Assembly (NCBI RefSeq): GCF_007748175.1
Contig: NZ_CP037422.1
Coordinates: forward strand, 7,151,952 to 7,215,951
Length of the DNA: 64,000 nucleotides
Direction: 5' to 3'
From: Gimesia aquarii
GTDB lineage: Bacteria; Planctomycetota; Planctomycetia; Planctomycetales; Planctomycetaceae
How positions within the stretch are numbered: the first letter of the stretch is position 1; each line of letters opens with the position of its first letter. A model generated the notes under the pieces. It had not been told where the DNA came from, did not search any database, and saw nothing but the letters and a program-made list of their open reading frames with translations. Shown piece by piece: positions 1-64,000 of the stretch. A program made the translations under genes and the position numbers.

Positions 1-323
1 TTTAGTTCTGGCTGGCTGCGTGTTGCACTATGAAGCTCTCGAAATCTCTGCTTTTCTTTCGCAGAGAGTTTTTGGAATTTTTCATAATTGCGTTTTAATT
101 GTGCACGCTCTGCTGGCGTCATCGCTTCTATTTTCTTGCGATTTTCTGTTTCCTGGTCTTCATTCTGACCACTGGCTCCCAACAGAACCATTACACAGAT
201 AACGGTCCCAATTCCAAAACCAACAGCGCGCAACGACCGAGACCACAAAGCCGGTTGCCGGCTTGCAGATTGAGAGGGTTCTTTGGACCGCCTCCGATTA
301 TTTTTGCTGCTGCGCGGTTTCAT
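1..323 (-). CDS. Membrane-anchored protein of unknown function, third gene of a sigma/anti-sigma operon (3' end missing)
   Basis: The reading frame opens with ATG at 323 and stays open to the left edge, giving 107 visible residues; the C-terminus is outside the window. The first 31 residues are very basic (KPRSSKNNRRRS), residues 32-50 form one hydrophobic membrane segment, and the rest is a charged helical region containing MTPAERAQLKRNYEKFQ and LSAKERQRFRELH. That composition recalls DUF3106-like helical proteins, which is only a resemblance. The start lies inside the 3' end of the anti-sigma gene (26-nt overlap), so translation is probably coupled. Basic N-terminus plus one membrane segment predicts a periplasmic C-terminal part. 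It may act with the anti-sigma factor, by position only. Confidence 0.7.
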   Translation of the reverse strand, partial: MKPRSSKNNRRRSKEPSQSASRQPALWSRSLRAVGFGIGTVICVMVLLGASGQNEDQETENRKKIEAMTPAERAQLKRNYEKFQKLSAKEKQRFRELHSATRSQPEL

Positions 324-825
324 CAAATGTTCCCGATTGCTGCAAATCTTTCAGAAATTCCAGGCTTTGCACTTCAGAGTAGGTATCAAGGTTTTCAATA
401 AATGACAATTCCTTGAGTAGAGGCTCTGACTCGTCAGGCAGCCACTGGTTTGTAAAAACGTATCCGAGGAATATGGAACATGCCAGACCGATCATCCAGC
501 CACCCGCGACCACCACTTTCCAAATCTGCTGTTGCGATTGCTTACTCAATCCCAGACCAGATCGATCCTGTGATTCATTCGCTTGTGCTTCCAACTGAAC
601 AGTTTTGATCGTCGAGAGAGTTTTGTTCGTAAATTCATCAGATGCTTTGGTAATCGGTAGTTTGTCTAACAATTCCCAGGTGCGCTCCAGACCATCCACA
701 TGAGCGCGTGTCTTTTCATCAGTTGAGAGAGATTGCTCGACCTCGATCGCTTCCTGATCACTCACCTCTCCATCGAGATAAGCAACCAGCTTTTCGAGTT
801 CTTGTTCTTTGCTCTCTTTTTTCAT
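298..825 (-). CDS. Membrane-bound anti-sigma factor
   Basis: This 175-residue protein starts with a charged cytoplasmic domain whose LEKLVAYLDGEVSDQEA stretch (about 11-26) is typical of the helical anti-sigma domain that grips ECF sigma factors. It has no His/Cys zinc motif, so it is a zinc-free version. Residues 103-124 form a single transmembrane helix, followed by about 50 residues presumed periplasmic. It lies 33 nt downstream of the ECF sigma gene on the same strand, the standard sigma/anti-sigma arrangement. Its role is presumably to hold that sigma factor inactive at the membrane until a signal arrives; the signal is not evident from the sequence. Confidence 0.8.
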   Translation of the reverse strand: MKKESKEQELEKLVAYLDGEVSDQEAIEVEQSLSTDEKTRAHVDGLERTWELLDKLPITKASDEFTNKTLSTIKTVQLEAQANESQDRSGLGLSKQSQQQIWKVVVAGGWMIGLACSIFLGYVFTNQWLPDESEPLLKELSFIENLDTYSEVQSLEFLKDLQQSGTFDETAQQQK

Positions 826-858
826 TGTGAGACTCTACAACGATTTTTGTTTTTTTAT

Positions 859-1530
859 TTAACTACAAATATGCTTTTCGAGTTGAACGCGTAAATTTTC
901 TCGGGCACGAGATAACAGTGATTTCACAGCCGCTTCTGATAGCTTCATGGCTGCTCCAATATCAGCGTAACTCATTCCTTCAAACTTGTGTAATAACACT
1001 GCCATTTGCTGGCGTTCATTCAATGTTCCCAATGCCTCACGTACAATGGCTTGTGTTTCCTTCAAACCGATCTGTCGAGTCGGCATTAATCCTGACTTTT
1101 CCACTAGTAACTGCTCTTCCGGTCTGATCCCAAGTGGACCGGAGTCTTGTGGATTCAGATTGACCTCTTTGCGTCGTCCTTTATTTCTACGTGAATTACT
1201 AGCCAGATTATTGGCAATCCGAAATAACCATGTTGAAAATTTCGCCTTGGCTTGATAATTCGCTCGTGAGCGATAAATACGTAAAAATACTTCTTGAGCC
1301 AAATCTTCTGCCGCTTCCTGATTTCCCAGTAAATGACAAAAAATCCCTACGATTCGATCCTGGTAATTAGCAACTAATTCAGTGAACGCACCTTCATCGC
1401 CTTCCTTAGCGCGTAACATCAATTGCACGTCAGGATCTCGCAAATAAGGCGAATTGAAGATTTGAGTCGTAACCACGATTGACTGCAGACTCCCGTGTTT
1501 CAGGGTGAATTTTCCACAATGACTAAACAC
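859..1530 (-). CDS. ECF-type RNA polymerase sigma factor
   Basis: The protein has region 2 at about residues 40-110 (DRIVGIFCHLLGN, AEDLAQEVFLRIYR, FSTWLFRIANN) and region 4 near the C-terminus (LNERQQMAVLLHKFEGMSYADIG, then LSEAAVKSLLSRAREN, the helix-turn-helix that reads the -35 element). Region 3 is absent, as in group 4 sigma factors. The longest frame starts with GTG at 1530 (223 aa). An internal GTG near residue 19, or the ATG of MLRAKEGDE, are alternatives; the LRDPDVQLMLRAKEGDE block looks conserved in type, so the start should precede it. It is co-directional with the anti-sigma gene and probably regulated by it. Confidence 0.9.
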   Translation of the reverse strand: MFSHCGKFTLKHGSLQSIVVTTQIFNSPYLRDPDVQLMLRAKEGDEGAFTELVANYQDRIVGIFCHLLGNQEAAEDLAQEVFLRIYRSRANYQAKAKFSTWLFRIANNLASNSRRNKGRRKEVNLNPQDSGPLGIRPEEQLLVEKSGLMPTRQIGLKETQAIVREALGTLNERQQMAVLLHKFEGMSYADIGAAMKLSEAAVKSLLSRARENLRVQLEKHICS

Positions 1531-1802
1531 TCAGCATACCAGAAAGTTTCTGCCAGAGTTTGTGAGAAACTCACTTTTTGTCTGTTTTCATACAAGATGC
1601 TAACCGTTATCGTCGCTAAACTTACAAGTTAACACAAGTTGTATTTGACAGAAAAATCATCCCAAAACCACAATCTCACCAGCGTATTCTGTTGGGAGGT
1701 AGTCCGCTGGTTAGACTTAGTTATGATAGTATTAGATGAGAAGTCTCTGCTTCACATTTTTTTCTATTGACTGCCAACCTGAATCGCCTCTGAGGAAGTT
1801 CC

Positions 1803-2969
1803 ATGACGCTAAGTTCTCTGCCATTGAGTTATTGCACCAACGTGCATCCAGGATTAACTGTTGCGGAGATTTTGCAAAAGCTCGATGAATTTACGGTTCC
1901 CATTCAAGAACAGTATGCAGCGCCACTTGCTGCCGGACTCTGGCTGGCTGAACCGGTGATTCAGGAGATTCTGGTAACTGATACAGGGCACATCCATTTT
2001 GCCGAAGAGGTTCGGAAAAGAAATCTAATCTGTTACACACTGAATGCATTTCCCTATGGAAATTTTCACAATGATCGCGTTAAAGAAAATGTTTATTTAC
2101 CCGACTGGTCTCAGCCAGAGCGACTCGAATATACGAAAGGCTGTGCCCGAGTACTCTCCGCATTACTACCCGATGGTGCAGAAGGTAGTATCTCCACAGT
2201 CCCTTTAGGATTCAAACAGTTTGAGCATGCCGCTGATTTTGGTGACACATGCATCGAACAATTAATCGAACTGGCAATCTATCTGAAACAGCTGAAAGAA
2301 GAAACAGGTAAAACGATTCGGCTGGCAATTGAACCAGAGCCATTTTGTGTTATTGAATTTACACACGAGTTGATTGTCTTCTTCGAACGGCTTTATCAAC
2401 GGGCTGCGGCAAAACAATTGCTGGGAATAGTAAAAGAATTTCTGGGAGCCTGTTACGACATTTGTCATCAGGCTGTTGAGTTTGAAGATATACCCGGTTC
2501 GATTCGGCAAATCACACACGCTGAGATCCGGATCAATAAAATTCATATTTCGAATGCCATCGAACTTGTGAATCCGTGGGAAAATGAGGCTGGTCGCACT
2601 CAGCTTGCAGAATACGCTGAACCCCGTTATCTACATCAGACAATCGGAAACTTAGCATCAGGCGATCTTTATCGGATCGTGGATCTCACGAAGAAGTTTT
2701 TACTGGCACCAGATCCACGTATTAAGGAAACGGAAAAGCTCCGGGTTCATTTTCATGTCCCCATTGACGCCCAAACACTCGGGCCATTAGGAACCACCTA
2801 CCAGGAATTGAAGCACGCTTTAGCAACTGTGAAAGAGCTCGACTACGCACCACATCTGGAAGTTGAAACGTACACCTGGGAAGTCTTACCTGGTGATCAG
2901 AAGCTGGGTCTGGTCGACGGATTGACGCGCGAACTTCAAGCTGCCCGTAGTCTATTAGATACACTTTAA
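1803..2969 (+). CDS. eboE: EboE-like TIM-barrel protein (metabolite traffic protein EboE family)
   Basis: This 388-residue protein matches the EboE family from memory: YCTNVHPG at residues 10-17, NAFPYGNFH at 81-89, then VKENVYLPDW and a GSISTVPLGFK segment. Acidic motifs such as IEPEPFCVIE and LEVETYTWEVLP fit the metal- or substrate-binding face of a xylose-isomerase-like TIM barrel. EboE belongs to the ebo set, which in cyanobacteria and other bacteria is tied to export of precursors such as those of scytonemin or edge-localised compounds; the exact reaction is unknown. The other ebo genes (eboA, B, C, D, F) are absent here. An xdhC-family gene follows after 23 nt on the same strand, suggesting co-transcription. 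Confidence 0.75.
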   Translation: MTLSSLPLSYCTNVHPGLTVAEILQKLDEFTVPIQEQYAAPLAAGLWLAEPVIQEILVTDTGHIHFAEEVRKRNLICYTLNAFPYGNFHNDRVKENVYLPDWSQPERLEYTKGCARVLSALLPDGAEGSISTVPLGFKQFEHAADFGDTCIEQLIELAIYLKQLKEETGKTIRLAIEPEPFCVIEFTHELIVFFERLYQRAAAKQLLGIVKEFLGACYDICHQAVEFEDIPGSIRQITHAEIRINKIHISNAIELVNPWENEAGRTQLAEYAEPRYLHQTIGNLASGDLYRIVDLTKKFLLAPDPRIKETEKLRVHFHVPIDAQTLGPLGTTYQELKHALATVKELDYAPHLEVETYTWEVLPGDQKLGLVDGLTRELQAARSLLDTL

Positions 2970-2992
2970 ATAATCGATCAAAGTAAACGACC

Positions 2993-4084
2993 ATGCGTGA
3001 TTTGTTAGTCGAACTGGAAAAAGCAGTCCAGCAAAAGAAACCCGTTTGTTATACCTGTCTGGTTGAAACCCGCGGATCCACTCCACAAAAACCGGGAGCC
3101 GCTATGCTCATCTTTCGAGATGGCTCTCAAATCGGAACTCTCGGGGGCGGTTGCGTGGAAGCGGAAGTGAAACGCCGCGCATTAAGATTGATCGATGCTG
3201 CTACACCTGAAATTATGACATTTCAACTCGACAGTGATTATGGCTGGGATGACGGACTGATTTGTGGAGGGCGGATGAAAGTTCTCGTCGATCCGATCAA
3301 TACTGAAGAAGATTTATGTTACTTCCAATCCATGGCTCAACTGTTGGCAAGTGATCAGGGTTGCACCGAAGCAATTGTGATTAGCCCTGAATCAGCAGAA
3401 GGCGGAAGTGAAACAGATCGCTTTCTGATAGATGCGAACTCAAAAATTATTGCCCAACGTGGTCAGCAAGAACCGCCGGCTCAATTACTAATGAGTTTGA
3501 AGCCGATTCAGAATCGACCTCGACCCTATCTTAAAGCGGGTATTGCATATCTTACCTTCCATCAGACATGTGAGCTTGTGATCGTGGGCTGTGGTCATAT
3601 TGGTCAGAAAGTGGCAGAATTGGCCAGCGATGTCGGATTCGAAATTATTGCCGCCGATGATCGTCAGGAATATTGTAATGTCGAACGATTCCCCACTGCA
3701 AAACAGTTAATTGTTGGCAACTTTGATACGGCTCTTTCAGATCTTTCCATCACCAGGGATACGTTTATCATCATCGTCACCCGTGGTCATAATCATGACG
3801 AAGAAGCCTTGGGACATTTAGCAGAGTCACCAGCGCGTTACATCGGTATGATCGGCAGCAAGCGAAAAGTAAAACTGATCTTTGAAGACTTGCTACGAAC
3901 CGGCACACCCCGTGAGGCACTTGCGAAAGTTCATGCTCCACTTGGTTTTGACATTGGCTCCCAGACTGTTCCGGAAATTGCGCTGAGTATTGTCGCGGAA
4001 CTGGTCGCCTATCGAAATCTGGATACCATTCCAACAGGCTATCAACGCTCAAGTCTGGTCGAAGAAATTAAGGCTGTAAAATGA
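2993..4084 (+). CDS. XdhC/CoxI family protein
   Basis: The 363-residue product has the two-domain XdhC layout. The N-terminal XdhC/CoxI domain contains ETRGSTPQKPGAAML (about 25-39) and GTLGGGCVEAEV (48-59). A C-terminal Rossmann domain has GCGHIGQ at 199-205 and the family signatures ARYIGMIGSKRK and HAPLGFDIGSQTVPEIALSI. Known members bind molybdenum cofactor, assist its sulfuration and load it into xanthine dehydrogenase or CO dehydrogenase. No molybdenum hydroxylase or cofactor-biosynthesis gene adjoins it; the only possible partner in the window is the ThiF/MoeB-like gene about 31 kb away. It follows eboE by 23 nt. Family assignment is firm; the client enzyme is unknown. Confidence 0.9.
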   Translation: MRDLLVELEKAVQQKKPVCYTCLVETRGSTPQKPGAAMLIFRDGSQIGTLGGGCVEAEVKRRALRLIDAATPEIMTFQLDSDYGWDDGLICGGRMKVLVDPINTEEDLCYFQSMAQLLASDQGCTEAIVISPESAEGGSETDRFLIDANSKIIAQRGQQEPPAQLLMSLKPIQNRPRPYLKAGIAYLTFHQTCELVIVGCGHIGQKVAELASDVGFEIIAADDRQEYCNVERFPTAKQLIVGNFDTALSDLSITRDTFIIIVTRGHNHDEEALGHLAESPARYIGMIGSKRKVKLIFEDLLRTGTPREALAKVHAPLGFDIGSQTVPEIALSIVAELVAYRNLDTIPTGYQRSSLVEEIKAVK

Positions 4085-4122
4085 AATGAATAGCCTGTGA
4101 ACAGGACGCTTTCGACCACCAT

Positions 4123-4482
4123 TTAGTCGTCCCATTCTTCTGGATCATCTGCGTCCATTTCTTCAGCTGACCGGATTTCATCGATTTTCGATTCGCCACG
4201 CCGGAATACAGCAACGACATCTTCGATAGGCACAACGAATAAAACATTGTCCGGTTCGAAATCCACGGGAATCGCATCACTCGGGTTGAAAAGCACTTTA
4301 TCGTACTTCTTAATTGGAAAGTCATCATCCCGCTCGATCTGCACGCTGATTTCAACAACACGACCGGTAATATTCGGAATTTCTGCCTTATCGGGAAGTA
4401 CAATACCCCCGCGCGTAGTATGTCGACTCTCATCTTTACGAATGAGAATCCTCATTCCCAGAGGTTCAACCCAGTTTGACAC
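4123..4482 (-). CDS. GroES-like co-chaperonin with acidic C-terminal tail
   Basis: The first ~95 residues follow the GroES fold order: VEPLGMRILIRKDE (5-18) corresponds to the opening strand, TTRGGIVLPDKAE (about 22-34) to the mobile loop that contacts GroEL, then GRVVEIS, YDKVLFNP and a final VVPIEDVVAVFR strand. Normal GroES is about 95 residues; this protein has 119, the surplus being an acidic tail (EEMDADDPEEWDD). No groEL lies next to it. The gene converges with xdhC. It could be a specialised partner for one of several chaperonins, or a GroES-fold protein with a separate role. The start ATG at 4482 gives the full fold. Confidence 0.75.
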   Translation of the reverse strand: MSNWVEPLGMRILIRKDESRHTTRGGIVLPDKAEIPNITGRVVEISVQIERDDDFPIKKYDKVLFNPSDAIPVDFEPDNVLFVVPIEDVVAVFRRGESKIDEIRSAEEMDADDPEEWDD

Positions 4483-4483
4483 T

Positions 4484-4861
4484 TAAATCTCCCAATTCTC
4501 TACCAAAAATACAACACAACGCAATTTAACAAAATAGCCAAAATTAGGGGCTATTGACAATCATAGTCCATGACCATCAAGAAAAGAACCCCGAATTTGA
4601 ATCTCAAAAGTTGAATCAGATGACTTATTTCTCCGAATAATGGCAATTTCAATTACTCTTAATCCTGACAGGTTCAACAATTCAGGCGTTCCCCTCATTA
4701 CCGAAATTCTTTTAATTAGCACAGAACACCAAGGTATTTTCATTTCGCCTTCATTCGCATATAGTTGCAAAGTGTGAGTGCTATTCTATAAAAGTAATAC
4801 CCAACCCATTGGTGAGAGGATCACTAGATGATCCAGCCAATTCATTCTTCAGGAGCGAAAC
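4484..4861. other. Intergenic region between divergent GroES-like and ferritin-like genes
   Basis: These 378 nt hold the promoter sides of two divergent genes. A plausible sigma70 promoter for the plus-strand gene is listed separately. On the minus strand there is only a TTG-initiated 69-codon frame (4561-4770) without convincing protein features, which I do not call. I see no tRNA, repeat or strong hairpin. Confidence 0.4.
4765..4792 (+). promoter_or_regulatory. Probable sigma70-type promoter of the ferritin-like gene
   Basis: TTGCAA at 4765-4770 (four of six consensus bases) and TATAAA at 4787-4792 (five of six) are separated by 16 nt. Transcription would begin near 4799, leaving a leader of roughly 60 nt before the ATG at 4862. 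It is inferred from sequence match only. Confidence 0.4.
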
Positions 4862-5287
4862 ATGGACAAGCAAGCGATGATCACTCATCTGAATCAGGAT
4901 TTAGCAAACGAGCTTTCAGCGATCATTCAATATACTACATATGCTGCGAAAGCAACGGGACCTTATCGACCACAATTGACACAGTTTTTCCTGGCAGAAG
5001 TACCCGACGAACAATTACACGCCCAATATCTGGCTAACAAAATCGTAGCATTAGGTGGGGAACCAACGACCGTTCCCACAAAAGTTGCCGAAGCACACAC
5101 CAATCGAGAAATGCTGGAAGCCGTGTTAGCGGCAGAACAAGCGGCAACCGTAGGTTATACCCAACGTGCTAAAGAAGCAGAGGAGTTCGGTGATAAAGGC
5201 ATGGCCGTTCAATTGGAAGATATGGTTCGAGATGAAAGTGGCCACGCAGAAGAGGTAGAACGAATTCTCCGCGACTGGCCTTTGTAA
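4862..5287 (+). CDS. Ferritin-like / bacterioferritin-type four-helix protein
   Basis: The 141-residue protein is helical throughout and has the di-iron ligand pattern of the ferritin-like superfamily: E17 in NELSAIIQYTTY, E50 and H53 in PDEQLHAQYLA, a Glu in AVLAAEQAATVGYTQRA, and a final E..H pair in DESGHAEEVERIL. It is shorter than classical bacterioferritin (about 155-160 aa) and lacks the haem-ligand methionine at the usual position, so it may be a DUF2202/rubrerythrin-like or simple ferritin-like protein. A good ribosome site (AGGAGCGAAAC) precedes the ATG. It likely handles iron or peroxide in the cytoplasm. It stands alone and converges with apgM. Confidence 0.8.
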   Translation: MDKQAMITHLNQDLANELSAIIQYTTYAAKATGPYRPQLTQFFLAEVPDEQLHAQYLANKIVALGGEPTTVPTKVAEAHTNREMLEAVLAAEQAATVGYTQRAKEAEEFGDKGMAVQLEDMVRDESGHAEEVERILRDWPL

Positions 5288-5315
5288 GAAATCGGATTTA
5301 CTGAAGTAAAGAGAG

Positions 5316-5340
5316 CTAGCCTGCATCGAATTCAGGCTAG
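5316..5340. terminator. Hairpin between convergent genes
   Basis: CTAGCCTG (5316-5323) and CAGGCTAG (5333-5340) form a perfect 8-bp stem with a 9-nt loop. It lies between the ends of two convergent genes and overlaps the stop codon of the minus-strand gene. It lacks a clear T-run on either side, so its efficiency as a terminator is uncertain. Confidence 0.4.
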
Positions 5341-6551
5341 TTCGTCAATGTCCCAAAAAAGAAGGGCATGAGTTGATGGCCTTTGGGAAGCAGTAAATTG
5401 CTCTTTCCCGCCGCAACTTCATCATAACTGGTAGCCTGATCGGGACGTACATGCGTGCCACAAATTCCAAAAGGCACATAGCCATGGCTATGAGTTTTCG
5501 TTCTCAAAAATGTGGGATGATCAGGGCAAACTAAGAAACGGTACTCGCCTTGCTTTTTTAAGTAATCATGCACAGGCCCTACGATGTGCTCATCGATCAT
5601 TTCCAGGGCTTTGATTTTTTCCTGTACCTCACCTTCATGCGAAGCTTCATCTGTGGCCTCTACATGCACGACGACAAAATCTGTCTTCTTCAGAGTTTCC
5701 ATTGCAGCACGGCCTTTAGCTGCGTAATCGGTATCAGTATAACCAGTGGCCCCTTCGACTTCGATTACTTCCCAGCCGAGTAAACGCCCCAAACCTCTCA
5801 ACAAATCTACTGCTGTGATCACGGCCCCTGTTTTACCGAATTGTTCATGAAAGGGTTTGAGCGCAGGTCTGCTTCCCTGTCCCCATAACCAGATCTGCGT
5901 TGCCGCTGGTTGTTTGTCAGATCGATTTTGATTTTTTGATGATTTTGAAAACAGTTTCTTGCTGCGTTCCATCAGGTCGAGCATTAACTCACTTCCTCTG
6001 CCTGAGGGAAGGTCATGCTGAATTGGTTGGTCGGTTAAATCATGAGGAGGTACTGTGAGTGTCCCTGAATCAAAAGGGGGATCATCTCCACTCTGCCCTC
6101 GATAGATCAATAAATTGCGATAGCTGACGCCTTGATGAAATTCCCATTGCAGATCATCGGCAGTTTCCTCTTGAAGCAAACCAACTAATTCTTCACCAAC
6201 ATCATTGGGAAGTTGAGATGCTGTGAAACTCGCCATGTTCCCCTCAGCAATCGTGACAAAATTACAACGGATGGCCCAGTCATGAGCGCCTAACTCGATT
6301 CCCTGTGCGGCCGCTTCAAGAGGAGCGCGACCAGTATGATAAGTCAGAGGATCGTATCCAAAAAGACTCATTGTTCCCACATCACTGCCGGAGGGCATTG
6401 ATGCAGGCACGGTATCAGTTCTCCCGAGAATCCCTTGAGAAACAATGGCATCCATATGGGAAACCTGGGCCGCCTGCAAAGGCGTCTTGCCACCTAATGT
6501 TTCTTGTGGCTCATCCGCACAACCATCTGGGATTACGAGAACATATTTCAT
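5337..6551 (-). CDS. apgM: 2,3-bisphosphoglycerate-independent phosphoglycerate mutase, archaeal type
   Basis: The 404-residue protein interconverts 3- and 2-phosphoglycerate in glycolysis/gluconeogenesis. It has the alkaline-phosphatase-superfamily metal motif VIPDGCADEP (6-15), the nucleophile region SGSDVGTMSLFGYDP (54-68, catalytic Ser probably S62), TGRAPLEAAAQGI, and late metal ligands in HVEATDEASHEGE and CPDHPTFLRTKTHSHGYVPF. Length and motif order fit the archaeal-type ApgM (about 400 aa) and not the 510-aa GpmI. Many deep-branching bacteria use this form. It is monocistronic and ends head-on with the ferritin-like gene. Confidence 0.93.
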   Translation of the reverse strand: MKYVLVIPDGCADEPQETLGGKTPLQAAQVSHMDAIVSQGILGRTDTVPASMPSGSDVGTMSLFGYDPLTYHTGRAPLEAAAQGIELGAHDWAIRCNFVTIAEGNMASFTASQLPNDVGEELVGLLQEETADDLQWEFHQGVSYRNLLIYRGQSGDDPPFDSGTLTVPPHDLTDQPIQHDLPSGRGSELMLDLMERSKKLFSKSSKNQNRSDKQPAATQIWLWGQGSRPALKPFHEQFGKTGAVITAVDLLRGLGRLLGWEVIEVEGATGYTDTDYAAKGRAAMETLKKTDFVVVHVEATDEASHEGEVQEKIKALEMIDEHIVGPVHDYLKKQGEYRFLVCPDHPTFLRTKTHSHGYVPFGICGTHVRPDQATSYDEVAAGKSNLLLPKGHQLMPFFFGTLTN

Positions 6552-6718
6552 CTTATTGACATTTACTCTCAGGTAGGATCAGGGAACGAAAAACGAAAGG
6601 CCAGCTACCTGTTTACTATCCTGAATTTAGGATCTTCCTGCAAGTAACTTGAGTTAGGAAATTGTGTCATGCTCCTTTTCAAGAAGTGTCGTAGTTGATC
6701 TGGAGCAGAAACCTACGC

Positions 6719-8059
6719 TTATTTGGGTTGAGGATCAGACTCAACAAAATCGCGAGGCATAGGCATATCTTTTGTAATGACGTTCCACGAAGCACCCATT
6801 TCGCGGAATTGATTAAAATTCTTAGGTTTATATGAAAACTCTAATTGTGGAGTTTTCATCTTCGCTTGTCCTTTTTCGAAATAGGAATGCATGGCAGCAT
6901 CCAACACTCCAGTCATCAATAATGTTCTTTCGCAGGGATATGGTTCCTTCTTATGCACGAACAAATATTGAATCGCGTTTGAAAATGCCCGGAACAGATT
7001 GCGATTTCCCCAGGGACCAGGGAAAAACGTAGTCGCCTTGGGCTTTGATTCACCTTTCACACGACAAGCAAAATTCCAGCGAACGCCATTTGAACCAATC
7101 TTAAGCATCGTCGCACGAAAACCATCTTTATATTCCAATAGGATTCCATGAGGCTCTGACGTACCCTCTTTCCCAACCCTATCAAAGAGAGACCGCTTCT
7201 TACTTCCTAGCTCCGCCTGCATCGCTGCCTCAGCGAGCTTCATTGACCAACGTCCTTCACGGCCCGCCTTGATCAATTCATCTCCCTTCAAAAATTGAAC
7301 AGATGAAACTCCAGTCTCTCCCCCTTTGCGAAATTCCACCATTGACTGCAAAACTTCTAACCCATGAATATCATATTTTTCAATGGGTCCGCCATGAATT
7401 GAGACTGCATCTTCTAATTCCGTACCATAAGGTATTTCCAATGGAATGGTTCGTACTGCCAGAGGAACCGAGCTACCAACCATCATCGGAAACTCATATT
7501 TTTGAGAGGTGTCATACATCTCGCGCGCCCAATCCCAACGATAAGAATAATGTTTATCACTGAAAACAGGTACAAATCGTTTCGATTGTTTCATCACATC
7601 GACGATCTCATCGAAAAAACGTTTTCGGGGATACATAGTCTGACCATATTTTGTATCAGGATAAGTACCATGCTCACCGATAGAGAGAACAGCATCGACC
7701 GCTAACTCCTTGCCTCCTAGGCATAATGCTTCACGAATTGTCTTATAAATCGGAATATTATATTTTTTTGCAACACCCCGCGAAAGATCTCGATCTGTAA
7801 ACTGATCACCATAAAAAGAAACGACATCACACTGTGGTTGTAGCAACTTCCCATTAAAAAGATACGGCCCTAAAAAGGGATGCAAAATGTGATAGGCATG
7901 AGAAATGTAAAAAAATTCGGTATAAATGGCAGCTACCTGAGGACGCCTTGATTCAGCTGCTTCGGAAGCGAGCTTTTGCCAATTCAGACCGGCAGCACCA
8001 GCAAATGTTGCCGCACTCATTTTCAACAATTCACGGCGAGAAAGAAAATGGTTCGTCAT
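6719..8059 (-). CDS. Tat-exported protein of unknown function, planctomycete type
   Basis: The N-terminus has a twin-arginine signal: LSRRELLKMSAATFAGAAG (about 6-24), matching SRRxLLK. The mature part (about 410 residues) opens with a Rossmann-like strand (RRPQVAAIYTEFFYISHAYHIL), later LAVDAVLSIGEHGTYPDTKYGQTMYPRKRFFDEIVDVMKQS, and ends with an alpha/beta region. The overall look recalls oxidoreductase-like proteins annotated in planctomycetes, but I find no canonical GxGxxG, so no nucleotide cofactor can be claimed. It probably folds with a bound ligand before Tat export. It is monocistronic. The function is unknown. Confidence 0.75.
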   Translation of the reverse strand: MTNHFLSRRELLKMSAATFAGAAGLNWQKLASEAAESRRPQVAAIYTEFFYISHAYHILHPFLGPYLFNGKLLQPQCDVVSFYGDQFTDRDLSRGVAKKYNIPIYKTIREALCLGGKELAVDAVLSIGEHGTYPDTKYGQTMYPRKRFFDEIVDVMKQSKRFVPVFSDKHYSYRWDWAREMYDTSQKYEFPMMVGSSVPLAVRTIPLEIPYGTELEDAVSIHGGPIEKYDIHGLEVLQSMVEFRKGGETGVSSVQFLKGDELIKAGREGRWSMKLAEAAMQAELGSKKRSLFDRVGKEGTSEPHGILLEYKDGFRATMLKIGSNGVRWNFACRVKGESKPKATTFFPGPWGNRNLFRAFSNAIQYLFVHKKEPYPCERTLLMTGVLDAAMHSYFEKGQAKMKTPQLEFSYKPKNFNQFREMGASWNVITKDMPMPRDFVESDPQPK

Positions 8060-8212
8060 GAGGAAGGCTCCTGTAGTAGGATCAATTTAGGTGGGATAAG
8101 TGCCTTCATCGTATCAAAATTGATTGATCTCTTCACCAATTTTATATATTGATTAACCAATTCTTACAAATATTTATAAACAGATTACGTAAATTACTAT
8201 TGTGTATCTAGC

Positions 8213-8258
8213 ACAAAAAAACTGCGATTCGAGGCACTTTTAGTATGTCGAATCGCAG
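8213..8258 (-). terminator. Rho-independent terminator of the isocitrate dehydrogenase gene
   Basis: CTGCGATTCGA (8222-8232) and TCGAATCGCAG (8248-8258) form a perfect 11-bp stem with a 15-nt loop. Read on the minus strand it is followed by a run of seven T (8215-8221). It lies 32 nt past the stop of the minus-strand gene ending at 8290. Confidence 0.85.
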
Positions 8259-8289
8259 TTATCAATTTGATAAAACAAATGCAAATAGA

Positions 8290-9462
8290 TTATTGCATTT
8301 TACGACAGATCGCGTCAGCCATCTCTTGAGTTCCAACGGCTGTAGGATCATTTCGATCGTCCTTGAGATCATAAGTCACATCTTTACCTTCAGCAATCAC
8401 ATCGGCAACAGCCTGATCCAGCTTGGTTGCCGCATCGTGTTCACCCAGATAATCGAGCATCATCTTTCCAGATAGAATCAAGGCAACGGGATTGACTTTA
8501 TTCTGTCCTTTGTATTTGGGAGCAGAACCGTGTGTAGCTTCGAAGATAGCCGACTCAGGCCCAATATTCGAACCAGGGGCAACACCCAAACCACCGACCA
8601 GACCAGCACACAAGTCGCTCAGAATATCGCCATACAAATTAGAAGTGACAAGTACATCATATAACTCTGGTTTTTGCACAAGTTGCATGCACATGTTGTC
8701 AATCAGGCGTTCGTTGTATTCAATACTGCCACCACAGTCCGGTACTTGGCCTGCCAGTTTTGCGTCAGGCTCAACACCTTCAGCGAGATCTTCCCACTCA
8801 AATTTGGCACCGTAGGCCTTGGCGACCGCACGTGTTTCGTCATACCACAGACCATCTGTAAATTTCATAATGTTGGCTTTACAGATTGAAGTAACTGCTT
8901 TGCGCTTGTTATCGACAGCATATTTAAATGCGTAATTACAGATATCGCGAGTTCCCTGATACGACATCGGCTTGATACTTACACCCGTCTCATTAACAGG
9001 AGTATTAATTTTTTTACCGGTTGCATATTCGTTAATCGTGTTGATTAGTGCGGCCGTCTTTTCTTCACCTGCTTGAAATTCAACACCCGCGTACAAATCT
9101 TCGGTATTTTCACGAACGACGACCAAATCGACATTAGATTCAGAAAAGTAAGTCCGCACCCCTTTGTAAGTTTTGCAAGGACGAATGCAGGCATATAAGC
9201 CCAACTCTTGTCGCAGAAATACATTGACACTGCGGAAGCCTTTTCCGATCGGAGTCGTAATAGGTGCTTTCAAGGCGACTTTGTTAGCCCGAATAGATTC
9301 CATGACTCGATCAGGGACGCTACCTTCAGCCTCTATCACTTCGATTCCACATTCCTGAAGGTCCCAGTCGATTTTCACGCCAGTAGCATCAACACACTTA
9401 CGTGTTGCTTCGGCAATTTCCGGACCAACTCCATCTCCCGGAATTAATGTGACTTTATACAT
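8290..9462 (-). CDS. NAD-dependent isocitrate dehydrogenase (isocitrate/isopropylmalate dehydrogenase family)
   Basis: The 390-residue protein oxidatively decarboxylates a beta-hydroxyacid in the cytoplasm. [10 protein letters not shown] (about 6-15) opens the family signature. [19 protein letters not shown] contains the SxNxxLR substrate loop characteristic of NAD-type isocitrate dehydrogenase and not isopropylmalate dehydrogenase. [13 protein letters not shown] and [22 protein letters not shown] carry the NAD- and metal-binding elements. A longer frame extends to 9633, but the extension is not protein-like. The ATG at 9462 has a GAGGAAACG ribosome site directly upstream. It is monocistronic with its own terminator. 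Isocitrate is the likely substrate, giving the TCA-cycle step; homoisocitrate or isopropylmalate are less likely. Confidence 0.87.
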
Positions 9463-9683
9463 CGTTTCCTCAAATACTTCTGATAAAAAAGGGCATGTAA
9501 CCGGGAACTCAAGTTCGTGTAGCAAACCGAAAGGAGTATGCTGACTCTTGAAACCAAAGGCCACACTGGTTGATACTGAATAGACAGTGCACAAGCAAGC
9601 TGTGACCGTATCAAAACAGAAATCGCTTTTCAACTATACGCGATGAACGGTACTTACTTTTCAAGCCAATCGGATGAATTCAG

Positions 9684-10001
9684 ATGATTCAACGCTTTTT
9701 CAGCAATTATTTTCTCAGACACCAAAACAGGCTCAATCAAATCCTGCATATGATTGGAGTTCCGCTGACATTCGGAGGATTGATTGGATTTGGATTAGCC
9801 AACCAGTGGGTTTTGGCCGGAATCGCGTTCTTTGCGGGATACGCTTTACAGTTTTTAGGTCACTTTATTGAACAGAATGATGCGGGAGAAGTCATTCTAC
9901 TAAAGAAAATGCTGGGAAAGCCTTACACAGAGTTCGGGCCAAACACACAAAAACATTTGAATTTTGACCAATCGTCAAAAAAGTCAAGTTGTAACGATTA
10001 A
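9684..10001 (+). CDS. Mpo1-like protein (DUF962/YGL010w family), membrane
   Basis: The 105-residue protein has the Mpo1 pattern: RHQNRLNQILHMIGVPL near the N-terminus (H13, H22), two hydrophobic segments (about 26-40 and 42-58), and GHFIEQND (H60, E63). In yeast, Mpo1 is a dioxygenase that shortens 2-hydroxy fatty acids using Fe(II) bound by conserved histidines. Bacterial homologues are common but uncharacterised. It stands between a divergent gene and a TolC-like gene with nearly 190 nt on its 3' side. Activity on hydroxy fatty acids is inferred from the family. Confidence 0.75.
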   Translation: MIQRFFSNYFLRHQNRLNQILHMIGVPLTFGGLIGFGLANQWVLAGIAFFAGYALQFLGHFIEQNDAGEVILLKKMLGKPYTEFGPNTQKHLNFDQSSKKSSCND

Positions 10002-10193
10002 ACAGCCGATACCGAAAATAGTGATTTTACCAAACGGGCAGCTTGTGCTCCGAACCATTGTTTCACATACAAAATTGGTTGTCAGCGCGCATTGGTGAAT
10101 TCTCCCAGAATTACTATCGATTATGAACCCTAAGTGGTTATGAAAAAACACTTTGTAACCATAATCGACGTTCATGTCTTTAAGGATGGATAC

Positions 10194-12494
10194 ATGAACC
10201 TTCGTCAGAAGTTACACCAATTTTTCTGTGGTTGTCTGATTACCAGCCAATTGGTTGGTTGTCATGGCCTCGGTACCGATACGGATCTGCATTACCTCGG
10301 TGACAAAGAACTTCAATATTATGAAGATGTCGCCACAAAAATCGAATATCCGGCTGTGTTCGAGGAAACGCCAGAAGAAATTACGTTTTCTGGCAAACCA
10401 CGTACGTTGGCAGATCGTTCGCAGGATGAAATTTGGGATTTACCATTGATGGACGCGATCCACTTGGGTCTGTCGAATAGTGAAGTCATCCGTGTCGCTG
10501 GTACGCTGGGGACAAACGGAAACGGGCTACTGAATAATCCGGATGGAACTCCATCTGTTTACGACCCATCCATTCAGGAAACCAATGTGCTATTGGGTGG
10601 TTCGCGTGGCGTTGAAGCAGCCCTTTCTGCCTTTGATACTACTTTCACGGCAAATATGTTATGGGGCCGCTCAGAACAGGTTCAAAACAGCCCGTTTTTT
10701 GGTGGAGTTCCGGGCGGTACTTTGACTCAGGAAACGGGACAATTTCAATCTGGTCTTTCCAAAACATTTGCAAACGGCGGACAATTTTCCATCAATCATA
10801 ACTGGAATTACCAGGGTAGTAATGCGACGAGCCAATTATTCCCTTCCAACTATACTGGCAACTTTGGTGCTTCCTATCGTCAACCATTCCTGGCAGGAGC
10901 CGGGGTTGATTACACCCGCATTGCAGGTCCGATTGGCTCTGGATTCACTGGCATTACCGGTGTTAGCCAGGGGGTCGTCATCGCACGTATCAACAACGAT
11001 TTAGTACTCGCGGATTTCGAGAGAAACGTTCGCAACCTGGTCTCAGATATTGAAGAGAGCTATTGGCAACTTTATCTGGCTTATCGATTGTATGATACAC
11101 AAGTCGTGGCCCGTAATTCTGCATTACGTAGTTGGCGCGAGGCACATGCAAAGCTAGAAGCCGGTGGTACCAGGAACTTCAAACCAGCTGACGAAGCACA
11201 AGCCAAAGATCGTTTGTTTGAAACTCAGTCTTTAGTCCAGTCAACACGGAGTGATATTTATACCGCTGAAAGCCGTTTCCGTCGACTTGTTGGACTACCC
11301 GTTAATGATGGTAAAATCATTCGTCCGATTGATGACCCTGTTTCAGCCGAGTTTACACCAGACTGGAGTATGTGTCTGACTGAGGCGCTGGTGCATCGAG
11401 TTGAACTTCGAAGACAAAAATGGAATATTAAAAGTCTCGAATTTCAGCGTTTAGCTGCTACCAGCCTGACCCGACCGCGACTGGATCTCGTATCCAGTTA
11501 TCAAGTGAATGCATTCGGCGATAGACTGCTGAGTCAGAGAAACACAGATGGCATTACCGCTCAAGGCTTACATAGCGCCTATGGAACATTGATGCAAAAC
11601 GATCAGGATAGCTGGACGATCGGCTGGGAATTCAGTGTTCCACTTGGTTTTCGGTCAGCTCATGCTCAAGTTGAAAACCTGGAGTTTCGAATCTCGAAAG
11701 CACGTAGTGTGTTACAAGCGCAGGAAATGGACGTCAGTCAGGAACTGGCGATTACCTTCCAGGATCTGGCTAAAAACTACGCTACAGCGCAATCGAATTT
11801 CAATCGTTGGCGTGCAGCTAGAAGACGAACCGAACTATTTGACGCAGAAGTCCAGGCAGGAACCACTACACTCGATACCTTGTTACGTGCTCAATCCAGT
11901 CTAGCAGCCGCCGAAACAGAATATTATCGATCGCTGGTCGCTTACAATGTAGCCATTAAAAACCTCTACAAATGGAAAGGAACCTTGCTGAAGCACAACA
12001 ATATCCATTTGATGGAAGGAGAGTGGTCACCAGTAGCATATCAGCAGGCAATCAGACGAGCCTGGGCCAGAACTCATGGTATCGAAGCTCATAAACTGCG
12101 TAGCAAACCAGAACCGTTTGTTGCGGCAGGGTATGTGGGCGAAGTTGGCTTAATGCCCACCAATGAGGGAGAAGCAGAGATGATGGAGCAACAAGATGGC
12201 CTGACGCCAAGCGTTTTACCTGTTCCAGAACCAGAAACGTCTCCCGATTATGCACCACCGGTTCCAGAGGCAAATGAACCAGCGGCCCATTTAGAAAGTT
12301 CTGATATTGACGTAAGAAATCCATTTGTTTTATCCGATACAGAAAGAACAGTCGAGTACATACTTGGCTCAGACGAGACGCAAACCCTAGATGACATAAC
12401 ACCAGTTTCAGCAACGGAACATGAAGCTTCAACTTCAGATACTGAACAAATAGAAGAGCTTGAATTATTACCTGCCTCGAATTTTGTGGAATGA
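10194..12494 (+). CDS. TolC-family outer-membrane lipoprotein with long C-terminal tail
   Basis: ATG at 10194 is chosen because AAGGATGG precedes it and it yields a lipoprotein signal (LVGC, Cys23). An upstream ATG at 10134 would bury that signal. The 766-residue product has TolC-like coiled-coil repeats: NDLVLADFERNVRNLVSDIEESYWQLYLAYR with a later TRSDIYTAESRFRRLVGLP, and a second set ending in AGTTTLDTLLRAQSSLAAAETEYYRSLVAYNVAIKNLY. Classical TolC is about 470 mature residues. This one has about 130 residues added before the barrel and a Pro/Glu-rich acidic tail of about 130. No RND pump or membrane-fusion gene adjoins it, so the partner is unknown. It probably forms an outer-membrane export channel. 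Confidence 0.85.
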   Translation: MNLRQKLHQFFCGCLITSQLVGCHGLGTDTDLHYLGDKELQYYEDVATKIEYPAVFEETPEEITFSGKPRTLADRSQDEIWDLPLMDAIHLGLSNSEVIRVAGTLGTNGNGLLNNPDGTPSVYDPSIQETNVLLGGSRGVEAALSAFDTTFTANMLWGRSEQVQNSPFFGGVPGGTLTQETGQFQSGLSKTFANGGQFSINHNWNYQGSNATSQLFPSNYTGNFGASYRQPFLAGAGVDYTRIAGPIGSGFTGITGVSQGVVIARINNDLVLADFERNVRNLVSDIEESYWQLYLAYRLYDTQVVARNSALRSWREAHAKLEAGGTRNFKPADEAQAKDRLFETQSLVQSTRSDIYTAESRFRRLVGLPVNDGKIIRPIDDPVSAEFTPDWSMCLTEALVHRVELRRQKWNIKSLEFQRLAATSLTRPRLDLVSSYQVNAFGDRLLSQRNTDGITAQGLHSAYGTLMQNDQDSWTIGWEFSVPLGFRSAHAQVENLEFRISKARSVLQAQEMDVSQELAITFQDLAKNYATAQSNFNRWRAARRRTELFDAEVQAGTTTLDTLLRAQSSLAAAETEYYRSLVAYNVAIKNLYKWKGTLLKHNNIHLMEGEWSPVAYQQAIRRAWARTHGIEAHKLRSKPEPFVAAGYVGEVGLMPTNEGEAEMMEQQDGLTPSVLPVPEPETSPDYAPPVPEANEPAAHLESSDIDVRNPFVLSDTERTVEYILGSDETQTLDDITPVSATEHEASTSDTEQIEELELLPASNFVE

Positions 12495-12846
12495 AAGCAC
12501 CTCGGACAATACTCATGTTATTCCGATAATACAGCCTTCGCAGGTTAGCGAATTACTCATTCATTTTTTTTAAAATCGATTTTGATTTCTGAGACTCTTT
12601 GTCGTAAGTACGAGCTAGATTTAGACAAAGCTTGTGAGTGAAAAGCCTACTGCTGCTCATTTTCGCTCACAATACGCTCGTATCGATGCCCATCTCCATC
12701 GATTGTTATTTCCAAGTGTTGGTTTGCATCACTTGTTACCGCAATTATGATGAATCGTGGTACTACAAGTGCAACTCAACCTGAGTATTCGGGTTTGAAA
12801 ACCCGCCACTAATCAGGCTTGTGGAAAAGCATTCAAAAGATAATCT
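12495..12846. other. Hairpin-rich intergenic region
   Basis: These 352 nt contain no gene but several stem-loops, listed separately. The strongest, at 12632-12672, has 13 bp with one G-U pair. Others are ATCGATG/CATCGAT (12682-12688 with 12697-12703), CACTTGT/ACAAGTG (12730-12736 with 12765-12771) and CGGGTTT/AAACCCG (12790-12796 with 12799-12805). Confidence 0.6.
12632..12672. terminator. Strong stem-loop downstream of the TolC-like gene
   Basis: TTGTGAGTGAAAA (12632-12644) pairs with TTTTCGCTCACAA (12660-12672): 13 bp with one G-U and a 15-nt loop. There is no long T-run after it, so it may be a processing or Rho-blocking structure as much as a terminator. Confidence 0.45.
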
Positions 12847-13821
12847 ATGGTAGCTGGACGAATTCATCGTCTCCTAAAGCTGATCGCTTTGTTACAGTCG
12901 GGGCGAGTTTATAACTCTGCACAACTCGCTACCGAATGTGAAGTCAGTCGCAGGACGGTATTTCGAGATCTAAGTACATTACAAGAGTCAGGTATCTATG
13001 TCCTGTATGACGAAGAAAGGCAAGGATACTCTCTTCCGTGGCGGACAATCGTTCCCTTCAAAGATTTGACCTTTGAGGAAGTTCTCGCATTACTCGTTTT
13101 ATGCCAGAACCTTGATAAAACTATTGTCGGACTTCCGATTCACCAATTTGCAAGATCAGCGTCTACTAAAGTTTTGAGTAGCTTGCCAGATCAATTGCGT
13201 GAAGATGTCATCGACGCAGCACAACTGATCTCCATCTGGTTCCCTTCTACAAATCCACATATACGTAATGTAATTCATCACAAAAATCTGTTCAAAGCAG
13301 CAATAGAAAAAAGAAATGTTCGCATCCAACATGCTTGTCCTAAAGAACAGAAAACCATCTCTACGATGTTGAGCCCGTTTCATATATTATATTCCAATCA
13401 ACAGTGGTATGTTGTAGGACGATCTTCTATTGATAGAGGAATAAAAGTATTTCCGCTTCAGACGATTGTAAAATCAGAACTATTGGATGAAACATTTAAA
13501 AAGCCATCTCGTTTTAATCTTAATCGTTACCTTGGTAAGTCATGGAACCCCATAAAACATTCTCGCAAATTGCAATCGGTTAAAATTCACTTTGAACGTA
13601 ATGCCGGTGAAAAAGTTTCCCTGGTTTGCTGGGATCAATCGCAAGAGATCAAGAAGCTGAAGGGAGGCACGATTGAACTTCGTGCGCAAGTTGACAGCCT
13701 GGACTGCATTTCCGATTGGGTATTGAGTTTTGGAGATCAAGCTGAGGTTATTTCACCTCGTCCCTTTCGCAAACTTGTAAAAGAGAAAATTTTACGCATG
13801 TCTCAGATTTATTCAGCGTAA
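12847..13821 (+). CDS. WYL-domain transcriptional regulator (HTH_11/DeoR-like N-terminus)
   Basis: Residues 1-60 form a winged helix (HRLLKLIALLQSGRVYNSAQLATECEVSRRTVFRDLSTLQESG) with SRRTVFRDL as recognition helix. The centre (FHILYSNQQWYVVGRSS, about 175-192) is the WYL core, though the literal W-Y-L reads as WYVV. A C-terminal WCX-type extension (KLQSVKIHFERNAGEKV onward) completes 324 residues. WYL proteins sense ligands, often nucleic acids or nucleotides, and control DNA-repair, defence or metabolic genes. The target here is unknown; no defence genes flank it. The hairpin-rich region upstream could hold its operator. Confidence 0.88.
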   Translation: MVAGRIHRLLKLIALLQSGRVYNSAQLATECEVSRRTVFRDLSTLQESGIYVLYDEERQGYSLPWRTIVPFKDLTFEEVLALLVLCQNLDKTIVGLPIHQFARSASTKVLSSLPDQLREDVIDAAQLISIWFPSTNPHIRNVIHHKNLFKAAIEKRNVRIQHACPKEQKTISTMLSPFHILYSNQQWYVVGRSSIDRGIKVFPLQTIVKSELLDETFKKPSRFNLNRYLGKSWNPIKHSRKLQSVKIHFERNAGEKVSLVCWDQSQEIKKLKGGTIELRAQVDSLDCISDWVLSFGDQAEVISPRPFRKLVKEKILRMSQIYSA

Positions 13822-14253
13822 TCAAGCTTTAATTCTTTCGTGATATATTCCGCGAACTTTTTAGAGCAAAAATCCTCTCTAGTAATAAATTACACATTCT
13901 CTCACAACTCGGTTAATAGTTTGTTTGAAGATTGCGCATGTATACTGTTTTTATCCTAAAAGACGATTATTCTATGAATCCTCTCAAAATCTCCTCTGAA
14001 ACTACTGACCTGCCACACCATTAGGTTTACCATTTTAAGAGCAGGAAATCTCCCGATTTCCGCTTGAAGAACGCCTCAGATCATGTGTCTGACATCAAGC
14101 TTTGATTATGATGTACTCAGCCGCATTGCTTTTCCTGAGAAGATCGATATTTGGTCGATTCATTTAGAGTTTCAAGTCCCATATAAAAAGTATTAAGTGG
14201 GGAACTTCTCCACAGATTAGATAAAGATTGCATTGAAGTGAGGTAAGAGAAAC
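13822..14253. other. Intergenic region upstream of hisI
   Basis: These 432 nt contain no convincing gene. One compact stem-loop is visible: GGAAATC (14044-14050) with GATTTCC (14055-14061), loop TCCC. A weaker one lies near 14199-14217. There is no T-run after either. I could not identify a promoter with confidence. Confidence 0.4.
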
Positions 14254-14736
14254 ATGTCAGATGGTATTCAATTCGCTGAACGGACTTCAGTCGAGCAGGT
14301 TGAAGAAGGAACAGAACTGGCCCCTAAGTTTGATCAGGACGGTTTGATTCCTGTCGTGACCACAGATTTTAGTTCTGGTGAATTGTTGATGCACGCCTAT
14401 ATGAATGAGGAAGCGCTCAAGAAAACGATCGAATTGGGGGAAGCCGTCTATTGGAGCCGAAGCCGTCAAGTGCTCTGGCACAAAGGTGCCACGAGTGGGC
14501 TCGTTCAAAAAGTGAAAGCGCTTCTGATTGATGATGACCAGGATACCATCTGGTTACGAGTCGATGTTCAAGGGGGCGCCAGTTGTCACGTAGGTTATCG
14601 GTCCTGCTTTTATCGTCGTGTTCCGGTAAGCGAAGAAATGAATGAGAAAGGCCTCGGACTCCAATTCACCGAAACGGAAAAAGTATTTGATCCCAAAGAG
14701 GTCTATGGAGACGCTCCGAACCCAACGAAACTGTAA
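14254..14736 (+). CDS. hisI: Phosphoribosyl-AMP cyclohydrolase
   Basis: The 160-residue enzyme opens the adenine ring of phosphoribosyl-AMP in histidine biosynthesis. Visible signatures are [28 protein letters not shown] (about 48-75), LWHKGATSG, and the zinc ligands in [17 protein letters not shown] (Cys residues around 112 and 119). The short tail after the catalytic core and the absence of a HisE domain make it a stand-alone HisI. The 30 N-terminal residues before the core are an extension. The ceramidase-like gene follows after 28 nt, but no histidine genes are near. The TAAGAGAAAC sequence before the ATG is a weak ribosome site. Confidence 0.94.
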
Positions 14737-14764
14737 GCTGTGTAAATACAACTGAAGGTGAATC

Positions 14765-16165
14765 ATGAGTAATTTCAGTCGACGCGATTTCCTTGCAGCT
14801 TCTTTGGCTGCTACGGGTAGTACGTTTTCTCTCAGTGAGTGGTCTTTCGCAAACAATGAAGAAACGTCTGCGAATCCAAATCTGCACCTTGCTCCATTTC
14901 GCTTTGATGTTTCACCTCCGAAAGGTCATTCACTGTGTGGTGGCTGGATTAAGCCGGTAGTTGGCTATGATGATTCGCTGGAAGCAATTGGATATGTTTT
15001 ACTGGGTGCTGGTAAGCCAATCGTCGTTTGTGCGGTTGACTGGACAGGTCTGTTAAATGATGCTCATATCGCCTGGCGGAAAGCATTAGCAGACGCAGCT
15101 GGCACAACCATCGATCGAGTCGCCGTACAATGTGTCCATCAGCATAATGCTCCATTTGCATGCTTGAATACCGAGCAGATCGTGCTCGAACAAGGCGATT
15201 TGCCACATGTTATCGAACTGGATTTTTTCAATTCTTGTCTGGAGAGAGCCCGTAAAGCAGTGGCAGCAGCGCTTCCCAAAGCAGAAGCTGTGACACACAT
15301 CGCACATAGCCAAAGTAAAGTCGAAAAAGTCGCATCCAACCGTCGTATTGACCGGGACAAGAATGGAAAAATTAAACGTATGCGGGGAAGTAGTTGTAAG
15401 GATGAATCACTTCGAAGCATGACAGAAGGAATCATTGATCCCTGGCTGAAAACAATCGCCTTTTACAATAAAGATAAAAAGCTGGTTTCCTGTCATTATT
15501 ATGCAACGCATCCCATGAGTTATTATGGCGATGGACGTGTCAGCAGTGACTTCACCGGCATCGCCCGCAAGCAACGGCAAGAAGAAGAGCCAGGTTGCAC
15601 TCACATTTATTTCACGGGATGTGCAGGCAATGTGTCAGCTGGTAAATACAATGACGGCTCTCACGAAATGCGTAAAATTCTGGCACGTCGGATTTATGAT
15701 GGTATGATTGCATCTGAGAAACAATTAAAGCCCGAACCCATCGGGCAGGTTTCCTGGAAATCACATGATATTCTACCACCGGTAAGAAACACTTATCAGG
15801 CAGCTGAGTTAAAGAAGAGGATTTCGAATAAGGCCAATCGAGTCGTAAATCGAAATCGGCCTTCTTTTACTCTAGCCTGGCTCGAACGCGTTGAGAAGAA
15901 GGTTCCGATTACATTAAGTTCTCTGCAAATGAATGACATCAAAACGCTTCATTTACCAGCAGAAAGCTTCATCGAATACCAGTTACGCGCTCAAAGCATG
16001 CAGCCCGATCAATTCATCGCGACTGCCGCTTATGGTGATGGCGGGCCATGGTATATTCCGATCGCAGAAGAATACCCCGCGGGCGGCTATGAAGTGAGCG
16101 TTGCCTTTTGTGATCCAAAGGTAGACACCATCATGACGCAGGGTATGAAATTCCTACTGAGTTAG
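14765..16165 (+). CDS. Tat-exported neutral/alkaline ceramidase-like protein
   Basis: The Tat signal is FSRRDFLAASLAATG (about 4-18), so this is exported folded. The mature part begins with FRFDVSPPKGHSLCGGW, continues with IVVCAVDWTGLLND and VQCVHQHNAPFACLN, whose His pair matches the zinc site of neutral ceramidase, and has a third metal region YATHPMSYYGDGRVSSDFTGIARK. Neutral ceramidases are about 700 residues; this has 466 and only the N-terminal catalytic domain. Planctomycetes carry many such paralogues, so substrate need not be ceramide. It lies between hisI (28 nt) and the PTPS gene (57 nt), all on the plus strand. Confidence 0.85.
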   Translation: MSNFSRRDFLAASLAATGSTFSLSEWSFANNEETSANPNLHLAPFRFDVSPPKGHSLCGGWIKPVVGYDDSLEAIGYVLLGAGKPIVVCAVDWTGLLNDAHIAWRKALADAAGTTIDRVAVQCVHQHNAPFACLNTEQIVLEQGDLPHVIELDFFNSCLERARKAVAAALPKAEAVTHIAHSQSKVEKVASNRRIDRDKNGKIKRMRGSSCKDESLRSMTEGIIDPWLKTIAFYNKDKKLVSCHYYATHPMSYYGDGRVSSDFTGIARKQRQEEEPGCTHIYFTGCAGNVSAGKYNDGSHEMRKILARRIYDGMIASEKQLKPEPIGQVSWKSHDILPPVRNTYQAAELKKRISNKANRVVNRNRPSFTLAWLERVEKKVPITLSSLQMNDIKTLHLPAESFIEYQLRAQSMQPDQFIATAAYGDGGPWYIPIAEEYPAGGYEVSVAFCDPKVDTIMTQGMKFLLS

Positions 16166-16222
16166 AGAGCAAGTTTTTAGAAGCATTATCGAGAAAGCCA
16201 ATTAAGAGGACGAGTTGATATT

Positions 16223-16723
16223 ATGGGTATGACAATTATGCGTCGGGTCAAGTTTAATGCAGGACACCGATTATTTCGCCATGAAGGGAAATGTCAATTT
16301 TTTCATGGCCATAATTATGTCGCAGACTTTTATGTGACCGGCCCGGAAACTGATGCCGTGGGACGAATTATCGACTTTGCGCATCTCAAATCCCTGCTGA
16401 AGGGCTGGATTGATGAAAACTGGGATCATGGATTTCTACTCAATATCGAAGACGAAAATGGCCTGAAAGCCATCCGCATGGTGGAACCTACCAAATATTT
16501 TGTACTTCCTTACAATCCAACTGCGGAAAACATGGCGAAGTATTTACTCGATGAAGTCTGTCCTAATCTGTTAGGCGAATTAGGGGTGCAGGCTGTGAAA
16601 GTTGTAATCTGGGAAACAGAAGAATCTTGTGCCGAAGCCACTTTGGATCAAAAAGACAAATCGGATTATGATCTGTTAGATGCATTTCAAACCGACTCCT
16701 TCCCGACTGGACTCAACTGGTAA
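16223..16723 (+). CDS. queD: 6-carboxytetrahydropterin synthase / 6-pyruvoyltetrahydropterin synthase family (QueD)
   Basis: The 166-residue protein has the zinc ligands H15 (FNAGHRL), H28 and H30 (CQFFHGHNY), the catalytic Cys24, and WDHGFLLN in the middle that includes the Asp/His relay. [21 protein letters not shown] and [13 protein letters not shown] are further family blocks; the final Glu anchors the pterin. QueD converts dihydroneopterin triphosphate to the queuosine/7-deazapurine precursor. It is longer than the usual 120 residues through insertions. No queC, queE or folE is adjacent, so a PTPS-like role in pterin metabolism remains possible. Transcription ends at the hairpin at 16810. 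Confidence 0.87.
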
Positions 16724-16809
16724 ACGTCTTCTGGAATTACAACTTCTACTTCATCATTCCATCAGTCTCTCTCGAAAGAACTCTGAACTCGTGCTTCTTT
16801 AAGGAAATT

Positions 16810-16842
16810 AAAAAGGCTCTGGATATTATCCAGAGCCTTTTT
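16810..16842. terminator. Bidirectional Rho-independent terminator
   Basis: AAAAAGGCTCTGGAT (16810-16824) pairs with ATCCAGAGCCTTTTT (16828-16842): 15 bp around a short loop. With the A-run on one side and T-run on the other it can stop transcription both from queD and from the convergent rpsR. Confidence 0.9.
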
Positions 16843-16872
16843 AATATGAATTCAGGATTTATGCTATGCCGC

Positions 16873-17154
16873 TTAGTCCTCGGAAACGTGCGACAGCAAA
16901 CCGATAAAGCGGGCTCTCAAGACAGCACGGCGAACGGCTCGTTGATAAAGAGCAGAGGTACCAGTACGACGGCGAGGTAAAATGCGTCCTTCACGATCCA
17001 GAAGGGAACGCAATGTTCTCAGATCCTTATAATCGACATAAACAGGACGCGGAATATTTCCATCCGGACAGAACCGACATTTGAGCTTCTTTTTCAGGCG
17101 TGCTCGTTTTTTCCGTCGTTTGACAATTTCTTTTCTAGATAAACCGACCGACAT
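16873..17154 (-). CDS. rpsR: Ribosomal protein bS18
   Basis: The 93-residue product carries the bS18 core: [48 protein letters not shown] (about 38-85). The start is placed at ATG 17154 because AGGAAAAAACAAA precedes it; the frame could extend 13 codons upstream with no ribosome site. A CRFC pair (C26, C29) suggests a zinc-containing (C+) form. Bacterial rpsR is usually in rpsF-rpsR-rplI, but here it follows rpsN (108 nt) on the same strand. A perfect terminator follows. Confidence 0.93.
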
Positions 17155-17262
17155 TTTGTTTTTTCCTATTTCATGCGTCGTGACAGGGGACACCCAAATT
17201 GGGGCGACGCTATTTTGTAAAGTACTGGCTTAAATCGAAGACCAACCTTCAATCTGTTGATA

Positions 17263-17532
17263 CTACCAGCTTGATTTCTTCATGCCTGGAATCAGACCAT
17301 CTAAAGCCATGTCTCGTAATGCGATACGAGAGATCTGGAACTTACGATAGTTACCACGGGGACGGCCCGTTAATTGGCATAAACGACGAAGACGTGTTTT
17401 GCTGGAATTACGAGGTAGTTTCGCTAGTCCAGCGTAATCGCCTTTGGCGATCAACTCTTCGCGTTGTGCAGCATATTTTGCAACGAGTTTTGCGTTTCTC
17501 TTTTGCTTTTCAATTTTTGCTTTTGAAGCCAT
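17263..17532 (-). CDS. rpsN: Ribosomal protein uS14, zinc-independent type
   Basis: The 89-residue protein has the long, cysteine-poor uS14 form: an N-terminal basic helix ([16 protein letters not shown]), [38 protein letters not shown] and the end [11 protein letters not shown]. The CxxC..CxxC zinc site is missing (a single Cys), so it does not need zinc. AAGGTATATAG precedes the ATG. It lies outside the usual spc operon and is paired with rpsR downstream. In actinobacteria, zinc-independent rpsN sits with rpmG/rpmB/rpsR under Zur control. I find no recognisable Zur box here. Confidence 0.93.
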
Positions 17533-17696
17533 CTATATACCTTCTTCGAAATTCCAAATATGGGAACGACAGTTATACTGCGATTTGCGTTAGATCGTCA
17601 ACTTGCTGAGCTCTGTTCAAAACAAAATCAGCTAAAAAAGCGGATCGCAGAGGGCAAACTCAATTTGAAGCACAATAGAAAGTGTTCTTTTGTGCC

Positions 17697-18503
17697 CTAT
17701 TTCTTGTCTTTTTGTGGCTGTGGACGGAAATATTTCATCGACTCGACTACCACTGTCCTACGAGTCGCGATCCGCACCAACAACGATAAGAAATAATTAC
17801 CCCAACCAGAAACCGCGTATTGCCGCTTTTTTTCAACCGCTTTCAGACCTGTTTTGACTACTTGTTCCACAGTCTGGAATCGGTGTTTTTTCAGCCATCC
17901 TTCAACGCCGGCGACATCAAAAAATTCGGTTTGCGTCGTTCCCGGACACAGGGCAGTGACTGTCACTCCTTTGTCGCGTGCTTCCGCCCATAATCCTTCA
18001 CTAAAATGCAATACGTAACTTTTGCTGGCTGCATATGATGACATGTAGGCCACTGGTTGAAAAGCAGCTACTGAGGCAATATTGATGATGGCGCCATGCC
18101 CGCGTTCCATCATTTCAGGCAAATAAAGATACGTCAGTTCGGTCAATGCTCCCACATTCAGCCGCACCATTTGCATCACTCGTTTGGCGTCGGTAGAGGC
18201 AACATCAGAAACCACACTAAACCCGGCATTATTAATCAGCAATTCAATCTCGACGCCACGCCGCTTGACCTCATCGTATAGCTTCTGAGGAGCTTCCTGC
18301 TCAGAGAGATCTAATGTGATGACTTCAGTCTTTGTTCCGTGACGAGTTAATAATTCTGAGGCCAGGTTTTCCAGATGCTCCTCGCGACGTGCCGTCAGGA
18401 CCAAGTGCATACCTCGTGCAGCCAGTCGGTGCGCAAATTCCAAACCAATCCCTGATGAAGCGCCCGTGACCAGAGCCCATCGGTTAGAATATTCATCTAT
18501 CAC
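17697..18503 (-). CDS. Short-chain dehydrogenase/reductase
   Basis: The 268-residue protein is a classical [11 protein letters not shown] at 13-20 binds NAD(P), LLINNAGFS (88-96) stabilises the cofactor, S144 and YxxxK (Y157, K161) form the catalytic triad. The basic residue after strand 2 (LTARREEHL) points to NADP(H). The C-terminal [16 protein letters not shown] and [18 protein letters not shown] segments match the DltE/YqjQ-like subfamily. The C-terminal tail is rich in basic residues and may touch a membrane. The substrate is unknown. It is a single gene between rpsN and the divergent nnrE. Confidence 0.9.
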
Positions 18504-18711
18504 AGCTGACTCTCCAGAAGTATCCTATTGGAGGCTAAGAATTTCCTATTTTGAAAAGAGATCGGGAAAACATGCCCGCATCATGTAAGATCGTAATTTA
18601 AATTCCATCAGGTGAAAACCCCGTAACCACTGTTTATAAAATTACTTTGAGCGATTTTTTACTATTTTTAACTCTATTTGCATACCCCGAATTCACAAAA
18701 CGAGAATAAAA

Positions 18712-19392
18712 ATGGCCCATTATGAACGACTAAGCCGGAAAGCAGTTCGGAGTGTAGACCAACGTACGGTCGAAGAATTTGGTCTGCCCGGAATTGCACT
18801 CATGGAAAACGCCGGGCGAGGCGTGTTTGAACTGCTCGTATCACTGAAAGTAAAAGGACCCGTCAAAATTTGTGCTGGTAAAGGCAATAATGGCGGTGAT
18901 GGGTTTGTCATTGCCCGACATTTGGATAATGCTGGTATTCCCGTGCAAATTTATCTATTGGCAGACCCCGAACAACTTAAGGGAGATGCTGCGATAAATT
19001 ATCAAGTGGCTTTAAGGATGGGTTTAGTAATCCACTGTGATCCCAACTTAGATTACCCTGAAGAATTTCGGACATTTCTAGAAGAAGCAGATTGGATCGT
19101 AGATGCACTGTTAGGAACCGGCATTCAAGGTACAATTCGCCCGCCATTTACAACCGCGATCCAGATTATGAACCAATCTCAGGGAAACAAGTTAGCGGTA
19201 GACCTTCCTTCTGGTCTCGACTGTGATTCAGGATTGCCATTGGGAGATTGTGTCGTCGCTAATCATACTGCAACGTTTGTAGCTGAAAAAAAGGGATTCG
19301 CTCTACCAGACTCGAAGCAATACACGGGAACGATCTCTGTTCTGGACATAGGTGCTCCTCGGAAAGTAGTGACTGAGCTTCTAGAAAAATGA
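18712..19392 (+). CDS. nnrE: NAD(P)H-hydrate epimerase (YjeF N-terminal domain only)
   Basis: The 226-residue protein is a single YjeF_N domain. It has VDQRTVEEFGLPGIALMENAGRG (about 15-37), the nucleotide-binding CAGKGNNGGDGFVIARHL (54-71), and LDLPSGLDCDSG-type and CVVANHTATFVAEKKGF motifs. It interconverts R and S forms of hydrated NAD(P)H so that the dehydratase NnrD can repair them. The usual C-terminal NnrD kinase-fold domain is absent, so it must act with a separate dehydratase. It is monocistronic, divergent from the SDR. Confidence 0.92.
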   Translation: MAHYERLSRKAVRSVDQRTVEEFGLPGIALMENAGRGVFELLVSLKVKGPVKICAGKGNNGGDGFVIARHLDNAGIPVQIYLLADPEQLKGDAAINYQVALRMGLVIHCDPNLDYPEEFRTFLEEADWIVDALLGTGIQGTIRPPFTTAIQIMNQSQGNKLAVDLPSGLDCDSGLPLGDCVVANHTATFVAEKKGFALPDSKQYTGTISVLDIGAPRKVVTELLEK

Positions 19393-19625
19393 TCATTTTC
19401 AATTAAGTCATATGGCACGAAATCGGTTTACCTGCAATCACTTAAGAGGAAAAATTCGATGATTTCCTGAGATGGGGGTTCTCAAATGGACTTCGGAACC
19501 TCTATATTATTATCATCCCACTTGGTACTATTAATACATTCAAGCATTCGATTTGTTGCAACCGACTACATAATACTTGCCACCTCATATTCTTCTTCTC
19601 TGGAATATGGATAAGGTTCAGCTGT

Positions 19626-20381
19626 ATGGACAAAAATTTCTGGTACTTGAAGAACTGTGATTTGTTTGAACGGCTGAGCCAGGATCAAATCGCGGATGTC
19701 GAAAGGCACTCTTCCGTACGGCAGTTCGGTCGAGGAAATCTGGTGTATCTCCCGACCGAAAGTAGCGATTCAGTGTTCCTCGTACTTACCGGGAGAATCA
19801 AGCTCTATCATATTACAGGTGAAGGAAAACAGGCACTTCTGGCGTTGATTGAACCTGGAGAACTCTTCGGAGAATTAGCCATCCTGGGGGGTGGCGAACG
19901 CGAAGAATATGCTGAAGCAATGCTGAAATCCACAATTCTTCGTATTCCCGGACAGGTCATTCAGGATCTGATGGAACAACATGCCGGTGTCTCTCTGGGT
20001 GTAACAAAACTGATGGGGCTGCGACGTCAACGCGTCGAGCAAAGATTAAAATCGTTACTGTTTCGCTCAAATCGTGATCGACTCACTCACTTATTACTCG
20101 ACTTAGCTGAAAAATATGGCCGTTTTACCCCACAAGGGGTTCTAATCAATATCAAACTTTCTCATCAGGAACTGGCCAGTATCATTGGCAGTACGCGCGA
20201 GACAGTGACTGTTCTGCTGGGCGAGATGCAGGACGAACGGACGATCGATGTGCAAAAACGACAAATTATCTTGCGAAAGGCTCAGCATCTGGCACATTCG
20301 ATTGATTTTAAACTCACTCCCGCCCTCCTAACTAAACCAGACCAGTCAGGAGAACATTTATTAAGAGGCGCAGAAGCATAA
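19626..20381 (+). CDS. Crp/Fnr-family transcriptional regulator
   Basis: The 251-residue protein has an N-terminal cyclic-nucleotide-binding-like beta roll (residues about 12-130, with LTGRIKLYHITGEGKQALLALIEPGELFGELAILGG) and a C-terminal winged helix (about 150-228, with LSHQELASIIGSTRETVTVLLGEM as the HTH). No cysteine cluster is present, so it is not an FNR-type oxygen sensor. The cAMP pocket motif RxS is not evident after GELA, so the ligand is unclear. A tail of about 25 residues follows the HTH. It is followed at 153 nt by the membrane protein gene, and could control it. AAGG lies upstream of the ATG. Confidence 0.9.
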   Translation: MDKNFWYLKNCDLFERLSQDQIADVERHSSVRQFGRGNLVYLPTESSDSVFLVLTGRIKLYHITGEGKQALLALIEPGELFGELAILGGGEREEYAEAMLKSTILRIPGQVIQDLMEQHAGVSLGVTKLMGLRRQRVEQRLKSLLFRSNRDRLTHLLLDLAEKYGRFTPQGVLINIKLSHQELASIIGSTRETVTVLLGEMQDERTIDVQKRQIILRKAQHLAHSIDFKLTPALLTKPDQSGEHLLRGAEA

Positions 20382-20534
20382 TTATTTCGTTTTTTGGGTC
20401 AGAAAACGTAGATATGTTCAAACTGTAAGCTATTTCACAGACTACATCAGAGAAGAATTCGATAATTAAAATAGGGTTTTATCCCCAATATTACAAAGGC
20501 TCAGTTCCTACTGATTCAGGTAGGAGGTTTTGAC

Positions 20535-21017
20535 ATGAACGAAAATAATCCAACCGAACAACACCAGGATTCTGAAACTAAGTGGCAGCCTTGCGCTTCA
20601 GGTGATTTAAGCCAATTTGTGTCAGTCATGAAAAAACGCAAACAAGTCAGTCGTTTCATTACTGGTGCGGAGATCGTAACTGCTTGTCTGATCATAGGTA
20701 TGGTTGGTTTTTTTGGTATGAATCAGCTCTCGGGACCTTCCAGTCAGACTATTCAAGTCTCAACAGAGGATTCGGAAAACTTTTGCCCTGGCGGAATTTA
20801 CTGTCCTGAAGTCATCGATCATGCCAAAGATTATGTGTCAAATCTGTTAGACCAGGAACTGACCCAGAAAATCGAAGCTCATCTGGTGAATTGTCCTCAT
20901 TGCCAAAAAAAGGTTGATCAACTTAGGGCAAACATGGACAATAACGCAGCCGACCAGAAAGCCGCCTTACTGAAGCAGGCTAAATGGGAGGCCTATCTAC
21001 TGGCGTTAAATCAGTAG
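20535..21017 (+). CDS. Single-pass membrane protein with a zf-HC2-like module after the membrane helix
   Basis: The 160-residue product is preceded by a very strong ribosome site (TAGGAGGTTTTGAC). The first 43 residues are hydrophilic, with KKRKQVSR just before the helix at 44-62. After it come C84/C90 and a motif resembling zf-HC2: LDQELTQKIEAHLVNCPHCQKK (H116, C120, C123). In classical anti-sigma factors such a zinc module is N-terminal and cytoplasmic. Here the positive-inside rule places it in the periplasm. No sigma gene is adjacent; the Crp/Fnr gene precedes it. It may be a redox or metal sensor, or a diverged anti-sigma-like protein. Confidence 0.75.
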   Translation: MNENNPTEQHQDSETKWQPCASGDLSQFVSVMKKRKQVSRFITGAEIVTACLIIGMVGFFGMNQLSGPSSQTIQVSTEDSENFCPGGIYCPEVIDHAKDYVSNLLDQELTQKIEAHLVNCPHCQKKVDQLRANMDNNAADQKAALLKQAKWEAYLLALNQ

Positions 21018-21089
21018 TAGCCTTTTTCTTTATGATGCACATCAGCCATCTTGCCGTTCGATGTCTGATTCCCTGAAAGGATTGAGGGA

Positions 21090-21878
21090 ATGTCCCCGGA
21101 AGAAGAAACACCTGAATCCAATGAAACAACCATCTTCAACGAAGATGATTTTCTAGCTGCATTTGCATCGAACGGCGAAGTCGATGAAAAACTAGATGCC
21201 GATTACGAGCGCGCCATCGAAGCGCTTGAAGCAGTTGAACGCGATCTGGAACTCCCGGAAGTCCAGAACGGTATTGATAACAACGAAGCGCTTCAATCAG
21301 AGGCATCTGCAAATAAACAACAGGCTAGTTCTCTAACCGAGTCTCAGAGAGAAGCACGAGTTCCTCCCAGACAGATCATTGAAGCCGCTTTGTTTGTGGG
21401 AGGAGAACCATTAACAACTAAAAAATTGTGCAATCTTCTGAATAGTGAATTTTCTTCTTCCTATGTTGACGATTTACTGGATGACCTCAATCGTCAATAC
21501 ATTGATGAAGCACGGCCATATGAAATTCGCATGGAAGAAGGTGGCTATCGGCTCGTGCTACGTCACGACTTCGAACGCATTCGAAACCGGGTATTTGGTT
21601 TTGGCCCCAAAGAGGTCAAACTCTCACAGGATGCACTAGAAGTGCTCGCACTCGTGGCTTATCACCAACCTATCAGCAAAGACCAAATCATCGAAGCCGG
21701 CAAGGAGAAAGCTGTGGGTGTTTTACGCCAACTTTTAAGGCGCGAGCTCATTGCCATCGAACGCGAAGCAGAAGGCAAATCAGATGTCAAATACATCACC
21801 ACTGCCCGCTTCCTGCAAGTCTTCGGTTTGGGGAACATAGAAGAACTCCCCTATAGCGAATCATTGAGCCATAAATAG
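21090..21878 (+). CDS. scpB: Segregation and condensation protein B (ScpB)
   Basis: ScpB is the winged-helix subunit of the SMC-ScpA-ScpB complex that condenses and segregates the chromosome. The ScpB core starts near residue 91 with RQIIEAALFVGGEPLTTKKL and includes GGYRLVLRHDFE, LSQDALEVLALVAYHQPISKDQIIEAGKEKAVGVLRQLLRRELI and GKSDVKYITTARFLQVFGLGNIEELP. The family usually has about 170-200 residues. This one has 262, the extra being an acidic N-terminal extension of about 90 residues rich in E/D and Asn. ScpA and Smc are not in the window. Confidence 0.93.
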   Translation: MSPEEETPESNETTIFNEDDFLAAFASNGEVDEKLDADYERAIEALEAVERDLELPEVQNGIDNNEALQSEASANKQQASSLTESQREARVPPRQIIEAALFVGGEPLTTKKLCNLLNSEFSSSYVDDLLDDLNRQYIDEARPYEIRMEEGGYRLVLRHDFERIRNRVFGFGPKEVKLSQDALEVLALVAYHQPISKDQIIEAGKEKAVGVLRQLLRRELIAIEREAEGKSDVKYITTARFLQVFGLGNIEELPYSESLSHK

Positions 21879-21912
21879 ACTTCTTCTATTGGCATCACTA
21901 TTGAGCGCACTT

Positions 21913-22407
21913 TCAAATGCGATACTGTGCCATTACAACAATGTCTTGATAATCTCCATTAAGGTATCGTGCGTATCTTTTGATGCCCTCAACCTGATAT
22001 CCATATTTTTTATAAAGATTCAGTGCGACTTCATTGTCAGAGAAGACCTCTAGCTCTAAACGTTTTAAACCCTGCAGCCAGGCGTGCTCAATCGTTTTTT
22101 CTAAAAGTCGTTGACCTATACCCTGACCTCGAAATTCTGAGATTACCCCGATGCCAAGTGAACCAACATGTGTCATCGACTGACGAGTGAACGGGATAAT
22201 ATCCGCCCAGCCAACAATAGTCTCATTTGACTCAGCTACGTACTGGGCATGATTATTTTCAATATTAGATCTTATAAACGTCTGCGTGCTTTCAAAAGGT
22301 GGTGGTTCAAGTGTCAAAATGTATTTCTTCTCAGCAGCGACACTTGAGAGCGCCTTGTAGAAACCTTTTGCATCTTTTAATTCAATTTGTCTAACTGTAA
22401 TACTCAT
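21913..22407 (-). CDS. GNAT-family N-acetyltransferase
   Basis: From ATG at 22407 the product has 164 residues; an upstream TTG at 22449 would add 14 but looks less natural. Motif A is present: SLGIGVISEFRGQGIGQRLLEKTIEHAW, with RGQGIG as the acetyl-CoA pyrophosphate loop, followed by LKRLELEVFSDNEVALNLYKKYGYQVEGIKRYARYLNGDYQDIVVMAQ. This order resembles the RimI/SpeG-like group that often acetylates small amines or protein N-termini. It is transcribed toward scpB. Two further GNAT genes lie within 2 kb, the other side of two small membrane proteins. Confidence 0.88.
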   Translation of the reverse strand: MSITVRQIELKDAKGFYKALSSVAAEKKYILTLEPPPFESTQTFIRSNIENNHAQYVAESNETIVGWADIIPFTRQSMTHVGSLGIGVISEFRGQGIGQRLLEKTIEHAWLQGLKRLELEVFSDNEVALNLYKKYGYQVEGIKRYARYLNGDYQDIVVMAQYRI

Positions 22408-22518
22408 TTTTCTTACTACTACATCTATGATTTCGCATATCTTTTTCAAATGTGATCACTCTTAGACACAAAATCTTAAAAAATGTTCGTTTTCAGAGAG
22501 GCGCCAGAGTATTTATGC

Positions 22519-22824
22519 TTACCATATTTCGAAAATAACCAGCATCAAAGCGACGATGGCAATCAAGATCGCTACCATCAGAATTGGGATATAGATACGA
22601 GGAGAGATATTTGAGGGATCTTCGTCGGCAACGATCTTTCCACCACTGAGAATGATGAGCCATTTAGGGAGTTCACCATAGATCGTATAAACGGTTCCCA
22701 GCACAACACCAATACACAACATCACCTGAATGCGAAGGTCATCAACACCACCAACGAAAGTCCAACCGAACAAGACAAGCAAAATCAGCGAAAGCAAACC
22801 AGAAGTGATACGTTTTGGTGACAC
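22519..22824 (-). CDS. Small membrane protein of unknown function
   Basis: The 101-residue product begins with GTG at 22824 with GAGGGGATAGTACTTC upstream. Three hydrophobic segments are visible: about 7-24 (TSGLLSLILLVLFGWTFV), 31-50 (IQVMLCIGVVLGTVYTIYG) and 78-99 (IPILMVAILIAIVALMLVIFEI). The loop between segments 2 and 3 has basic and acidic residues. No domain is recognisable. It lies 46 nt from the next small membrane gene upstream, on the same strand, suggesting co-expression. Confidence 0.65.
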   Translation of the reverse strand: MSPKRITSGLLSLILLVLFGWTFVGGVDDLRIQVMLCIGVVLGTVYTIYGELPKWLIILSGGKIVADEDPSNISPRIYIPILMVAILIAIVALMLVIFEIW

Positions 22825-22870
22825 GAAGTACTATCCCCTCGTCAGAAGCTGACTGAGCACCGGTACTGAC

Positions 22871-23116
22871 TTACTTGTCATTCGTCAAATGCGATACTCT
22901 GAGCTTGTAACCCGACCACAGCGCGATCAAAGCCCAGGCAATAGACGTCGTTCCCATGTATCGATACATCGCCAATCGACCAAGGTTTCCACCAGGATTG
23001 TCTGGCATAAATATCTCTGCGACAAGCACTCCGGAAAAACCAAGCAGGGCACAGAAACCGAATACCATCAGGAAAACCCAGTGCTGCTTACTATTAATTT
23101 GGTAATTATTCATCAT
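22871..23116 (-). CDS. Small membrane protein of unknown function
   Basis: The 81-residue product has two hydrophobic segments (about 13-34 with MVFGFCALLGFSGVLVAEIF, and 52-68 with YMGTTSIAWALIALWSGY). Both ends are hydrophilic, with a short basic C-terminus. GAGGACGAGATGA precedes the ATG. No domain is recognised. It lies immediately upstream of the other small membrane gene, and a GNAT gene is upstream of it on the same strand. Confidence 0.65.
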   Translation of the reverse strand: MMNNYQINSKQHWVFLMVFGFCALLGFSGVLVAEIFMPDNPGGNLGRLAMYRYMGTTSIAWALIALWSGYKLRVSHLTNDK

Positions 23117-23151
23117 TCATCTCGTCCTCAATAACATATTTATTCAATATT

Positions 23152-23640
23152 TTAACTGATTGACTGATACTTCATCCAGACATATTCTACCGGTTGCCTC
23201 TGATTAAATGTTTTCTGCACATCAGCTGGAAGGACCTTAAAGCCTGACTTTTGATAGCAACGAATTGCAATGGTATTTTCAGGCAAGACTCGCAGAAAAC
23301 GATCCACTAAACCAAATGTTTCTGACTGAGCGACTAATGCTGTCACAAACATCTGACCAATTCCTTTGTTCCGAGATGCTGGATGTACAATGATTCTAGC
23401 GAGTTCGATCTCCTGTTCTGATTCATCGATCCATAATTCCCCATATGCGACTAATTGACCTTTATGTCGGCCAATGAAAGTGTGCGTCTCAGGATCATCA
23501 TGCCAGATACGAAATTGCTCCAATTTGAGAGGAAAAACAGCATCTGCTCCTGCCCATGTCTTGAGTTCGTTGGTATCGCGAGGCCAGCTTGCAATTTCAA
23601 CGGAATCATCTTCTGAAAAAGGTAAAAGTGTCAAACACAT
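23152..23640 (-). CDS. GNAT-family N-acetyltransferase
   Basis: The 162-residue protein carries the GNAT core: YGELWIDESEQEIELARIIVHPASRNKGIGQMFVTALVAQSE, where SRNKGIG is the acetyl-CoA loop, then RFLRVLPENTIAIRCYQKSGFKVLPADVQKTFNQRQPVEYVWMKY. The N-terminal W..DTNELKTWAGADAVFPLKLEQF resembles acetyltransferases that act on aminoglycoside-like or amino-sugar substrates (GNAT_3 group). It is the second of three acetyltransferases here. They share only the fold and not close identity, so I cannot say whether it is a recent duplication. The substrate is unknown. Confidence 0.88.
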   Translation of the reverse strand: MCLTLLPFSEDDSVEIASWPRDTNELKTWAGADAVFPLKLEQFRIWHDDPETHTFIGRHKGQLVAYGELWIDESEQEIELARIIVHPASRNKGIGQMFVTALVAQSETFGLVDRFLRVLPENTIAIRCYQKSGFKVLPADVQKTFNQRQPVEYVWMKYQSIS

Positions 23641-23683
23641 TGAACTGAACCAAACTTGAAAATGATCGCTGGACCCCTTCTCG

Positions 23684-24142
23684 TTATGAAAGATCTTTCA
23701 TGAAAAAGTGCTTGTCATGTCCGTGCGAATCCCAATTGGGCAAACATCCTACTTCTCGGTATCCAAGTCGACGATAAAAATCGGGTGCCTGGTAAGACAT
23801 GGTGTCTACATAGGAGGATCTGCATCCGCGATCAACGGCCATACGCTCAGCTTCCGTAACAAGGAGGCAACCTACGCCCATTGATCGATAATTGGACAAT
23901 ACCGCCATGACGTCTATTCTCAACCATTGATGTAGAAAGGAACCCTGCAAGCCTCCAATAACCTCGTCGTGAACGTCCCGTGCAGATAGAAACAAAGGAA
24001 GCTCTTGCCCTCGATCAAGTGATTCCATGAATTCACCATTCTGCTGATAATTGAAATCACGAAGCCATGTGAGAATAGCTTCCAGTTCACTGGCTCTAAC
24101 CTCTGCAGTAACTTTAATTGAATTCACTGGCCTCACTATCAT
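23684..24142 (-). CDS. GNAT-family N-acetyltransferase
   Basis: The 152-residue product has ARDVHDEVIGGLQGSFLHQWLRIDVMAVLSNYRSMGVGCLLVTEAERMAVDRGC, with the acetyl-CoA loop YRSMGVG, and a C-terminal SYQAPDFYRRLGYREVGCLPNWDSHGHDKHFFMKDL typical of yhhY/YjgM-like acetyltransferases with an aromatic HDKHFF end. Its start overlaps the end of the SIMPL gene by 29 nt, so the two are probably translated in a coupled way. Its substrate is unknown; the SIMPL partner gives no clue. Confidence 0.87.
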   Translation of the reverse strand: MIVRPVNSIKVTAEVRASELEAILTWLRDFNYQQNGEFMESLDRGQELPLFLSARDVHDEVIGGLQGSFLHQWLRIDVMAVLSNYRSMGVGCLLVTEAERMAVDRGCRSSYVDTMSYQAPDFYRRLGYREVGCLPNWDSHGHDKHFFMKDLS

Positions 24143-24824
24143 TAACAGTAAAACGTACGCGAAATCGTCGGCTTGTCGACCTACGCTGAGGTGATACCGT
24201 AGTATAATTTTCTCCCATTTCGGTACTCAACATTTCATCATCGACCACGTCGGAAAGCATTTCACCTGCACTTCTACTCTTAACAGAACTCGATTGAGGT
24301 TCCTCAATGATTGTTAAAACACCTGATAATTTCAGGCCTGCTTCTGATGCCAGAATGCTTGCTTTTTCTTTCGCCTCAGTAATGACCATTTTGAGTGAAT
24401 GATCTACTACATTATCTTTGATTGAGAATTTTGGTTGAGGAGCACTTAATGATAGCGATTTCTTGATAGGTGAGAAAAAAGACTGTTTCGTTGTCGTATA
24501 GATTTTTTCAATCTTAGCCATTGCTTTAATCAAGGTTGAAATATCAGCATGACTGGCCTTTAATTGATGGCTTACTGATTTCCAATCTGTATTGTAGAAC
24601 CAAGATCGGTCTCCTCCGCCTTCCTGTATATTTTCTTCAGTGATTCCTGCTTTTCTCAATGCAGCGATAACTTCATCACGCAGCTTCAATGAATCTTCAA
24701 GACAAGAATGCTGATTCTTTTTTCGATTAGATACAACAATTTCTATTTCCGTTTGATAAGATTCAACATGACGGACTACTTTTGAGTGAGCGATCACTTC
24801 TATGAAGCGGGTAGTGTCTGCCAT
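24114..24824 (-). CDS. SIMPL-domain (DUF541) protein
   Basis: The 236-residue protein fits SIMPL/DUF541: KLRDEVIAALRKAGITEENIQEGG, then VDHSLKMVITEAKEKASILASEAGLKLSGVLTIIEEP. SIMPL proteins are often periplasmic or membrane-associated (for example E. coli YggE, tied to oxidative stress); this one has no signal peptide, so it is cytoplasmic. The C-terminal 60 residues are Ser-rich and lead into a basic strand (RRSTSRRFRVRFTV). It overlaps the downstream GNAT gene by 29 nt. The function is not known for the family. Confidence 0.78.
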   Translation of the reverse strand: MADTTRFIEVIAHSKVVRHVESYQTEIEIVVSNRKKNQHSCLEDSLKLRDEVIAALRKAGITEENIQEGGGDRSWFYNTDWKSVSHQLKASHADISTLIKAMAKIEKIYTTTKQSFFSPIKKSLSLSAPQPKFSIKDNVVDHSLKMVITEAKEKASILASEAGLKLSGVLTIIEEPQSSSVKSRSAGEMLSDVVDDEMLSTEMGENYTTVSPQRRSTSRRFRVRFTVNDSEASEFN

Positions 24825-24961
24825 TACTTCATTCCCTCTACAGATGCCCGACTTATTTGAACGTGCTGATCTAATTCCTCATCGTCACAAGAAACAGTAA
24901 CTTAACAATATCAGACATCAAATTTGTACTCAAGAATGAAATTTTCTCGCGCCAAATTTTG

Positions 24962-25819
24962 TTAAACTCCAAAAACCTCTTCGAGTGCGGCGCGCATGAC
25001 ACGTGGGTCAGGGTCGACGCCGGTCCAAAGCTTGAAACCGATCACTCCCTGGTTGACAAGCATGCCCAGTCCATCGAGGGTAGGGCAGCCTGCTTTGGCG
25101 GCTTCGCGGAGCAGATGAGTCTGGGGTGGATTGGGAATCACATCTGAAACTATCATATTTGGTTTGAGAGAGGAATAATCGATGGGGAAAACGGCATCCA
25201 CATCAGGAAACAAGCCGATGGATGTAGCGTTAATCACTACATCAACATCTTCTGGAACTGAGTAGTTTCCTTCCCATGGCACAAAGGTCACAGGTATGCC
25301 GGTTTTTTCTTTTAACAGCTCAGCGAGTTCTTCCCCTCGCTGTGTACTCCGATTCACGATCGTGATTTCAGCGGCTCCCGATAATGCCGTTTCGACGCCG
25401 ATCGCGCGGGCCGCACCACCGGCGCCAAACATCAGAATTTTTTTGCCTTGCGGATCGGTGAGTTCTTTTAGCGATTGTACAAAACCTTTGCCATCCGTAT
25501 TCTCGCCAATGAGTTGATCATCTTTTCGCACGATACAATTCACGGCTCCCATCATGGCGGCGGCATCACTCACACCATCCAGATATTGAATCACAGCGAC
25601 TTTGTGCGGAATTGTTAAATTCGCACCGCGAAATCCCATCGCTCTTAAACCGCCGATAGCCTGCTCCAGATTTTCCGGTGCGACTTCAATGGTTTGATAA
25701 CGCCACTCCAGACCACAGTCTTTGTAAGCTGCTTCCATCATACACTGCGATGGGTTTTCTGCTATGGGTTGCCCGAATACACAAGTCAGTTCTTGTTTGA
25801 AATTAAGCGGCTCACTCAT
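24962..25819 (-). CDS. aroE: Shikimate dehydrogenase with altered substrate loop
   Basis: The 285-residue protein catalyses 3-dehydroshikimate reduction in aromatic amino acid synthesis. Catalytic K73 lies in NLTIPHKVAV and D109 in GENTDGKGF. The NADP-binding loop is GAGGAARAIG, with NRSTQRGEEL after it, and GLGMLVNQGVIGFKLWTG ends the fold. The substrate-binding motif, normally SxS in HSLSP, is replaced here by AENPSQ (20-25). This may be an accepted variant in planctomycetes or mean a different hydroxyl-acid substrate. metF lies 60 nt upstream on the same strand. Confidence 0.9.
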   Translation of the reverse strand: MSEPLNFKQELTCVFGQPIAENPSQCMMEAAYKDCGLEWRYQTIEVAPENLEQAIGGLRAMGFRGANLTIPHKVAVIQYLDGVSDAAAMMGAVNCIVRKDDQLIGENTDGKGFVQSLKELTDPQGKKILMFGAGGAARAIGVETALSGAAEITIVNRSTQRGEELAELLKEKTGIPVTFVPWEGNYSVPEDVDVVINATSIGLFPDVDAVFPIDYSSLKPNMIVSDVIPNPPQTHLLREAAKAGCPTLDGLGMLVNQGVIGFKLWTGVDPDPRVMRAALEEVFGV

Positions 25820-25879
25820 GCTGTTCCTTATTTATCTACTTCTTGATTGAGTCTAACTTACTTGATAACAGTGTTGCTC

Positions 25880-26758
25880 TTATCGCTTGTGGAAACCGAG
25901 TGCCTCAAAAATACGTTTGCAGGCGGGTGATCGATTCAGAGCATAAAAATGAATTCCGGGCACGCCATCATCAATTAACTCCTGGCACTGTTTGATGGCG
26001 TATTCGACGCCGATTTCAAATTGTGCTGTAGCGTCGTCCTTTACAGACTCCAGCTTGCCCTTAAGTTCCACAGGTAACGTTGAATTGCACATCGCCGTGA
26101 TACGCTGAATTCGTTTGAATTCCGTGATGGGCATGATACCGGGAATAATAGGACAGTGAATTCCCGCTTGTACACATCGTTCGCGAAAATCATGAAAACA
26201 GGAATTATTAAAAAAGAGCTGTGTATAAACGGCGTCTGCTCCCGCATCGACTTTTCGTTTCAAGTTTGCTAGATCCGTTTTCGCATCTACTGCATCGGGA
26301 TGAACTTCCGGATAGCCGGCGACACCTATTCCCATCTTAGGAAAGTGCTCCCGAATCAAAGCAACGAGTTCATTTGCATAACGTAAGCCTCCGTCTGCGG
26401 GGATGAAGGTTTCCTGCCCCTCAGGCGGATCGCCACGTAAAGCCATGATGTTGTTGATACCGGCTTCAGAAGCATTTTTTAACCACTCAATTAGTTCTTC
26501 ACGCGTAGAAACCACACAAGTAAAGTGTGCGGTGGCTGGGGTTTGGAAGCGATCTTGAATAATTTTACATAATTCTATGGTCCGCTTACTGGTTGATCCA
26601 CCCGCACCATAAGTGCAAGAGACAAACGCTGGTTGATAGCCAATTAACTCTTCCAGCGTCTTGAAGAGATTAGCATCACCTTTTTCACTTTTGGGCGGAA
26701 AGATTTCCACAGACAGGTCGAATGTTCCTGACTGATATAATTCACTGATCCGAGTCAT
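25880..26758 (-). CDS. metF: Methylenetetrahydrofolate reductase
   Basis: The 292-residue flavoprotein makes 5-methyltetrahydrofolate for methionine synthesis. Key blocks are [13 protein letters not shown] (about 16-28), [14 protein letters not shown] (48-61), [15 protein letters not shown] (with RGDPP, about 112-118), [27 protein letters not shown] and PIIPGIMPI. The length matches bacterial MetF. It is divergent from ahcY across 478 nt, so two methyl-cycle genes share one intergenic region. aroE lies downstream on the same strand. Confidence 0.96.
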
Positions 26759-27236
26759 ATTTTGTTTTCTTATTCATATTGAGAGTTTGAAATGAGCAAA
26801 CCATGGCTGAATCATAGTGAAAGAGACAGACATAGTGTATAAATTATGCATTTTGCAGGTCAACAAATCTGGATTTTCTATTGCCAGTATGATTCGATTT
26901 ACCTATCTTGCATTCAGCAGAGGTACCAGATTACTTGTCATAGGTAAAGCCTCTTGGCCTGAGGTATATTGCGAAGCAAATCAAAGACCCGCTGATAAAC
27001 AGAGCTTGATACCATCATTGAGAGAGGCAAAAGCCTTAGGTTCGCTGTAAAACATCAGAGAAAACCAACTACAGGACTGAAAAGGCTTTCTGGGATATTT
27101 TGTAAATCCCATGGTATTTCTTGTGTCTCAATTTTGTCAGCCGATATAAATCAACTATAATACCAAGATTCAAGTCGTTTTCTGCTTGAATTAAATTCAA
27201 CCCCCCTTTTCCAATTGAACAAAAAAAGGACTGAGA
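26759..27236. other. Intergenic region between divergent metF and ahcY
   Basis: These 478 nt contain a good sigma70-type promoter for ahcY (separate entry) and two hairpins: TGGGAT/ATCCCA around 27090-27112 and TTCAAG/CTTGAA around 27168-27190. A GTG-initiated plus-strand frame ends at 27050 and may be remnant sequence; its last 30 residues look more protein-like than its start. I looked for a SAH riboswitch and did not recognise one. Confidence 0.45.
27134..27161 (+). promoter_or_regulatory. Probable sigma70-type promoter of ahcY
   Basis: TTGTCA at 27134-27139 and a perfect TATAAT at 27156-27161 are separated by 16 nt. The start would be near 27168, and the leader of roughly 70 nt begins with a TTCAAG...CTTGAA stem-loop. 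This is the best promoter match seen in the window. Confidence 0.6.
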
Positions 27237-28568
27237 ATGTCGACCGAAACTAACTCCCTACCGTATAAAGTAAAGGACTACAGCGAAGAGGAATTCCAAA
27301 AACTAGCTGCCTGGGGTCGTAAGGAAATTGAACTCGCAGAAACCGAAATGCCTGGTCTCATGGCGTTGCGGGAAAAATATGGCAAAGATCAACCACTCAA
27401 AGGCACTCGTATTGCCGGTTGTCTGCATATGACCATTCAGACTGCTGTATTGATCGAAACATTGACCGCCTTGGGAGCTGAAGTTCGCTGGTCAAGCTGT
27501 AACATCTTTTCCACACAAGACCATGCCGCCGCTGCAATTGCCGCAAGTGGTGTACCGGTTTTCGCCTGGAAGGGGATGAATGAAGAAGAGTTTGACTGGT
27601 GTATCGAGCAAACGCTCTTCTGGCCTAACGGCGAATCACTCAATATGATTCTCGACGATGGTGGTGACTTAACTGTCATGGTGCATGAGAAGTATCCCGA
27701 ACTTCTTAAGAGCATTAAAGGCCTCACCGAAGAAACAACTACCGGTGTACATCGTCTGCATCAGATGCACGAAGCAGGGAAATTGGGTGTCCCCGCCATT
27801 AACGTCAATGACTCAGTCACTAAGAGCAAATTTGACAACCTGTATGGTTGCCGCGAATCTTTGGCAGACGGAATCAAACGTGCCACCGATATCATGATCG
27901 CCGGGAAAGTGGTTGTGGTCTGCGGCTATGGCGATGTCGGTAAAGGTTGTGCCGATGCGATGAAAGGTCTGGGTGCACGTGTTCTGGTAACAGAAATCGA
28001 TCCTATCTGTGCTTTGCAAGCCGCGATGGAAGGTTTTGAAGTCACCACAATGGAAGAGGCGGCTGCCCGTGGCGATATCTTTGTTACCGCCACTGGTTGC
28101 TGTGATGTGATCTGTGGCGAACATCTGGATCAAATGAAAAACGAAGCCATCATTTGCAACATCGGGCACTTCGATTCGGAAATTCAAATCGCTTACCTCA
28201 AAGAGCGAAAAGATATCAAGCAGATTGAAATCAAACCACAAGTCGACAAGTTCGTTTATCCTGACGGCAAAGCATTAATCGTACTCGCAGAAGGTCGTCT
28301 GGTGAACTTGGGTTGTGCGACCGGCCATCCTTCATTTGTTATGTCAAACAGCTTCACCAATCAGGTGATCGGACAGATTGAACTCTGGAACGAATCAGAT
28401 AAATATGAAGTCGGCGTTTACATGCTTCCCAAACAGTTGGATGAAGAGGTTGCCCGCTTGCACCTGGATAAACTGGGAGTAAAGCTGTCGAAACTCTCCG
28501 ATCAACAAGCTGATTATCTCGGTATTCCCGTCGAAGGACCTTACAAACCAGAATACTATCGTTATTAA
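27237..28568 (+). CDS. ahcY: Adenosylhomocysteinase
   Basis: The 443-residue enzyme splits S-adenosylhomocysteine to adenosine and homocysteine, the step that relieves methyltransferase inhibition. Seen are [57 protein letters not shown] (with the NAD-covalent K/D region), [24 protein letters not shown] as the NAD loop, NIGHFDSEI and the C-terminal [43 protein letters not shown], whose K/Y tail contacts NAD of the next subunit. A promoter and terminator bracket it. Confidence 0.97.
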
Positions 28569-28604
28569 AAGCGAGTCTGTTTTGTAAGCTTTAGAATTGA
28601 ATTT

Positions 28605-28648
28605 CCTCCGAATCGCCATCCTGGTAATTCGGAGGTTTTGTTTTTTTA
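28605..28648 (+). terminator. Rho-independent terminator of ahcY
   Basis: CCTCCGAAT (28605-28613) and ATTCGGAGG (28627-28635) form a perfect 9-bp stem with a 13-nt loop, followed by TTTTGTTTTTTT. It begins 36 nt after the stop. Confidence 0.9.
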
Positions 28649-28760
28649 ATGCTTTCAGCACTTTGATTGTTTCCTGAAGATTGAGTTTTTATAATCCAAA
28701 ATCTGTTTTGATGTGAGCATCTATCCTGCAATTCCATTAATCACAAAGAAAGATCCTTTT

Positions 28761-29783
28761 ATGACTCCCTTTTCTTCTCGCCGCGACTTCCTCAAACAAA
28801 CTACCGCATTTTCTGCTGGACTTGCGTTTTCCAGTTGGGCGGGTTCTGCCTTTGCTTCTACTTCACTGAATCAGCCGTTGTTCAAAATTTCTCTGGCGCA
28901 ATGGTCTCTGCACCGCGCACTCAAAGGCGGCAAAATGGACAACCTGGAATTTGCGAAAGTTGCTAAAGAAGAGTTTGGAATTTCGGCTGTCGAGTATGTC
29001 AATCAGTTCTTCAAAGACAAGGCCAAAGACGCAAAGTATCTCGCCGAGATGAATCAGCGGGCCTCTGATGCAGGTGTGAAAAATTTACTAATCATGATCG
29101 ATGGAGAAGGGGCACTCGGCGACCCTGATCCCCAAAAGCGAACGCAGGCAATTAAAAATCACCATCAATGGGTAAAAGCTGCTAAAACATTAGGTTGCCA
29201 TTCGATTCGAGTGAATGCTCGTAGTAATGGCAGCTACAAAGAACAACAAAAACTGGCTGCCGACGGATTACGTCGCCTCACTAAATTTGCAACACAATAT
29301 GATATTAATGTACTTGTGGAAAATCATGGTGGCCTGTCATCAAACGGTGCCTGGTTGGCGGGTGTCATGAAAATGGTCAATCTTCCCAACTGTGGAACAC
29401 TGCCTGACTTTGGAAACTTTGTGATCAACCGCAAAACCGGTGAAGAATATGATCGCTATAAAGGGGTCAAAGAACTGATGCCTTATGCGAAAGCAGTCAG
29501 TGCCAAAACTCACGACTTTGACAAAGACGGTAATGAGATCAACACCGATTATGTGAAGATGATGAAAATCGTTCTCGACGCCGGTTATCATGGATATGTT
29601 GGCATTGAGTATGAAGGCAGGAAGCTCGACGAATACGCGGGAATCAGGGCCAGTAAAAAACTGTTGTTGAAAGTGCGCGATGAACTGACGCCGGTTGCTG
29701 AACCTTGTCCTCAACCTGTGCAGGAAGAATGTTGTGGTCGCACCAGACGTGGCCTGTTCCGCAATCGCCGTTTTAGAAGATAA
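28761..29783 (+). CDS. Tat-exported sugar-phosphate isomerase/epimerase-like TIM-barrel protein
   Basis: ATG at 28761 is chosen because it gives a compact Tat signal, [17 protein letters not shown] (residues 4-20). The upstream GTG (28713) would add 16 residues without benefit. The mature part has xylose-isomerase-like TIM-barrel signatures: [68 protein letters not shown], and [32 protein letters not shown]. Acidic and His residues at the barrel end likely bind a divalent metal. The C-terminus is odd: a Cys-rich [14 protein letters not shown] followed by basic [12 protein letters not shown]. The substrate is unknown. Confidence 0.85.
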
Positions 29784-29817
29784 GACAGCTCGATTTCGGA
29801 CGTCTATAGAGAGAATT

Positions 29818-29858
29818 AAAAACGCCCCATACATTCTAATTCGTATGGGGCGTTTTGA
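29818..29858. terminator. Bidirectional Rho-independent terminator
   Basis: AAAACGCCCCATAC (29819-29832) pairs with GTATGGGGCGTTTT (29843-29856): 14 bp with a 10-nt loop. It lies between two convergent genes and has A- and T-ends suited to both directions. Confidence 0.92.
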
Positions 29859-29881
29859 TTTGTCAAATATCAGACACACTC

Positions 29882-30925
29882 TTATGCCTGATGAGGCTTC
29901 GCGACATCGCGATCAGAAAGAATTTCTCTGGCTACGTCTGTCACAAAGTTATCTGCACCTAACCATTTCTCTTTTTTGGGAGCAGGAGCTCCCGCATTCA
30001 TACCGACTCCCGGATTCCAGAGCGCGGGCAAGGTATGTCTAATGGCAGACATATAGGTTGTAAAGACAGGGTACTTTGTGTCAGGATTCTCATCCTGATA
30101 AGAGTCCATTTTCTCGACAAGCTTATTGTGAGCAATTTTGGGGTGTCGATGATGGGGACCATGTACGAAAATGTCGAAGTTGATATATGTGCAAACCCGA
30201 GTAATCAGATTAGAACCGATGACGGTTCGTGTTCCCAGCAAAGGATCGTAACTTTGCATTCCCAGGTGTTCTGTGAATTTACGGAATGTCTGAATGACGC
30301 TGGCAACCCAATGAGGAATGACCCAGGCAACGAGAAAAGGAACCCAGAGAGAGAACCAGGCAACCGTACCCAAGATCAACGCCCAGACTACAGCCATGGC
30401 AGTGTATTCCATCCGCATGGCTTTCATGATATCTGGCTTTTTCACCGGTGTGTTCTTACTGAAACATAGGCGACTGTAAACTAAAGGGGAAGTGATAAAC
30501 CCAAACGGAAATTCCATCCAACAGAAGATACGACGGAAGTTCAGCGACGTGTTAGGGTCGGAATAAGGCCATAATTCCCAGTCACCTGGCTTATTCAAGT
30601 AAGCATGATGACGAATATGAGCTTCGCGATAAGCGGTATAGGAAACAAACAGCATGGTGCCAATGGCGCGACCTAACCAGATGCTAACCCAGGGTTTTCC
30701 ACATATTCCCTGATGGGACGTTTCATGAAAACAGCTCGACCAGCAAAACATGCTATACGCGGCGATAAGCGTCCACCCTATCTGGAAATACCAGGCACTA
30801 GTGGGCCATTGAAAGGCCAATGCTAATATCGCTGCACTGCCAAACAAGGAATGTAAAAAACGGGGAGTCGTTGACTTCGTCTCGAGATCGCTGATCTCTT
30901 TGGCGGTGTAATGAGTAACAGACAC
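29882..30925 (-). CDS. Membrane fatty-acid desaturase / hydroxylase-like protein
   Basis: The three histidine boxes of the membrane desaturase family are complete: HETSH (67-71), HIRHH (103-107) and HGPHHRHP (255-262), which hold the di-iron centre. Hydrophobic segments at about 28-60, 85-98, 174-208 and a further pair complete the topology. The product has 347 residues and a GTG start preceded by AGGAGGT. The HGPHHRHP form is closer to carotenoid-hydroxylase or sphingolipid-type enzymes than to HxxHH acyl-lipid ones. It may desaturate a membrane lipid or hydroxylate a long-chain substrate. It ends head-on with the sugar isomerase. Confidence 0.9.
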   Translation of the reverse strand: MSVTHYTAKEISDLETKSTTPRFLHSLFGSAAILALAFQWPTSAWYFQIGWTLIAAYSMFCWSSCFHETSHQGICGKPWVSIWLGRAIGTMLFVSYTAYREAHIRHHAYLNKPGDWELWPYSDPNTSLNFRRIFCWMEFPFGFITSPLVYSRLCFSKNTPVKKPDIMKAMRMEYTAMAVVWALILGTVAWFSLWVPFLVAWVIPHWVASVIQTFRKFTEHLGMQSYDPLLGTRTVIGSNLITRVCTYINFDIFVHGPHHRHPKIAHNKLVEKMDSYQDENPDTKYPVFTTYMSAIRHTLPALWNPGVGMNAGAPAPKKEKWLGADNFVTDVAREILSDRDVAKPHQA

Positions 30926-31255
30926 GGCACGTACCTCCTGGTTGTGCTCAAACTTTCAAAACGATTCGTTAAAATACGTATCGGAAAGGGGAGCCTATGT
31001 TCCATCAGGGGAAATGCAACATTTTGCCTGGTTCACATTGAGTTTTACCAGACTTGAGTTTCTTCACTCAAACTTCCCGATACTACTAAAGTAAGTCGGT
31101 AAAGGAGTGATGCATAATTGAAACACTCAAACAAAACAGATAATTAATAGAGCGTGCAAAAAGATTGCCGATTATATCGATTTCAGTGATTAAAACACCG
31201 AAATGATGACATGACATTCTTCAGGTACGAAGGATTGATGCCATCCCGATGGTCA
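30926..31255. other. Intergenic region between the desaturase and the sulfatase
   Basis: These 330 nt lie upstream of the desaturase and downstream of the sulfatase (both minus strand). One small stem-loop is visible: TTGAG (31054-31058) with CTCAA (31067-31071), loop of 8. I identify no terminator for the sulfatase and no other gene. Confidence 0.4.
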
Positions 31256-32734
31256 TTACTTTTTGGATGGTAGGTACAGAGATGACTCGGGGAATAATTT
31301 TTTGGTCATCAGTATTGTTTTTGAATTGCCGCCATTCCAGATATCCCATTGAGGATTTGCGTATTTCGCAAAGAATTGATCCATTCTCTGTTTGAGTTCG
31401 TTGCGAGTCCTATTGAATTTAGAATTTATAATCAAATTTGTTCGTTCACCGGAGTCTTGCGTCAGATCATAAAGCTCGTTAGGACTCTCGCGAAAACGTT
31501 CGATGTATTTCCAGTCTTTCGTACGGATGGCACGCACATTTTCAAACTCATAAAAGACGACTTCAGACCAGGGAACCTGTTTACCTTTCAAAACCGGTGC
31601 AAAGTTTCGACCGGGAGTTACTGGTTGAGTGGGAATTTTGTCCTGCATTCCCAAATAGCTCAACAATGTGGGATAAACATCATAGTTGGCAACCATTATA
31701 TCTTGTCGAGCTCCCGATACTATTTTGCCCGGATGAGAAAAAATGAGCGGGATACTGATTGTCCAGTCAAATGCTGTGAGCGGCCTGGTATGATCGCCCA
31801 TACCCCAATAGCCACTATGACCGCCGGCTAAGCCCTGATCTGCAGTGAAAATGACCAACGTATTCTCACGCAATCCGAGGTCTTTTAGTGTTTGCATGAT
31901 TTGGCCCACACCATCGTCAACCGCAGAAACCTCTGCAGCATATTTTCGAATGATGTTTAAATCACCAATCCAGTCACCATAGTTGAAATTCCAGGGCTGT
32001 GCTTTTTCTCGGGGAAAAGAGGGGAATATCTTTTTTTCGTATTCATCCTTAAACCGATTTTTAATCGGTTCCTTCATAGCAGACCCCAATCCATAAGGAC
32101 CATTGTAGGTCAGAAATAAAAAGAACGGTTTATTCTGGTTTTGTTTGATGAATTTGATTCCATGCTGTGTCCACAGATCTGTCAGATAGGTCGGTTCATC
32201 ACGAATTTTCTCGTGCTCGATTACTTTCTGGTTATAAAAACCCGAACTGGCACCATGCGGCTTCGTTATCCAGTATGAAAATCCTTCCTGAGGATAAAGA
32301 TTATCACCTAGATGCCATTTTCCCGACAACCCACAAACATAGCCTGCATCATGTAATACCTGCGGAATCGATTGAAATTCTTCCAGTGTGTTAAATGCAT
32401 CAGATCCGGTTTGTATGCGTGGTCTGAGATAACAGTGCACCCCATGCTGGCAGGGCATTAACCCGGTAAGAAATGTGGCTCGAGTGGGAGAACAGACGGC
32501 ATTATTTGCGAAAGCTCCTGTAAATAAAGTTCCCTCTTTCGCAAGGCGATCGATATTCGGCGTTTTAATGTCGCGGTTTCCATAACAACCCAAAGTCCAT
32601 TCACCGTGATTATCAGTCATGATAATTACAACATTCGGCTGCTTCTGTTCTGCAGCCGATAGCAAATTGATTCCAGAGAAGCAAAACAAAGAAAACAGGC
32701 AAACACGAAACATCAATGAAATCACCTGAGACAT
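31256..32734 (-). CDS. Type I sulfatase, exported
   Basis: The 492-residue enzyme removes sulfate from sulfated carbohydrates. A signal peptide (residues 1-27, ending SAAEQ) targets the periplasm. The formylglycine motif is CSPTRATFLTG with C81, which needs an activating enzyme. Metal and sulfate residues are IIMTDNHGE (D41, N42 where DD is usual), HLGD and FTADQG (DQ where DN or DH is usual), with GKWHLGDN in between. It belongs to the PF00884 family. Planctomycetes carry many sulfatases; the substrate cannot be named. It is monocistronic. Confidence 0.94.
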   Translation of the reverse strand: MSQVISLMFRVCLFSLFCFSGINLLSAAEQKQPNVVIIMTDNHGEWTLGCYGNRDIKTPNIDRLAKEGTLFTGAFANNAVCSPTRATFLTGLMPCQHGVHCYLRPRIQTGSDAFNTLEEFQSIPQVLHDAGYVCGLSGKWHLGDNLYPQEGFSYWITKPHGASSGFYNQKVIEHEKIRDEPTYLTDLWTQHGIKFIKQNQNKPFFLFLTYNGPYGLGSAMKEPIKNRFKDEYEKKIFPSFPREKAQPWNFNYGDWIGDLNIIRKYAAEVSAVDDGVGQIMQTLKDLGLRENTLVIFTADQGLAGGHSGYWGMGDHTRPLTAFDWTISIPLIFSHPGKIVSGARQDIMVANYDVYPTLLSYLGMQDKIPTQPVTPGRNFAPVLKGKQVPWSEVVFYEFENVRAIRTKDWKYIERFRESPNELYDLTQDSGERTNLIINSKFNRTRNELKQRMDQFFAKYANPQWDIWNGGNSKTILMTKKLFPESSLYLPSKK

Positions 32735-32901
32735 GAGTAAAATCCTTCCGGAATTCAGATTAGATATATGACAAACACCATCTAATAAGATGAAGCATCA
32801 GAACGGCTTTTTCAAGCTGTTCATTTCCGAGAACAGTAGATTTTTAAATGGTATTGGAATTAATAACGTGAGATTGATAAACCATCGTTGAAGGATATTA
32901 A

Positions 32902-33135
32902 TCAGTAATGTGGTGGTTTTTCATGATAAGAATCAGGACCTTCTTCTTCTTCCTCCAGCATTCCAATGCGAAAATCCAATTGTTTCATCGACTTCGTAAT
33001 GGCATCGACCACTCTGCCTTGTTGCAGGATTGCTTCATTTAACTGTTCGATATCGTGCTGGATATGCATTAACACGGACTCTAGTCCGTTAAGGCGAGAT
33101 AATAATTCTTCCACCTTGGATGTATGATCATTCAT
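32902..33135 (-). CDS. slyX: SlyX-like protein
   Basis: The 77-residue product starts at ATG 33135, chosen because AAAGGTACAGTCCAA precedes it; the frame could extend 20 codons upstream. It is a coiled coil (EELLSRLNGLESVLMHIQHDIEQLNEAILQQGRVVDAITKSMKQLDFRIGMLEE) ending in the SlyX signature PPHY. SlyX is a small coiled-coil protein first noted beside slyD; its function is unknown. The C-terminal DSYHEKPPHY fits. It is divergent from the esterase gene. Confidence 0.75.
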   Translation of the reverse strand: MNDHTSKVEELLSRLNGLESVLMHIQHDIEQLNEAILQQGRVVDAITKSMKQLDFRIGMLEEEEEGPDSYHEKPPHY

Positions 33136-33251
33136 TTTGGACTGTACCTTTCGCTTAAGCTTCTTTTTTGATGATGCATCTAGGTTGGTAATCATATAGA
33201 ATTTTAGTTGACTTTTGATACTTATTTAAACAACTTGAGGCTAGACTCCCA

Positions 33252-34766
33252 ATGATTCAACGATTTCGAATAAGCATGTCTACTTTTTATTCGGTGTTTC
33301 TCTTCTTTTTTTTGCTCTTCACGGAACTGCCTGCTTCCGAAAACGCATTTCAAGTTCGCTTTACCAAATCAATTCATCATCAACCCTTTACTGGTCGCGT
33401 TTATTTGATTTTTACACAATCCCATCGGGAACCTCGTTTGGGGCCATCCTGGTTTCAACCGGAATCATTTATTGCTCAAGACGTTGTCAACTGGAAGCCC
33501 GGGGAAATTCTCGAGTTCACACCCGATTCAAAAAATTTACTCTCGTTTCCAATACCATTTTCTGAAATGAATTTAGACAATTACCGTGCGCAAGCTGTGG
33601 TGCGTTTTAATTCGAATGAACCAAAAATCGGGACAGCACCCGGAAACGGATTCAGTCAAGTTATCGCCGTCCCCAAATATGCCGGTCTAAAAACACCCAT
33701 TTTGACAATCAATAAACTCGTCGTTGAAAAAACATTTAAAGATACCCAATGGAGCAAACTCTTTAAAATTCGTTCTGCATTATTATCGAAATTTCATAGC
33801 CAGGACACCTATTTCGAAGCCACGGTTATTTTGCCCCAGAGTTACTATCAACAGAAACAGCGAAAGTACCCTGTCATTTTTTCGATTCCTGGTTTCGGTG
33901 GTGATCATTTTCGTGGATTAAGAAACACGCCTGTTTCCGAGCAGAATGAAGGTCATGTCGAATTTATTCGTGTTGTCTTGAATCCTCAATGTCGTTGGGG
34001 ACACCATGTTTTCGCTGATTCAGCCAATAACGGCCCCGTGGGCGAAGCATTCACCACAGAATTTCTGCCGGAACTCGAAAAAGCTTATCGCGCGATTCCA
34101 CACCAACGCGCACGGTTTTTAACTGGTCATTCCTCAGGGGGCTGGTCTTCCCTCTGGTTGCAAGTCACATATCCGGATGTCTTTGGTGGTACCTGGAGTA
34201 CAGCACCCGACCCTGTCGATTTCCGTAACTTTCAACAAATTAATCTCTATGATTCTTCGAGTAACATGTACCGAGATGCAATGAATCAAGCCAGACCGAT
34301 TGCCCGCAGAGGACAGACTCCGATTTTATGGTATGAGCCATTTTCTAAGATGGAATATGTACTCGGGCATGGTGGTCAACTACGGAGTTTTGAAGCTGTG
34401 TTTAGTCCCCGTGGAAAAGATGGCACACCACTGAAATTATATGATCGGGAAACCGGCAACATTAATCCCGAAGTAGTTGAAGCCTGGAAAGCCTATGACA
34501 TTCGACTAATACTTGAAACAAACTGGAAAACTCTGTCTCCGAAACTGGCAGGAAAAATTCATGTTTTCATGGGAGAATTGGATACCTTCTATCTGGAAGG
34601 AGCAACCATTTTGCTCAAACAATCGCTGGCTCAATTAGATAATGAAGCCGTTGTTGAGATTCATCCTGGAAAAAGCCATTCCTCACTTTTGTCTAAAGAA
34701 TTGATGTTACGAATTCGTAAAGAGATGGTCCAGGCATTCCTGGCTCATCAGGATGAAATCAAATAA
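33252..34766 (+). CDS. Exported alpha/beta-hydrolase (putative esterase)
   Basis: The 504-residue product has a signal-like N-terminus (residues about 8-28: ISMSTFYSVFLFFFLLF) then a 150-residue beta-rich region (FTKSIHHQPFTGRVYLIF), followed by an alpha/beta hydrolase of the esterase-D type. The nucleophile Ser is in TGHSSGGWSSLWL (GHSSGG), with YPVIFSIPGFGGDHFRG forming the oxyanion region and HPGKSHSSL offering the catalytic His; a late Asp/Glu lies in GELDTFYLEG. Carbohydrate or xylan esterases have similar layouts, so a polysaccharide-linked ester is a plausible substrate. It stands alone. Confidence 0.78.
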   Translation: MIQRFRISMSTFYSVFLFFFLLFTELPASENAFQVRFTKSIHHQPFTGRVYLIFTQSHREPRLGPSWFQPESFIAQDVVNWKPGEILEFTPDSKNLLSFPIPFSEMNLDNYRAQAVVRFNSNEPKIGTAPGNGFSQVIAVPKYAGLKTPILTINKLVVEKTFKDTQWSKLFKIRSALLSKFHSQDTYFEATVILPQSYYQQKQRKYPVIFSIPGFGGDHFRGLRNTPVSEQNEGHVEFIRVVLNPQCRWGHHVFADSANNGPVGEAFTTEFLPELEKAYRAIPHQRARFLTGHSSGGWSSLWLQVTYPDVFGGTWSTAPDPVDFRNFQQINLYDSSSNMYRDAMNQARPIARRGQTPILWYEPFSKMEYVLGHGGQLRSFEAVFSPRGKDGTPLKLYDRETGNINPEVVEAWKAYDIRLILETNWKTLSPKLAGKIHVFMGELDTFYLEGATILLKQSLAQLDNEAVVEIHPGKSHSSLLSKELMLRIRKEMVQAFLAHQDEIK

Positions 34767-34812
34767 CTCGTAGAGGCCTACTCAAAAACAATTTCTTTTT
34801 ACACTGACTCGC

Positions 34813-35853
34813 TTAACTGCCAATGTATCGGGCATAGATCGTCTTTGCTGTCGAGGGATCATCGGTACCTTTAATGATAGCACGTCCGTCTCGAAACAAG
34901 CTGATTTCATAATCCGGGTTTCTCAAATTCAGTCTGAGGAGATAGGGGTTGAATTCTACCTCTCCTGAATTCTGGAGCTTTTCTGCCAAATCTTCGAACG
35001 AGATGCGGCTCTTCTCAGCAGGAGAAATCTGGACGGCGTTTCTACCACACAATTGTGTCGTGCGTGAACCTTGTTCCCCTTTTAACCAGACTCGTTCTCC
35101 CTGATGACAGGCTTTGCAACCAGCTTTCTCTCTGAGGTCAGCAACACTCATCTGGCGAAATGAGCCATCCCATACATCCACAACGGTAAGGACCGGTTTG
35201 ATCAGGTGAATGTTTCCTGAAAGGATTTTTATAGCATCGACGGCTTCGAGGGAAGCAATCACATTCACTGTGGGTCCTAAAATTCCCGCAGTATCACAGG
35301 TTTCGGTCGTACCTGGTTCGGGTGCCGAATCGATGAGACATCGCAAGCATGCTGTTTGACCAGGTAGAATCGTCATCGTCTGACCCGTACTTCCGATACA
35401 CCCACAGTAAATCCAGGGAATGCTCAGTTCCAGTGATACATCATTGATCAGGTAGCGCACTTCAAAGTTATCCGTGCCATCCAGGATCAAATCGACACCC
35501 TCAGCTAGCGCTAGAATATTGGTATGATCAATGTCTTCTACAATAGGCTCGATCTCAACATCGCTGTTGATTTTTTTGAGCTTCTCAGTGGCGGCTATGG
35601 CTTTGGGAAGCTTGGCAGCGACATCAGTTTCATCAAACAAAACTTGTCTCTGCAAATTACTGATTTCAACAAAATCCCGATCAACGATCCTTAGATGACC
35701 AACGCCTGCCCTGACTAAGATATCCGCCAATACCGTTCCCAGCGCACCACAACCGCACAGCAAAACGCGGCTTTGCATCAAGGAGGTTTGACCTGTTTCG
35801 CCAAGCTCTGTGAAAAGTACTTGTCGAGAGTAACGTTCTAGTTCCGGTTTCAT
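34813..35853 (-). CDS. ThiF/MoeB-family adenylyltransferase
   Basis: The 346-residue protein activates the C-terminal glycine of a sulfur-carrier protein (ThiS or MoaD) as an adenylate. ERYSRQVLFTELGE (6-19) and the nucleotide loop LLCGCGALGTVLADILVRAGV (31-51), D..EISNLQRQVLF, DLILDGTDNFEVRYLIND and zinc ligands CLRC and CKAC are present. After the catalytic core a domain of about 80 residues (GRNAVQISPAEKSRISFEDL... FRDGRAIIKGTDDPSTAKTIYARYIG) is typical of MoeB/ThiF-like enzymes that lack a rhodanese domain. Which carrier it serves is unknown; no ThiS/MoaD gene is adjacent. Confidence 0.9.
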   Translation of the reverse strand: MKPELERYSRQVLFTELGETGQTSLMQSRVLLCGCGALGTVLADILVRAGVGHLRIVDRDFVEISNLQRQVLFDETDVAAKLPKAIAATEKLKKINSDVEIEPIVEDIDHTNILALAEGVDLILDGTDNFEVRYLINDVSLELSIPWIYCGCIGSTGQTMTILPGQTACLRCLIDSAPEPGTTETCDTAGILGPTVNVIASLEAVDAIKILSGNIHLIKPVLTVVDVWDGSFRQMSVADLREKAGCKACHQGERVWLKGEQGSRTTQLCGRNAVQISPAEKSRISFEDLAEKLQNSGEVEFNPYLLRLNLRNPDYEISLFRDGRAIIKGTDDPSTAKTIYARYIGS

Positions 35854-35963
35854 TTTGTTGATCGCCTGTTCCCGCTTCGTGATTCAGCTACCTCATCTAT
35901 TTTAGCAACCAAGGATCGAGATAACAGAGATCAACACATAGAACCCAATAGATCCATCAAAGC

Positions 35964-35997
35964 AAAAAAGGCCCTGATGGTTTTACATCAGGGCCTT
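35964..35997 (-). terminator. Rho-independent terminator of the zinc-ribbon membrane protein gene
   Basis: AAGGCCCTGATG (35968-35979) and CATCAGGGCCTT (35986-35997) form a perfect 12-bp stem. On the minus strand it is followed by TTTTTTG, and it lies 31 nt past the stop at 36029. Confidence 0.9.
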
Positions 35998-36028
35998 ACT
36001 CAATATTCTCGCTGATTAAAATATATCG

Positions 36029-37111
36029 CTAATTAACGTTGACTTCCTGCAAAAGGGCGGAAAACTGTGGTTTAATCAACCGATGATTTGTATCTGTCCA
36101 GCCTTTCGATTTCACCTTGAATGTAATTTTTGGTTTCACCCAGGTTGCACGCTGTTTTGTTTTCACGAATGGTGCCGATTGTTTTAACGCTGGCAATTGT
36201 GTCTGCCATTCTTCCAGAACATGTTTAGGAACCTTTTTAGTACTGATCGTTCCTGCATAGACAAGTCGTTTGTTATAAGAAGATGCGATTAAAACCGAAT
36301 CAATCTTTCCAGTTGAGAGTGTCGTATATCCTATCAGTAAACAATCAAATTCTGGTAGTTTGAGTGCCGGTTCAGCTTGTGAATCTGGAATTACCGCTTT
36401 CTTTGCTTCATCACTGCCGCCAGCAAAATCGTTCAGTGCACCTTCCAGGTTATTCGCTCCCCTATCCGCTTCTTTGGCTTGATCGACGATAGAAGCCACA
36501 AGGTTGACATCGGCAGATTTTCGCACACCCCAATCTTGGAACAGGGAATTAAACTCGAATCCGCCAACAATCGCGAAGGCACCAATCATCAATGTTAGTC
36601 CCCATACCGCCAGATCCAATTTCCAGGCTCCATAGGGGAAGCGATGGATAGTAGGTCGCCAAATTTTAAGTGGTGTCAGGATAATACTCATCAATCCAAA
36701 CTCAACCGACTTGGAAACCGCGGTCAAATAAGCAAGGATATGCCCAAATAAAAACATAATCAGACCAACGCTTGCCTGCGTTAATGTCCAAAGGCACAAT
36801 TCCGCTGAATCTTTGCAAAAGAATCGTCCACCAACGCTCAAACCAATCGCTGCAATCGTACCGATTGCCAGGACCCAACCCCACTCGGGAATTAATTCCC
36901 AGACCGTTTGCGGTTGGGGCTTAGTTTCCTCTTGCTCTTGTAACTCTGGTTGGCCGACACATTTTCCCAATGCAGGATAAAAGCCACATTGAGGGCACCA
37001 TGAAGAAAGCCCCCAAGGTTCATAAGAACCGCATTCAGGGCAGGCCGGTTTAACCTGGGATCCATTCATTTCCTGTAATATTTGGTTGTTATTATGATTC
37101 ATACCTGACAT
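36029..37111 (-). CDS. Zinc-ribbon membrane protein of unknown function
   Basis: The 360-residue protein opens with a zinc ribbon (CPEC at 24-27 and CPQC at 39-42) in the cytoplasm, then about three or four transmembrane segments: WELIPEWGWVLAIGTIAAIGLSVGG, LWTLTQASVGLIMFLFGHILAYL, and LAVWGLTLMIGAFAIVGGFEF. The last 160 residues are hydrophilic and contain FDCLLIGYTTLSTGKIDSVLIASSYNKRLVYAGTI. No known domain is seen in that part. It is a planctomycete-type protein with no clear counterpart I can name. It has its own terminator. Confidence 0.7.
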   Translation of the reverse strand: MSGMNHNNNQILQEMNGSQVKPACPECGSYEPWGLSSWCPQCGFYPALGKCVGQPELQEQEETKPQPQTVWELIPEWGWVLAIGTIAAIGLSVGGRFFCKDSAELCLWTLTQASVGLIMFLFGHILAYLTAVSKSVEFGLMSIILTPLKIWRPTIHRFPYGAWKLDLAVWGLTLMIGAFAIVGGFEFNSLFQDWGVRKSADVNLVASIVDQAKEADRGANNLEGALNDFAGGSDEAKKAVIPDSQAEPALKLPEFDCLLIGYTTLSTGKIDSVLIASSYNKRLVYAGTISTKKVPKHVLEEWQTQLPALKQSAPFVKTKQRATWVKPKITFKVKSKGWTDTNHRLIKPQFSALLQEVNVN

Positions 37112-37424
37112 GGCCCAATTTCTTTGTACTAATTAACAGAGGAAAAAATACGGGGTGTTTTATGTAACTCTCTGTCTAGCTTAGCTCATAAAATAAAAGC
37201 TCTCTGATCTTTGAATCTTATTAATCATAAAATTGCGATGGAAAGCCTCCTGCTATAATCGGCAAAATCAGCGTGATCTGTATGGTACGTTCTGAGTGCC
37301 GCTCAACACTTTTCGAAGTCTACCTCACAGTACTTATCATCATAAATTCAAGAAAGGCGCATAAAAAAGGCCGACGCATGATCGTTGCGTCGGCCTGAGA
37401 AGTCGTTAATTTGAGTCTTTTAAA
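37112..37424. other. Intergenic region upstream of the zinc-ribbon gene, containing the FKBP terminator
   Basis: These 313 nt hold the terminator at 37362-37396. A TATAAT is present on the plus strand at about 37253, but with no matching -35 or gene. I see no other element. Confidence 0.4.
37362..37396 (-). terminator. Rho-independent terminator of the FKBP gene
   Basis: AGGCCGACGCA (37368-37378) and TGCGTCGGCCT (37386-37396) form a perfect 11-bp stem with a 7-nt loop. On the minus strand it is followed by TTTTTTATG. It begins 29 nt past the stop of the gene ending at 37425. Confidence 0.9.
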
Positions 37425-38141
37425 CTAGTTTACCTTGAGCAGTTCGATATCAAAGATGAGAACTTCATTGGGTCCGATGTCAGGACCAGAGCCTCGTTGG
37501 CCATAGGCTAAGTCGCTGGGAATGAAGAGTTGCCACTTATCACCTTCTTTCATCAACTGTAATGCTTCCGTCCAGCCACTGATCACACCATTGACTGGAA
37601 ATGTCGCTGGTTGATTTCGTTTGTAAGAACTATCGAACTCTTTTCCATTAATCAGAGTTCCTCGATAGTGAGTAGTCACCTTGTCTTTTAATCCAGGAGT
37701 TTTCCCCTTACCTTGTTTGATGACTTTATATTGTAGTCCACTTTTGGTGGTCTTTACGCCTTCCTTCTTGGCATTCGCTGCTAGAAACTGTTTTCCTTTC
37801 GCAATGTTCTCCGCTTGCGCTTTTTTCATCTTTGCTTCTTGCTTCGTACGTAATTCCTGCTGGAACGCGATCAGCGTTGAGCGAATTTCATCCTCAGTCA
37901 TTTGAGGTTTCTGCTTGGTCATGGCATCCATAATGCCTTTTACCAAAATTTTTGGATCAAGATCTAATTGATCTTTCATCAGGTTTTGGCCCAAATTATA
38001 GCCAATTCCATAGCTGACTTTTTGTTTTTGATCCTTGAGAGAAGATTTGCCTGGATCTGCTTTTTCGGTCTGAGCGGTCGCCAATTGAGAAAATCCAAAA
38101 AACGCAATACACAAACAGGCAGTAATGTGCCATTTAGACAT
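37425..38141 (-). CDS. Exported FKBP-type peptidyl-prolyl isomerase (Mip/FkpA-like)
   Basis: From ATG 38141 (AAAGGTTCTTCCC upstream) the product has 238 residues. A signal peptide (MSKWHITACLCIAFFGFSQLATAQ, cleaved after about 23) leads to the periplasm. The longer frame to 38219 has no such signal. Residues about 40-125 form the helical FKBP_N dimerisation segment (QKVSYGIGYNLGQNLMKDQ), and 135-238 the FKBP domain: VTTHYRGTLINGKEFDSSYKRNQP, FPVNGVISGWTEALQLMKEGDKWQLFIPSDLAYGQRG and LIFDIELL. It catalyses proline isomerisation in exported proteins. It has its own terminator. Confidence 0.92.
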   Translation of the reverse strand: MSKWHITACLCIAFFGFSQLATAQTEKADPGKSSLKDQKQKVSYGIGYNLGQNLMKDQLDLDPKILVKGIMDAMTKQKPQMTEDEIRSTLIAFQQELRTKQEAKMKKAQAENIAKGKQFLAANAKKEGVKTTKSGLQYKVIKQGKGKTPGLKDKVTTHYRGTLINGKEFDSSYKRNQPATFPVNGVISGWTEALQLMKEGDKWQLFIPSDLAYGQRGSGPDIGPNEVLIFDIELLKVN

Positions 38142-38412
38142 GGGAAGAACCTTTCGGTGAACAATGGAAACTAATTTGAGAAGGTGTGACCATACGGGTC
38201 GGCGAGACCCGGATGGCATAAACTGCCATCCGAATTAGCAGATGATGTATTGCATGGTGTCCTCTGTCACAGAGGATCTTTGACTAAAACAAGGAGCTAA
38301 TTATAAGAGAGTCACCTGGGGAGTGTCCACATAAAGCATGACTGATATAGTATGATTGGCCTTGAAATCAGGGCCATTCTTTCAGCCGAATGGTTCACTT
38401 TCACTCACCTGA

Positions 38413-39645
38413 TCAGCTCACGACGTTCTGGAATCGGGTCACCGCTTCGTTGATATTATCTCTGCTATTGAAAGCACTTAGACGAAAATACCCTTCTCCG
38501 GAAGCACCAAAACCACTACCAGGTGTGCCCACCAAATGTGCTTTTTGCAATAATTCATCGAAGAAGTCCCAACTTGTCGATTCGCCAGGAGTTTTGAGCC
38601 AGACATAGGGAGCATTCACGCCGCCATAAACAGTAATTCCCACCGATTCCAAACCTTCCCTTAACAGACGGGCATTTTCCAAGTAGAAGTTGATTAACTC
38701 CTTAATCTGTTGCTTGCCTTGTTCAGAATATGCGGCTTCTGTTCCCTTCTGTATGATGTAAGAAACACCATTGAATTTTGTGCAATGACGGCGATTCCAC
38801 AGTGAATGGATTTCTGCTGTTTCTCCTGAAGCAGTTTTTCCGTTTAACTGTTTGGGAACGACAGTAAAGGCACAGCGAGTTCCGGTAAACCCGGCATTCT
38901 TACTAAAGCTGCGGAACTCAATGGCGACCTCTTTAGCACCATCAATTTCATAAATGGAATGAGGGATTTCCGGGTCTGTAATAAATGCTTCATAAGCAGC
39001 ATCAAACAAAATGATCGATCCATTTGCTTTGGCATAATCGACCCACTGTTTTAGAGTATCTTTTGTGGCAACGGTGCCGGTTGGATTATTCGGATAACAG
39101 AGATAGATCAGGTCAACGGGCGATTCTGGTAAGGCGGGAACAAAATTGTTTTCTGCTGTGACAGGTAAGTATGTCAGGCCGGCATAGCGACCACTTTCGT
39201 CAGCGGCTCCCGTACGACCAGTCATGACATTAGTGTCGACATACACCGGATAGACAGGGTCGGTAACCGCGACCTTGTTATCAGCCCCAAAAATATCAAG
39301 AATGTTTCCGGTATCACATTTTGAACCATCTGAGACAAAAATTTCGTCTGCCGAAACATCGATGCCCCGCGATTGAAAATCATGCTTGGCGATCGCTTCA
39401 CGCAAAAATGCATAACCCTGTTCGGGACCATATCCACGAAATGTCTCACGATTGCCCATTTCATCGACGGCCGCATGCATGGCTTCCCTGATCGCCGCCG
39501 GCAGTGGTTCGGTTACATCGCCGATTCCCAGTTTGATAACAGCAGCACTCGGGTTCTGTTCACAAAATGTATTGACACGGCGACCAATTTCAGGAAACAG
39601 GTAACCCGCTTTCAGCTTCAGGTAGTGGTCGTTAATTAAAGCCAT
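38413..39645 (-). CDS. dapL: LL-diaminopimelate aminotransferase
   Basis: The 410-residue PLP enzyme makes LL-diaminopimelate from tetrahydrodipicolinate in one step, bypassing the acyl pathway of lysine synthesis. ATG at 39645 is preferred over TTG 39657 because GAGGCGAAAA precedes it. Visible are [12 protein letters not shown] (38-49), [36 protein letters not shown] (185-190), and the Schiff-base Lys K249 in [17 protein letters not shown]. It is the DapL1 kind found in chlamydiae, plants and planctomycetes. It stands alone. Confidence 0.96.
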
Positions 39646-39778
39646 TTTTCGCCTCAAATTATAAAATTAAAGAACTTACGTTGAGATATCCCAATAGATC
39701 GTATTTTCCAAAACCAGAAACGCCGTTTTATTTTGAATTAGGAAGAAATGCAACCGACGCGCACAAAGGAGACTACTT

Positions 39779-41197
39779 TTAATCGAAAAGGTTCGACTCT
39801 TCATCGATCTCAAATTGACGGGGCAGGGCGTTGAACCAGAAGCGGTTTGTAAGCTTTTCGACTTGTTTTAAGCCAGTATAATCATTCATTTTGCGTTTGC
39901 CCGTAAGTCGATTTGCGGCTCCTTCCAAGAGAAGCTTGATTTGTGGCAAATCGTTGCTTTTTTGTTTCTCATGCTCCAGAGTTCTCCCCACTGCAATCGC
40001 AACGCCTAATTGAAAGCGGGCTTGTGGATAAACGGGAACTCCTAACTCAGCCAGTGACCAACGATCAACGCGCACTCGGCACCAGCGACTGAATGGTTCG
40101 GGTGGACCTACAAAAGGTCGGAGGGAACTTGGCAGATCTAATTTGGCGTCTTCGTCAATCAGTAATGTCACACGATCATGGTGACTTGCATACAAACCCC
40201 AGGCAGGCCAATGATCATAATAGCCCGTTGGCTCGAATAGAGGTGCGAGCATCGCAAACCAGGCAATTACCATAACTGCTCGTTCCCATCCGACAACACT
40301 TTTGAACGAAATACTTTGATCAGTATTTATACTGTTTGAATCTGCCGGTCCCTTCTTTTTGAGTACAGGGACTCCGTTAAATCGCTTGTGAAATAGAAAA
40401 CAGTCCTGCAAGATGAAATAAGCATTCCAAATAAGAACCCCCTGATGATGATCCAGCCCCCATGGCCCCACAGCAATGATAAGACAGACATGCATGGATA
40501 CTGCTCCCCAGAACGCCCATTGTCGGGTGCGCGGAATTAATAATCCCAGCGCAATCAAGAATTCCGCAACCGGGAACGAAGCAGCAATCCAAGATAGAGT
40601 CTGATCTGACCAGTATTCCGTTGAAATACCAATCGCCAGAAATAGTCCCTCCACTAATTGCCGGCCTAAAGTCTGGACAAAACTGAGATCACATTTGGAG
40701 AACGCAGAATAAAAATAAATGCTGATCACAAAAAAACGAAATACACGAATAGCACGTGGTGGTTTGAGAAACATCAATATCAAAAATCCCAGTGCAAACT
40801 GATATGCCCAGGGTTGAATACGGTGTTGATCAAACGTGATCGAAATTAGGAACGCCCAAAAAAAGAGCCCGGAACAAACTCGTTGACATAATTGCCAAAG
40901 CTCCCGATTTTGAACTTGAAAGATTACCGAGCCAAGTACAATTCCTAACATACCAGCTGAAGATATCAGCATAAAGCCGAACGTCATCCAGTCAGACCAG
41001 GTGGGGAGGGCTAAAATCCATGAAAATAAAGGGACTTGTGGAAATAACGTTTGGGGAACCCAGAGTTCCCAAGTCGTCATCAAAAGTGCTAAAGAGAAAA
41101 ATGCTAGATTAATCTTAAGAAAGCGTAATTGTAAATGAAGCATTTTGCTGGATGGAGATTGACTATTACTACTACTCATCGGCTCGCCGTTTTTCAT
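39779..41197 (-). CDS. Polytopic membrane protein (HTTM/DoxX-like, uncharacterised)
   Basis: The 472-residue protein has about eight hydrophobic segments over residues 30-330, for example LAFFSLALLMTTWELWV, MTFGFMLISSAGMLGIVLGSVI, VCSGLFFWAFLISI, YQFALGFLILMFL, FFVISIYFYSAFSKCDLSFV and WGAVSMHVCLIIAVGPWGLDHHQGVLIWNAYFI. The SAFSKCD and HQGVLIWN segments resemble HTTM/vitamin-K gamma-carboxylase-like proteins. The last 110 residues are hydrophilic (RWCRVRVDRWSLAELG onward). Two in-frame ATGs (41197 and 41179) are both possible starts, neither with a strong ribosome site. It lies 74 nt downstream of ygfZ on the same strand. Confidence 0.72.
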   Translation of the reverse strand: MKNGEPMSSSNSQSPSSKMLHLQLRFLKINLAFFSLALLMTTWELWVPQTLFPQVPLFSWILALPTWSDWMTFGFMLISSAGMLGIVLGSVIFQVQNRELWQLCQRVCSGLFFWAFLISITFDQHRIQPWAYQFALGFLILMFLKPPRAIRVFRFFVISIYFYSAFSKCDLSFVQTLGRQLVEGLFLAIGISTEYWSDQTLSWIAASFPVAEFLIALGLLIPRTRQWAFWGAVSMHVCLIIAVGPWGLDHHQGVLIWNAYFILQDCFLFHKRFNGVPVLKKKGPADSNSINTDQSISFKSVVGWERAVMVIAWFAMLAPLFEPTGYYDHWPAWGLYASHHDRVTLLIDEDAKLDLPSSLRPFVGPPEPFSRWCRVRVDRWSLAELGVPVYPQARFQLGVAIAVGRTLEHEKQKSNDLPQIKLLLEGAANRLTGKRKMNDYTGLKQVEKLTNRFWFNALPRQFEIDEESNLFD

Positions 41198-41271
41198 TGA
41201 TTATAATAGGCGTCGATGGCTTTCACTGCTCCCCAGTAAAAAAGATTGCAAAAACTCAAAGATCAGACTCA

Positions 41272-42348
41272 TTAATCAAGAGATGTAAAAATGGTGCCTG
41301 GCACTTCCTGATGATCAGAAACAATCTGGACTACTGTGCCCGGCTCATTCGAATCACGGCGGACCATCGCCATCGCTACTGAAGGAAATTTTCCGAAAGA
41401 TTGAGCGGAAGAAGTAATCGTACCGACTTCCATAAGTTTATCTGATTCTCCTGCCATTACTTTGGACCCCACAGGAGGAACCCACTTTTGTTCGATTCCG
41501 ATTGCCCTTAACTCACGATTCACATGTCCCAAAGCATCAATGCGCGCTATTGGTTCCTGTCCTAAATAACAACCTTTTTTGAATGAGATTGCTTGCTCTG
41601 TTCGGTTGGCCTCTTGCGCCAGATTTTCTTCCGAAAGATCCACTCCATAAATGGGAAACAATGCTTCAATTCGTAAGGCGTCGAATATGTTCTGACCTGC
41701 CGGGCATGCGCCTGCATCAACCAGACTCTTCCAGAAATCCATTATTTTTACATACTGCAGACAACAAAGATATCCTGGCTTAAGCAACCAATCAACGCGC
41801 CGAACTGTAAGTTCAAAATCTGAACTCTTGCCTCGCAGTTGTTGGTTCACGGAAAGCGAATCGACGTCGAAGCCCAGTTGATTGAGTAGGTCCGAAGATT
41901 GGGGCCCAGACAGATACAAATTACCATACTCCGGAGTCCGTTGTTTGATATGAGCATCTTCCAGAATCATATAGCGATCCAGGTGATTAATAATTGACTC
42001 GCTCGTCCCGGGCGCCATATCAATCCAGAGCGAGTCTTCATGATGGAATGCAAAAATATGCCCTAAGATGCGGCTTTGCACATTCGTGATAAATGCTTCA
42101 CAACCCTGATCGGGCTGTAAACCTTTGATATCATTCGTACAAAAATTGTGCAAGAACTTTTCACGATCTTTACCACTAAGTTCGATTTGGTCGCGATTAC
42201 TTAGATCAAACAGTGCAGCTATTTCGTGAGCACTCTGATATTCTTTCTCTGGAGATCCAAAGTGAGAAACAACGGGGTACACCTGGTCGAGATCGGAAAA
42301 GACACCCCCCCAAGATTCCTGGAGTACTTGAAACTGACGTAATGGCAT
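41272..42348 (-). CDS. ygfZ: Folate-binding protein YgfZ
   Basis: The 358-residue protein is a GcvT-like tetrahydrofolate-binding protein. The YgfZ signature is complete: KKGCYLGQEPIARIDALGHVNREL (with KGCYLGQE). In E. coli YgfZ supports iron-sulfur cluster biogenesis in enzymes such as MiaB. The N-terminal GcvT-like domain has FDLSNRDQIELSGKDREKFLHNFCTNDIKGLQ and AFHHEDSLWIDM. It is not a glycine-cleavage enzyme, as gcvH/gcvP are absent. The membrane protein gene follows after 74 nt. Confidence 0.92.
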   Translation of the reverse strand: MPLRQFQVLQESWGGVFSDLDQVYPVVSHFGSPEKEYQSAHEIAALFDLSNRDQIELSGKDREKFLHNFCTNDIKGLQPDQGCEAFITNVQSRILGHIFAFHHEDSLWIDMAPGTSESIINHLDRYMILEDAHIKQRTPEYGNLYLSGPQSSDLLNQLGFDVDSLSVNQQLRGKSSDFELTVRRVDWLLKPGYLCCLQYVKIMDFWKSLVDAGACPAGQNIFDALRIEALFPIYGVDLSEENLAQEANRTEQAISFKKGCYLGQEPIARIDALGHVNRELRAIGIEQKWVPPVGSKVMAGESDKLMEVGTITSSAQSFGKFPSVAMAMVRRDSNEPGTVVQIVSDHQEVPGTIFTSLD

Positions 42349-42624
42349 CCTATTTCCATGTATAAATAAGTTAGTATATGTGTAGAGATTGCGAGCGTGT
42401 TTACGATAGCAATGCTTTTTCTAAATAAGAACCACTTATTTAAGAAACATATCTTATCGTTGGAGGTTTATACCTTAATTCATTTTCCATCAAGTAGAAA
42501 CGGGAATTCATTGGTTTTTAATGATTTCAGAGATGTGAATTTCACTGATGCGTATTTTAAGGCTCGTGACGTTTGTTTGAAAATCAAGGATTTTGGTCTT
42601 TAAATTCGGTTTTAGAAGTAGCTA

Positions 42625-43851
42625 CTAGTTCGTCTGTTCAATTTTAAGGTTGTCTACTTTTAATACACCTGTTCCACCATTTAATCCTACCTGAATAATC
42701 GCTTCTCGAGTTTGGGGGGGCACGGAAATTTTTTTCGTTTCCAAATGCCAGTCACGACTTCCAACCCAAGGACCGATATAAGCTTGTCCGATATTACGGC
42801 GAATTTTGTCGTAGAAATGAATGATGAATCCTGGTTTTTGAATGCGTTTCACTCCTTGATTCGTATTGAGATAACTCACTTGAAGACTAATTTCGAGTGC
42901 GTTCACTTTTGATCCATCAAGGGCCATGCCTTGCAAAACTTGAGATAATCCTCCTGGTGAATCATTTTCGAACTGTAAAAAAGCAGACCTCGCCCTATCC
43001 CCCGTATTGACCCAAGTAACCCGGCGTTGATAATGCCAGTTATCAACTTTTTTATCTCCATTGGCATCCACTTCAAAATCACCATTAATGATTTGCGGAT
43101 TGAGAGGGTCGGGTTTGATCTCGCGTTTTTCCTCAGAACGACCGGTCATTGGTACAAATAAAGTTGGGATCAGCCGTTTTTGCTTAAGTTTCCCATTCTC
43201 TTTCTGGAACAGATGGAAAACCTGTTGATAACGTTCTCCTAATGGGATGAGTAACATTCCCCCTTCTTTCAATTGATCAATCAACGGCTGAGGAACTTTT
43301 TCGGGTGAGCAAGTCACAATGATTTTGTCGAATGGCGCTTCTTCCGGCCAACCAAGATATCCATCGCCGATTCGAGTATGTACATTCTTATATTTCAATC
43401 GCTTCAAACGCGTTGCAGCCTGCTTTCCTAAGCCTTCTACAATCTCAATTGTGTAAACGTCCTTGACCAATGCTGAAAGAACTGCTGCCTGATAACCACT
43501 GCCGGTTCCAATTTCTAGAACTTTATCCTCTGGCTGTGGATTAATGGTCTCTGTCATGTAAGCCACAACAAAGGGAGGAGAAATGGTTTGTTTATAACCA
43601 ATCGGTAATGCCAGGTCCTGATAAGCCAGATTTTTCATGTTGGAACTGACAAACTCATGGCGAGGAACCTGCTTCATTGAAGAGAGCACTCTTTGATTTT
43701 TGATTCCCTCCCCCTCGATATAACGAGATACCATCTCATTTCTTTGATTACGAAAGTAGGATCTACTTTGCGAACATGCTGGTTTTAATGAATACATTAC
43801 CGGCACACAAAGAACGATATTCAATAACAAAAAATTCATGATCCGTTTCAT
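42625..43851 (-). CDS. pcm: Exported protein-L-isoaspartate O-methyltransferase with C-terminal carbohydrate-binding-like domain
   Basis: Residues 1-27 form a signal-like helix (MNFLLLNIVLCVPVMYSL). Then comes the PIMT core: QVPRHEFVSSNMKNLAYQDLALPIGYKQTISPP, SAM motif I VLEIGTGSGYQAAVLSAL (111-128), and APFDKIIVTCSPEKVPQPLIDQLKEGGMLLIPLG. The remaining ~160 residues form a second domain (INGDFEVDANGDKKVDNWHYQRRVTW..., ending REAIIQVGLNGGTGVLKVDNLKIEQ) with a galactose-binding-like/CBM pattern. PIMT repairs isoaspartate using S-adenosylmethionine, which is not known to be periplasmic. How an exported version would get its cofactor is unclear. It stands alone. Confidence 0.87.
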   Translation of the reverse strand: MKRIMNFLLLNIVLCVPVMYSLKPACSQSRSYFRNQRNEMVSRYIEGEGIKNQRVLSSMKQVPRHEFVSSNMKNLAYQDLALPIGYKQTISPPFVVAYMTETINPQPEDKVLEIGTGSGYQAAVLSALVKDVYTIEIVEGLGKQAATRLKRLKYKNVHTRIGDGYLGWPEEAPFDKIIVTCSPEKVPQPLIDQLKEGGMLLIPLGERYQQVFHLFQKENGKLKQKRLIPTLFVPMTGRSEEKREIKPDPLNPQIINGDFEVDANGDKKVDNWHYQRRVTWVNTGDRARSAFLQFENDSPGGLSQVLQGMALDGSKVNALEISLQVSYLNTNQGVKRIQKPGFIIHFYDKIRRNIGQAYIGPWVGSRDWHLETKKISVPPQTREAIIQVGLNGGTGVLKVDNLKIEQTN

Positions 43852-44069
43852 GAAATACCCTCGCTGCAGATTTGTGTTAAGTCACAAGCCTTAAAAATAG
43901 AATACAAGCAAATTATAGCACTGCAGGCAGATCACCGTTAATGTTGATTTTTCAAGAAATCGCACGAATCAGGAGATTGGCTCCTACACCAGTATTCTCT
44001 ATCCACATAGAAATGAGAATCCGCTATGATTTGGTAAAGACACCTGTTTTTTAAAGGATTTATGGAAGA

Positions 44070-44897
44070 ATGGACTCAAGAAGCATGCAAGGCTTTAAAG
44101 AAACAAGCATTGTTTGTGCGTTTTATTGTGTGTGGATGTTTCAAGGATGCGGATCTTCTGACTCTACTTCAGATCGGGTTTCTGAGACTGCCCCCCATAA
44201 TCAAAACGAGCAAACGGCCGTTGATCTGCAAGAAACCACAAAATCGTCTCAAGGCACAGCGATCACAAGTGTGGAACCTGTCGATCCTCAAATGGAAGTG
44301 AAGGCAGTCTTTCAAAAACTGGTAGCAATCCGTAATGAACCGGAACCTGATGAATGGCTAAAAGCAGATAAACAGTTGAGCGCTTTTGGAAAAACCGCTG
44401 TACCAACCCTGATCGCAGAATTAGGAAATCCTGAATTGTCCGCACGGGAACTGGCCAGTATGTATCTGGCAGGACTTGGACCAGAAGCGAAAGAGGCAGC
44501 CCCGGCGCTTGAAAAAGCGCTAAAGGAAGATTCTCCTTTTATCCAAGTCAATGCGGCTTCAACGCTCACTCACTTTCCTGAGTATCAAGGCAAGGCGGTC
44601 CCTGTTTTGATTACCTTATCAAAGCATGAAGATCCTCATACACGCCTTACCTCCATTTACGCATTAGGAAGTCTGAATCCCCATTCCGATGATCAACTCA
44701 AAGCCATCAAAGCGGCTCTGAACGATTCAGACGCTGATGTGCAACTTGCGGCAATCAAAGTTCTAGGGCAGATTGGTGACCCGGCAAAACAGACATTAAA
44801 GGATCTTCAAACGCTGATTGATGACTCTAATACCAATGAGCTATTGCGAGAGGCGGCGCTTTCCTCCAAATCACTCATTGAAAAATCCAAACAGTAA
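44070..44897 (+). CDS. HEAT-repeat lipoprotein
   Basis: The 275-residue product starts at ATG 44070, or at 44085 giving the same mature protein. The signal region ends with MFQGC, a plausible but weak lipobox, and is followed by a Ser/Thr-rich linker. From about residue 80, HEAT-type repeats follow: LSAFGKTAVPTLIAELGNPELSARELASMYLAGLGPEAKEAAPALEKALKEDSPFIQVNAASTL, VLITLSKHEDPHTRLTSIYALGSL, IKAALNDSDADVQLAAIKVLGQIGD. HEAT repeats usually mediate protein contacts. A planctomycete-type lipoprotein of unknown partner. Confidence 0.8.
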   Translation: MDSRSMQGFKETSIVCAFYCVWMFQGCGSSDSTSDRVSETAPHNQNEQTAVDLQETTKSSQGTAITSVEPVDPQMEVKAVFQKLVAIRNEPEPDEWLKADKQLSAFGKTAVPTLIAELGNPELSARELASMYLAGLGPEAKEAAPALEKALKEDSPFIQVNAASTLTHFPEYQGKAVPVLITLSKHEDPHTRLTSIYALGSLNPHSDDQLKAIKAALNDSDADVQLAAIKVLGQIGDPAKQTLKDLQTLIDDSNTNELLREAALSSKSLIEKSKQ

Positions 44898-45329
44898 ATG
44901 CTGAAATCAGTTTATTTCAGCCTCGCATTACTAAGGGTCTAAATGTGCCAATTGCAGTAATTCTTCTGATTATTCTATCTTCGAAGCACTGCGCTCCTTC
45001 CGAAATATATCGGAGAAAATCTATTTTCCAGAGATCTTTCCCAATTCCGTTTGACTAATGATCAACGTGACCTAGTTTTTGTTGACAGAGAGGTTCTGAA
45101 AAATCTCTCAACAAAACAATCAACTATTTTCCTCCGCCTCAAATCGGGGCGAGGATCTACAGTGCGGCAAGGAAAGCTGGGAGCTTTGAGGGGACCTTGC
45201 CGCACTTTTTTCTTTGAACCATCCTAACTTGATGGTGCTTGAAACATAGATGCTGCATGGTACGTTTGGAAAGGCTTCTAGCGCGATGCAGATAGGCACC
45301 CTCAAGCGGAATTAAAACTGGAACAGCTC
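44898..45329. other. Leader region upstream of the pseudopilin operon
   Basis: These 432 nt have no gene but several RNA folds: CCTCCGCCTC (45131-45140) with GGGGCGAGG (45146-45154), 9 pairs with one bulge; the strong terminator at 45161-45212; CCATC/GATGG (45219-45223 with 45231-45235); and a long-range fold with GGTGC (45234-45238) to GCACC (45296-45300) enclosing CTGCAT (45253-45258) with ATGCAG (45286-45291). A perfect TTGACA (45082-45087) is present but no matching -10 at the normal spacing. See the findings. Confidence 0.6.
45161..45212 (+). terminator. Strong Rho-independent terminator ahead of the pseudopilin operon
   Basis: AGTGCGGCAAGG (45161-45172) pairs perfectly with CCTTGCCGCACT (45195-45206), 12 bp, followed by TTTTTTC. 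The loop contains a further inner stem AAAGCT/AGCTTT. It lies 118 nt before the first pseudopilin gene and 264 nt after the HEAT-repeat gene, so it may end that transcript or be a conditional attenuator. Confidence 0.85.
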
Positions 45330-45929
45330 ATGGCAACCAGAAAACGATGGTTGCAGCGATCCCGCCGCACCGGATTTACTCTGATTGAATCTTTAGTCGC
45401 TGTGACAATTACAGCGATCGCCGGAGCTGCGCTGTTTTCAGCCATTGGCTCTTCTCTTGGATCTACTTACTCCGCCTTAAATAAAACGATTGGAGCGGGG
45501 CTGACAGACCAACTGCTGGATGAACTCGCCGCAGCGAGATTTCCCACCTCCAGTGATTCACGCCCTGCCAGAAGCAGTTCGCGAAAAGATTTTGATGATC
45601 TGGATGACTATCACAACTGGTCTGCTTCACCTCCGGTAAACAAAGACGGGTTCGCATTGGGTAACGAACCGATCACCATTTTGGAACGCTATCCCATTGC
45701 ACGTCCCAGCATCCTGATTCCGGATACAGAATTCTTAAGCAGATTGACGCGAGAAGTGACCGTAGAACGAATCAGACCAGATAACATCATTGGCTGGATT
45801 GTTACTACAGATGATACAGACTTTCGCCGAGTTACGGTAAGAACCAAATTAGCGGCCAGTTCGAGTGCGCCGAGTCACACAATATCAGAAGCAACACGAA
45901 TTTTTAGTTATGTACCACTCTCTCCCTGA
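45330..45929 (+). CDS. Pseudopilin, GspI/PilV-like
   Basis: The 199-residue protein has a type III signal peptide: basic leader (MATRKRWLQRSRRTG) then the cleavage site G15-F16 and hydrophobic helix FTLIESLVAVTITAIAGAALFSAIG, with E20 at position +5. Prepilin peptidase would cut and methylate it. The remaining part is hydrophilic without a known domain. As first gene of the cluster, overlapping the GspJ-like gene by about 20 nt, it is best regarded as a minor pseudopilin of the GspI type. It belongs to the pilus/secretion tip complex. Confidence 0.85.
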   Translation: MATRKRWLQRSRRTGFTLIESLVAVTITAIAGAALFSAIGSSLGSTYSALNKTIGAGLTDQLLDELAAARFPTSSDSRPARSSSRKDFDDLDDYHNWSASPPVNKDGFALGNEPITILERYPIARPSILIPDTEFLSRLTREVTVERIRPDNIIGWIVTTDDTDFRRVTVRTKLAASSSAPSHTISEATRIFSYVPLSP

Positions 45930-46839
45930 TAATTTGAACGCAGAATTGTGCGAGCATGCAAACAGCCCTCTCAAGATTGAGAAGGGCTCTGTGCATTCTT
46001 GCGCAGTCAGGTCGTGGTGCATTCGTAGTGGGTTAACACTCGCTGAGTTGCTCATGGCGATGGCGATCTCATCCATCCTGATCGTGGCTCTTGGAGGCAT
46101 TGTGACAGCCACACAATCTGCCTGGAGCCATACAAAAGGTATTGAAGATTCTCAAGCACAGGTCACTGCGGCTTTTGATCGTATAAAAATGATGGTCTCG
46201 CAAGCAGGCGTTTATCAAATCAGTGGTCAGCCTCCTCAGGTAGGATTGGCAGTCGTCACCCACTCCTGGAACAGTATGGATATCGCAAACACGCTCGTAG
46301 TCTGGGCAGGCGGCCGCAATGGAGGTATCAACAATAATGGTATATTAGCACGTCTTCCCAACATCAATGAATTACTGATTTATACCATTGATCCAAATGA
46401 TTCTCACAACTTGGTGGAGATTGCATTACCTGGTGTCAATTCCACAATTGATTTCAATAGCCCTTCATTCAACAGTACGATCCGATCTGTCATTCAATCA
46501 AACTCCGCAGAATCTGCTTTGTTGAGTAACCGTGTGAAAAAGACTCAATTTATGTTGTCGGGAAGCCCTTGGGGGCCATCTACTGGTAACATTCGATTTG
46601 AAATCATTAAAACTCCTTCTGACGCCAGTCTGAGCGGAGTGAACCCGGGAACCAGTGCATGGATGGAACTCCCCTGGCCACAGGGAACAGCGAGTGCCAA
46701 CAGTGGTTTACGTCAGGTAACCATCAATTATGAAATGCAGTTTGAATCGACAGAACGCTCATCACTGAACGACATTAATTCGTCAACTGCACTTCCATTT
46801 TTTGGGTCAAGTTCGAGGTATTATGCGCATACACCATGA
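45910..46839 (+). CDS. Pseudopilin, GspJ-like
   Basis: ATG at 45910 lies in the end of the previous gene. The frame also reads from GTG 45865, but that start would add residues inside the preceding gene. The 309-residue product has a prepilin site at G41-L42 with LTLAELLMAMAISSILIVALGG, where E46 is the +5 Glu. A preceding 40-residue leader is unusually long. The mature part matches GspJ-type minor pseudopilins by order and size (SHTKGIEDSQAQVTAAFDRIKMMVSQAG). It overlaps the next gene by 17 nt, so translation is probably coupled. Confidence 0.82.
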   Translation: MYHSLPDNLNAELCEHANSPLKIEKGSVHSCAVRSWCIRSGLTLAELLMAMAISSILIVALGGIVTATQSAWSHTKGIEDSQAQVTAAFDRIKMMVSQAGVYQISGQPPQVGLAVVTHSWNSMDIANTLVVWAGGRNGGINNNGILARLPNINELLIYTIDPNDSHNLVEIALPGVNSTIDFNSPSFNSTIRSVIQSNSAESALLSNRVKKTQFMLSGSPWGPSTGNIRFEIIKTPSDASLSGVNPGTSAWMELPWPQGTASANSGLRQVTINYEMQFESTERSSLNDINSSTALPFFGSSSRYYAHTP

Positions 46840-48790
46840 GCAAGTGACAGTGATCTCAAAATCGCTTGACGGTGTTAGAAAGCACGGTCTATCGTACAGA
46901 CTGCGCGCGTCGCGGTCGGGTCTATCCCTGGTTTTGGTGATGTTTACTTTAAGTATGTCGTTGGTTTTGACTTACTCTTTTATTCAAACCCAAAGTATTC
47001 TCACACAAATCTCTGAAAATGGCTCAAAGCGTGATCTGGCGATGAATGCCGCTCGCGCTGGTATGACTGATGCACTTAACCGGATGAACTCGCTTGACTG
47101 GGCAGGAGTCCGTGATCAGTATCAACGTACTTTTCAATCTGATTCTGATGGAAGCAGCACTTATACCGTCTCGTTTGCTGCGTCTGGTAATACTCTCGAT
47201 TCTGTTTTGGAACTTGAAGTTCATTCTCTGGGAGTGTGGACGTCTGCGACAAATAATAACATGCGGTCTGAATACCAAATCACAGCGAAAGTGAAACTGG
47301 TACCCCGATTGGCTGGAAGAACAATACTGCCGGGAGATTCTGCTGACGCGAACGATTCAATTCCGAATGCCGGCCACTTCGATCTCATTACACAATACGC
47401 TCTGTTTGCAGAACGCGGTTCGAATTCACTCATCCTCGATCCCTGTGATCGGATTGACGGGAATCTCTGGCTAGATGACCGATTGAATATGTATGACGAT
47501 CCAGCATGGAGTTCGTCCATCCGTAGTACGTTCATGCAGGACCTGGGAAATCGGTTCGTGACATTTCCCGCTGGTTCAACAAATGTTTCTGATGCGACAG
47601 TTCATTATCCTCATCCCATCGCAGGAAATATTACGTTTTATGAAACACCCTCTTCTTCAGTTCGGAACGATCTTTCCAATCTCAAAGTAAGCTGGTCAAC
47701 CACTGATCAAGCATTGACTATTCCCAGTCCGGACTATTCTCATTTTTCCACCTACCGACTCTATGCTGGTGGCCCGGAATATCAGGCTGTTGCACTTGGT
47801 TCCTCATTATATAACGTGACTTTAGGCCCCACTCCAGATAATCCGCTGGGAATCTTTTACCGGAGTGGCAGTCTCTATGTTTATGACAATGTCATTGTGC
47901 AGGGAACACTCGTCTCTACATCCAGAATCACTTTTTCTGGAAAAGGGATTTACATCACTGCCTTCAACTGGAAAGGTATGGATGGCACACCAATCATCGC
48001 AGACTCAGATCTCTGGCCTCGAATTCCTACACTGGTAGCTGACAAGATTGATTTTGAAAGAGAAACACAAACCACAATTGAAGGTGCCGTTGTCTGCCAC
48101 GACGATTTAGATGGGGGCGGAGGTTCTGTCGCTTATCCGGATGCTTCTGATATTCAATTCACGGGAACTGCAACCGTAAGTTCGATAGAACAACCTCACA
48201 GTATTGTCTCACTTCGTGAAAATCAGTTCCTCGGAAATTTGACCGCTGATGGAAACTATGCCATCTGGCTAAGCACATCGGGGTCAGGAAATACGGGAAC
48301 AACAGGTACATGGTACCCAATCGTCGGTATTGATAATCAAAATCAGCAATTAACGATTCGAGGTGAAATCAATCATGTGGCACCAACCGGTTATCGAATC
48401 AGGCTACATAAACAAGAACTTTCACAAATACGTGGCCCTGTCTGTGCAGAAAGGTTTAACTTTAGGCGCTTGAACGAATGGGTTTTGTCTTCTTCGCTTT
48501 GGAATAATAGAGCATATTTCTGGGACTTGGAAAATCAACTCAGAGTTATTTTAGGATATTCGCTGATTGGATTCAGCGAATGGCTCGAAATTCCGCTGAA
48601 TTACCCTGGTTGGGATTCCTATTATCAACAGTACGGATTGAACCTCGAACCCACACTGCACATTCAACATCTGGTAGACCATGAATACCGATGGGAACCA
48701 CCGTTATTTCAACCATATGACGGAGGAGAAGCTAATGCCGACTATTCCGGATACCGCTGGTCACTGATTGATTGGAGTGAATCTCCCTAG
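46823..48790 (+). CDS. Large GspK/PilX-like minor pseudopilin component
   Basis: Start at ATG 46823 with GAGGTATT upstream; the frame could extend to TTG 46802. The 655-residue product has a hydrophobic helix after G33 (LSLVLVMFTLSMSLVLTY) that lacks the +5 Glu, as GspK and PilX do. The next helix contains RDLAMNAARAGMTDALNRMN, as in PilX. The remainder is large and beta-rich, with repeated VYDNVIVQGTLVSTSRITF and FERETQTTIEGAVV segments. Usual PilX is about 200 residues and GspK about 320, so this is unusually long. It may cap the pilus tip or bind a substrate. Confidence 0.72.
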   Translation: MRIHHEQVTVISKSLDGVRKHGLSYRLRASRSGLSLVLVMFTLSMSLVLTYSFIQTQSILTQISENGSKRDLAMNAARAGMTDALNRMNSLDWAGVRDQYQRTFQSDSDGSSTYTVSFAASGNTLDSVLELEVHSLGVWTSATNNNMRSEYQITAKVKLVPRLAGRTILPGDSADANDSIPNAGHFDLITQYALFAERGSNSLILDPCDRIDGNLWLDDRLNMYDDPAWSSSIRSTFMQDLGNRFVTFPAGSTNVSDATVHYPHPIAGNITFYETPSSSVRNDLSNLKVSWSTTDQALTIPSPDYSHFSTYRLYAGGPEYQAVALGSSLYNVTLGPTPDNPLGIFYRSGSLYVYDNVIVQGTLVSTSRITFSGKGIYITAFNWKGMDGTPIIADSDLWPRIPTLVADKIDFERETQTTIEGAVVCHDDLDGGGGSVAYPDASDIQFTGTATVSSIEQPHSIVSLRENQFLGNLTADGNYAIWLSTSGSGNTGTTGTWYPIVGIDNQNQQLTIRGEINHVAPTGYRIRLHKQELSQIRGPVCAERFNFRRLNEWVLSSSLWNNRAYFWDLENQLRVILGYSLIGFSEWLEIPLNYPGWDSYYQQYGLNLEPTLHIQHLVDHEYRWEPPLFQPYDGGEANADYSGYRWSLIDWSESP

Positions 48791-48808
48791 AACACTAAAT
48801 AAAATCTT

Positions 48809-49456
48809 ATGCAGAAGTTTCATCAGAATGAATATCAATGGCAGAAATACTCGCCTGCCTCAATGAGCAAAAGGCAGGCGAACTTGCTGCGCGCAAATCA
48901 ATGTTATTCTTCAGAAAGAGCCGCCTTTACGCTGGTGGAACTACTAATCGTCATCATGTTGATCTCGATTCTTCTCTCTGTCGCTCTCGTTTCCACAGAA
49001 ACCAGTCCGTCGCATTCACTGGAAACGACTGCCCGTGCAGTGGCCGCCGATTTGCGTCTGGCACGCAGTTATGCCATTAAATTTAACTCGGAATACACGG
49101 TCAGATTTAGTTTGGATTCACAATCATATGAAATCCAACATACGGGATCTGGTAATCTGCCTGTTCCGCAAGATCATCTGGCAGGTACAGCCGCTGCATC
49201 TGATAAATATATCAAACAATTTCAAATACAATCTATGAATCTGCCAGACCAGGTTTCTCTCAGACAAGTCCAACTAAAAACATCAGAAACTAATGTGAGT
49301 GACCTTGCATTTGGACCTCAGGGAGGCACAGGGCCAGGTCGAAATGAAGATACAGTTCTTATACTGTCAACAGTCAGAAATGGAACTACTTTTTATATTC
49401 CGATTACGATTTCCTGGATCACCGGGCAAGCATGGATTGAAGACATACAAATATAA
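48809..49456 (+). CDS. Pseudopilin, GspH-like
   Basis: The 215-residue product has a 39-residue leader and then FTLVELLIVIMLISILLSVALVS, with the cleavage after A39 and Glu at 44. A GspH/FimT domain follows: SHSLETTARAVAADLRLARSYAIKFNSEYTVRFSL. The end, WITGQAWIEDI, resembles GspH C-termini. It lies 18 nt after the GspK/PilX-like gene and 38 nt before pilM. It would be a minor pseudopilin. The long leader, also seen in the GspJ-like protein, is unusual. Confidence 0.84.
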   Translation: MQKFHQNEYQWQKYSPASMSKRQANLLRANQCYSSERAAFTLVELLIVIMLISILLSVALVSTETSPSHSLETTARAVAADLRLARSYAIKFNSEYTVRFSLDSQSYEIQHTGSGNLPVPQDHLAGTAAASDKYIKQFQIQSMNLPDQVSLRQVQLKTSETNVSDLAFGPQGGTGPGRNEDTVLILSTVRNGTTFYIPITISWITGQAWIEDIQI

Positions 49457-49494
49457 ACGAATTAATCGAGCCAAATTAACTCTGAGAAAATATC

Positions 49495-50568
49495 ATGATC
49501 TCTATACAACGTTCACAACACAGTCCGATTGGCTTACAACTGGGCCCCAGTTCTGCCACTTTGGTTCAATTAGCGGGATCGCGCCAAAACCGTGTCGTCC
49601 ATGCCATCGCTCAAGAACAATTCGAATTAGATGAAAAACAGTCGATCGAGGAGCGAGATGCAAACATTGCCGCCCAGATACGTCAGATTTTATCTGACCA
49701 TCATTTTAAAGGGCGTCACGTGATCAGTTGCCTGGGGTCGCAGGAACTATTTATCCAAAACGTCAGACTGCCTCAATTACCTGTAGATGAAATTGCCAAA
49801 GTTGTGGCATGGGAAGCAGAGGAGCGACTGCCTTATCCGTTAGCAGAAGCAGAGTTGCGTCATTTGCCAGCCGGTCAAGTTCGACAAGAATCAAATACCA
49901 AACAGGAAGTCATTCTTCTAGCATGTCATACTGGAATCCTGAAACGACATCTGGACCTGTTAGAACAAGCCGGTTTGACAGCAGTCGCCATTGATGTAGA
50001 ACCATCAGCAACACTCCGATGCTTTCATAATTCTTCAAACGACGTGCAAACGAATGCAACCAATTGTTATCTCAATTTTGGAGATGCCGCCACAACTGTG
50101 ATTTTTGCGGATCAGCAAAACGTATTATTTCTGAAATACATTATGCAAGGCAGCAACCACCTCGACCATGCTGTTGCAGAAAATCTTGACCTGCCATTGA
50201 AAGAAGCAATTCGCCTTCGAAAGATCGTTACCAATTCACCAACATTAGATGCCAGCGATGAATTGCACCGCTCGGTTATCGACTCGATTCGTTCCATTTT
50301 GGAAACGATCAGTACGGAAGTTGAAAACTGCTTACGGTATTACAAAGTTACCTTCCGCGGGAAAAAACTGGATCAGCTTATTGTCACAGGAAATGAATCA
50401 AGTCCGTGGTTGATTGAATTCTTGTCGGATCGTTTAAGTACAGAATGCAAAATGGGCAATCCCTTTGAAAGTCTGAAATGTTGGCCGACATCAACTTCGA
50501 TTTTGGAACGTCCTGGTAGATGGACTACGGCGATGGGATTGGCCATGAAAGAAAAAAGCAATTCATGA
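49495..50568 (+). CDS. pilM: PilM-like cytoplasmic actin-fold component
   Basis: The 357-residue protein is an ASKHA-fold PilM: SPIGLQLGPSSATLVQLAG (10-28), LPQLPVDEIAKVVAWEAEERLPYPL, VILLACHTGILKRHLDLLEQAGLTAVAIDVEPSATLR, and NCYLNFGDAATTVIFADQQNVLFLKYIMQGSNHLDHAVAENL. The last part contains LDQLIVTGNES. In pilus systems PilM binds the N-terminal peptide of PilN and forms a ring around the motor. It is followed at 97 nt by the pilN-like gene. Confidence 0.88.
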   Translation: MISIQRSQHSPIGLQLGPSSATLVQLAGSRQNRVVHAIAQEQFELDEKQSIEERDANIAAQIRQILSDHHFKGRHVISCLGSQELFIQNVRLPQLPVDEIAKVVAWEAEERLPYPLAEAELRHLPAGQVRQESNTKQEVILLACHTGILKRHLDLLEQAGLTAVAIDVEPSATLRCFHNSSNDVQTNATNCYLNFGDAATTVIFADQQNVLFLKYIMQGSNHLDHAVAENLDLPLKEAIRLRKIVTNSPTLDASDELHRSVIDSIRSILETISTEVENCLRYYKVTFRGKKLDQLIVTGNESSPWLIEFLSDRLSTECKMGNPFESLKCWPTSTSILERPGRWTTAMGLAMKEKSNS

Positions 50569-50665
50569 TTTGACCAAATTGAAATAATGCATACCGAAAT
50601 TAACTTTTTTACATAACACCGGACGAAACTGAGATATCCGGAATGAGCCCGCAAAGGGTAAAACC

Positions 50666-51403
50666 ATGATACCTGAAATAGATTTTTTACCAGCAAGTTA
50701 TCGCGAAGTACGAAGACGTCACCGGAATCGAATCTGGCGACGGACTATCGTTCTGATTTTCCTTGTCCTGGTGACTTTGGGAACGGTACGCCAAAGAGAA
50801 ATTCAACATAATCTTCTTACACAAAAAAAAGATCTGGAAGAACGTGCGCGCCTTATGAACGCACAACTGGAAGACCCGGATCAACTCAATCAAAAAATCA
50901 AAATTACTGAGATACGAGCTAACTTGCTTGCCGCTCTTCACCTGGATGAATCACCGGCGCAGTTGTTGTCCATCATCAGCAATACGCTACCAGAGTTTGT
51001 TTCTTTAGACGAATTTCACTTCTCGTTTGAAAAAGTCTTTGTCAAAAAGAAATCAATACCGAATAAAGTTCCCGATAAAAACGTAACCGAAATGATACCT
51101 GCTCTGGTAGATCTGCAAAACTTGAAAGAGCAGCACGCACGAGAGAATTTAGTCATCAACGTACAGGGAATGTCTCCCGATCATCTTTCGATTTCGCATT
51201 ATATGTCAAATCTGGATCAGCTGGGACTATTTCGAGAAATCGATCTTGTTCAATCAAATGAAATGGCTTTTGAAGGTCAACCTATGCGTGTATTCCGCCT
51301 TCGAATGGTCGTGAACGCACCAGGAATGTATGTTCCACAGGTCAATCACCGAAGTACTGCTGGATTGGACCTCTCAATCACAGGAGGATTCAAAAATGAA
51401 TGA
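50666..51403 (+). CDS. pilN: PilN-like inner-membrane alignment protein
   Basis: The 245-residue protein starts with IPEIDFLPASYREVRRRHRNR, a PilN-type N-terminal peptide that PilM binds, followed by one transmembrane helix (TIVLIFLVLVTLGTVRQ, about 28-44) and a coiled coil (HNLLTQKKDLEERARLMNAQLEDPDQL). The rest is periplasmic. The C-terminal part has SISHYMSNLDQLGLFREIDL, like the PilN ferredoxin-like domain. Its end overlaps the pilO-like start by 8 nt. It connects PilM to the periplasmic PilO/P assembly. Confidence 0.82.
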   Translation: MIPEIDFLPASYREVRRRHRNRIWRRTIVLIFLVLVTLGTVRQREIQHNLLTQKKDLEERARLMNAQLEDPDQLNQKIKITEIRANLLAALHLDESPAQLLSIISNTLPEFVSLDEFHFSFEKVFVKKKSIPNKVPDKNVTEMIPALVDLQNLKEQHARENLVINVQGMSPDHLSISHYMSNLDQLGLFREIDLVQSNEMAFEGQPMRVFRLRMVVNAPGMYVPQVNHRSTAGLDLSITGGFKNE

Positions 51404-52004
51404 AAAATTACGTCGCGACAGCTTAATCACAATTATCAGCCTTGCTGTAGTAGTTGCTGTTTTTACTTTTGTTGTCTATCTACCAGGTTTGAAAAATAAA
51501 CAACAACTGCAAAAAGAAATCACAGAGATTCAACAATCAATTAGTGAAATTCCTAAAAAGGTTAAACACCTGGAACAACTTCATCAGCAGTTAAATCAGC
51601 AGCAAGCATTTATTGACAGGCTCACAAAACGAATCCCGTCAGATAGAGATACACACGAAGTATTACAAAGGGTTGCGTTACTTGCCAAACAATCTTCCCT
51701 GACCGTTTCGGAATTAAACCCGGGAGAGTTTGTTGCACAAGAAACGTATCTAAGACAGCCTTTTGTGTTAAATGTTGAAGGCCCTTATAGCGGCCTGGTT
51801 CATTTTTTGAATGGGTTAGACCAAGAGCAACGTTTGTTTACTATTTCAGATGTTTCAATCTCAAAACAAAATGGGGCAAATGAAGGGTCTGTTAAAGGAA
51901 TTGTAGAATTGTCGGTCTACGTATTACGCGATAACCAGACAGATTTTTCGGATTTTACCGAAAACAGGATTAGCAATGCGTTTCTTTCAGCCGATAACAG
52001 ATAA
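51396..52004 (+). CDS. pilO: PilO-like inner-membrane alignment protein
   Basis: ATG at 51396 is chosen because AGGAGGATTCAAAA precedes it and the reading begins at the end of pilN. The 202-residue protein has one transmembrane helix (LITIISLAVVVAVFTFVVYLPG), a coiled coil (NKQQLQKEITEIQQSISEIPKKVKHLEQLHQQLNQQQAFIDRLTKRIP) and a ferredoxin-like domain with LPGL...SLTVSELNPGEFV and YSGLVHFLNGLDQEQRLFTISDVSI. Such proteins dimerise with PilN. A 123-nt gap follows before the PilP-like gene. Confidence 0.82.
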   Translation: MNEKLRRDSLITIISLAVVVAVFTFVVYLPGLKNKQQLQKEITEIQQSISEIPKKVKHLEQLHQQLNQQQAFIDRLTKRIPSDRDTHEVLQRVALLAKQSSLTVSELNPGEFVAQETYLRQPFVLNVEGPYSGLVHFLNGLDQEQRLFTISDVSISKQNGANEGSVKGIVELSVYVLRDNQTDFSDFTENRISNAFLSADNR

Positions 52005-52127
52005 TGACACACTCCGATTCAAGTTCCATCAAATTTCATATCCAAGAAGAAATACGTTCCGAATTTGAAAGTATTTAACGCACTTTAGATCCTGCTAAGT
52101 TCATTTCTTTGAAGTAGTAATCAAACC

Positions 52128-52784
52128 GTGAAATCATTCAGTCAACAATTATTACATGACTTAAAAGTAAGCTGGCAGAAAACATTAGTGTTGTGCCTCT
52201 TATTTTTGGTTGGATTGTATTTCTGGATTCCACCTCTCTATCGTGCAGTCCGCGGGACTTCTGGTGCTGCCATTGTTCCTGAAAAAGTGAAATCTGTCGC
52301 CGTCCCACCGCGCCCTCCCGTCAAAACAGAAATGAGTTTCGCGCAAGATGAAACGGTAGAAGAAGTAAGGCATTCCTGGGAAAAGTTTGATTCATTGATG
52401 CAGTCAGATCCATTAGTTCAATCCCTTCAAATGGGAGCGGTTCAAAAAAATCCCTTCGCCGTCAATCGAGATCAATTTTCTCCACCTATCTTATTTGCGG
52501 AAGAACCTGTTAACGCTAAGAGCGATGCAAAACAACAAGTCAAAAAAGAAGTTTTGGTTCTGCCAAAAGATCTTGTACTAAAGACAACCATCATCGGAAA
52601 AAACCGACGAGCGGCGATTATCAATAACAAGATGCTCTACGAAGGCAAAACATTCGAGCATAAAAACGTGACATACGTACTAGAACGAGTAGCAGCCCGA
52701 AACGTGACTTTAAGACAAGGTGAGCAAAAATTTGAACTAAAAATTCAGAACGATCCTTCAGCATTTATCAAATTTGCACAATAA
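52128..52784 (+). CDS. PilP-like periplasmic linker protein
   Basis: The 218-residue product starts with GTG at 52128. One transmembrane helix (KTLVLCLLFLVGLYFWIPPLYRAV, about 18-41) is followed by a Pro/Glu/Asp-rich linker and a C-terminal beta domain (VLVLPKDLVLKTTIIGKNRRAAIINNKMLYEGKTFEHKNVTYVLERVAARNVTLRQGEQKFEL). That domain resembles the homology region of PilP/GspC that binds secretin N0. The name PilP-like is given by position and shape, not by strong similarity. It is between pilO and the secretin gene. Confidence 0.65.
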   Translation: MKSFSQQLLHDLKVSWQKTLVLCLLFLVGLYFWIPPLYRAVRGTSGAAIVPEKVKSVAVPPRPPVKTEMSFAQDETVEEVRHSWEKFDSLMQSDPLVQSLQMGAVQKNPFAVNRDQFSPPILFAEEPVNAKSDAKQQVKKEVLVLPKDLVLKTTIIGKNRRAAIINNKMLYEGKTFEHKNVTYVLERVAARNVTLRQGEQKFELKIQNDPSAFIKFAQ

Positions 52785-52844
52785 ATAGTTCGTATCACTG
52801 GCCTAATAGTATTGATTCGAACGATCATGGATGATGGTCGAAAC

Positions 52845-55196
52845 ATGAAAAGACAATTTTTTATACCTGCATTTTGGGCAACACTGACTGGGCTATCGCT
52901 GCTATTGATTGCCGCGATGACTGATGTCAAAACCCCTCATGCTCTATTTATTTCACCTCAACATCAGGCGAAAACACAACGCGCTGAGATTGGGTTGGTT
53001 GTCAGCAAAAAGATGGCGTTGCCAGAAGCGGAACCGCAGACATCTGTTTCAAATCTGAATACGAGCACGAAAGCAATTCCACAGCAACAGACTCCGCAAA
53101 CAGCAGCGACACTTCCAGAGACTCAAACGCAAACGGGTTCACTTCAAAAGAAAACACCCCGATCGCGGATTCTGGTTGAACCTGGAATCGAAATTTCCAC
53201 TGCTCCTGAAACTGATGTAAAGCGAGTACGTTCTGTACAATTTAATGTGGCTTCCAATTCAGACCTGAAAACGCGTGAGTCAGAACCTTCCAAAATGGAA
53301 CTGCGTTTGGCTAGTTTGACCAAACAAGTCGATCGGCTCGCGAATCTGCAACTCCAATCTCGTCAACAATCCAACATAGAATTAGCACAAAATACGGACC
53401 GGCTGGAACAGGCAACGAAACTACTTCAACAGATGCAGCAAATGAATCAGTTGCGTGATCTAGAACGCAAGCTGGACAGCATGCAGCAAAAGTCGGAAGC
53501 AAATTCAACTGATGCAGAGAAAAAAACAACTCCGCAGAGCACTGAAGCACCTCAAACGGAACAGTCCGAGGGCACTACTAAAAAAAAGAATCAGCCACTT
53601 CTCAAAGTGAGCCCTAACAATGATTCAAAGGAAACGTTTTCTTTACAAATTCAAGATGCAGAAATTATGCAGGTTCTGGATATGCTTGGGGAACTTTCCG
53701 AAACAAACATTCTAGCGGGGCAGGGCGTGACGGGTACGATTACCGCTAATTTAAAGAACGTCACTCCTGCACAAGCTCTGGATGCGATTTTGCGTTCGCG
53801 CGATTTAACTTCAGAAAAAGAGGGTGAGTTTATTTACGTGATGACACAGGCAGAAATGGAACAGAAAAAAAAGTCCAACCGCAAGGTGATCACGAAATTA
53901 TATACTCCTTTCTATGTGAGCGCTAAAGAATTACAAAACCTGATTACACCTTTATTGACAGAAAATGTCGGGCTTGTTTCATTAACTACTCCCAGTGAAA
54001 TTGGTATCTCGCCCGATGCAACGCAAGCTGGCGGTGACTCATTTGCACAGAATGACTCCATTGTTGTTCGCGATTATCCTGAAATCATAGAAGAAGTTGA
54101 CCATTTACTGGAAAAAATGGACGTACCTCCAATGCAAGTCGTCATCGAAGCCATGATCATCAGTGTGCTGCTTACAGATGACATGCGATTCGGCGTGAAC
54201 TTTGCGATGTTGGGAGATAATGGTCGAAGCTTGCTTGTAGATGGCAACGGTCAGACCTTAAACAACTCCAGTGGTTTTCCAGGCTCTGGTGCGAGTTCAA
54301 TTGTTCCACCGACAGGACAGTTTATTGCAGACGTCGCTGGCCTGAAATACGGATTTTTGCGCGGTGATATTAGTGGATTCATCGAAGCCCTGGAAGACAT
54401 TACCGAAACGAACCTGATCGCATCACCTCAGCTACGTGCTTTAAACAAACAGAAAGCCGAATTGATCATCGGCGATCGAATCAGTTATTCCACCATCACA
54501 CAAAATGGAAATACCTCGATTCAGAATGTCAACTTTCTGGACTCGGGTATTGTTCTCAACATGCGTCCCTTTATTACCCCCGATGGACAAATTCGCATGG
54601 AAATTCATCCGGAACGAAGTACTGCTACAATCAGTGAGGTAACGGACCTGCCGGATTTACAAACAACAGAGGTTACTACCAATGTCATGGTTCGCGATGG
54701 CCATACCGTAGTCATCGGTGGTTTGATCGAAGAACGAGCCAATAATACAAAAAATCAGGTCCCTTTTTTAGGGGCGATTCCTGTGATTGGCAATGCATTT
54801 CGTCTTCAACGGGAAACACTCAGACGTACGGAACTGATTATTCTGATTACTCCCCGCATCATACATGCTGAGGCAGCTCGGGCTGAGGGAGAAACACTAG
54901 AGTACGAGGCAGCAGAACGCATCGCAGCGTTTAAAGAAAACTTTCTGCCCATCAATCAGGTACGCATTGTTCAATCACACATCAAGCAAGCCAAAAAATA
55001 TCTGAGAATCGGCAACTTGCCTAAAGCAAAGTTGCACATCAATACTGCAGTTCGCCTCGATAAGAACAATATCGAAGCGATTCAATTACAAAAATACATC
55101 AAAGAAGCATTGAAAAATCGAAATCGAAGCCTGATTGGTCTACCCCCTACACAAGCGACAGAAGTACATATTCCTTCGCTGGAAGGAGATCCTTAA
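52845..55196 (+). CDS. Secretin (GspD/PilQ-like) with C-terminal helical extension
   Basis: ATG 52845 gives a signal-like N-terminus (MKRQFFIPAFWATLTGLSLLLIAAM); TTG 52812 or ATG 52827 could add up to 11 residues. After a coiled-coil linker rich in Gln (about 130-260), an N-domain (FSLQIQDAEIMQVLDMLGELSETNILAG..., STN-like) and then the secretin ring domain follow: VVIEAMIISVLLTDDMRFGVNF, ALNKQKAELIIGDRISY, VTTNVMVRDGHTVVIGGLIEE, PFLGAIPVIGNAFR and ELIILITPRII. The last 110 residues are a helical, TPR-like extension (YLRIGNLPKAKLHINTAVRLDKNNIEAIQLQKYI). It forms the outer-membrane pore. Confidence 0.9.
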   Translation: MKRQFFIPAFWATLTGLSLLLIAAMTDVKTPHALFISPQHQAKTQRAEIGLVVSKKMALPEAEPQTSVSNLNTSTKAIPQQQTPQTAATLPETQTQTGSLQKKTPRSRILVEPGIEISTAPETDVKRVRSVQFNVASNSDLKTRESEPSKMELRLASLTKQVDRLANLQLQSRQQSNIELAQNTDRLEQATKLLQQMQQMNQLRDLERKLDSMQQKSEANSTDAEKKTTPQSTEAPQTEQSEGTTKKKNQPLLKVSPNNDSKETFSLQIQDAEIMQVLDMLGELSETNILAGQGVTGTITANLKNVTPAQALDAILRSRDLTSEKEGEFIYVMTQAEMEQKKKSNRKVITKLYTPFYVSAKELQNLITPLLTENVGLVSLTTPSEIGISPDATQAGGDSFAQNDSIVVRDYPEIIEEVDHLLEKMDVPPMQVVIEAMIISVLLTDDMRFGVNFAMLGDNGRSLLVDGNGQTLNNSSGFPGSGASSIVPPTGQFIADVAGLKYGFLRGDISGFIEALEDITETNLIASPQLRALNKQKAELIIGDRISYSTITQNGNTSIQNVNFLDSGIVLNMRPFITPDGQIRMEIHPERSTATISEVTDLPDLQTTEVTTNVMVRDGHTVVIGGLIEERANNTKNQVPFLGAIPVIGNAFRLQRETLRRTELIILITPRIIHAEAARAEGETLEYEAAERIAAFKENFLPINQVRIVQSHIKQAKKYLRIGNLPKAKLHINTAVRLDKNNIEAIQLQKYIKEALKNRNRSLIGLPPTQATEVHIPSLEGDP

Positions 55197-55198
55197 AC

Positions 55199-56260
55199 AT
55201 GGCTTCCAATAACTGTTCCTACTTACGATCTCTGCTTCAACTGTTTTGCTTTGCTCCGCTTCTCTGCTGTGGTTGTCAGCTCGTTCCTTATTCCACTTCG
55301 TCTTCTGTAATGAATCAGGCACCGGAAACTAAGGACTCTCAGCAGGAAAATCTTAACGTAGAAAAAACGAGTGATTCTCCTTTCAATCTGAAGGCAAATG
55401 AGCTCGTCCAGCAGGCGCTTGGTCATTATTCGAATGGTGAATTAAAACAAGCAAAAATTCTTCTGGCATCAGCTCGAGAGATAGACCCCGGTCATATTGG
55501 TACATTCGAAATCGAAGCACAGCTTTCATATGACATGGGAGATCAAAACCAGTTTCTACAGTCATTGCGCGCGATTCGTGCAGCAAGCCCACATGATTCC
55601 GAAAAACAGAGTGCCATCGGAACTCTCTTTTTTCAGGCAGGACGAACCGAGGAAGGTATTTCCTGTCTGAAACGCGCTATTGAATTAAAACCATATAATG
55701 AAGATTATGCTCTCAAATTGGCGGCATTCTATGAACAAACGGGGATGACTGACGAAGCTCAGAATGTACTCTTACGGGCTTTACACACCACGCCGGGCAG
55801 TCGTCGGCTTCCCATTGCTCTAGGTCGCGTTTGTGAAGCAAACCAGCAGTGGGACCAGGCGAGAATCTATTATGCCATGGTTGTAAATCACTTCCCCAAA
55901 AATCATGTCTGGCGGAAGCATTTTGCTCGATGTCTGTACCACTCAGAACATTATTCCGAAGCATTTGAACAATTTTCTCTCTGTCAGAAAAACGATCCAG
56001 AATCACTTTCACTTTCGGAAATGATTGCGTTTGGAGATTCAGCGCTACGCATAGGGAACCTTGAGAAGGCCCAGCACCTTTTTGATCAGATATCCGCTAA
56101 CCATAAAAGTCAATTACTCCACGTGGAAATATTACGAGGATTATGTGCGATAAACCGCGGTCAGAATATCAGTGCAAAAACCATTATCGATACAGCCCGT
56201 ACAAAGTGGCCTACTGACCCCACTCTATTGCAAGTCGCATCCTTGCTGCCCGCTCAATAG
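55199..56260 (+). CDS. TPR-repeat lipoprotein, candidate pilotin or secretin partner
   Basis: The 353-residue product starts two bases after the secretin stop. A hydrophobic N-terminus (SLLQLFCFAPLLCCGC, lipidation probably at Cys26) suggests a lipoprotein, though the lipobox is not canonical at -3. TPR repeats follow: ANELVQQALGHYSNGELKQAKILLASAREIDPGH, SAIGTLFFQAGRTEEGISCLKRAIELKPYNEDYALKLAAFYEQTGMTDEAQNVLLRALHTTPG, and EHYSEAFEQFSLCQKNDPESLSL. Pilotins of the PilF/PilW kind are TPR lipoproteins that place secretins, and the C-terminal extension of the neighbouring secretin has a similar helical character. The role is inferred from position. Confidence 0.78.
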   Translation: MASNNCSYLRSLLQLFCFAPLLCCGCQLVPYSTSSSVMNQAPETKDSQQENLNVEKTSDSPFNLKANELVQQALGHYSNGELKQAKILLASAREIDPGHIGTFEIEAQLSYDMGDQNQFLQSLRAIRAASPHDSEKQSAIGTLFFQAGRTEEGISCLKRAIELKPYNEDYALKLAAFYEQTGMTDEAQNVLLRALHTTPGSRRLPIALGRVCEANQQWDQARIYYAMVVNHFPKNHVWRKHFARCLYHSEHYSEAFEQFSLCQKNDPESLSLSEMIAFGDSALRIGNLEKAQHLFDQISANHKSQLLHVEILRGLCAINRGQNISAKTIIDTARTKWPTDPTLLQVASLLPAQ

Positions 56261-56285
56261 GCGAGCCCCTTGCTTAATGCAAAAC

Positions 56286-56317
56286 ATGAACAAATCAGTA
56301 CTTCTTGATTTGTTCAT
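56286..56317. repeat. Perfect 12-bp inverted repeat after the TPR lipoprotein gene
   Basis: ATGAACAAATCA (56286-56297) and TGATTTGTTCAT (56306-56317) pair perfectly around an 8-nt loop. No T-run follows. It lies 25 nt after the TPR gene stop and 174 nt before the sensor kinase gene. It may end the first transcript or be an operator. Confidence 0.75.
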
Positions 56318-56490
56318 TCCATTCTCGATTACAGAATTGGACAACCTGCATTTTGTAACCTAGATTTAGGTAGTGAGATACCTCCCTCTCTCATCGCTAG
56401 AGGTCTGAAAAGTTATCTCTTGATCTGGAAGACGTTTATGTGTTCTTCGATTTCAGTAGAACGTAAAAACTACTGAGAAAGTAATCGGCA

Positions 56491-57957
56491 ATGAAAAGCT
56501 ATAGTAAATACTGGTTCCTCGTATTGCTGCTGTTAGTAGTGAGCTGCTTAGATAGCCTCTTGATATCTACACAGTTTATGAGCCCGTTATTTGCGCTCGT
56601 AATCTCGCTGATTGCATCGTTAGCCGGTTGGTTCTGGTTGGTCAAAACAATAGAACAAGACCGCGATCAAATCGCTTCCTATTTAAGAAATCCAGACTTA
56701 ATACGCCCAGGCTTCCAGCATAAAAACTTTTTTGGAAATATTTTTGCAGAAGCAATTCAAAAAATCGAGGATTCTGATAACGATTTAGTTTCCACAAAAC
56801 AAGTTAAAACGATGCTCAAGGCCCGTTTGAATACTTCTCTCAAAAAAGAACTTCTAATGGAATCCGTGATCAAACAACTGGATTATGGAATCCTGATTTT
56901 TGACGCGCAACATGAGCTTGAATTTTCAAATCCTGCCGCTGATCCATTTCTGATGGACCAGGATGAGCAAAACCAAAACTATTCAGACTCCAGCTTGTCA
57001 CTCAGCAAAGCACTAATAAATAATGCCATTATTCCCGAGCTAGCCAAACTACTCACAAAGACGATTGAACGTAGAGACGCCACGCTTCGCAGACGAGCAG
57101 AATTCGAACTCGCATCCAATGATATTACCAGTTACTATCGAGCTGTTGCCACTAATCTCTGGGATGAAAATCAGTCAATACTGGGTACAATGATTGTCGT
57201 TGAAAATATTGGTGAAGAACAGAATGAAAAAACGAGACATGCTGAATTTGTGTCCTCAGTAGCGCATGAGTTAAAAACACCGATGTCGGGAATCAAAGCT
57301 TATGTCGAAATGCTTCTGGATGGTGACTGTGATGAACAGGAAGCACAAGAACTATACGGATTTATGAATGATCAGATTGATCGTCTCACGCGATTGGTAA
57401 ACAGCATGCTCAATCTTGCGAGAATTGAAAGTGGCGTCATTGAAATCAAACGACACGATCATGAGTTAAACGATATTTTGAAAACCGCCGCAGATGTAAT
57501 CGCCCCCAATGCAGCAGAAAAAGACATTACATTTATCACAGAATTAAGTGATCTTTATTTACCCGTGCATGTAGACAATGACATGTTAGGTCAGGCGATT
57601 ATCAATCTTTTATCGAACGCAGTTAAATATACACCTAACGGACACGAAGTACGCCTGCGGAGTCGAATGGAAGATGCTTCTGCTGTGATTGAAATTCGCG
57701 ATACAGGGATGGGTATACCGGAAAACTCCTTACCCCATATTTTTGATCGATTCTATAGAGTTCCCGAAAACAATAGTTCGGCAGCCGGGACTGGTTTGGG
57801 GCTGGCATTAGTCCACTTTATTGTTACTAATGTGCACAATGGTTCGATCTCAGTTCAGTCCAAGGTGAATGAAGGGACCTCTTTTAATATTACTATTCCG
57901 CTGGGTCACCAGGAAAAGAAAAAAGTAAGGCAGGTCGCCTCACCAGTGAATGTCTGA
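56491..57957 (+). CDS. Membrane sensor histidine kinase
   Basis: The 488-residue protein has two transmembrane segments (about 7-25 and 31-52) with a short loop, then a PAS-like region (about 120-240: LMESVIKQLDYGILIFDAQHELEFSNPAADPF). HisKA begins FVSSVAHELKTPMSGIKAYVEML with the phospho-accepting H259. HATPase_c has the N box INLLSNAVKYTP (371-382), G1 DTGMGIP (404-410), F box HIFDRFYRV and G2 GTGLGLAL (433-440), so it looks active. It is the first of four signalling genes inside the pilus locus; the response regulator follows after 58 nt. Confidence 0.95.
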   Translation: MKSYSKYWFLVLLLLVVSCLDSLLISTQFMSPLFALVISLIASLAGWFWLVKTIEQDRDQIASYLRNPDLIRPGFQHKNFFGNIFAEAIQKIEDSDNDLVSTKQVKTMLKARLNTSLKKELLMESVIKQLDYGILIFDAQHELEFSNPAADPFLMDQDEQNQNYSDSSLSLSKALINNAIIPELAKLLTKTIERRDATLRRRAEFELASNDITSYYRAVATNLWDENQSILGTMIVVENIGEEQNEKTRHAEFVSSVAHELKTPMSGIKAYVEMLLDGDCDEQEAQELYGFMNDQIDRLTRLVNSMLNLARIESGVIEIKRHDHELNDILKTAADVIAPNAAEKDITFITELSDLYLPVHVDNDMLGQAIINLLSNAVKYTPNGHEVRLRSRMEDASAVIEIRDTGMGIPENSLPHIFDRFYRVPENNSSAAGTGLGLALVHFIVTNVHNGSISVQSKVNEGTSFNITIPLGHQEKKKVRQVASPVNV

Positions 57958-58015
57958 GGAACACAGCTCAAACAAGTTCCAAGTGAAAACAGTTATTTGA
58001 CAAAGAAAGTAAAAA

Positions 58016-58405
58016 ATGGTTCCTCTCATTTATGTTTGTGATGATGATTCACATATTGTTCGAGCAATTTCAATGAAGCTCAAGAAAGCAGGTTTTGAAG
58101 TCGAAGGCTTCCGTGACGGTTTCTGTTGTTGGGAAAAAGTTCAACAACAAGCCCCGGATATGATTATCACCGATTTACAAATGCCGCGTATGAATGGCTT
58201 GGAACTCTGTGGAAAAATTCGCACTTTTCCAAGTACACAAACCATTCCTGTTACGTTATTAACCGGTAAAGGTTTTGAATTCGATCATGATGAATATATG
58301 CAAACATTAAAAATAAATAACGTCATGGTGAAGCCCTTTAGCCCCAAAAAATTATTAACACAAGTCCAAGAAAGCCTCAACATCACTAATGATGTGATTG
58401 CTTAG
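58016..58405 (+). CDS. Single-domain response regulator
   Basis: The 129-residue protein is a CheY-like receiver only: CDDDSH (D9-D11) for the acidic pocket, D53 in IITDLQMPRMNG as phospho-acceptor, T83 in LLTGKG and K106 in VKPFSP. No output domain is present, so it must act by protein contact. Its neighbours suggest it may talk to the kinase upstream and to the diguanylate cyclase or a motor component. The gene lies 36 nt before the GGDEF gene. Confidence 0.94.
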   Translation: MVPLIYVCDDDSHIVRAISMKLKKAGFEVEGFRDGFCCWEKVQQQAPDMIITDLQMPRMNGLELCGKIRTFPSTQTIPVTLLTGKGFEFDHDEYMQTLKINNVMVKPFSPKKLLTQVQESLNITNDVIA

Positions 58406-58441
58406 ACTCCCAACAATATAAACTTACTGAAAATATCTACC

Positions 58442-59944
58442 ATGCGAAATTATTATGCTGCCATCCAGTTCTGGTCCTATGCACTGTTGGTAGTTTGCCT
58501 TTGTCCGCTCGCCGTTTTGCTGGGTACGTACATGGACTGGCCACTTGGTGCAGCTCCGTTGCTACTACTCACGCTACCCACGATTCTGGCAGCAGTGTCT
58601 TCACCTCGGATCTGTTACTGGACGATTACTGTACTAGCTGTTTGCGCCTGTTTTGCTGAAATCCTTTTCAGAACCGATCTCAGTGAAGTTAACACCACTT
58701 ATCTCTTCAGCATCCTGAGCGCTGCTGTACTCGTAGGAATGACGTTATTGATTGATCTCTATATCGGCAAACTGCGAGGGACCATTTCTCAGTTTGATGC
58801 ACAAAACGATGAATTGGTTCGTCGGCTCTATGAATCCCAGAAAGAATCCACATCTAGTTTCGATAACAAAGACTCAGTTTCTGAAACAGAATCAGATGAA
58901 ACTTCTGATACGGACTCTGCAGAGAAGGATGTTAACTATCCGTTATTGTTATTGACACTGCAGGATATTGGCCGACGTATTTCTACCAACCAATCTAATG
59001 AGTCACTGATTCCTACCGTCATCAGCACTGCTAAAGCTTCTTTGCAATGTGAACATTGTCAGGTATATCTATGGGATAGCAAAGTACGTGCTCTGAAAAA
59101 TCCGCTCCCTGCTCGATCGCGTGACAAACTGGATTACCGACCCGATTCAAATCAGGGAGTTGCTGCATGGGTGATCGAGAATCGTCAGATTGTGATGCGA
59201 AACGATGCAGATCAGGACTATCGACTGAAAAGGATCTTGGAAGAAGATCCTCATATGCCGGATGCCATTGCTCCTTTGACAGTTGGTTCAGAATTAATCG
59301 GTTTGCTGATAATCGACAAGGTCGATCTTGACTCTCCTACGATTGGAAGATTGATTTATATTCTTTCGAATATCTATGCCTTGGGTATTAAGAATTCTCA
59401 GTTATTCAAACGCATTGAAGAGATGGCGAGTCGCGATGGTTTAACGGGATTGTTTAATCACGCAACCTTCCAGGAAAAACTGCAACAACTGACAAAAACA
59501 GCGGATGCACAATCGACTACGCTCAGTATCATTATGAGTGACATCGATCATTTTAAATCATTCAATGACACGTTCGGTCATCAGGCAGGAGATTTTGTTT
59601 TAAAAGAAGTAGCCCGTATCTGGAAAACAGTGATGCCGGAAAATGCTATCGTTGCTCGCTATGGTGGTGAGGAATTTATCGGTGTGCTGATTGATCACGA
59701 GTATTCACAGGCAATGCAGATTGCTGAAGACTTACGAGAAACACTGGAAAATTGTCCTATCTTGTTTGAGGGACAACAACTTCAAGTAACAGCCAGCTTT
59801 GGAGTGACTGAATATAAACATCCTGCTTCCAATACCAACGAGTTCGTTCGAATTGCAGACGAATACTTATACAAGGCCAAAGAAAACGGCAGAAATCGAG
59901 TGGTAGGAATGGCTCCAAATTCGACAAGAAAACCTAGTTCATAG
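58442..59944 (+). CDS. Membrane-bound GAF-GGDEF diguanylate cyclase
   Basis: The 500-residue protein has three to four transmembrane segments (about 10-30, 37-53, 58-76, 86-107), an acidic linker (about 138-162), a GAF domain (about 165-320, LTLQDIGRRISTNQSNESLIPTVIS) and a GGDEF domain (RDGLTGLFNHATF at 331-343, SDIDHFKSFNDTFGHQAGD 366-384, RYGGEEF at 406-412). The GGEEF catalytic site looks intact. The feedback I-site RxxD expected at 399-402 reads PENA, so product inhibition is probably absent. It makes c-di-GMP. The response regulator and the STAS gene flank it. Confidence 0.94.
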   Translation: MRNYYAAIQFWSYALLVVCLCPLAVLLGTYMDWPLGAAPLLLLTLPTILAAVSSPRICYWTITVLAVCACFAEILFRTDLSEVNTTYLFSILSAAVLVGMTLLIDLYIGKLRGTISQFDAQNDELVRRLYESQKESTSSFDNKDSVSETESDETSDTDSAEKDVNYPLLLLTLQDIGRRISTNQSNESLIPTVISTAKASLQCEHCQVYLWDSKVRALKNPLPARSRDKLDYRPDSNQGVAAWVIENRQIVMRNDADQDYRLKRILEEDPHMPDAIAPLTVGSELIGLLIIDKVDLDSPTIGRLIYILSNIYALGIKNSQLFKRIEEMASRDGLTGLFNHATFQEKLQQLTKTADAQSTTLSIIMSDIDHFKSFNDTFGHQAGDFVLKEVARIWKTVMPENAIVARYGGEEFIGVLIDHEYSQAMQIAEDLRETLENCPILFEGQQLQVTASFGVTEYKHPASNTNEFVRIADEYLYKAKENGRNRVVGMAPNSTRKPSS

Positions 59945-59955
59945 ACTCAAATACC

Positions 59956-60291
59956 ATGCAGATTACAACAGAAATTTTTGGAACTGTGTTGGTTGCTCAT
60001 ACACCAGACGAATTGACGGATGATACGTCCACAGAATTCGTGAATGCGCTTTCAGAAGCCATAAATGATCAACATTTTCAGGTTGTTCTGCAAATGGATC
60101 GTAGCGAATTGCTAGACAGTGCAGGTTTGACTGCACTACTGGATTTACAAGATTTGACTCGCGAACGAGGTGGAAATCTCAAAATTAGTGGTTTGGAAGA
60201 TCCCGGTAAAAAAATTCTGGAAATGACAAGGCTTGATCAACGATTTGATCTTTTTGACTCAGTAATTGATGCGGTTTCCAGTTTTCAATAA
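59956..60291 (+). CDS. STAS-domain protein (anti-anti-sigma-like)
   Basis: The 111-residue protein is a single STAS domain: [67 protein letters not shown]. Ser55 in LLDSAGL sits where SpoIIAA and RsbV are phosphorylated. STAS proteins normally work with a serine kinase or a membrane partner; no such kinase is seen next to it. It lies 11 nt after the diguanylate cyclase and 17 nt before pilB, so it is almost certainly co-translated. It may relay a signal from the cassette to the motor. Confidence 0.9.
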
Positions 60292-60308
60292 ATAAACTGT
60301 ACCTCGAT

Positions 60309-62057
60309 ATGAATAAAAATTCCTTATTACAGCCTAAAATGCGACTCGGTGATCTACTCATCTATAGAGGGTATATTACTCTAGAACAGTTAGAGTCTGC
60401 GCTTGAGGAGCAAACAAATGGCGATGGAAGTCAGTTATTAGGTGAATTGCTGGTCAATAATGATTATTGCACCGAGGAACAGGTTTTAGAATGTTTGGCC
60501 CTGGAGTTTCGGATTCCTTATGTCCAACTCGATAGCCGGATGTTCGACTCTAAAGTCTTTGATGAACTTCCACGCGAATTTGTGGAAAAACACACGGTAC
60601 TCCCGCTCTTTAAAGTACGAAATGTTCTAACTGTTGCCGTTGCAGAACCAACGAATGTCTTTTTAGTTGATCAACTACGAGATTTAACAAAAGCAGAAAT
60701 TCAAATTGTCGCTGCAAGCGCCAAAGAGATTCGACGTATGGTGCAAACCTATATGCCGAATACGAATGTGTTTGTGATCGATGATATCATCGATGATGCG
60801 AATGGCACCAATGTCGAACTGATTGAAGAATCTATTGATGATATCGGTTTTGATGTTGAATTTGCCGGCCAAAGTCCGATTATCAAACTGGTAAACTACA
60901 TCGTTTACAATGCTGTTCGCGAAGGCGCCAGTGATATTCACATCGAGCCTACTGAGCAGCAATTACGTGTGCGGTATCGAGTGGATGGTGTTCTGCAACA
61001 GGCGCTTGAACCACCAGTGCATTTAGCTCCCGCTGTTTCTTCTCGTATCAAAATCATGGCCAGTCTCGACATCAGTGAACGTCGTCTACCACAAGATGGT
61101 AGAATTCATGTACTCATGGAGGGACGTCCAATAGACTTACGTGTCAGTACGTTACCAATGCCCAATGGTGAAAAAGTCGTTATCCGAATTCTCGACAATC
61201 GGAGTGTCAACATTTCGTTGGAACAATTGGGATTCAGCTCAGAAGTATTAGAAAACTTCACCGAACAATTGGAAAAACCAAATGGGATTATTTTGGTAAC
61301 GGGTCCTACAGGAAGTGGAAAAAGCACCACGTTATATGCTGCTTTAAACGCTGTCAGTTCTATCGAAAAGAATGTATGTACTGTCGAAGATCCAATCGAA
61401 TATCAGCTTCCTGTTATCAATCAATTTCAAGTCAACGAAAAAATCGGGCTTTCATTTGCATCCATTCTGCGGAGCCTGTTACGCCAAGATCCTGATGTGC
61501 TCATGGTTGGTGAAATTCGAGATCAGGAAACGGGCAAAATTGCCATTCAGGCAGCGCTGACCGGTCACTTGGTGTTCAGCACGCTACATACCAACGATGC
61601 CATCTCAGCAATCACGCGCTTAATTAACATGGGTGTTGATGATTATCTAATTGGAGCAGCGGTAAACATGGTTCTTGCACAACGACTTTGTCGGAAAATT
61701 TGCCCCAAATGTAAAACACCATATGAATTACCAAAGTCAATGCAACTTGCTGTTGAGCGTGCCGGACTCGACCAGGGTGAATTTTACAAAGGTAGTGGCT
61801 GCAAACGTTGCCGAAACACAGGATTTTCAGGCAGAATCGGAGTTCATGAACTACTGACGATTGATGATCAACTACGTGAATTAATCACAACAGATCCTAC
61901 GGTGGCTACCGTGAAAGAGTATGCAAAAAACAGCGGCATGATCCCCCTGAGATACGATGCGCTCCGCAAGGCACAAGAAGGACTGACTACGATTGAGGAA
62001 GCACTTAAGGTGAGTGACGAAGCATGGGCTCCTCAAAATTCGTTGATAAATCAATAA
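60309..62057 (+). CDS. pilB: PilB/GspE assembly ATPase with MshEN c-di-GMP-binding-type domain
   Basis: The 582-residue hexameric ATPase drives pilus/pseudopilus assembly. The N-terminus (12-35) is an MshEN motif, [24 protein letters not shown], which fits the RLGxxL...I...L..AL..Q pattern known to bind c-di-GMP; a second, degenerate copy is at 43-66. Walker A is GPTGSGKST (332-340), Walker B LMVGEIRD (about 398-405), the His box is [13 protein letters not shown], and a zinc motif has C465, C468, C498 and C501. ASP box residues SDIHIEP (208-214) are present. The gene follows STAS by 17 nt and PilT by 60. Confidence 0.95.
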
Positions 62058-62117
62058 AAACACTTTTTCTATACGACTGAAACCAAATACTTTAAGGTCT
62101 GAGAAAGCGACTCAAAC

Positions 62118-63188
62118 ATGGAAATAAATGACCTTTTACACGCCGCTGTTGACAGTGATGCCTCAGATATCTTGTTGGTTACTGATGCGCCTCCTATTTT
62201 TCGTATTGATGGAAAGCTGGAAACCACTGCATTGGAACCGCTTGATCCTGAAACGATCCGGGATCTTTGCGATCAGATATTGAAAGACAAACAGAAAGAG
62301 ACACTCGAAAAGCAACAAGATGTCGATTTTGCTATTACGGTTCCACGCTTAGGCCGGTTTCGTTTTAACATTCACGTACAACGTGGTTCATTAGCGGCAG
62401 CCATTCGTCGTTTCTCGAATGAAGTATGTAATTTGAGTAATTTGGAATTACCACCAATCGTCGAAGAGTTAACCCGCTTAAAATCTGGTTTGATTCTGGT
62501 GACAGGCCAAACAGGTTCCGGCAAATCCACAACTCTGGCTGGAATGATTCAAGCCATTAATGAACGGGATTCAAAACATATCATTACGCTGGAAGACCCG
62601 ATCGAATATCAATTTCAGCATAGCAAGTCGCTCATTGAGCAACGCGAAATTGGAGAGGATTGTCCCAATTTTTCTTCTGGACTGAAACATATTCTAAGAC
62701 AAGATCCTGATGTGATTCTGATTGGCGAGTTGCGAGACTTAGATACGATTCGAGTTGCCCTTCAAGCTGCAGAAACCGGACACCTGGTCTTGGCATCGCT
62801 CCACGTTTCCAGTGCCGCTGGAGTTGTTGATCGACTCGTGGAAGTCTTTCCACCGGAAGAACAATCGCAGATTCGCAGTCACCTTGCGGAATCATTACGA
62901 GCGGTGATTACTCAACAACTGTTACCCGCGGCTTTCTCCAAAGGACGGGTTGCCGCAGCAGAAATTATGGTCATTAACCGTGCGATTCAAACGAGCATTC
63001 GCGAATCAACGACTCATCTGATTCCAGGTGTGATTTCCACGAATCGACGTATGGGAATGCAAACCATGGAACAGGCCTTAAAAGATCTGTTATTAAATGG
63101 AAGAGTAGATCCAGAAATCATTGATGAACATTTGCAAGAACTACGTGGTGAATCAATCAAAGAACAATCCCAGGGGTTACTGACTTAA
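62118..63188 (+). CDS. pilT: PilT-family retraction ATPase
   Basis: The 356-residue ATPase lacks the PilB N-terminal domain and zinc insert. Key sites are DASDILLVTDAPPIFRIDGKL (14-34), Walker A GQTGSGKST (130-138), IITLEDPIEYQF, ILRQDPDVILIGELRDLDT (Walker B 199-206), TGHLVLASLHVSSAAGVVDRL and IMVINRAIQTSIRE. Its presence with PilB in one locus argues for a real type IV pilus-like retracting motor, not a strict type II secretion system. It lies 26 nt before pilC. Confidence 0.95.
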   Translation: MEINDLLHAAVDSDASDILLVTDAPPIFRIDGKLETTALEPLDPETIRDLCDQILKDKQKETLEKQQDVDFAITVPRLGRFRFNIHVQRGSLAAAIRRFSNEVCNLSNLELPPIVEELTRLKSGLILVTGQTGSGKSTTLAGMIQAINERDSKHIITLEDPIEYQFQHSKSLIEQREIGEDCPNFSSGLKHILRQDPDVILIGELRDLDTIRVALQAAETGHLVLASLHVSSAAGVVDRLVEVFPPEEQSQIRSHLAESLRAVITQQLLPAAFSKGRVAAAEIMVINRAIQTSIRESTTHLIPGVISTNRRMGMQTMEQALKDLLLNGRVDPEIIDEHLQELRGESIKEQSQGLLT

Positions 63189-63214
63189 AGTAGCGATCTA
63201 TTAAAGGCTGAATC

Positions 63215-64000
63215 ATGCAATTCACTTATATAGCACGAAGCTCAAACGGCCAGAATCAGACTGGTGAATTGGTAGCTGATTCCCGAGATGAAGCAGTGAT
63301 CAAGTTACGCCAGGAAGGTCTCTTTCTGCTCTCTTTAGAAGAATCGGATGAACTTTCCAAAGAAGGCCTTTCAAGTTCGATCAAAAAACGTGTTACACGG
63401 AAAGAAATCATTTATTTTACCAATCAGTTGGCCATCATGGTCGATGCTGGTGTTCCTGTTGCTATGGCACTGGAGGGAATCTCCAAACAGGTCGAAAATC
63501 CGACACTAGGCACTATACTGGAAGAGATCCAGAAAAATGTAGAAGCTGGTAGCGATCTTTCTTCTGCATTAGCTGATTTTCCTCGATACTTTGACCAAAC
63601 ATACGTCAATCTGATCAAGGCCAGCGAAGCCAGTGGAACAATGCCTCAAATGTTGAGCCGTATTGCCACTCAAGCCGAAGAAGAACAGGAAACTATACAA
63701 CAAGTCAAAGGTGCCCTGATCTATCCGGCCATCATGTTGTTGATGTGTATTGGTGTTTGTATTTTTCTATTAACTTATGTTTTTCCCAAGTTGATGCCCA
63801 TGTTTGCGGCACGTGGAGCAGCAGTACCTGCTCCAACAAAAGTCATGATGTTTGTCTCAACTATGATTACCTCTTATTGGTATTTGTTAATACTATTTTT
63901 GGTACTTTTAGGAGTGGCCGCATATTACATTCGGTCAAAAGATTGGGGTAAATCTGCAATTGATTGGACCATTATCCGGTTGCCTGTGTTTGGTACGATG
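63215..64000 (+). CDS. pilC: PilC/GspF inner-membrane platform protein (3' end missing)
   Basis: The ATG at 63215 opens a frame that continues to the right edge, 262 codons, so the protein is truncated by the window. It starts with QFTYIARSSNGQNQTGELVADSRDEAVIKLRQEGLFLLSLEE, then the GspF domain RKEIIYFTNQLAIMVDAGVPVAMALEGISKQVENP and EASGTMPQMLSRIATQAEEEQETIQQVKGALIYPAIMLLMCIGVCIFLLTYVFPKLMPMFAARGA, with the first membrane segments. Usual length is about 400. It is the membrane platform on which PilB works. Confidence 0.94.
   Translation, partial: MQFTYIARSSNGQNQTGELVADSRDEAVIKLRQEGLFLLSLEESDELSKEGLSSSIKKRVTRKEIIYFTNQLAIMVDAGVPVAMALEGISKQVENPTLGTILEEIQKNVEAGSDLSSALADFPRYFDQTYVNLIKASEASGTMPQMLSRIATQAEEEQETIQQVKGALIYPAIMLLMCIGVCIFLLTYVFPKLMPMFAARGAAVPAPTKVMMFVSTMITSYWYLLILFLVLLGVAAYYIRSKDWGKSAIDWTIIRLPVFGTM

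Follow-up and report, generated by a model that had tools for sequence, protein, structure and literature searches.

In a 64,000-nucleotide stretch of the Gimesia aquarii genome (the window), a terminator hairpin lies downstream of a HEAT-repeat gene and on the same strand. What does a terminator do there, directly ahead of a pseudopilin operon? A sequence-only reading had taken the region for a structured leader with an internal terminator, suited to attenuation or a riboswitch. Several of the elements it described were borne out: the bulged stem with its nine pairs, the 12-bp terminator with perfect pairing and a T-run, and the position ahead of the pseudopilin operon (Table 1). Its judgement that the segment matches neither c-di-GMP-I nor c-di-GMP-II agrees with Rfam, which gave no match at the gathering threshold over the window and, with E up to 10, only chance matches far below the cut-offs. 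The regulatory layout fared differently. The comparative data described below suggest that the "internal terminator" would be the 3' hairpin of a small RNA.

Table 1. Features of the putative small RNA gene and of the gene cluster downstream, in window coordinates.
Feature	Position	Strand	Remarks
Small RNA promoter: TTGACT (45051-45056), 16 nt, TAGTTT (45073-45078)	45051-45078	+	Same boxes and spacing in 77/92 loci
Predicted small RNA	45085-45211	+	Set by promoter and terminator; start placed 6-7 nt past the -10 box
5' hairpin GAGAGG/TCTCTC, genus form	45088-45109	+	Paired in 87.5% of cells (16 genomes); two-sided changes absent
Bulged 9-bp hairpin CCTC-C-GCCTC/GGGGC-GAGG, genus form	45131-45154	+	97.9% paired, one two-sided pair (16 genomes)
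12-bp terminator stem	45161-45172/45195-45206	+	Conserved core of the RNA family
Inner hairpin AAAGCU-GGG-AGCUUU, loop 45179-45181	45173-45187	+	
Bulge GAGGGGA	45188-45194	+	Most conserved unpaired stretch; exact in 82/92 distinct elements
Terminator U-run	45206-45211	+	At least four consecutive T at the end in 89/92 distinct elements
Genus-only long-range hairpin, arms GATGGTGCT / AGGCACCCTCAAGCGG	45231-45309	+	Arms show almost no variation among 16 genomes; two-sided change in one pair
Neighbouring operon: pseudopilin 1 (45330), pseudopilin 2, PilX-like, GspH-like, PilM (49495), PilN, PilO	45330-52004	+	Pfam N_methyl, GspH, PilM_2, PilN, PilO
Rest of the cluster: T2SSB-like, secretin (52812), TPR protein (55199), histidine kinase (56491), response regulator (58016), GGDEF protein (58442)	52128-59944	+	Pfam

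A DNA search with positions 45040-45420 as query matched 31 of 59 genomes. Within the genus, 16 of 17 members (the window's own genome included) matched over most of its length, at 72-100% identity. Nearly all matches outside the genus were limited to about query positions 121-180 (approximately 45160-45219), at 79-94% identity; three others were short and lay near the pilin start. What is conserved is therefore the terminator hairpin. A simple terminator scan missed it because its loop is longer than 8 nt.

The hairpin has strong covariation support. Alignment A1 comprises 21 of 29 listed elements, with same-genus near-duplicates omitted. Across these the 12-bp stem carries compensating pair changes around an unchanged interior; 8 of 18 hairpin pairs changed on both sides, and 98.8% of cells are paired. 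None of 500 shuffles reached the observed level, and pairing fell to 34-52% once the helix partners were slid out of register. The inner helix (helix 3) showed one-sided changes only in A1 and two-sided changes in 2 of 4 pairs in a wider set, A4. Beyond the genus, conservation is limited to this 12-bp hairpin (45161-45211). A conserved short peptide encoded across the hairpin appears to be ruled out by single-base length changes in the inner helix between genera.

The folds between the terminator and the pilin start behave differently, and it is on these that a switch would depend. The CCATC/GATGG and GGTGC (45234)/GCACC (45296) stems of the sequence-only reading are present and compete, since both use the GG at 45234-45235, and the overlapping pairing of GCTTGA (45237) with TCAAGC (45302) is there as well. 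However, these stems are found in the genus only, with little or no covariation. Among 16 genus genomes, GGTGC/GCACC pairs in 96% of cells and has a single two-sided change, and CCATC/GATGG hardly varies and is hence uninformative (the alignment of two rows is off by one column there). The CTGCAT/ATGCAG pairing within the long fold exists in the window but is not conserved, with 38% of cells paired. A 231-nt segment folds better than shuffles (z = -2.31); the post-terminator part, 45213-45335, does no better than shuffles (z = -0.86). A riboswitch made of post-terminator folds was rejected on this shuffle-level folding, the lack of conservation of CTGCAT/ATGCAG and the near-invariance of the other stems. 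A covariance search in planctomycete genomes, which the sequence-only reading had proposed as a check, found the terminator hairpin widely within the class. The competing folds that attenuation or a riboswitch would need are genus-only and mostly without covariation, and the conserved unit is instead a promoter, one or more hairpins and a terminator. In the 16 genus genomes, near-invariant arms (GATGGTGCT and GCACCCTC-AGC) flank a diverging interior between terminator and pilin start; this hairpin may control pilin translation or be a protein site.

Upstream of the hairpin, the pattern TTGAC(N)-N16-TAnnnT occurs in 77 of the 92 loci with enough sequence, and the two boxes are 16 nt apart in nearly all loci. 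Control searches found the same pattern in 2/94 regions downstream, 0/92 on the reverse strand and 0/85 further upstream. The window's promoter was not picked up by a consensus promoter scan. Outside the window's family, the RNA unit is 80-87 nt long and has two hairpins: a 5' hairpin from the predicted start with the G-rich loop UUGGGGAG, followed by the terminator hairpin with its bulge GAGGGGA. The 5' part is longer and variable in the window's family, and the two forms share no conserved 5' half.

Covariation extends over the full two-hairpin RNA. In A4 (24 rows), 19 of 24 pairs changed on both sides and 93.1% of cells are paired, in an alignment that was model-fitted to its own structure, was seeded with elements picked for GGGGAG and includes two false matches (L153 and L154). 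On each of five measures, none of 500 shuffles equalled the observed value. A further set, A3, was limited to the short transcripts whose 5' part contains GGGGAG (22 of 26), so that loop conservation in it is partly chosen. A stand-alone bacterial small RNA should have its own promoter, its own terminator and a conserved structure with compensating changes, and all of these are found here (promoter in 77/92, T-run in 89/92, covariation in both A1 and A4). Tandem copies of the RNA lie 220-560 bases apart in three loci of genus g317 (L130-L132), and in L131 and L132 each copy has a promoter match.

We then have to ask how widely the RNA occurs. A covariance model of the hairpin, R1, detected it in 143 of the 170 family genomes (116/130 of good quality) and in 49 of 58 genera. 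Within the class Planctomycetia, R1 matched 165/397 genomes (156/339 of good quality) and the two-hairpin model R2 matched 163/397; a few class matches at E of 1e-4 or above are doubtful. A phylum-wide draw gave 38 matched genomes of 392, a figure that still includes five outside the class that we do not count as true members. Two of these (L153 and L154) proved on visual inspection to be ordinary terminators that lack the bulge, and the other three (L155-L157) were judged by rescoring with R2, which gave weak scores (21.6-23.2 bits). There is usually one copy per genome, with two or more in some g317 genomes; second matches at the same place on the opposite strand are echoes of the hairpin. 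Four very distant loci (L161, L162, L177 and L178) do not have the GAGGGGA bulge, and L161, L162 and L177 retain the 5' loop. Either the bulge is dispensable or these are false members.

Phage carriage was looked for, and no match to the RNA was found in viral contigs. A contig-wide scan yielded 14 stretches, far below the genome search, and is not used here to set a taxonomic limit. Four loci from a pattern scan (L066, L069, L073 and L074) were duplicates of genome contigs and were excluded from the list of 74 elements. One contig titled Candidatus Nealsonbacteria (L064, JABMRB010000114.1) carries the planctomycete RNA together with pseudopilin genes and is probably mis-binned.

In the window the RNA precedes a cluster resembling type II secretion and type IV pilus systems. 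Its pseudopilin 2 scores slightly below the N_methyl cut-off, the T2SSB match is below its own cut-off and the PilX-like protein has no Pfam match. To see how general this arrangement is, flanks were compared at loci hand-picked across genera and families. Of 71 loci, 39 are followed on the same strand by a gene of the same cluster, and the other 32 have none within 1 kb. The first such gene is pseudopilin 1 in 20 loci, the secretin in 13, the TPR protein in two, and the GGDEF, kinase, GspC-like and GspH-like genes in one each. These labels come from profiles built on the same loci (E 1e-3), those for TPR, kinase, regulator and GGDEF being generic, and the "GspH" of L064 is a weak frame overlapping the element, with pseudopilin 1 next. 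Pseudopilin 1 also follows in 6 of 20 further loci. The 39 linked loci suggest that the RNA has a role in cis as well.

The last possible pilin start codon lies only 17-43 nt past the element in seven loci (L061, L121, L104, L161, L144, L147 and L175). This gap leaves no room for another promoter, which makes read-through of the terminator likely in those genomes; with the start codon so close, read-through probably also feeds the operon.

Other loci have quite different surroundings. Outside the window's family, a gene named from its sequence as nadC directly precedes the RNA in the same orientation, in 27 of 91 loci (L063, L104 and L144 among them). Convergent neighbours include genes for a LysM protein (L098), BatA (L113), a DUF1232 protein with a response regulator (L122) and a sigma factor (L101); in L137, L143, L100 and L103 the convergent frames lack any Pfam match and may not be genes. 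In L093 (from base 5358), L140 and L131, the gene after the RNA appears to be a secretin with its N-terminal part retained and the pore domain lost. Judged from their sequences, these genes look as if the cluster had eroded in some lineages.

We searched 27 genomes, mostly unlinked ones, for the cluster elsewhere. All 27 encode a long-frame PilM (708-924 aa). Further PilM matches, in other and mostly shorter frames like the window's 357-aa PilM, occur in 11 of them (G543, G710, G021, G461, G345, G625, G754, G439, G660, G572 and G706). Strong partners of the window's secretin (E 1e-40 or better) were found in G569, G572, G746, G660, G754, G543, G461, G625, G592 and G710. In the single-contig genomes G481 and G017 there was no second PilM, and the best secretin match reached only 5.5e-21 and 7.7e-25, respectively. 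Both genomes have the RNA (loci L122 and L101), and no secretion/pilus cluster was found in either, indicating that the RNA survives apart from the cluster. Its retention beside convergent or unrelated neighbours, or where no cluster was found, favours a stand-alone small RNA.

We therefore consider it probable that a small RNA gene occupies positions 45051-45211, complete with promoter and intrinsic terminator. The gene belongs to a family spread through the class Planctomycetia, and its product would act as a free RNA. Comparative sequence analysis supports the structure, the promoter, the terminator, the wide conservation and the usually single copy. It looks like a regulatory RNA that has apparently not been described: it has no Rfam match, and our literature search found no description of this RNA in planctomycetes. 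Transcription would run from about 45085 to about 45211. The exposed G-rich loops would be the contact points of the free RNA, and may pair with C-rich mRNA segments or bind a protein. Where the gene directly precedes the secretion/pilus-like cluster, part of the polymerases would pass the terminator and transcribe the cluster, and the RNA promoter would thereby double as the operon promoter.

Could the terminator itself be a sensor? By analogy with the HMP-PP (thiS) riboswitch, the conserved bulge and loop might bind a ligand or protein and so set read-through into the secretion/pilus operon, with c-di-GMP as a candidate signal in view of the GGDEF protein at the end of the cluster. A real terminator with a conserved interior is what such a riboswitch would have, and the architecture has a precedent in the thiS motif (PMC6478431). 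The tight linkage to one cluster in 39/71 loci, the start codons directly past the U-run in several genomes and the GGDEF gene within the cluster point the same way. However, a sensor of this kind should always stand ahead of the genes it regulates, and 32 of 71 loci have no cluster gene next, some RNAs face convergent or unrelated neighbours, and others persist where no cluster was found. The thiS motif, according to PMC6478431, is associated exclusively with genes of its own pathway, whereas the association here is non-exclusive. Nor did we see a fold that would open the terminator; the 5' loop and the terminator's 5' arm are both G-rich and cannot pair. Taken together, a terminator-embedded sensor is unlikely, if still worth keeping in mind.

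CsrA offers a different partner. The RNA might sequester proteins of an enlarged CsrA family through GGA motifs in its loops, as CsrB and RsmZ do. CsrA (PF02599) matches occur in all 397 class genomes, often in 5-16 copies and with 15 in the window's genome; a literature search on CsrA with Planctomycetes or Rhodopirellula found no account of multi-copy CsrA. Transcripts hold about four GGA each, compared with 2.8 in shuffles of 26 short RNAs and 3.4 in shuffles of 40 long RNAs. This excess stems only from the conserved hairpin, and the 5' part shows none (1.08 versus 0.94, and 1.02 versus 1.41). The core that contacts the protein is A(N)GGAX (PMC4005645), but in none of the conserved loops (UUGGGGAG, CUNGGAG and GAGGGGA) is GGA preceded by an A at a distance of one or two bases. 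In addition, genomes without the RNA are also rich in CsrA (7-12 copies in many of family f2), and carriers in f104 have only 2-4. The absence of A(N)GGAX and of GGA enrichment elsewhere lowers the CsrB-type reading to a doubtful one and makes a protein partner as such no less likely. It is comparably improbable that the RNA has a dual role, in which two GGGGA loops of the free RNA are read by the expanded CsrA family through non-canonical recognition and the terminator also gates the secretion/pilus-c-di-GMP cluster.

That the hairpin is a mere, functionless 3' end of the HEAT-repeat transcript fits its co-oriented position downstream of that gene, but is very hard to credit when the upstream gene varies (nadC in 27/91 loci, others elsewhere) and promoter, bulge and loop are retained. 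The sequence-only reading had allowed that the hairpin might only end the upstream unit; it does end a unit, but that unit appears to be its own RNA gene from about 45085.

As a small RNA gene, the locus has practical appeal. A single-copy structured RNA present in 116/130 good family genomes and 156/339 good class genomes is probably a core regulator, and a gene of about 130 bp can be defined for deletion. Because it is linked to a secretion/pilus cluster that includes a GGDEF protein, attachment or surface behaviour would be the first phenotype to examine. The case also suggests that a conserved loop inside a terminator can be the sign of an RNA gene instead of a switch.

Small RNAs that base-pair through a seed in a hairpin loop exist, for example RepG of Helicobacter, which uses a C/U-rich motif. 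The planctomycete RNA resembles the RepG type in having a change-intolerant motif in the loop, or terminator loop, and an intrinsic terminator as its 3' end. Unlike that of RepG, its motif is G-rich. With CsrB and RsmZ it shares small size, GGA in loops and a CsrA-rich lineage; it differs in that the conserved loops do not contain the A(N)GGAX core and the sequence constraint extends beyond GGA. The Rhodopirellula-1 motif is also a candidate RNA from Planctomycetes with no Rfam number in the table of Weinberg 2010 (PMC2864571), where that motif is listed for Proteobacteria too and as probably cis-regulatory. A literature search found no further source pairing "Rhodopirellula-1" with "RNA motif", and the planctomycete RNA may or may not be the same as the motif outlined in that table. 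The thiS motif (PMC6478431) is alike in having a conserved interior within a classic intrinsic terminator near one functional gene set. Compared with thiS, the planctomycete RNA shows no alternative aptamer fold or pseudoknot among the folds we found; it has instead a close promoter of its own, a second hairpin in most families and the ability to persist without the gene set.

Follow-up and report, generated by a model that had tools for sequence, protein, structure and literature searches.

The gene of a predicted diguanylate cyclase lies two genes upstream of the gene of a PilB ATPase with a candidate c-di-GMP-binding domain in Gimesia aquarii, which raises the question of whether the messenger could be supplied and sensed at one locus to control a pilus motor. 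The specificity of c-di-GMP signals for one machine is an open question, and here an enzyme, a putative switch protein and a putative receptor are encoded side by side.

Gene content of the PilB locus

The window, i.e., the whole 64,000-nucleotide stretch of G. aquarii DNA analysed here, contains a gene run at positions 45330-64000, all of it on the + strand. The run was found to be longer than the earlier note had described, with genes for pilins, PilM/N/O, a secretin, a TPR protein, a histidine kinase (HK) and a receiver (REC) protein upstream, and genes for PilT and PilC downstream. It starts with four minor pilin or pilin-like genes (45330-45929, 45865-46839, 46802-48790 and 48809-49456), three of which match the prepilin N-terminal model TIGR02532; the third gene (46802) has no NCBIfam match, and its place is conserved in related loci. 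These genes are followed by those for PilM (starting at 49495; TIGR01175, 115.6 bits, slightly below the cut-off of 133), a PilN-like protein (starting at 50666), PilO (starting at 51330; Pfam PilO, 69.6 bits), a T2SSB/PilP-like protein (starting at 52128), the secretin (52812-55196; Pfam Secretin, 150.2 bits) and the TPR protein (55199-56260; TPR models). An MSHA-type label for the system was rejected, as TIGR02519 (MshL) and GspD both scored below cut-off on the secretin.

The first gene of what is hereafter called the cassette encodes the HK (56491-57957; HisKA 64.2 bits, HATPase_c 93.8 bits), and is followed by the genes for the stand-alone REC protein (58016-58405; Response_reg, 83 bits), the predicted 500-aa TM-GAF-GGDEF diguanylate cyclase (58442-59944), a STAS protein with a DSAGL serine motif (59956-60291) and the 582-aa PilB extension ATPase (60309-62057; T2SSE, 464.8 bits). 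The positions of the HK and REC genes are conserved, and so is the STAS gene. Further downstream are the genes for the PilT retraction ATPase (62118-63188; TIGR01420, 425.5 bits, above the cut-off of 319.1) and for the PilC/GspF platform protein (63215-64000), which continues beyond the window and whose complete gene (L007:3167-4372) is matched by the GspF/PilC models. The cyclase, STAS and PilB genes occupy the positions given in the earlier note, with the STAS gene alone separating the GGEEF cyclase from PilB. The intergenic gaps are 36 nt between REC and the cyclase, 11 nt between the cyclase and STAS, and 17 nt between STAS and PilB. No terminator-like site was found on the + strand between these genes, so that, judging from this spacing, a single transcript for cyclase, STAS and PilB is plausible. 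The 7.2-Mb genome holds only 6 GGDEF domains and 5 MshEN matches, from which about 0.03 chance adjacencies of the two would be expected by a rough estimate. The cyclase-PilB adjacency recurs across Gimesia and in several other genera, and the closest named relatives are Gimesia sp.

The window cyclase carries the active-site string RYGGEEF and was matched by the GGDEF model of Pfam (146.7 bits against a cut-off of 23.8) and by TIGR00254 (168.6 bits), together with a weak GAF match. Its RxxD inhibitory site, directly before RYGGEEF, is replaced by PENA, and the other cyclases of the genus are likewise without RxxD; product inhibition at this site would therefore not be expected. The STAS domain scored 46.3 bits against a Pfam cut-off of 22.6. 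The anti-sigma-factor antagonist model TIGR00377 stayed below its cut-off (45.3 against 53.45 bits), and the gene is therefore named a STAS protein only. On PilB, the models for type IV-A PilB (TIGR02538; 619 bits, cut-off 675.65) and for GspE (TIGR02533; 600.7 bits, cut-off 630.25) both remained below cut-off, so that the assignment as a pilus motor rests mainly on the adjoining PilT.

The N-domain of PilB as a candidate receptor

The published MshEN motif, RLGxx(L/V/I)(L/V/I)xxG...LxxxLxxQ, occurs in two copies with a 5-residue spacer (PMC5013675). The first 24-residue stretch of this kind in PilB, motif I (residues 12-35; 60342-60413, + strand), fits all key positions (R12, L13, G14, G21, L28, L32 and Q35), in agreement with the MshEN-type spacing that had been noticed there. 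The second, motif II (residues 43-66; 60435-60506, + strand), fits the consensus at L43, L44, G45 and L63, and deviates where D52, V59 and E66 stand in place of G, L and Q, i.e., it is a variant with L1, D10, V17 and E24. The spacer between the two is 7 residues, against 5 in the consensus. NF053729, the model of the MshE-related c-di-GMP motif, scored 52.4 bits on residues 12-64, above its curated cut-off of 38, and the C-terminal MshEN subdomain follows at residues 67-148 (60507-60752, + strand; PF05157, 60.2 bits, cut-off 23.1). The earlier note had counted two MshEN copies in PilB; instead, both 24-residue motifs jointly form one MshEN domain.

The N-domain was then modelled and compared with solved structures, as that note had suggested. 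The predicted structure (mean pLDDT 85) had as its best match MshE with c-di-GMP (5htl_A; Z 18.2, 2.2 Å over 140 residues), and the next matches were c-di-GMP-bound structures of PilF GSPII-B, including the Q218E mutant (9glg). The non-binding XpsE and the N-domain of X. citri PilB matched at lower scores (Z about 14). Fold likeness to ligand-bound MshE is insufficient alone as proof of binding.

Motif II had been described as degenerate, and this held in part. The Thermus PilF study (PMC11731258) accepts R, K or L at motif position 1. According to it, the KD of PilF is 6 nM and increases to 460 nM, close to the value of MshE, in Q218E, a Gln-to-Glu change at the end of motif II; of the motif II deviations of the window, the parts of the study consulted cover Leu1 and Gln-to-Glu, and not Asp or Val. 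Since Leu1 falls within this extended consensus and PilF Q218E still binds, the motif II differences do not exclude binding. The term degenerate thus fits the Asp for Gly and the 7-residue spacer, and not Leu1, an accepted variant, or the Gln-to-Glu change, which permits binding in PilF. Taken together, the MshEN domain of PilB is strongly predicted to bind c-di-GMP. A further MshEN ATPase of the same genome (L002; 745254-748514), in which Gln ends both motifs, is a second candidate receptor in the cell.

Conservation and history of the cassette

For the annotation of 141 planctomycete PilB loci, profiles were derived from the proteins of the window together with relatives of these. A cassette was assigned where a STAS gene precedes PilB together with an HK, a REC or a slot enzyme gene, the slot being the place between REC and STAS. 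The results revealed the order HK-REC-[slot]-STAS-PilB-(PilT)-PilC in 119/141 loci. As the loci were picked by PilB similarity, neither this proportion nor those of the slot types given below are population frequencies, and as the loci are mutually related, the counts are not independent. HK, REC, STAS, PilB and PilC are the constant parts. The slot holds a GGDEF cyclase in 17 cassettes, a predicted GAF-HD-GYP phosphodiesterase in 67 and both enzymes in 2, so that a predicted c-di-GMP enzyme is present in 86/119, and it is empty in 33. A few loci are atypical, either with an altered order (e.g., L189) or truncated by contig ends (L127 and L128). Neither GGDEF nor HD-GYP was found near any of the 22 non-cassette PilB loci on the same strand from 5.5 kb before to 6 kb after (0/22). 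The same pattern appeared in a named second collection, with a cyclase in Gimesia, an empty slot in Blastopirellula marina DSM 3645, and HD-GYP in the slot of Phycisphaerales and Sedimentisphaerales. In the one scan of contigs, the best matches were nearly all labelled as planctomycetes. PilB of this type is also encoded in two records (L223 and L228) that bear the names Candidatus Kuenenia stuttgartiensis and Candidatus Nealsonbacteria and are possibly mislabelled or mixed MAGs. No description of the cassette was found in the open-licence literature searched.

The slot HD-GYP proteins retain the catalytic HDxGK in 66/69 and the GYP motif in 69/69 cases. Pfam detected GAF with GGDEF in two slot cyclases from outside the genus (L076 and L122), and GAF with HD_5 in two slot HD-GYP proteins (L104 and L106). 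The slot GGDEF protein of one distant lineage (L111:3103-4548) has the degenerate signature RYGGATM and is perhaps inactive. PilT is present in 13/17 cyclase cassettes, 13/67 HD-GYP cassettes and 0/33 empty-slot cassettes; given its absence from the majority of HD-GYP loci and from every empty-slot locus, the machine driven by part of the cassettes may be one that does not retract or one of the secretion type.

The alignment of the cassette PilBs showed that the key motif residues are near invariant: Gly3 of motif I is kept in 119/119, Gln24 of motif I in 117/119 and Gly3 of motif II in 119/119, and position 1 of motif II is L, R or K in 119/119. For comparison, Gly3 and Gln24 of motif I are present in 6/15 and 8/15 of the PilBs without STAS, and in 1/7 and 1/7 of those with STAS only. 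Gly10 of motif I (residue 21 of PilB) is Gly in the window and Glu in nine congeners (L064-L072). At position 24 of motif II, Gln has given way to Ala or Gly in the majority of HD-GYP loci, and to Glu or Asp in the majority of loci with a cyclase or an empty slot, which indicates a loss across the whole group and not in the window gene only. At E<=0.001, NF053729 matched 54/54 sequences in the alignment of PilB and relatives from the second collection. As it also matched 15/19 controls at this threshold, it was dropped as a discriminator, and the contrast between cassettes and controls rests on the residue counts; the one control PilB with a displayed score had 23.7 bits, below the cut-off. 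A VFVIDDI stretch after MshEN was likewise rejected as a cassette-specific mark, since the pattern is also present in 12/15 non-cassette PilBs. Gene order, domain identities, binding-residue conservation and the exchange of slot genes are thus direct observations from these loci.

In a tree of 15 slot GGDEF domains and 24 other GGDEFs of the genomes searched, from which two long rows (L111 and L128) were omitted, the slot and non-slot classes required 2 changes, against a shuffled mean of 12.2, and a single clade of slot cyclases was not rejected (p-AU 0.36). The clustering includes L121 and L122, which belong to distant families and have both enzyme kinds in their loci. These data are compatible with one origin of the slot cyclases. 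The tree of 122 PilBs required 11 changes among six locus classes, against a shuffled mean of 55.3. The pattern could be explained by an ancestor whose cassette had both enzymes and by their differential loss in later lineages, and also by a small number of replacements.

Control of the pilus motor and comparison with known systems

We propose that the cassette is probably a c-di-GMP regulatory unit mounted on a type IV pilus assembly locus. HK and REC would take in a signal and, with the STAS switch protein, would control the GAF-containing slot enzyme directly or indirectly, this enzyme being a predicted cyclase in Gimesia and a predicted HD-GYP phosphodiesterase in Phycisphaerae-type relatives. 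The strongly predicted binding of c-di-GMP across both motifs of the PilB MshEN domain may then favour extension over retraction by the adjoining PilT, by analogy with V. cholerae MshE, in which c-di-GMP binding promotes extension and low levels accompany retraction (PMC7096442). Such a putative circuit from c-di-GMP to the pilus motor, already suggested in the earlier note, is well supported on comparative grounds by the curated motif model, the MshE fold match, the near-invariant residues of the 119 cassette PilBs and the enzyme in the slot of 86/119. The role given there to the cyclase stood less well, as the cyclase is not constant and most relatives have HD-GYP or an empty slot. Tentatively, the unit could even be a private circuit in which STAS holds the slot enzyme beside PilB, HK-REC sets its activity, and the phosphodiesterase lineages reverse the logic and keep the sensor.

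A rather doubtful alternative is that PilB reads the cell-wide c-di-GMP pool, with the operon cyclase merely a co-regulated supplier and no private circuit. The 33 empty-slot cassettes retain the motifs, which indicates that a local source is unnecessary for sensing, and five further GGDEF domains are encoded in the genome besides the additional MshEN ATPase mentioned above; however, the enzyme holds the exact REC-STAS position over wide distances, and HD-GYP occupies the same position, so that co-supply alone is inadequate as an explanation of the fixed slot. It is unlikely that HK-REC-STAS acts on PilB mainly by contact, i.e., by partner switching, with c-di-GMP as a minor or lineage-specific input. 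HK, REC and STAS are indeed constant, in the empty-slot loci as well, the STAS serine motif D-S-x-G-L or near variants of it are retained in most loci, and the STAS gene ends a median of 17 nt from PilB, but control purely by protein contact would not require near-invariant MshEN binding residues. Most improbable is a purely structural MshEN domain that lost c-di-GMP binding with motif II Gln24 and Gly10: E66, D52 and V59, the lack of Gln24 in nearly all cassette members and the example of XpsE, which lost binding through altered key residues (PMC5013675), would agree with it, but PilF with the motif II Q-to-E change keeps a KD of 460 nM (PMC11731258) and was crystallised with its ligand (9glg), and motif II Gly3 and Leu2, ligand contacts in MshE, are retained.

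The proposed unit would give planctomycete pili a receptor for c-di-GMP, for which no report was found in the literature searched, and its natural versions with cyclase, phosphodiesterase, both or neither offer a ready comparison set for local signalling.

Among known systems, MshE of the V. cholerae MSHA pilus (5HTL) shares with the window PilB the tandem 24-residue motifs on an extension ATPase, the same fold and a PilT retraction motor. In contrast to MshE, motif II of the window has L, D, V and E for R, G, L and Q, the spacer is 7 instead of 5 residues, and the motor gene lies beside genes for a predicted c-di-GMP enzyme, HK, REC and STAS. GSPII-B of Thermus thermophilus PilF (KD 6 nM) also has Leu at motif II position 1, and its Q218E variant corresponds to the natural motif II Glu of the window. 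On the other side, PilF has three GSPII domains against one MshEN domain in the window PilB, and Lys instead of Arg as the first residue of motif I. In the HptB-HsbR-HsbA-HsbD system of P. aeruginosa, STAS and cyclase act together downstream of a phosphorelay, as would be the case in the proposed window system: the STAS anti-anti-sigma protein HsbA binds the cyclase HsbD more strongly when phospho-mimic, and an effect of HsbD on the assembly of pili was seen in an hptB mutant (PMC5085249). Unlike the window genes, this system is not encoded with PilB and has no MshEN target shown, and no HsbR counterpart was seen at the window locus. Finally, the window system would resemble FimX-PilZ-PilB of Xanthomonas in that c-di-GMP input reaches PilB via its N-domain; FimX binds c-di-GMP and acts through PilZ there, whereas the N-domain of the window PilB itself carries the motif.
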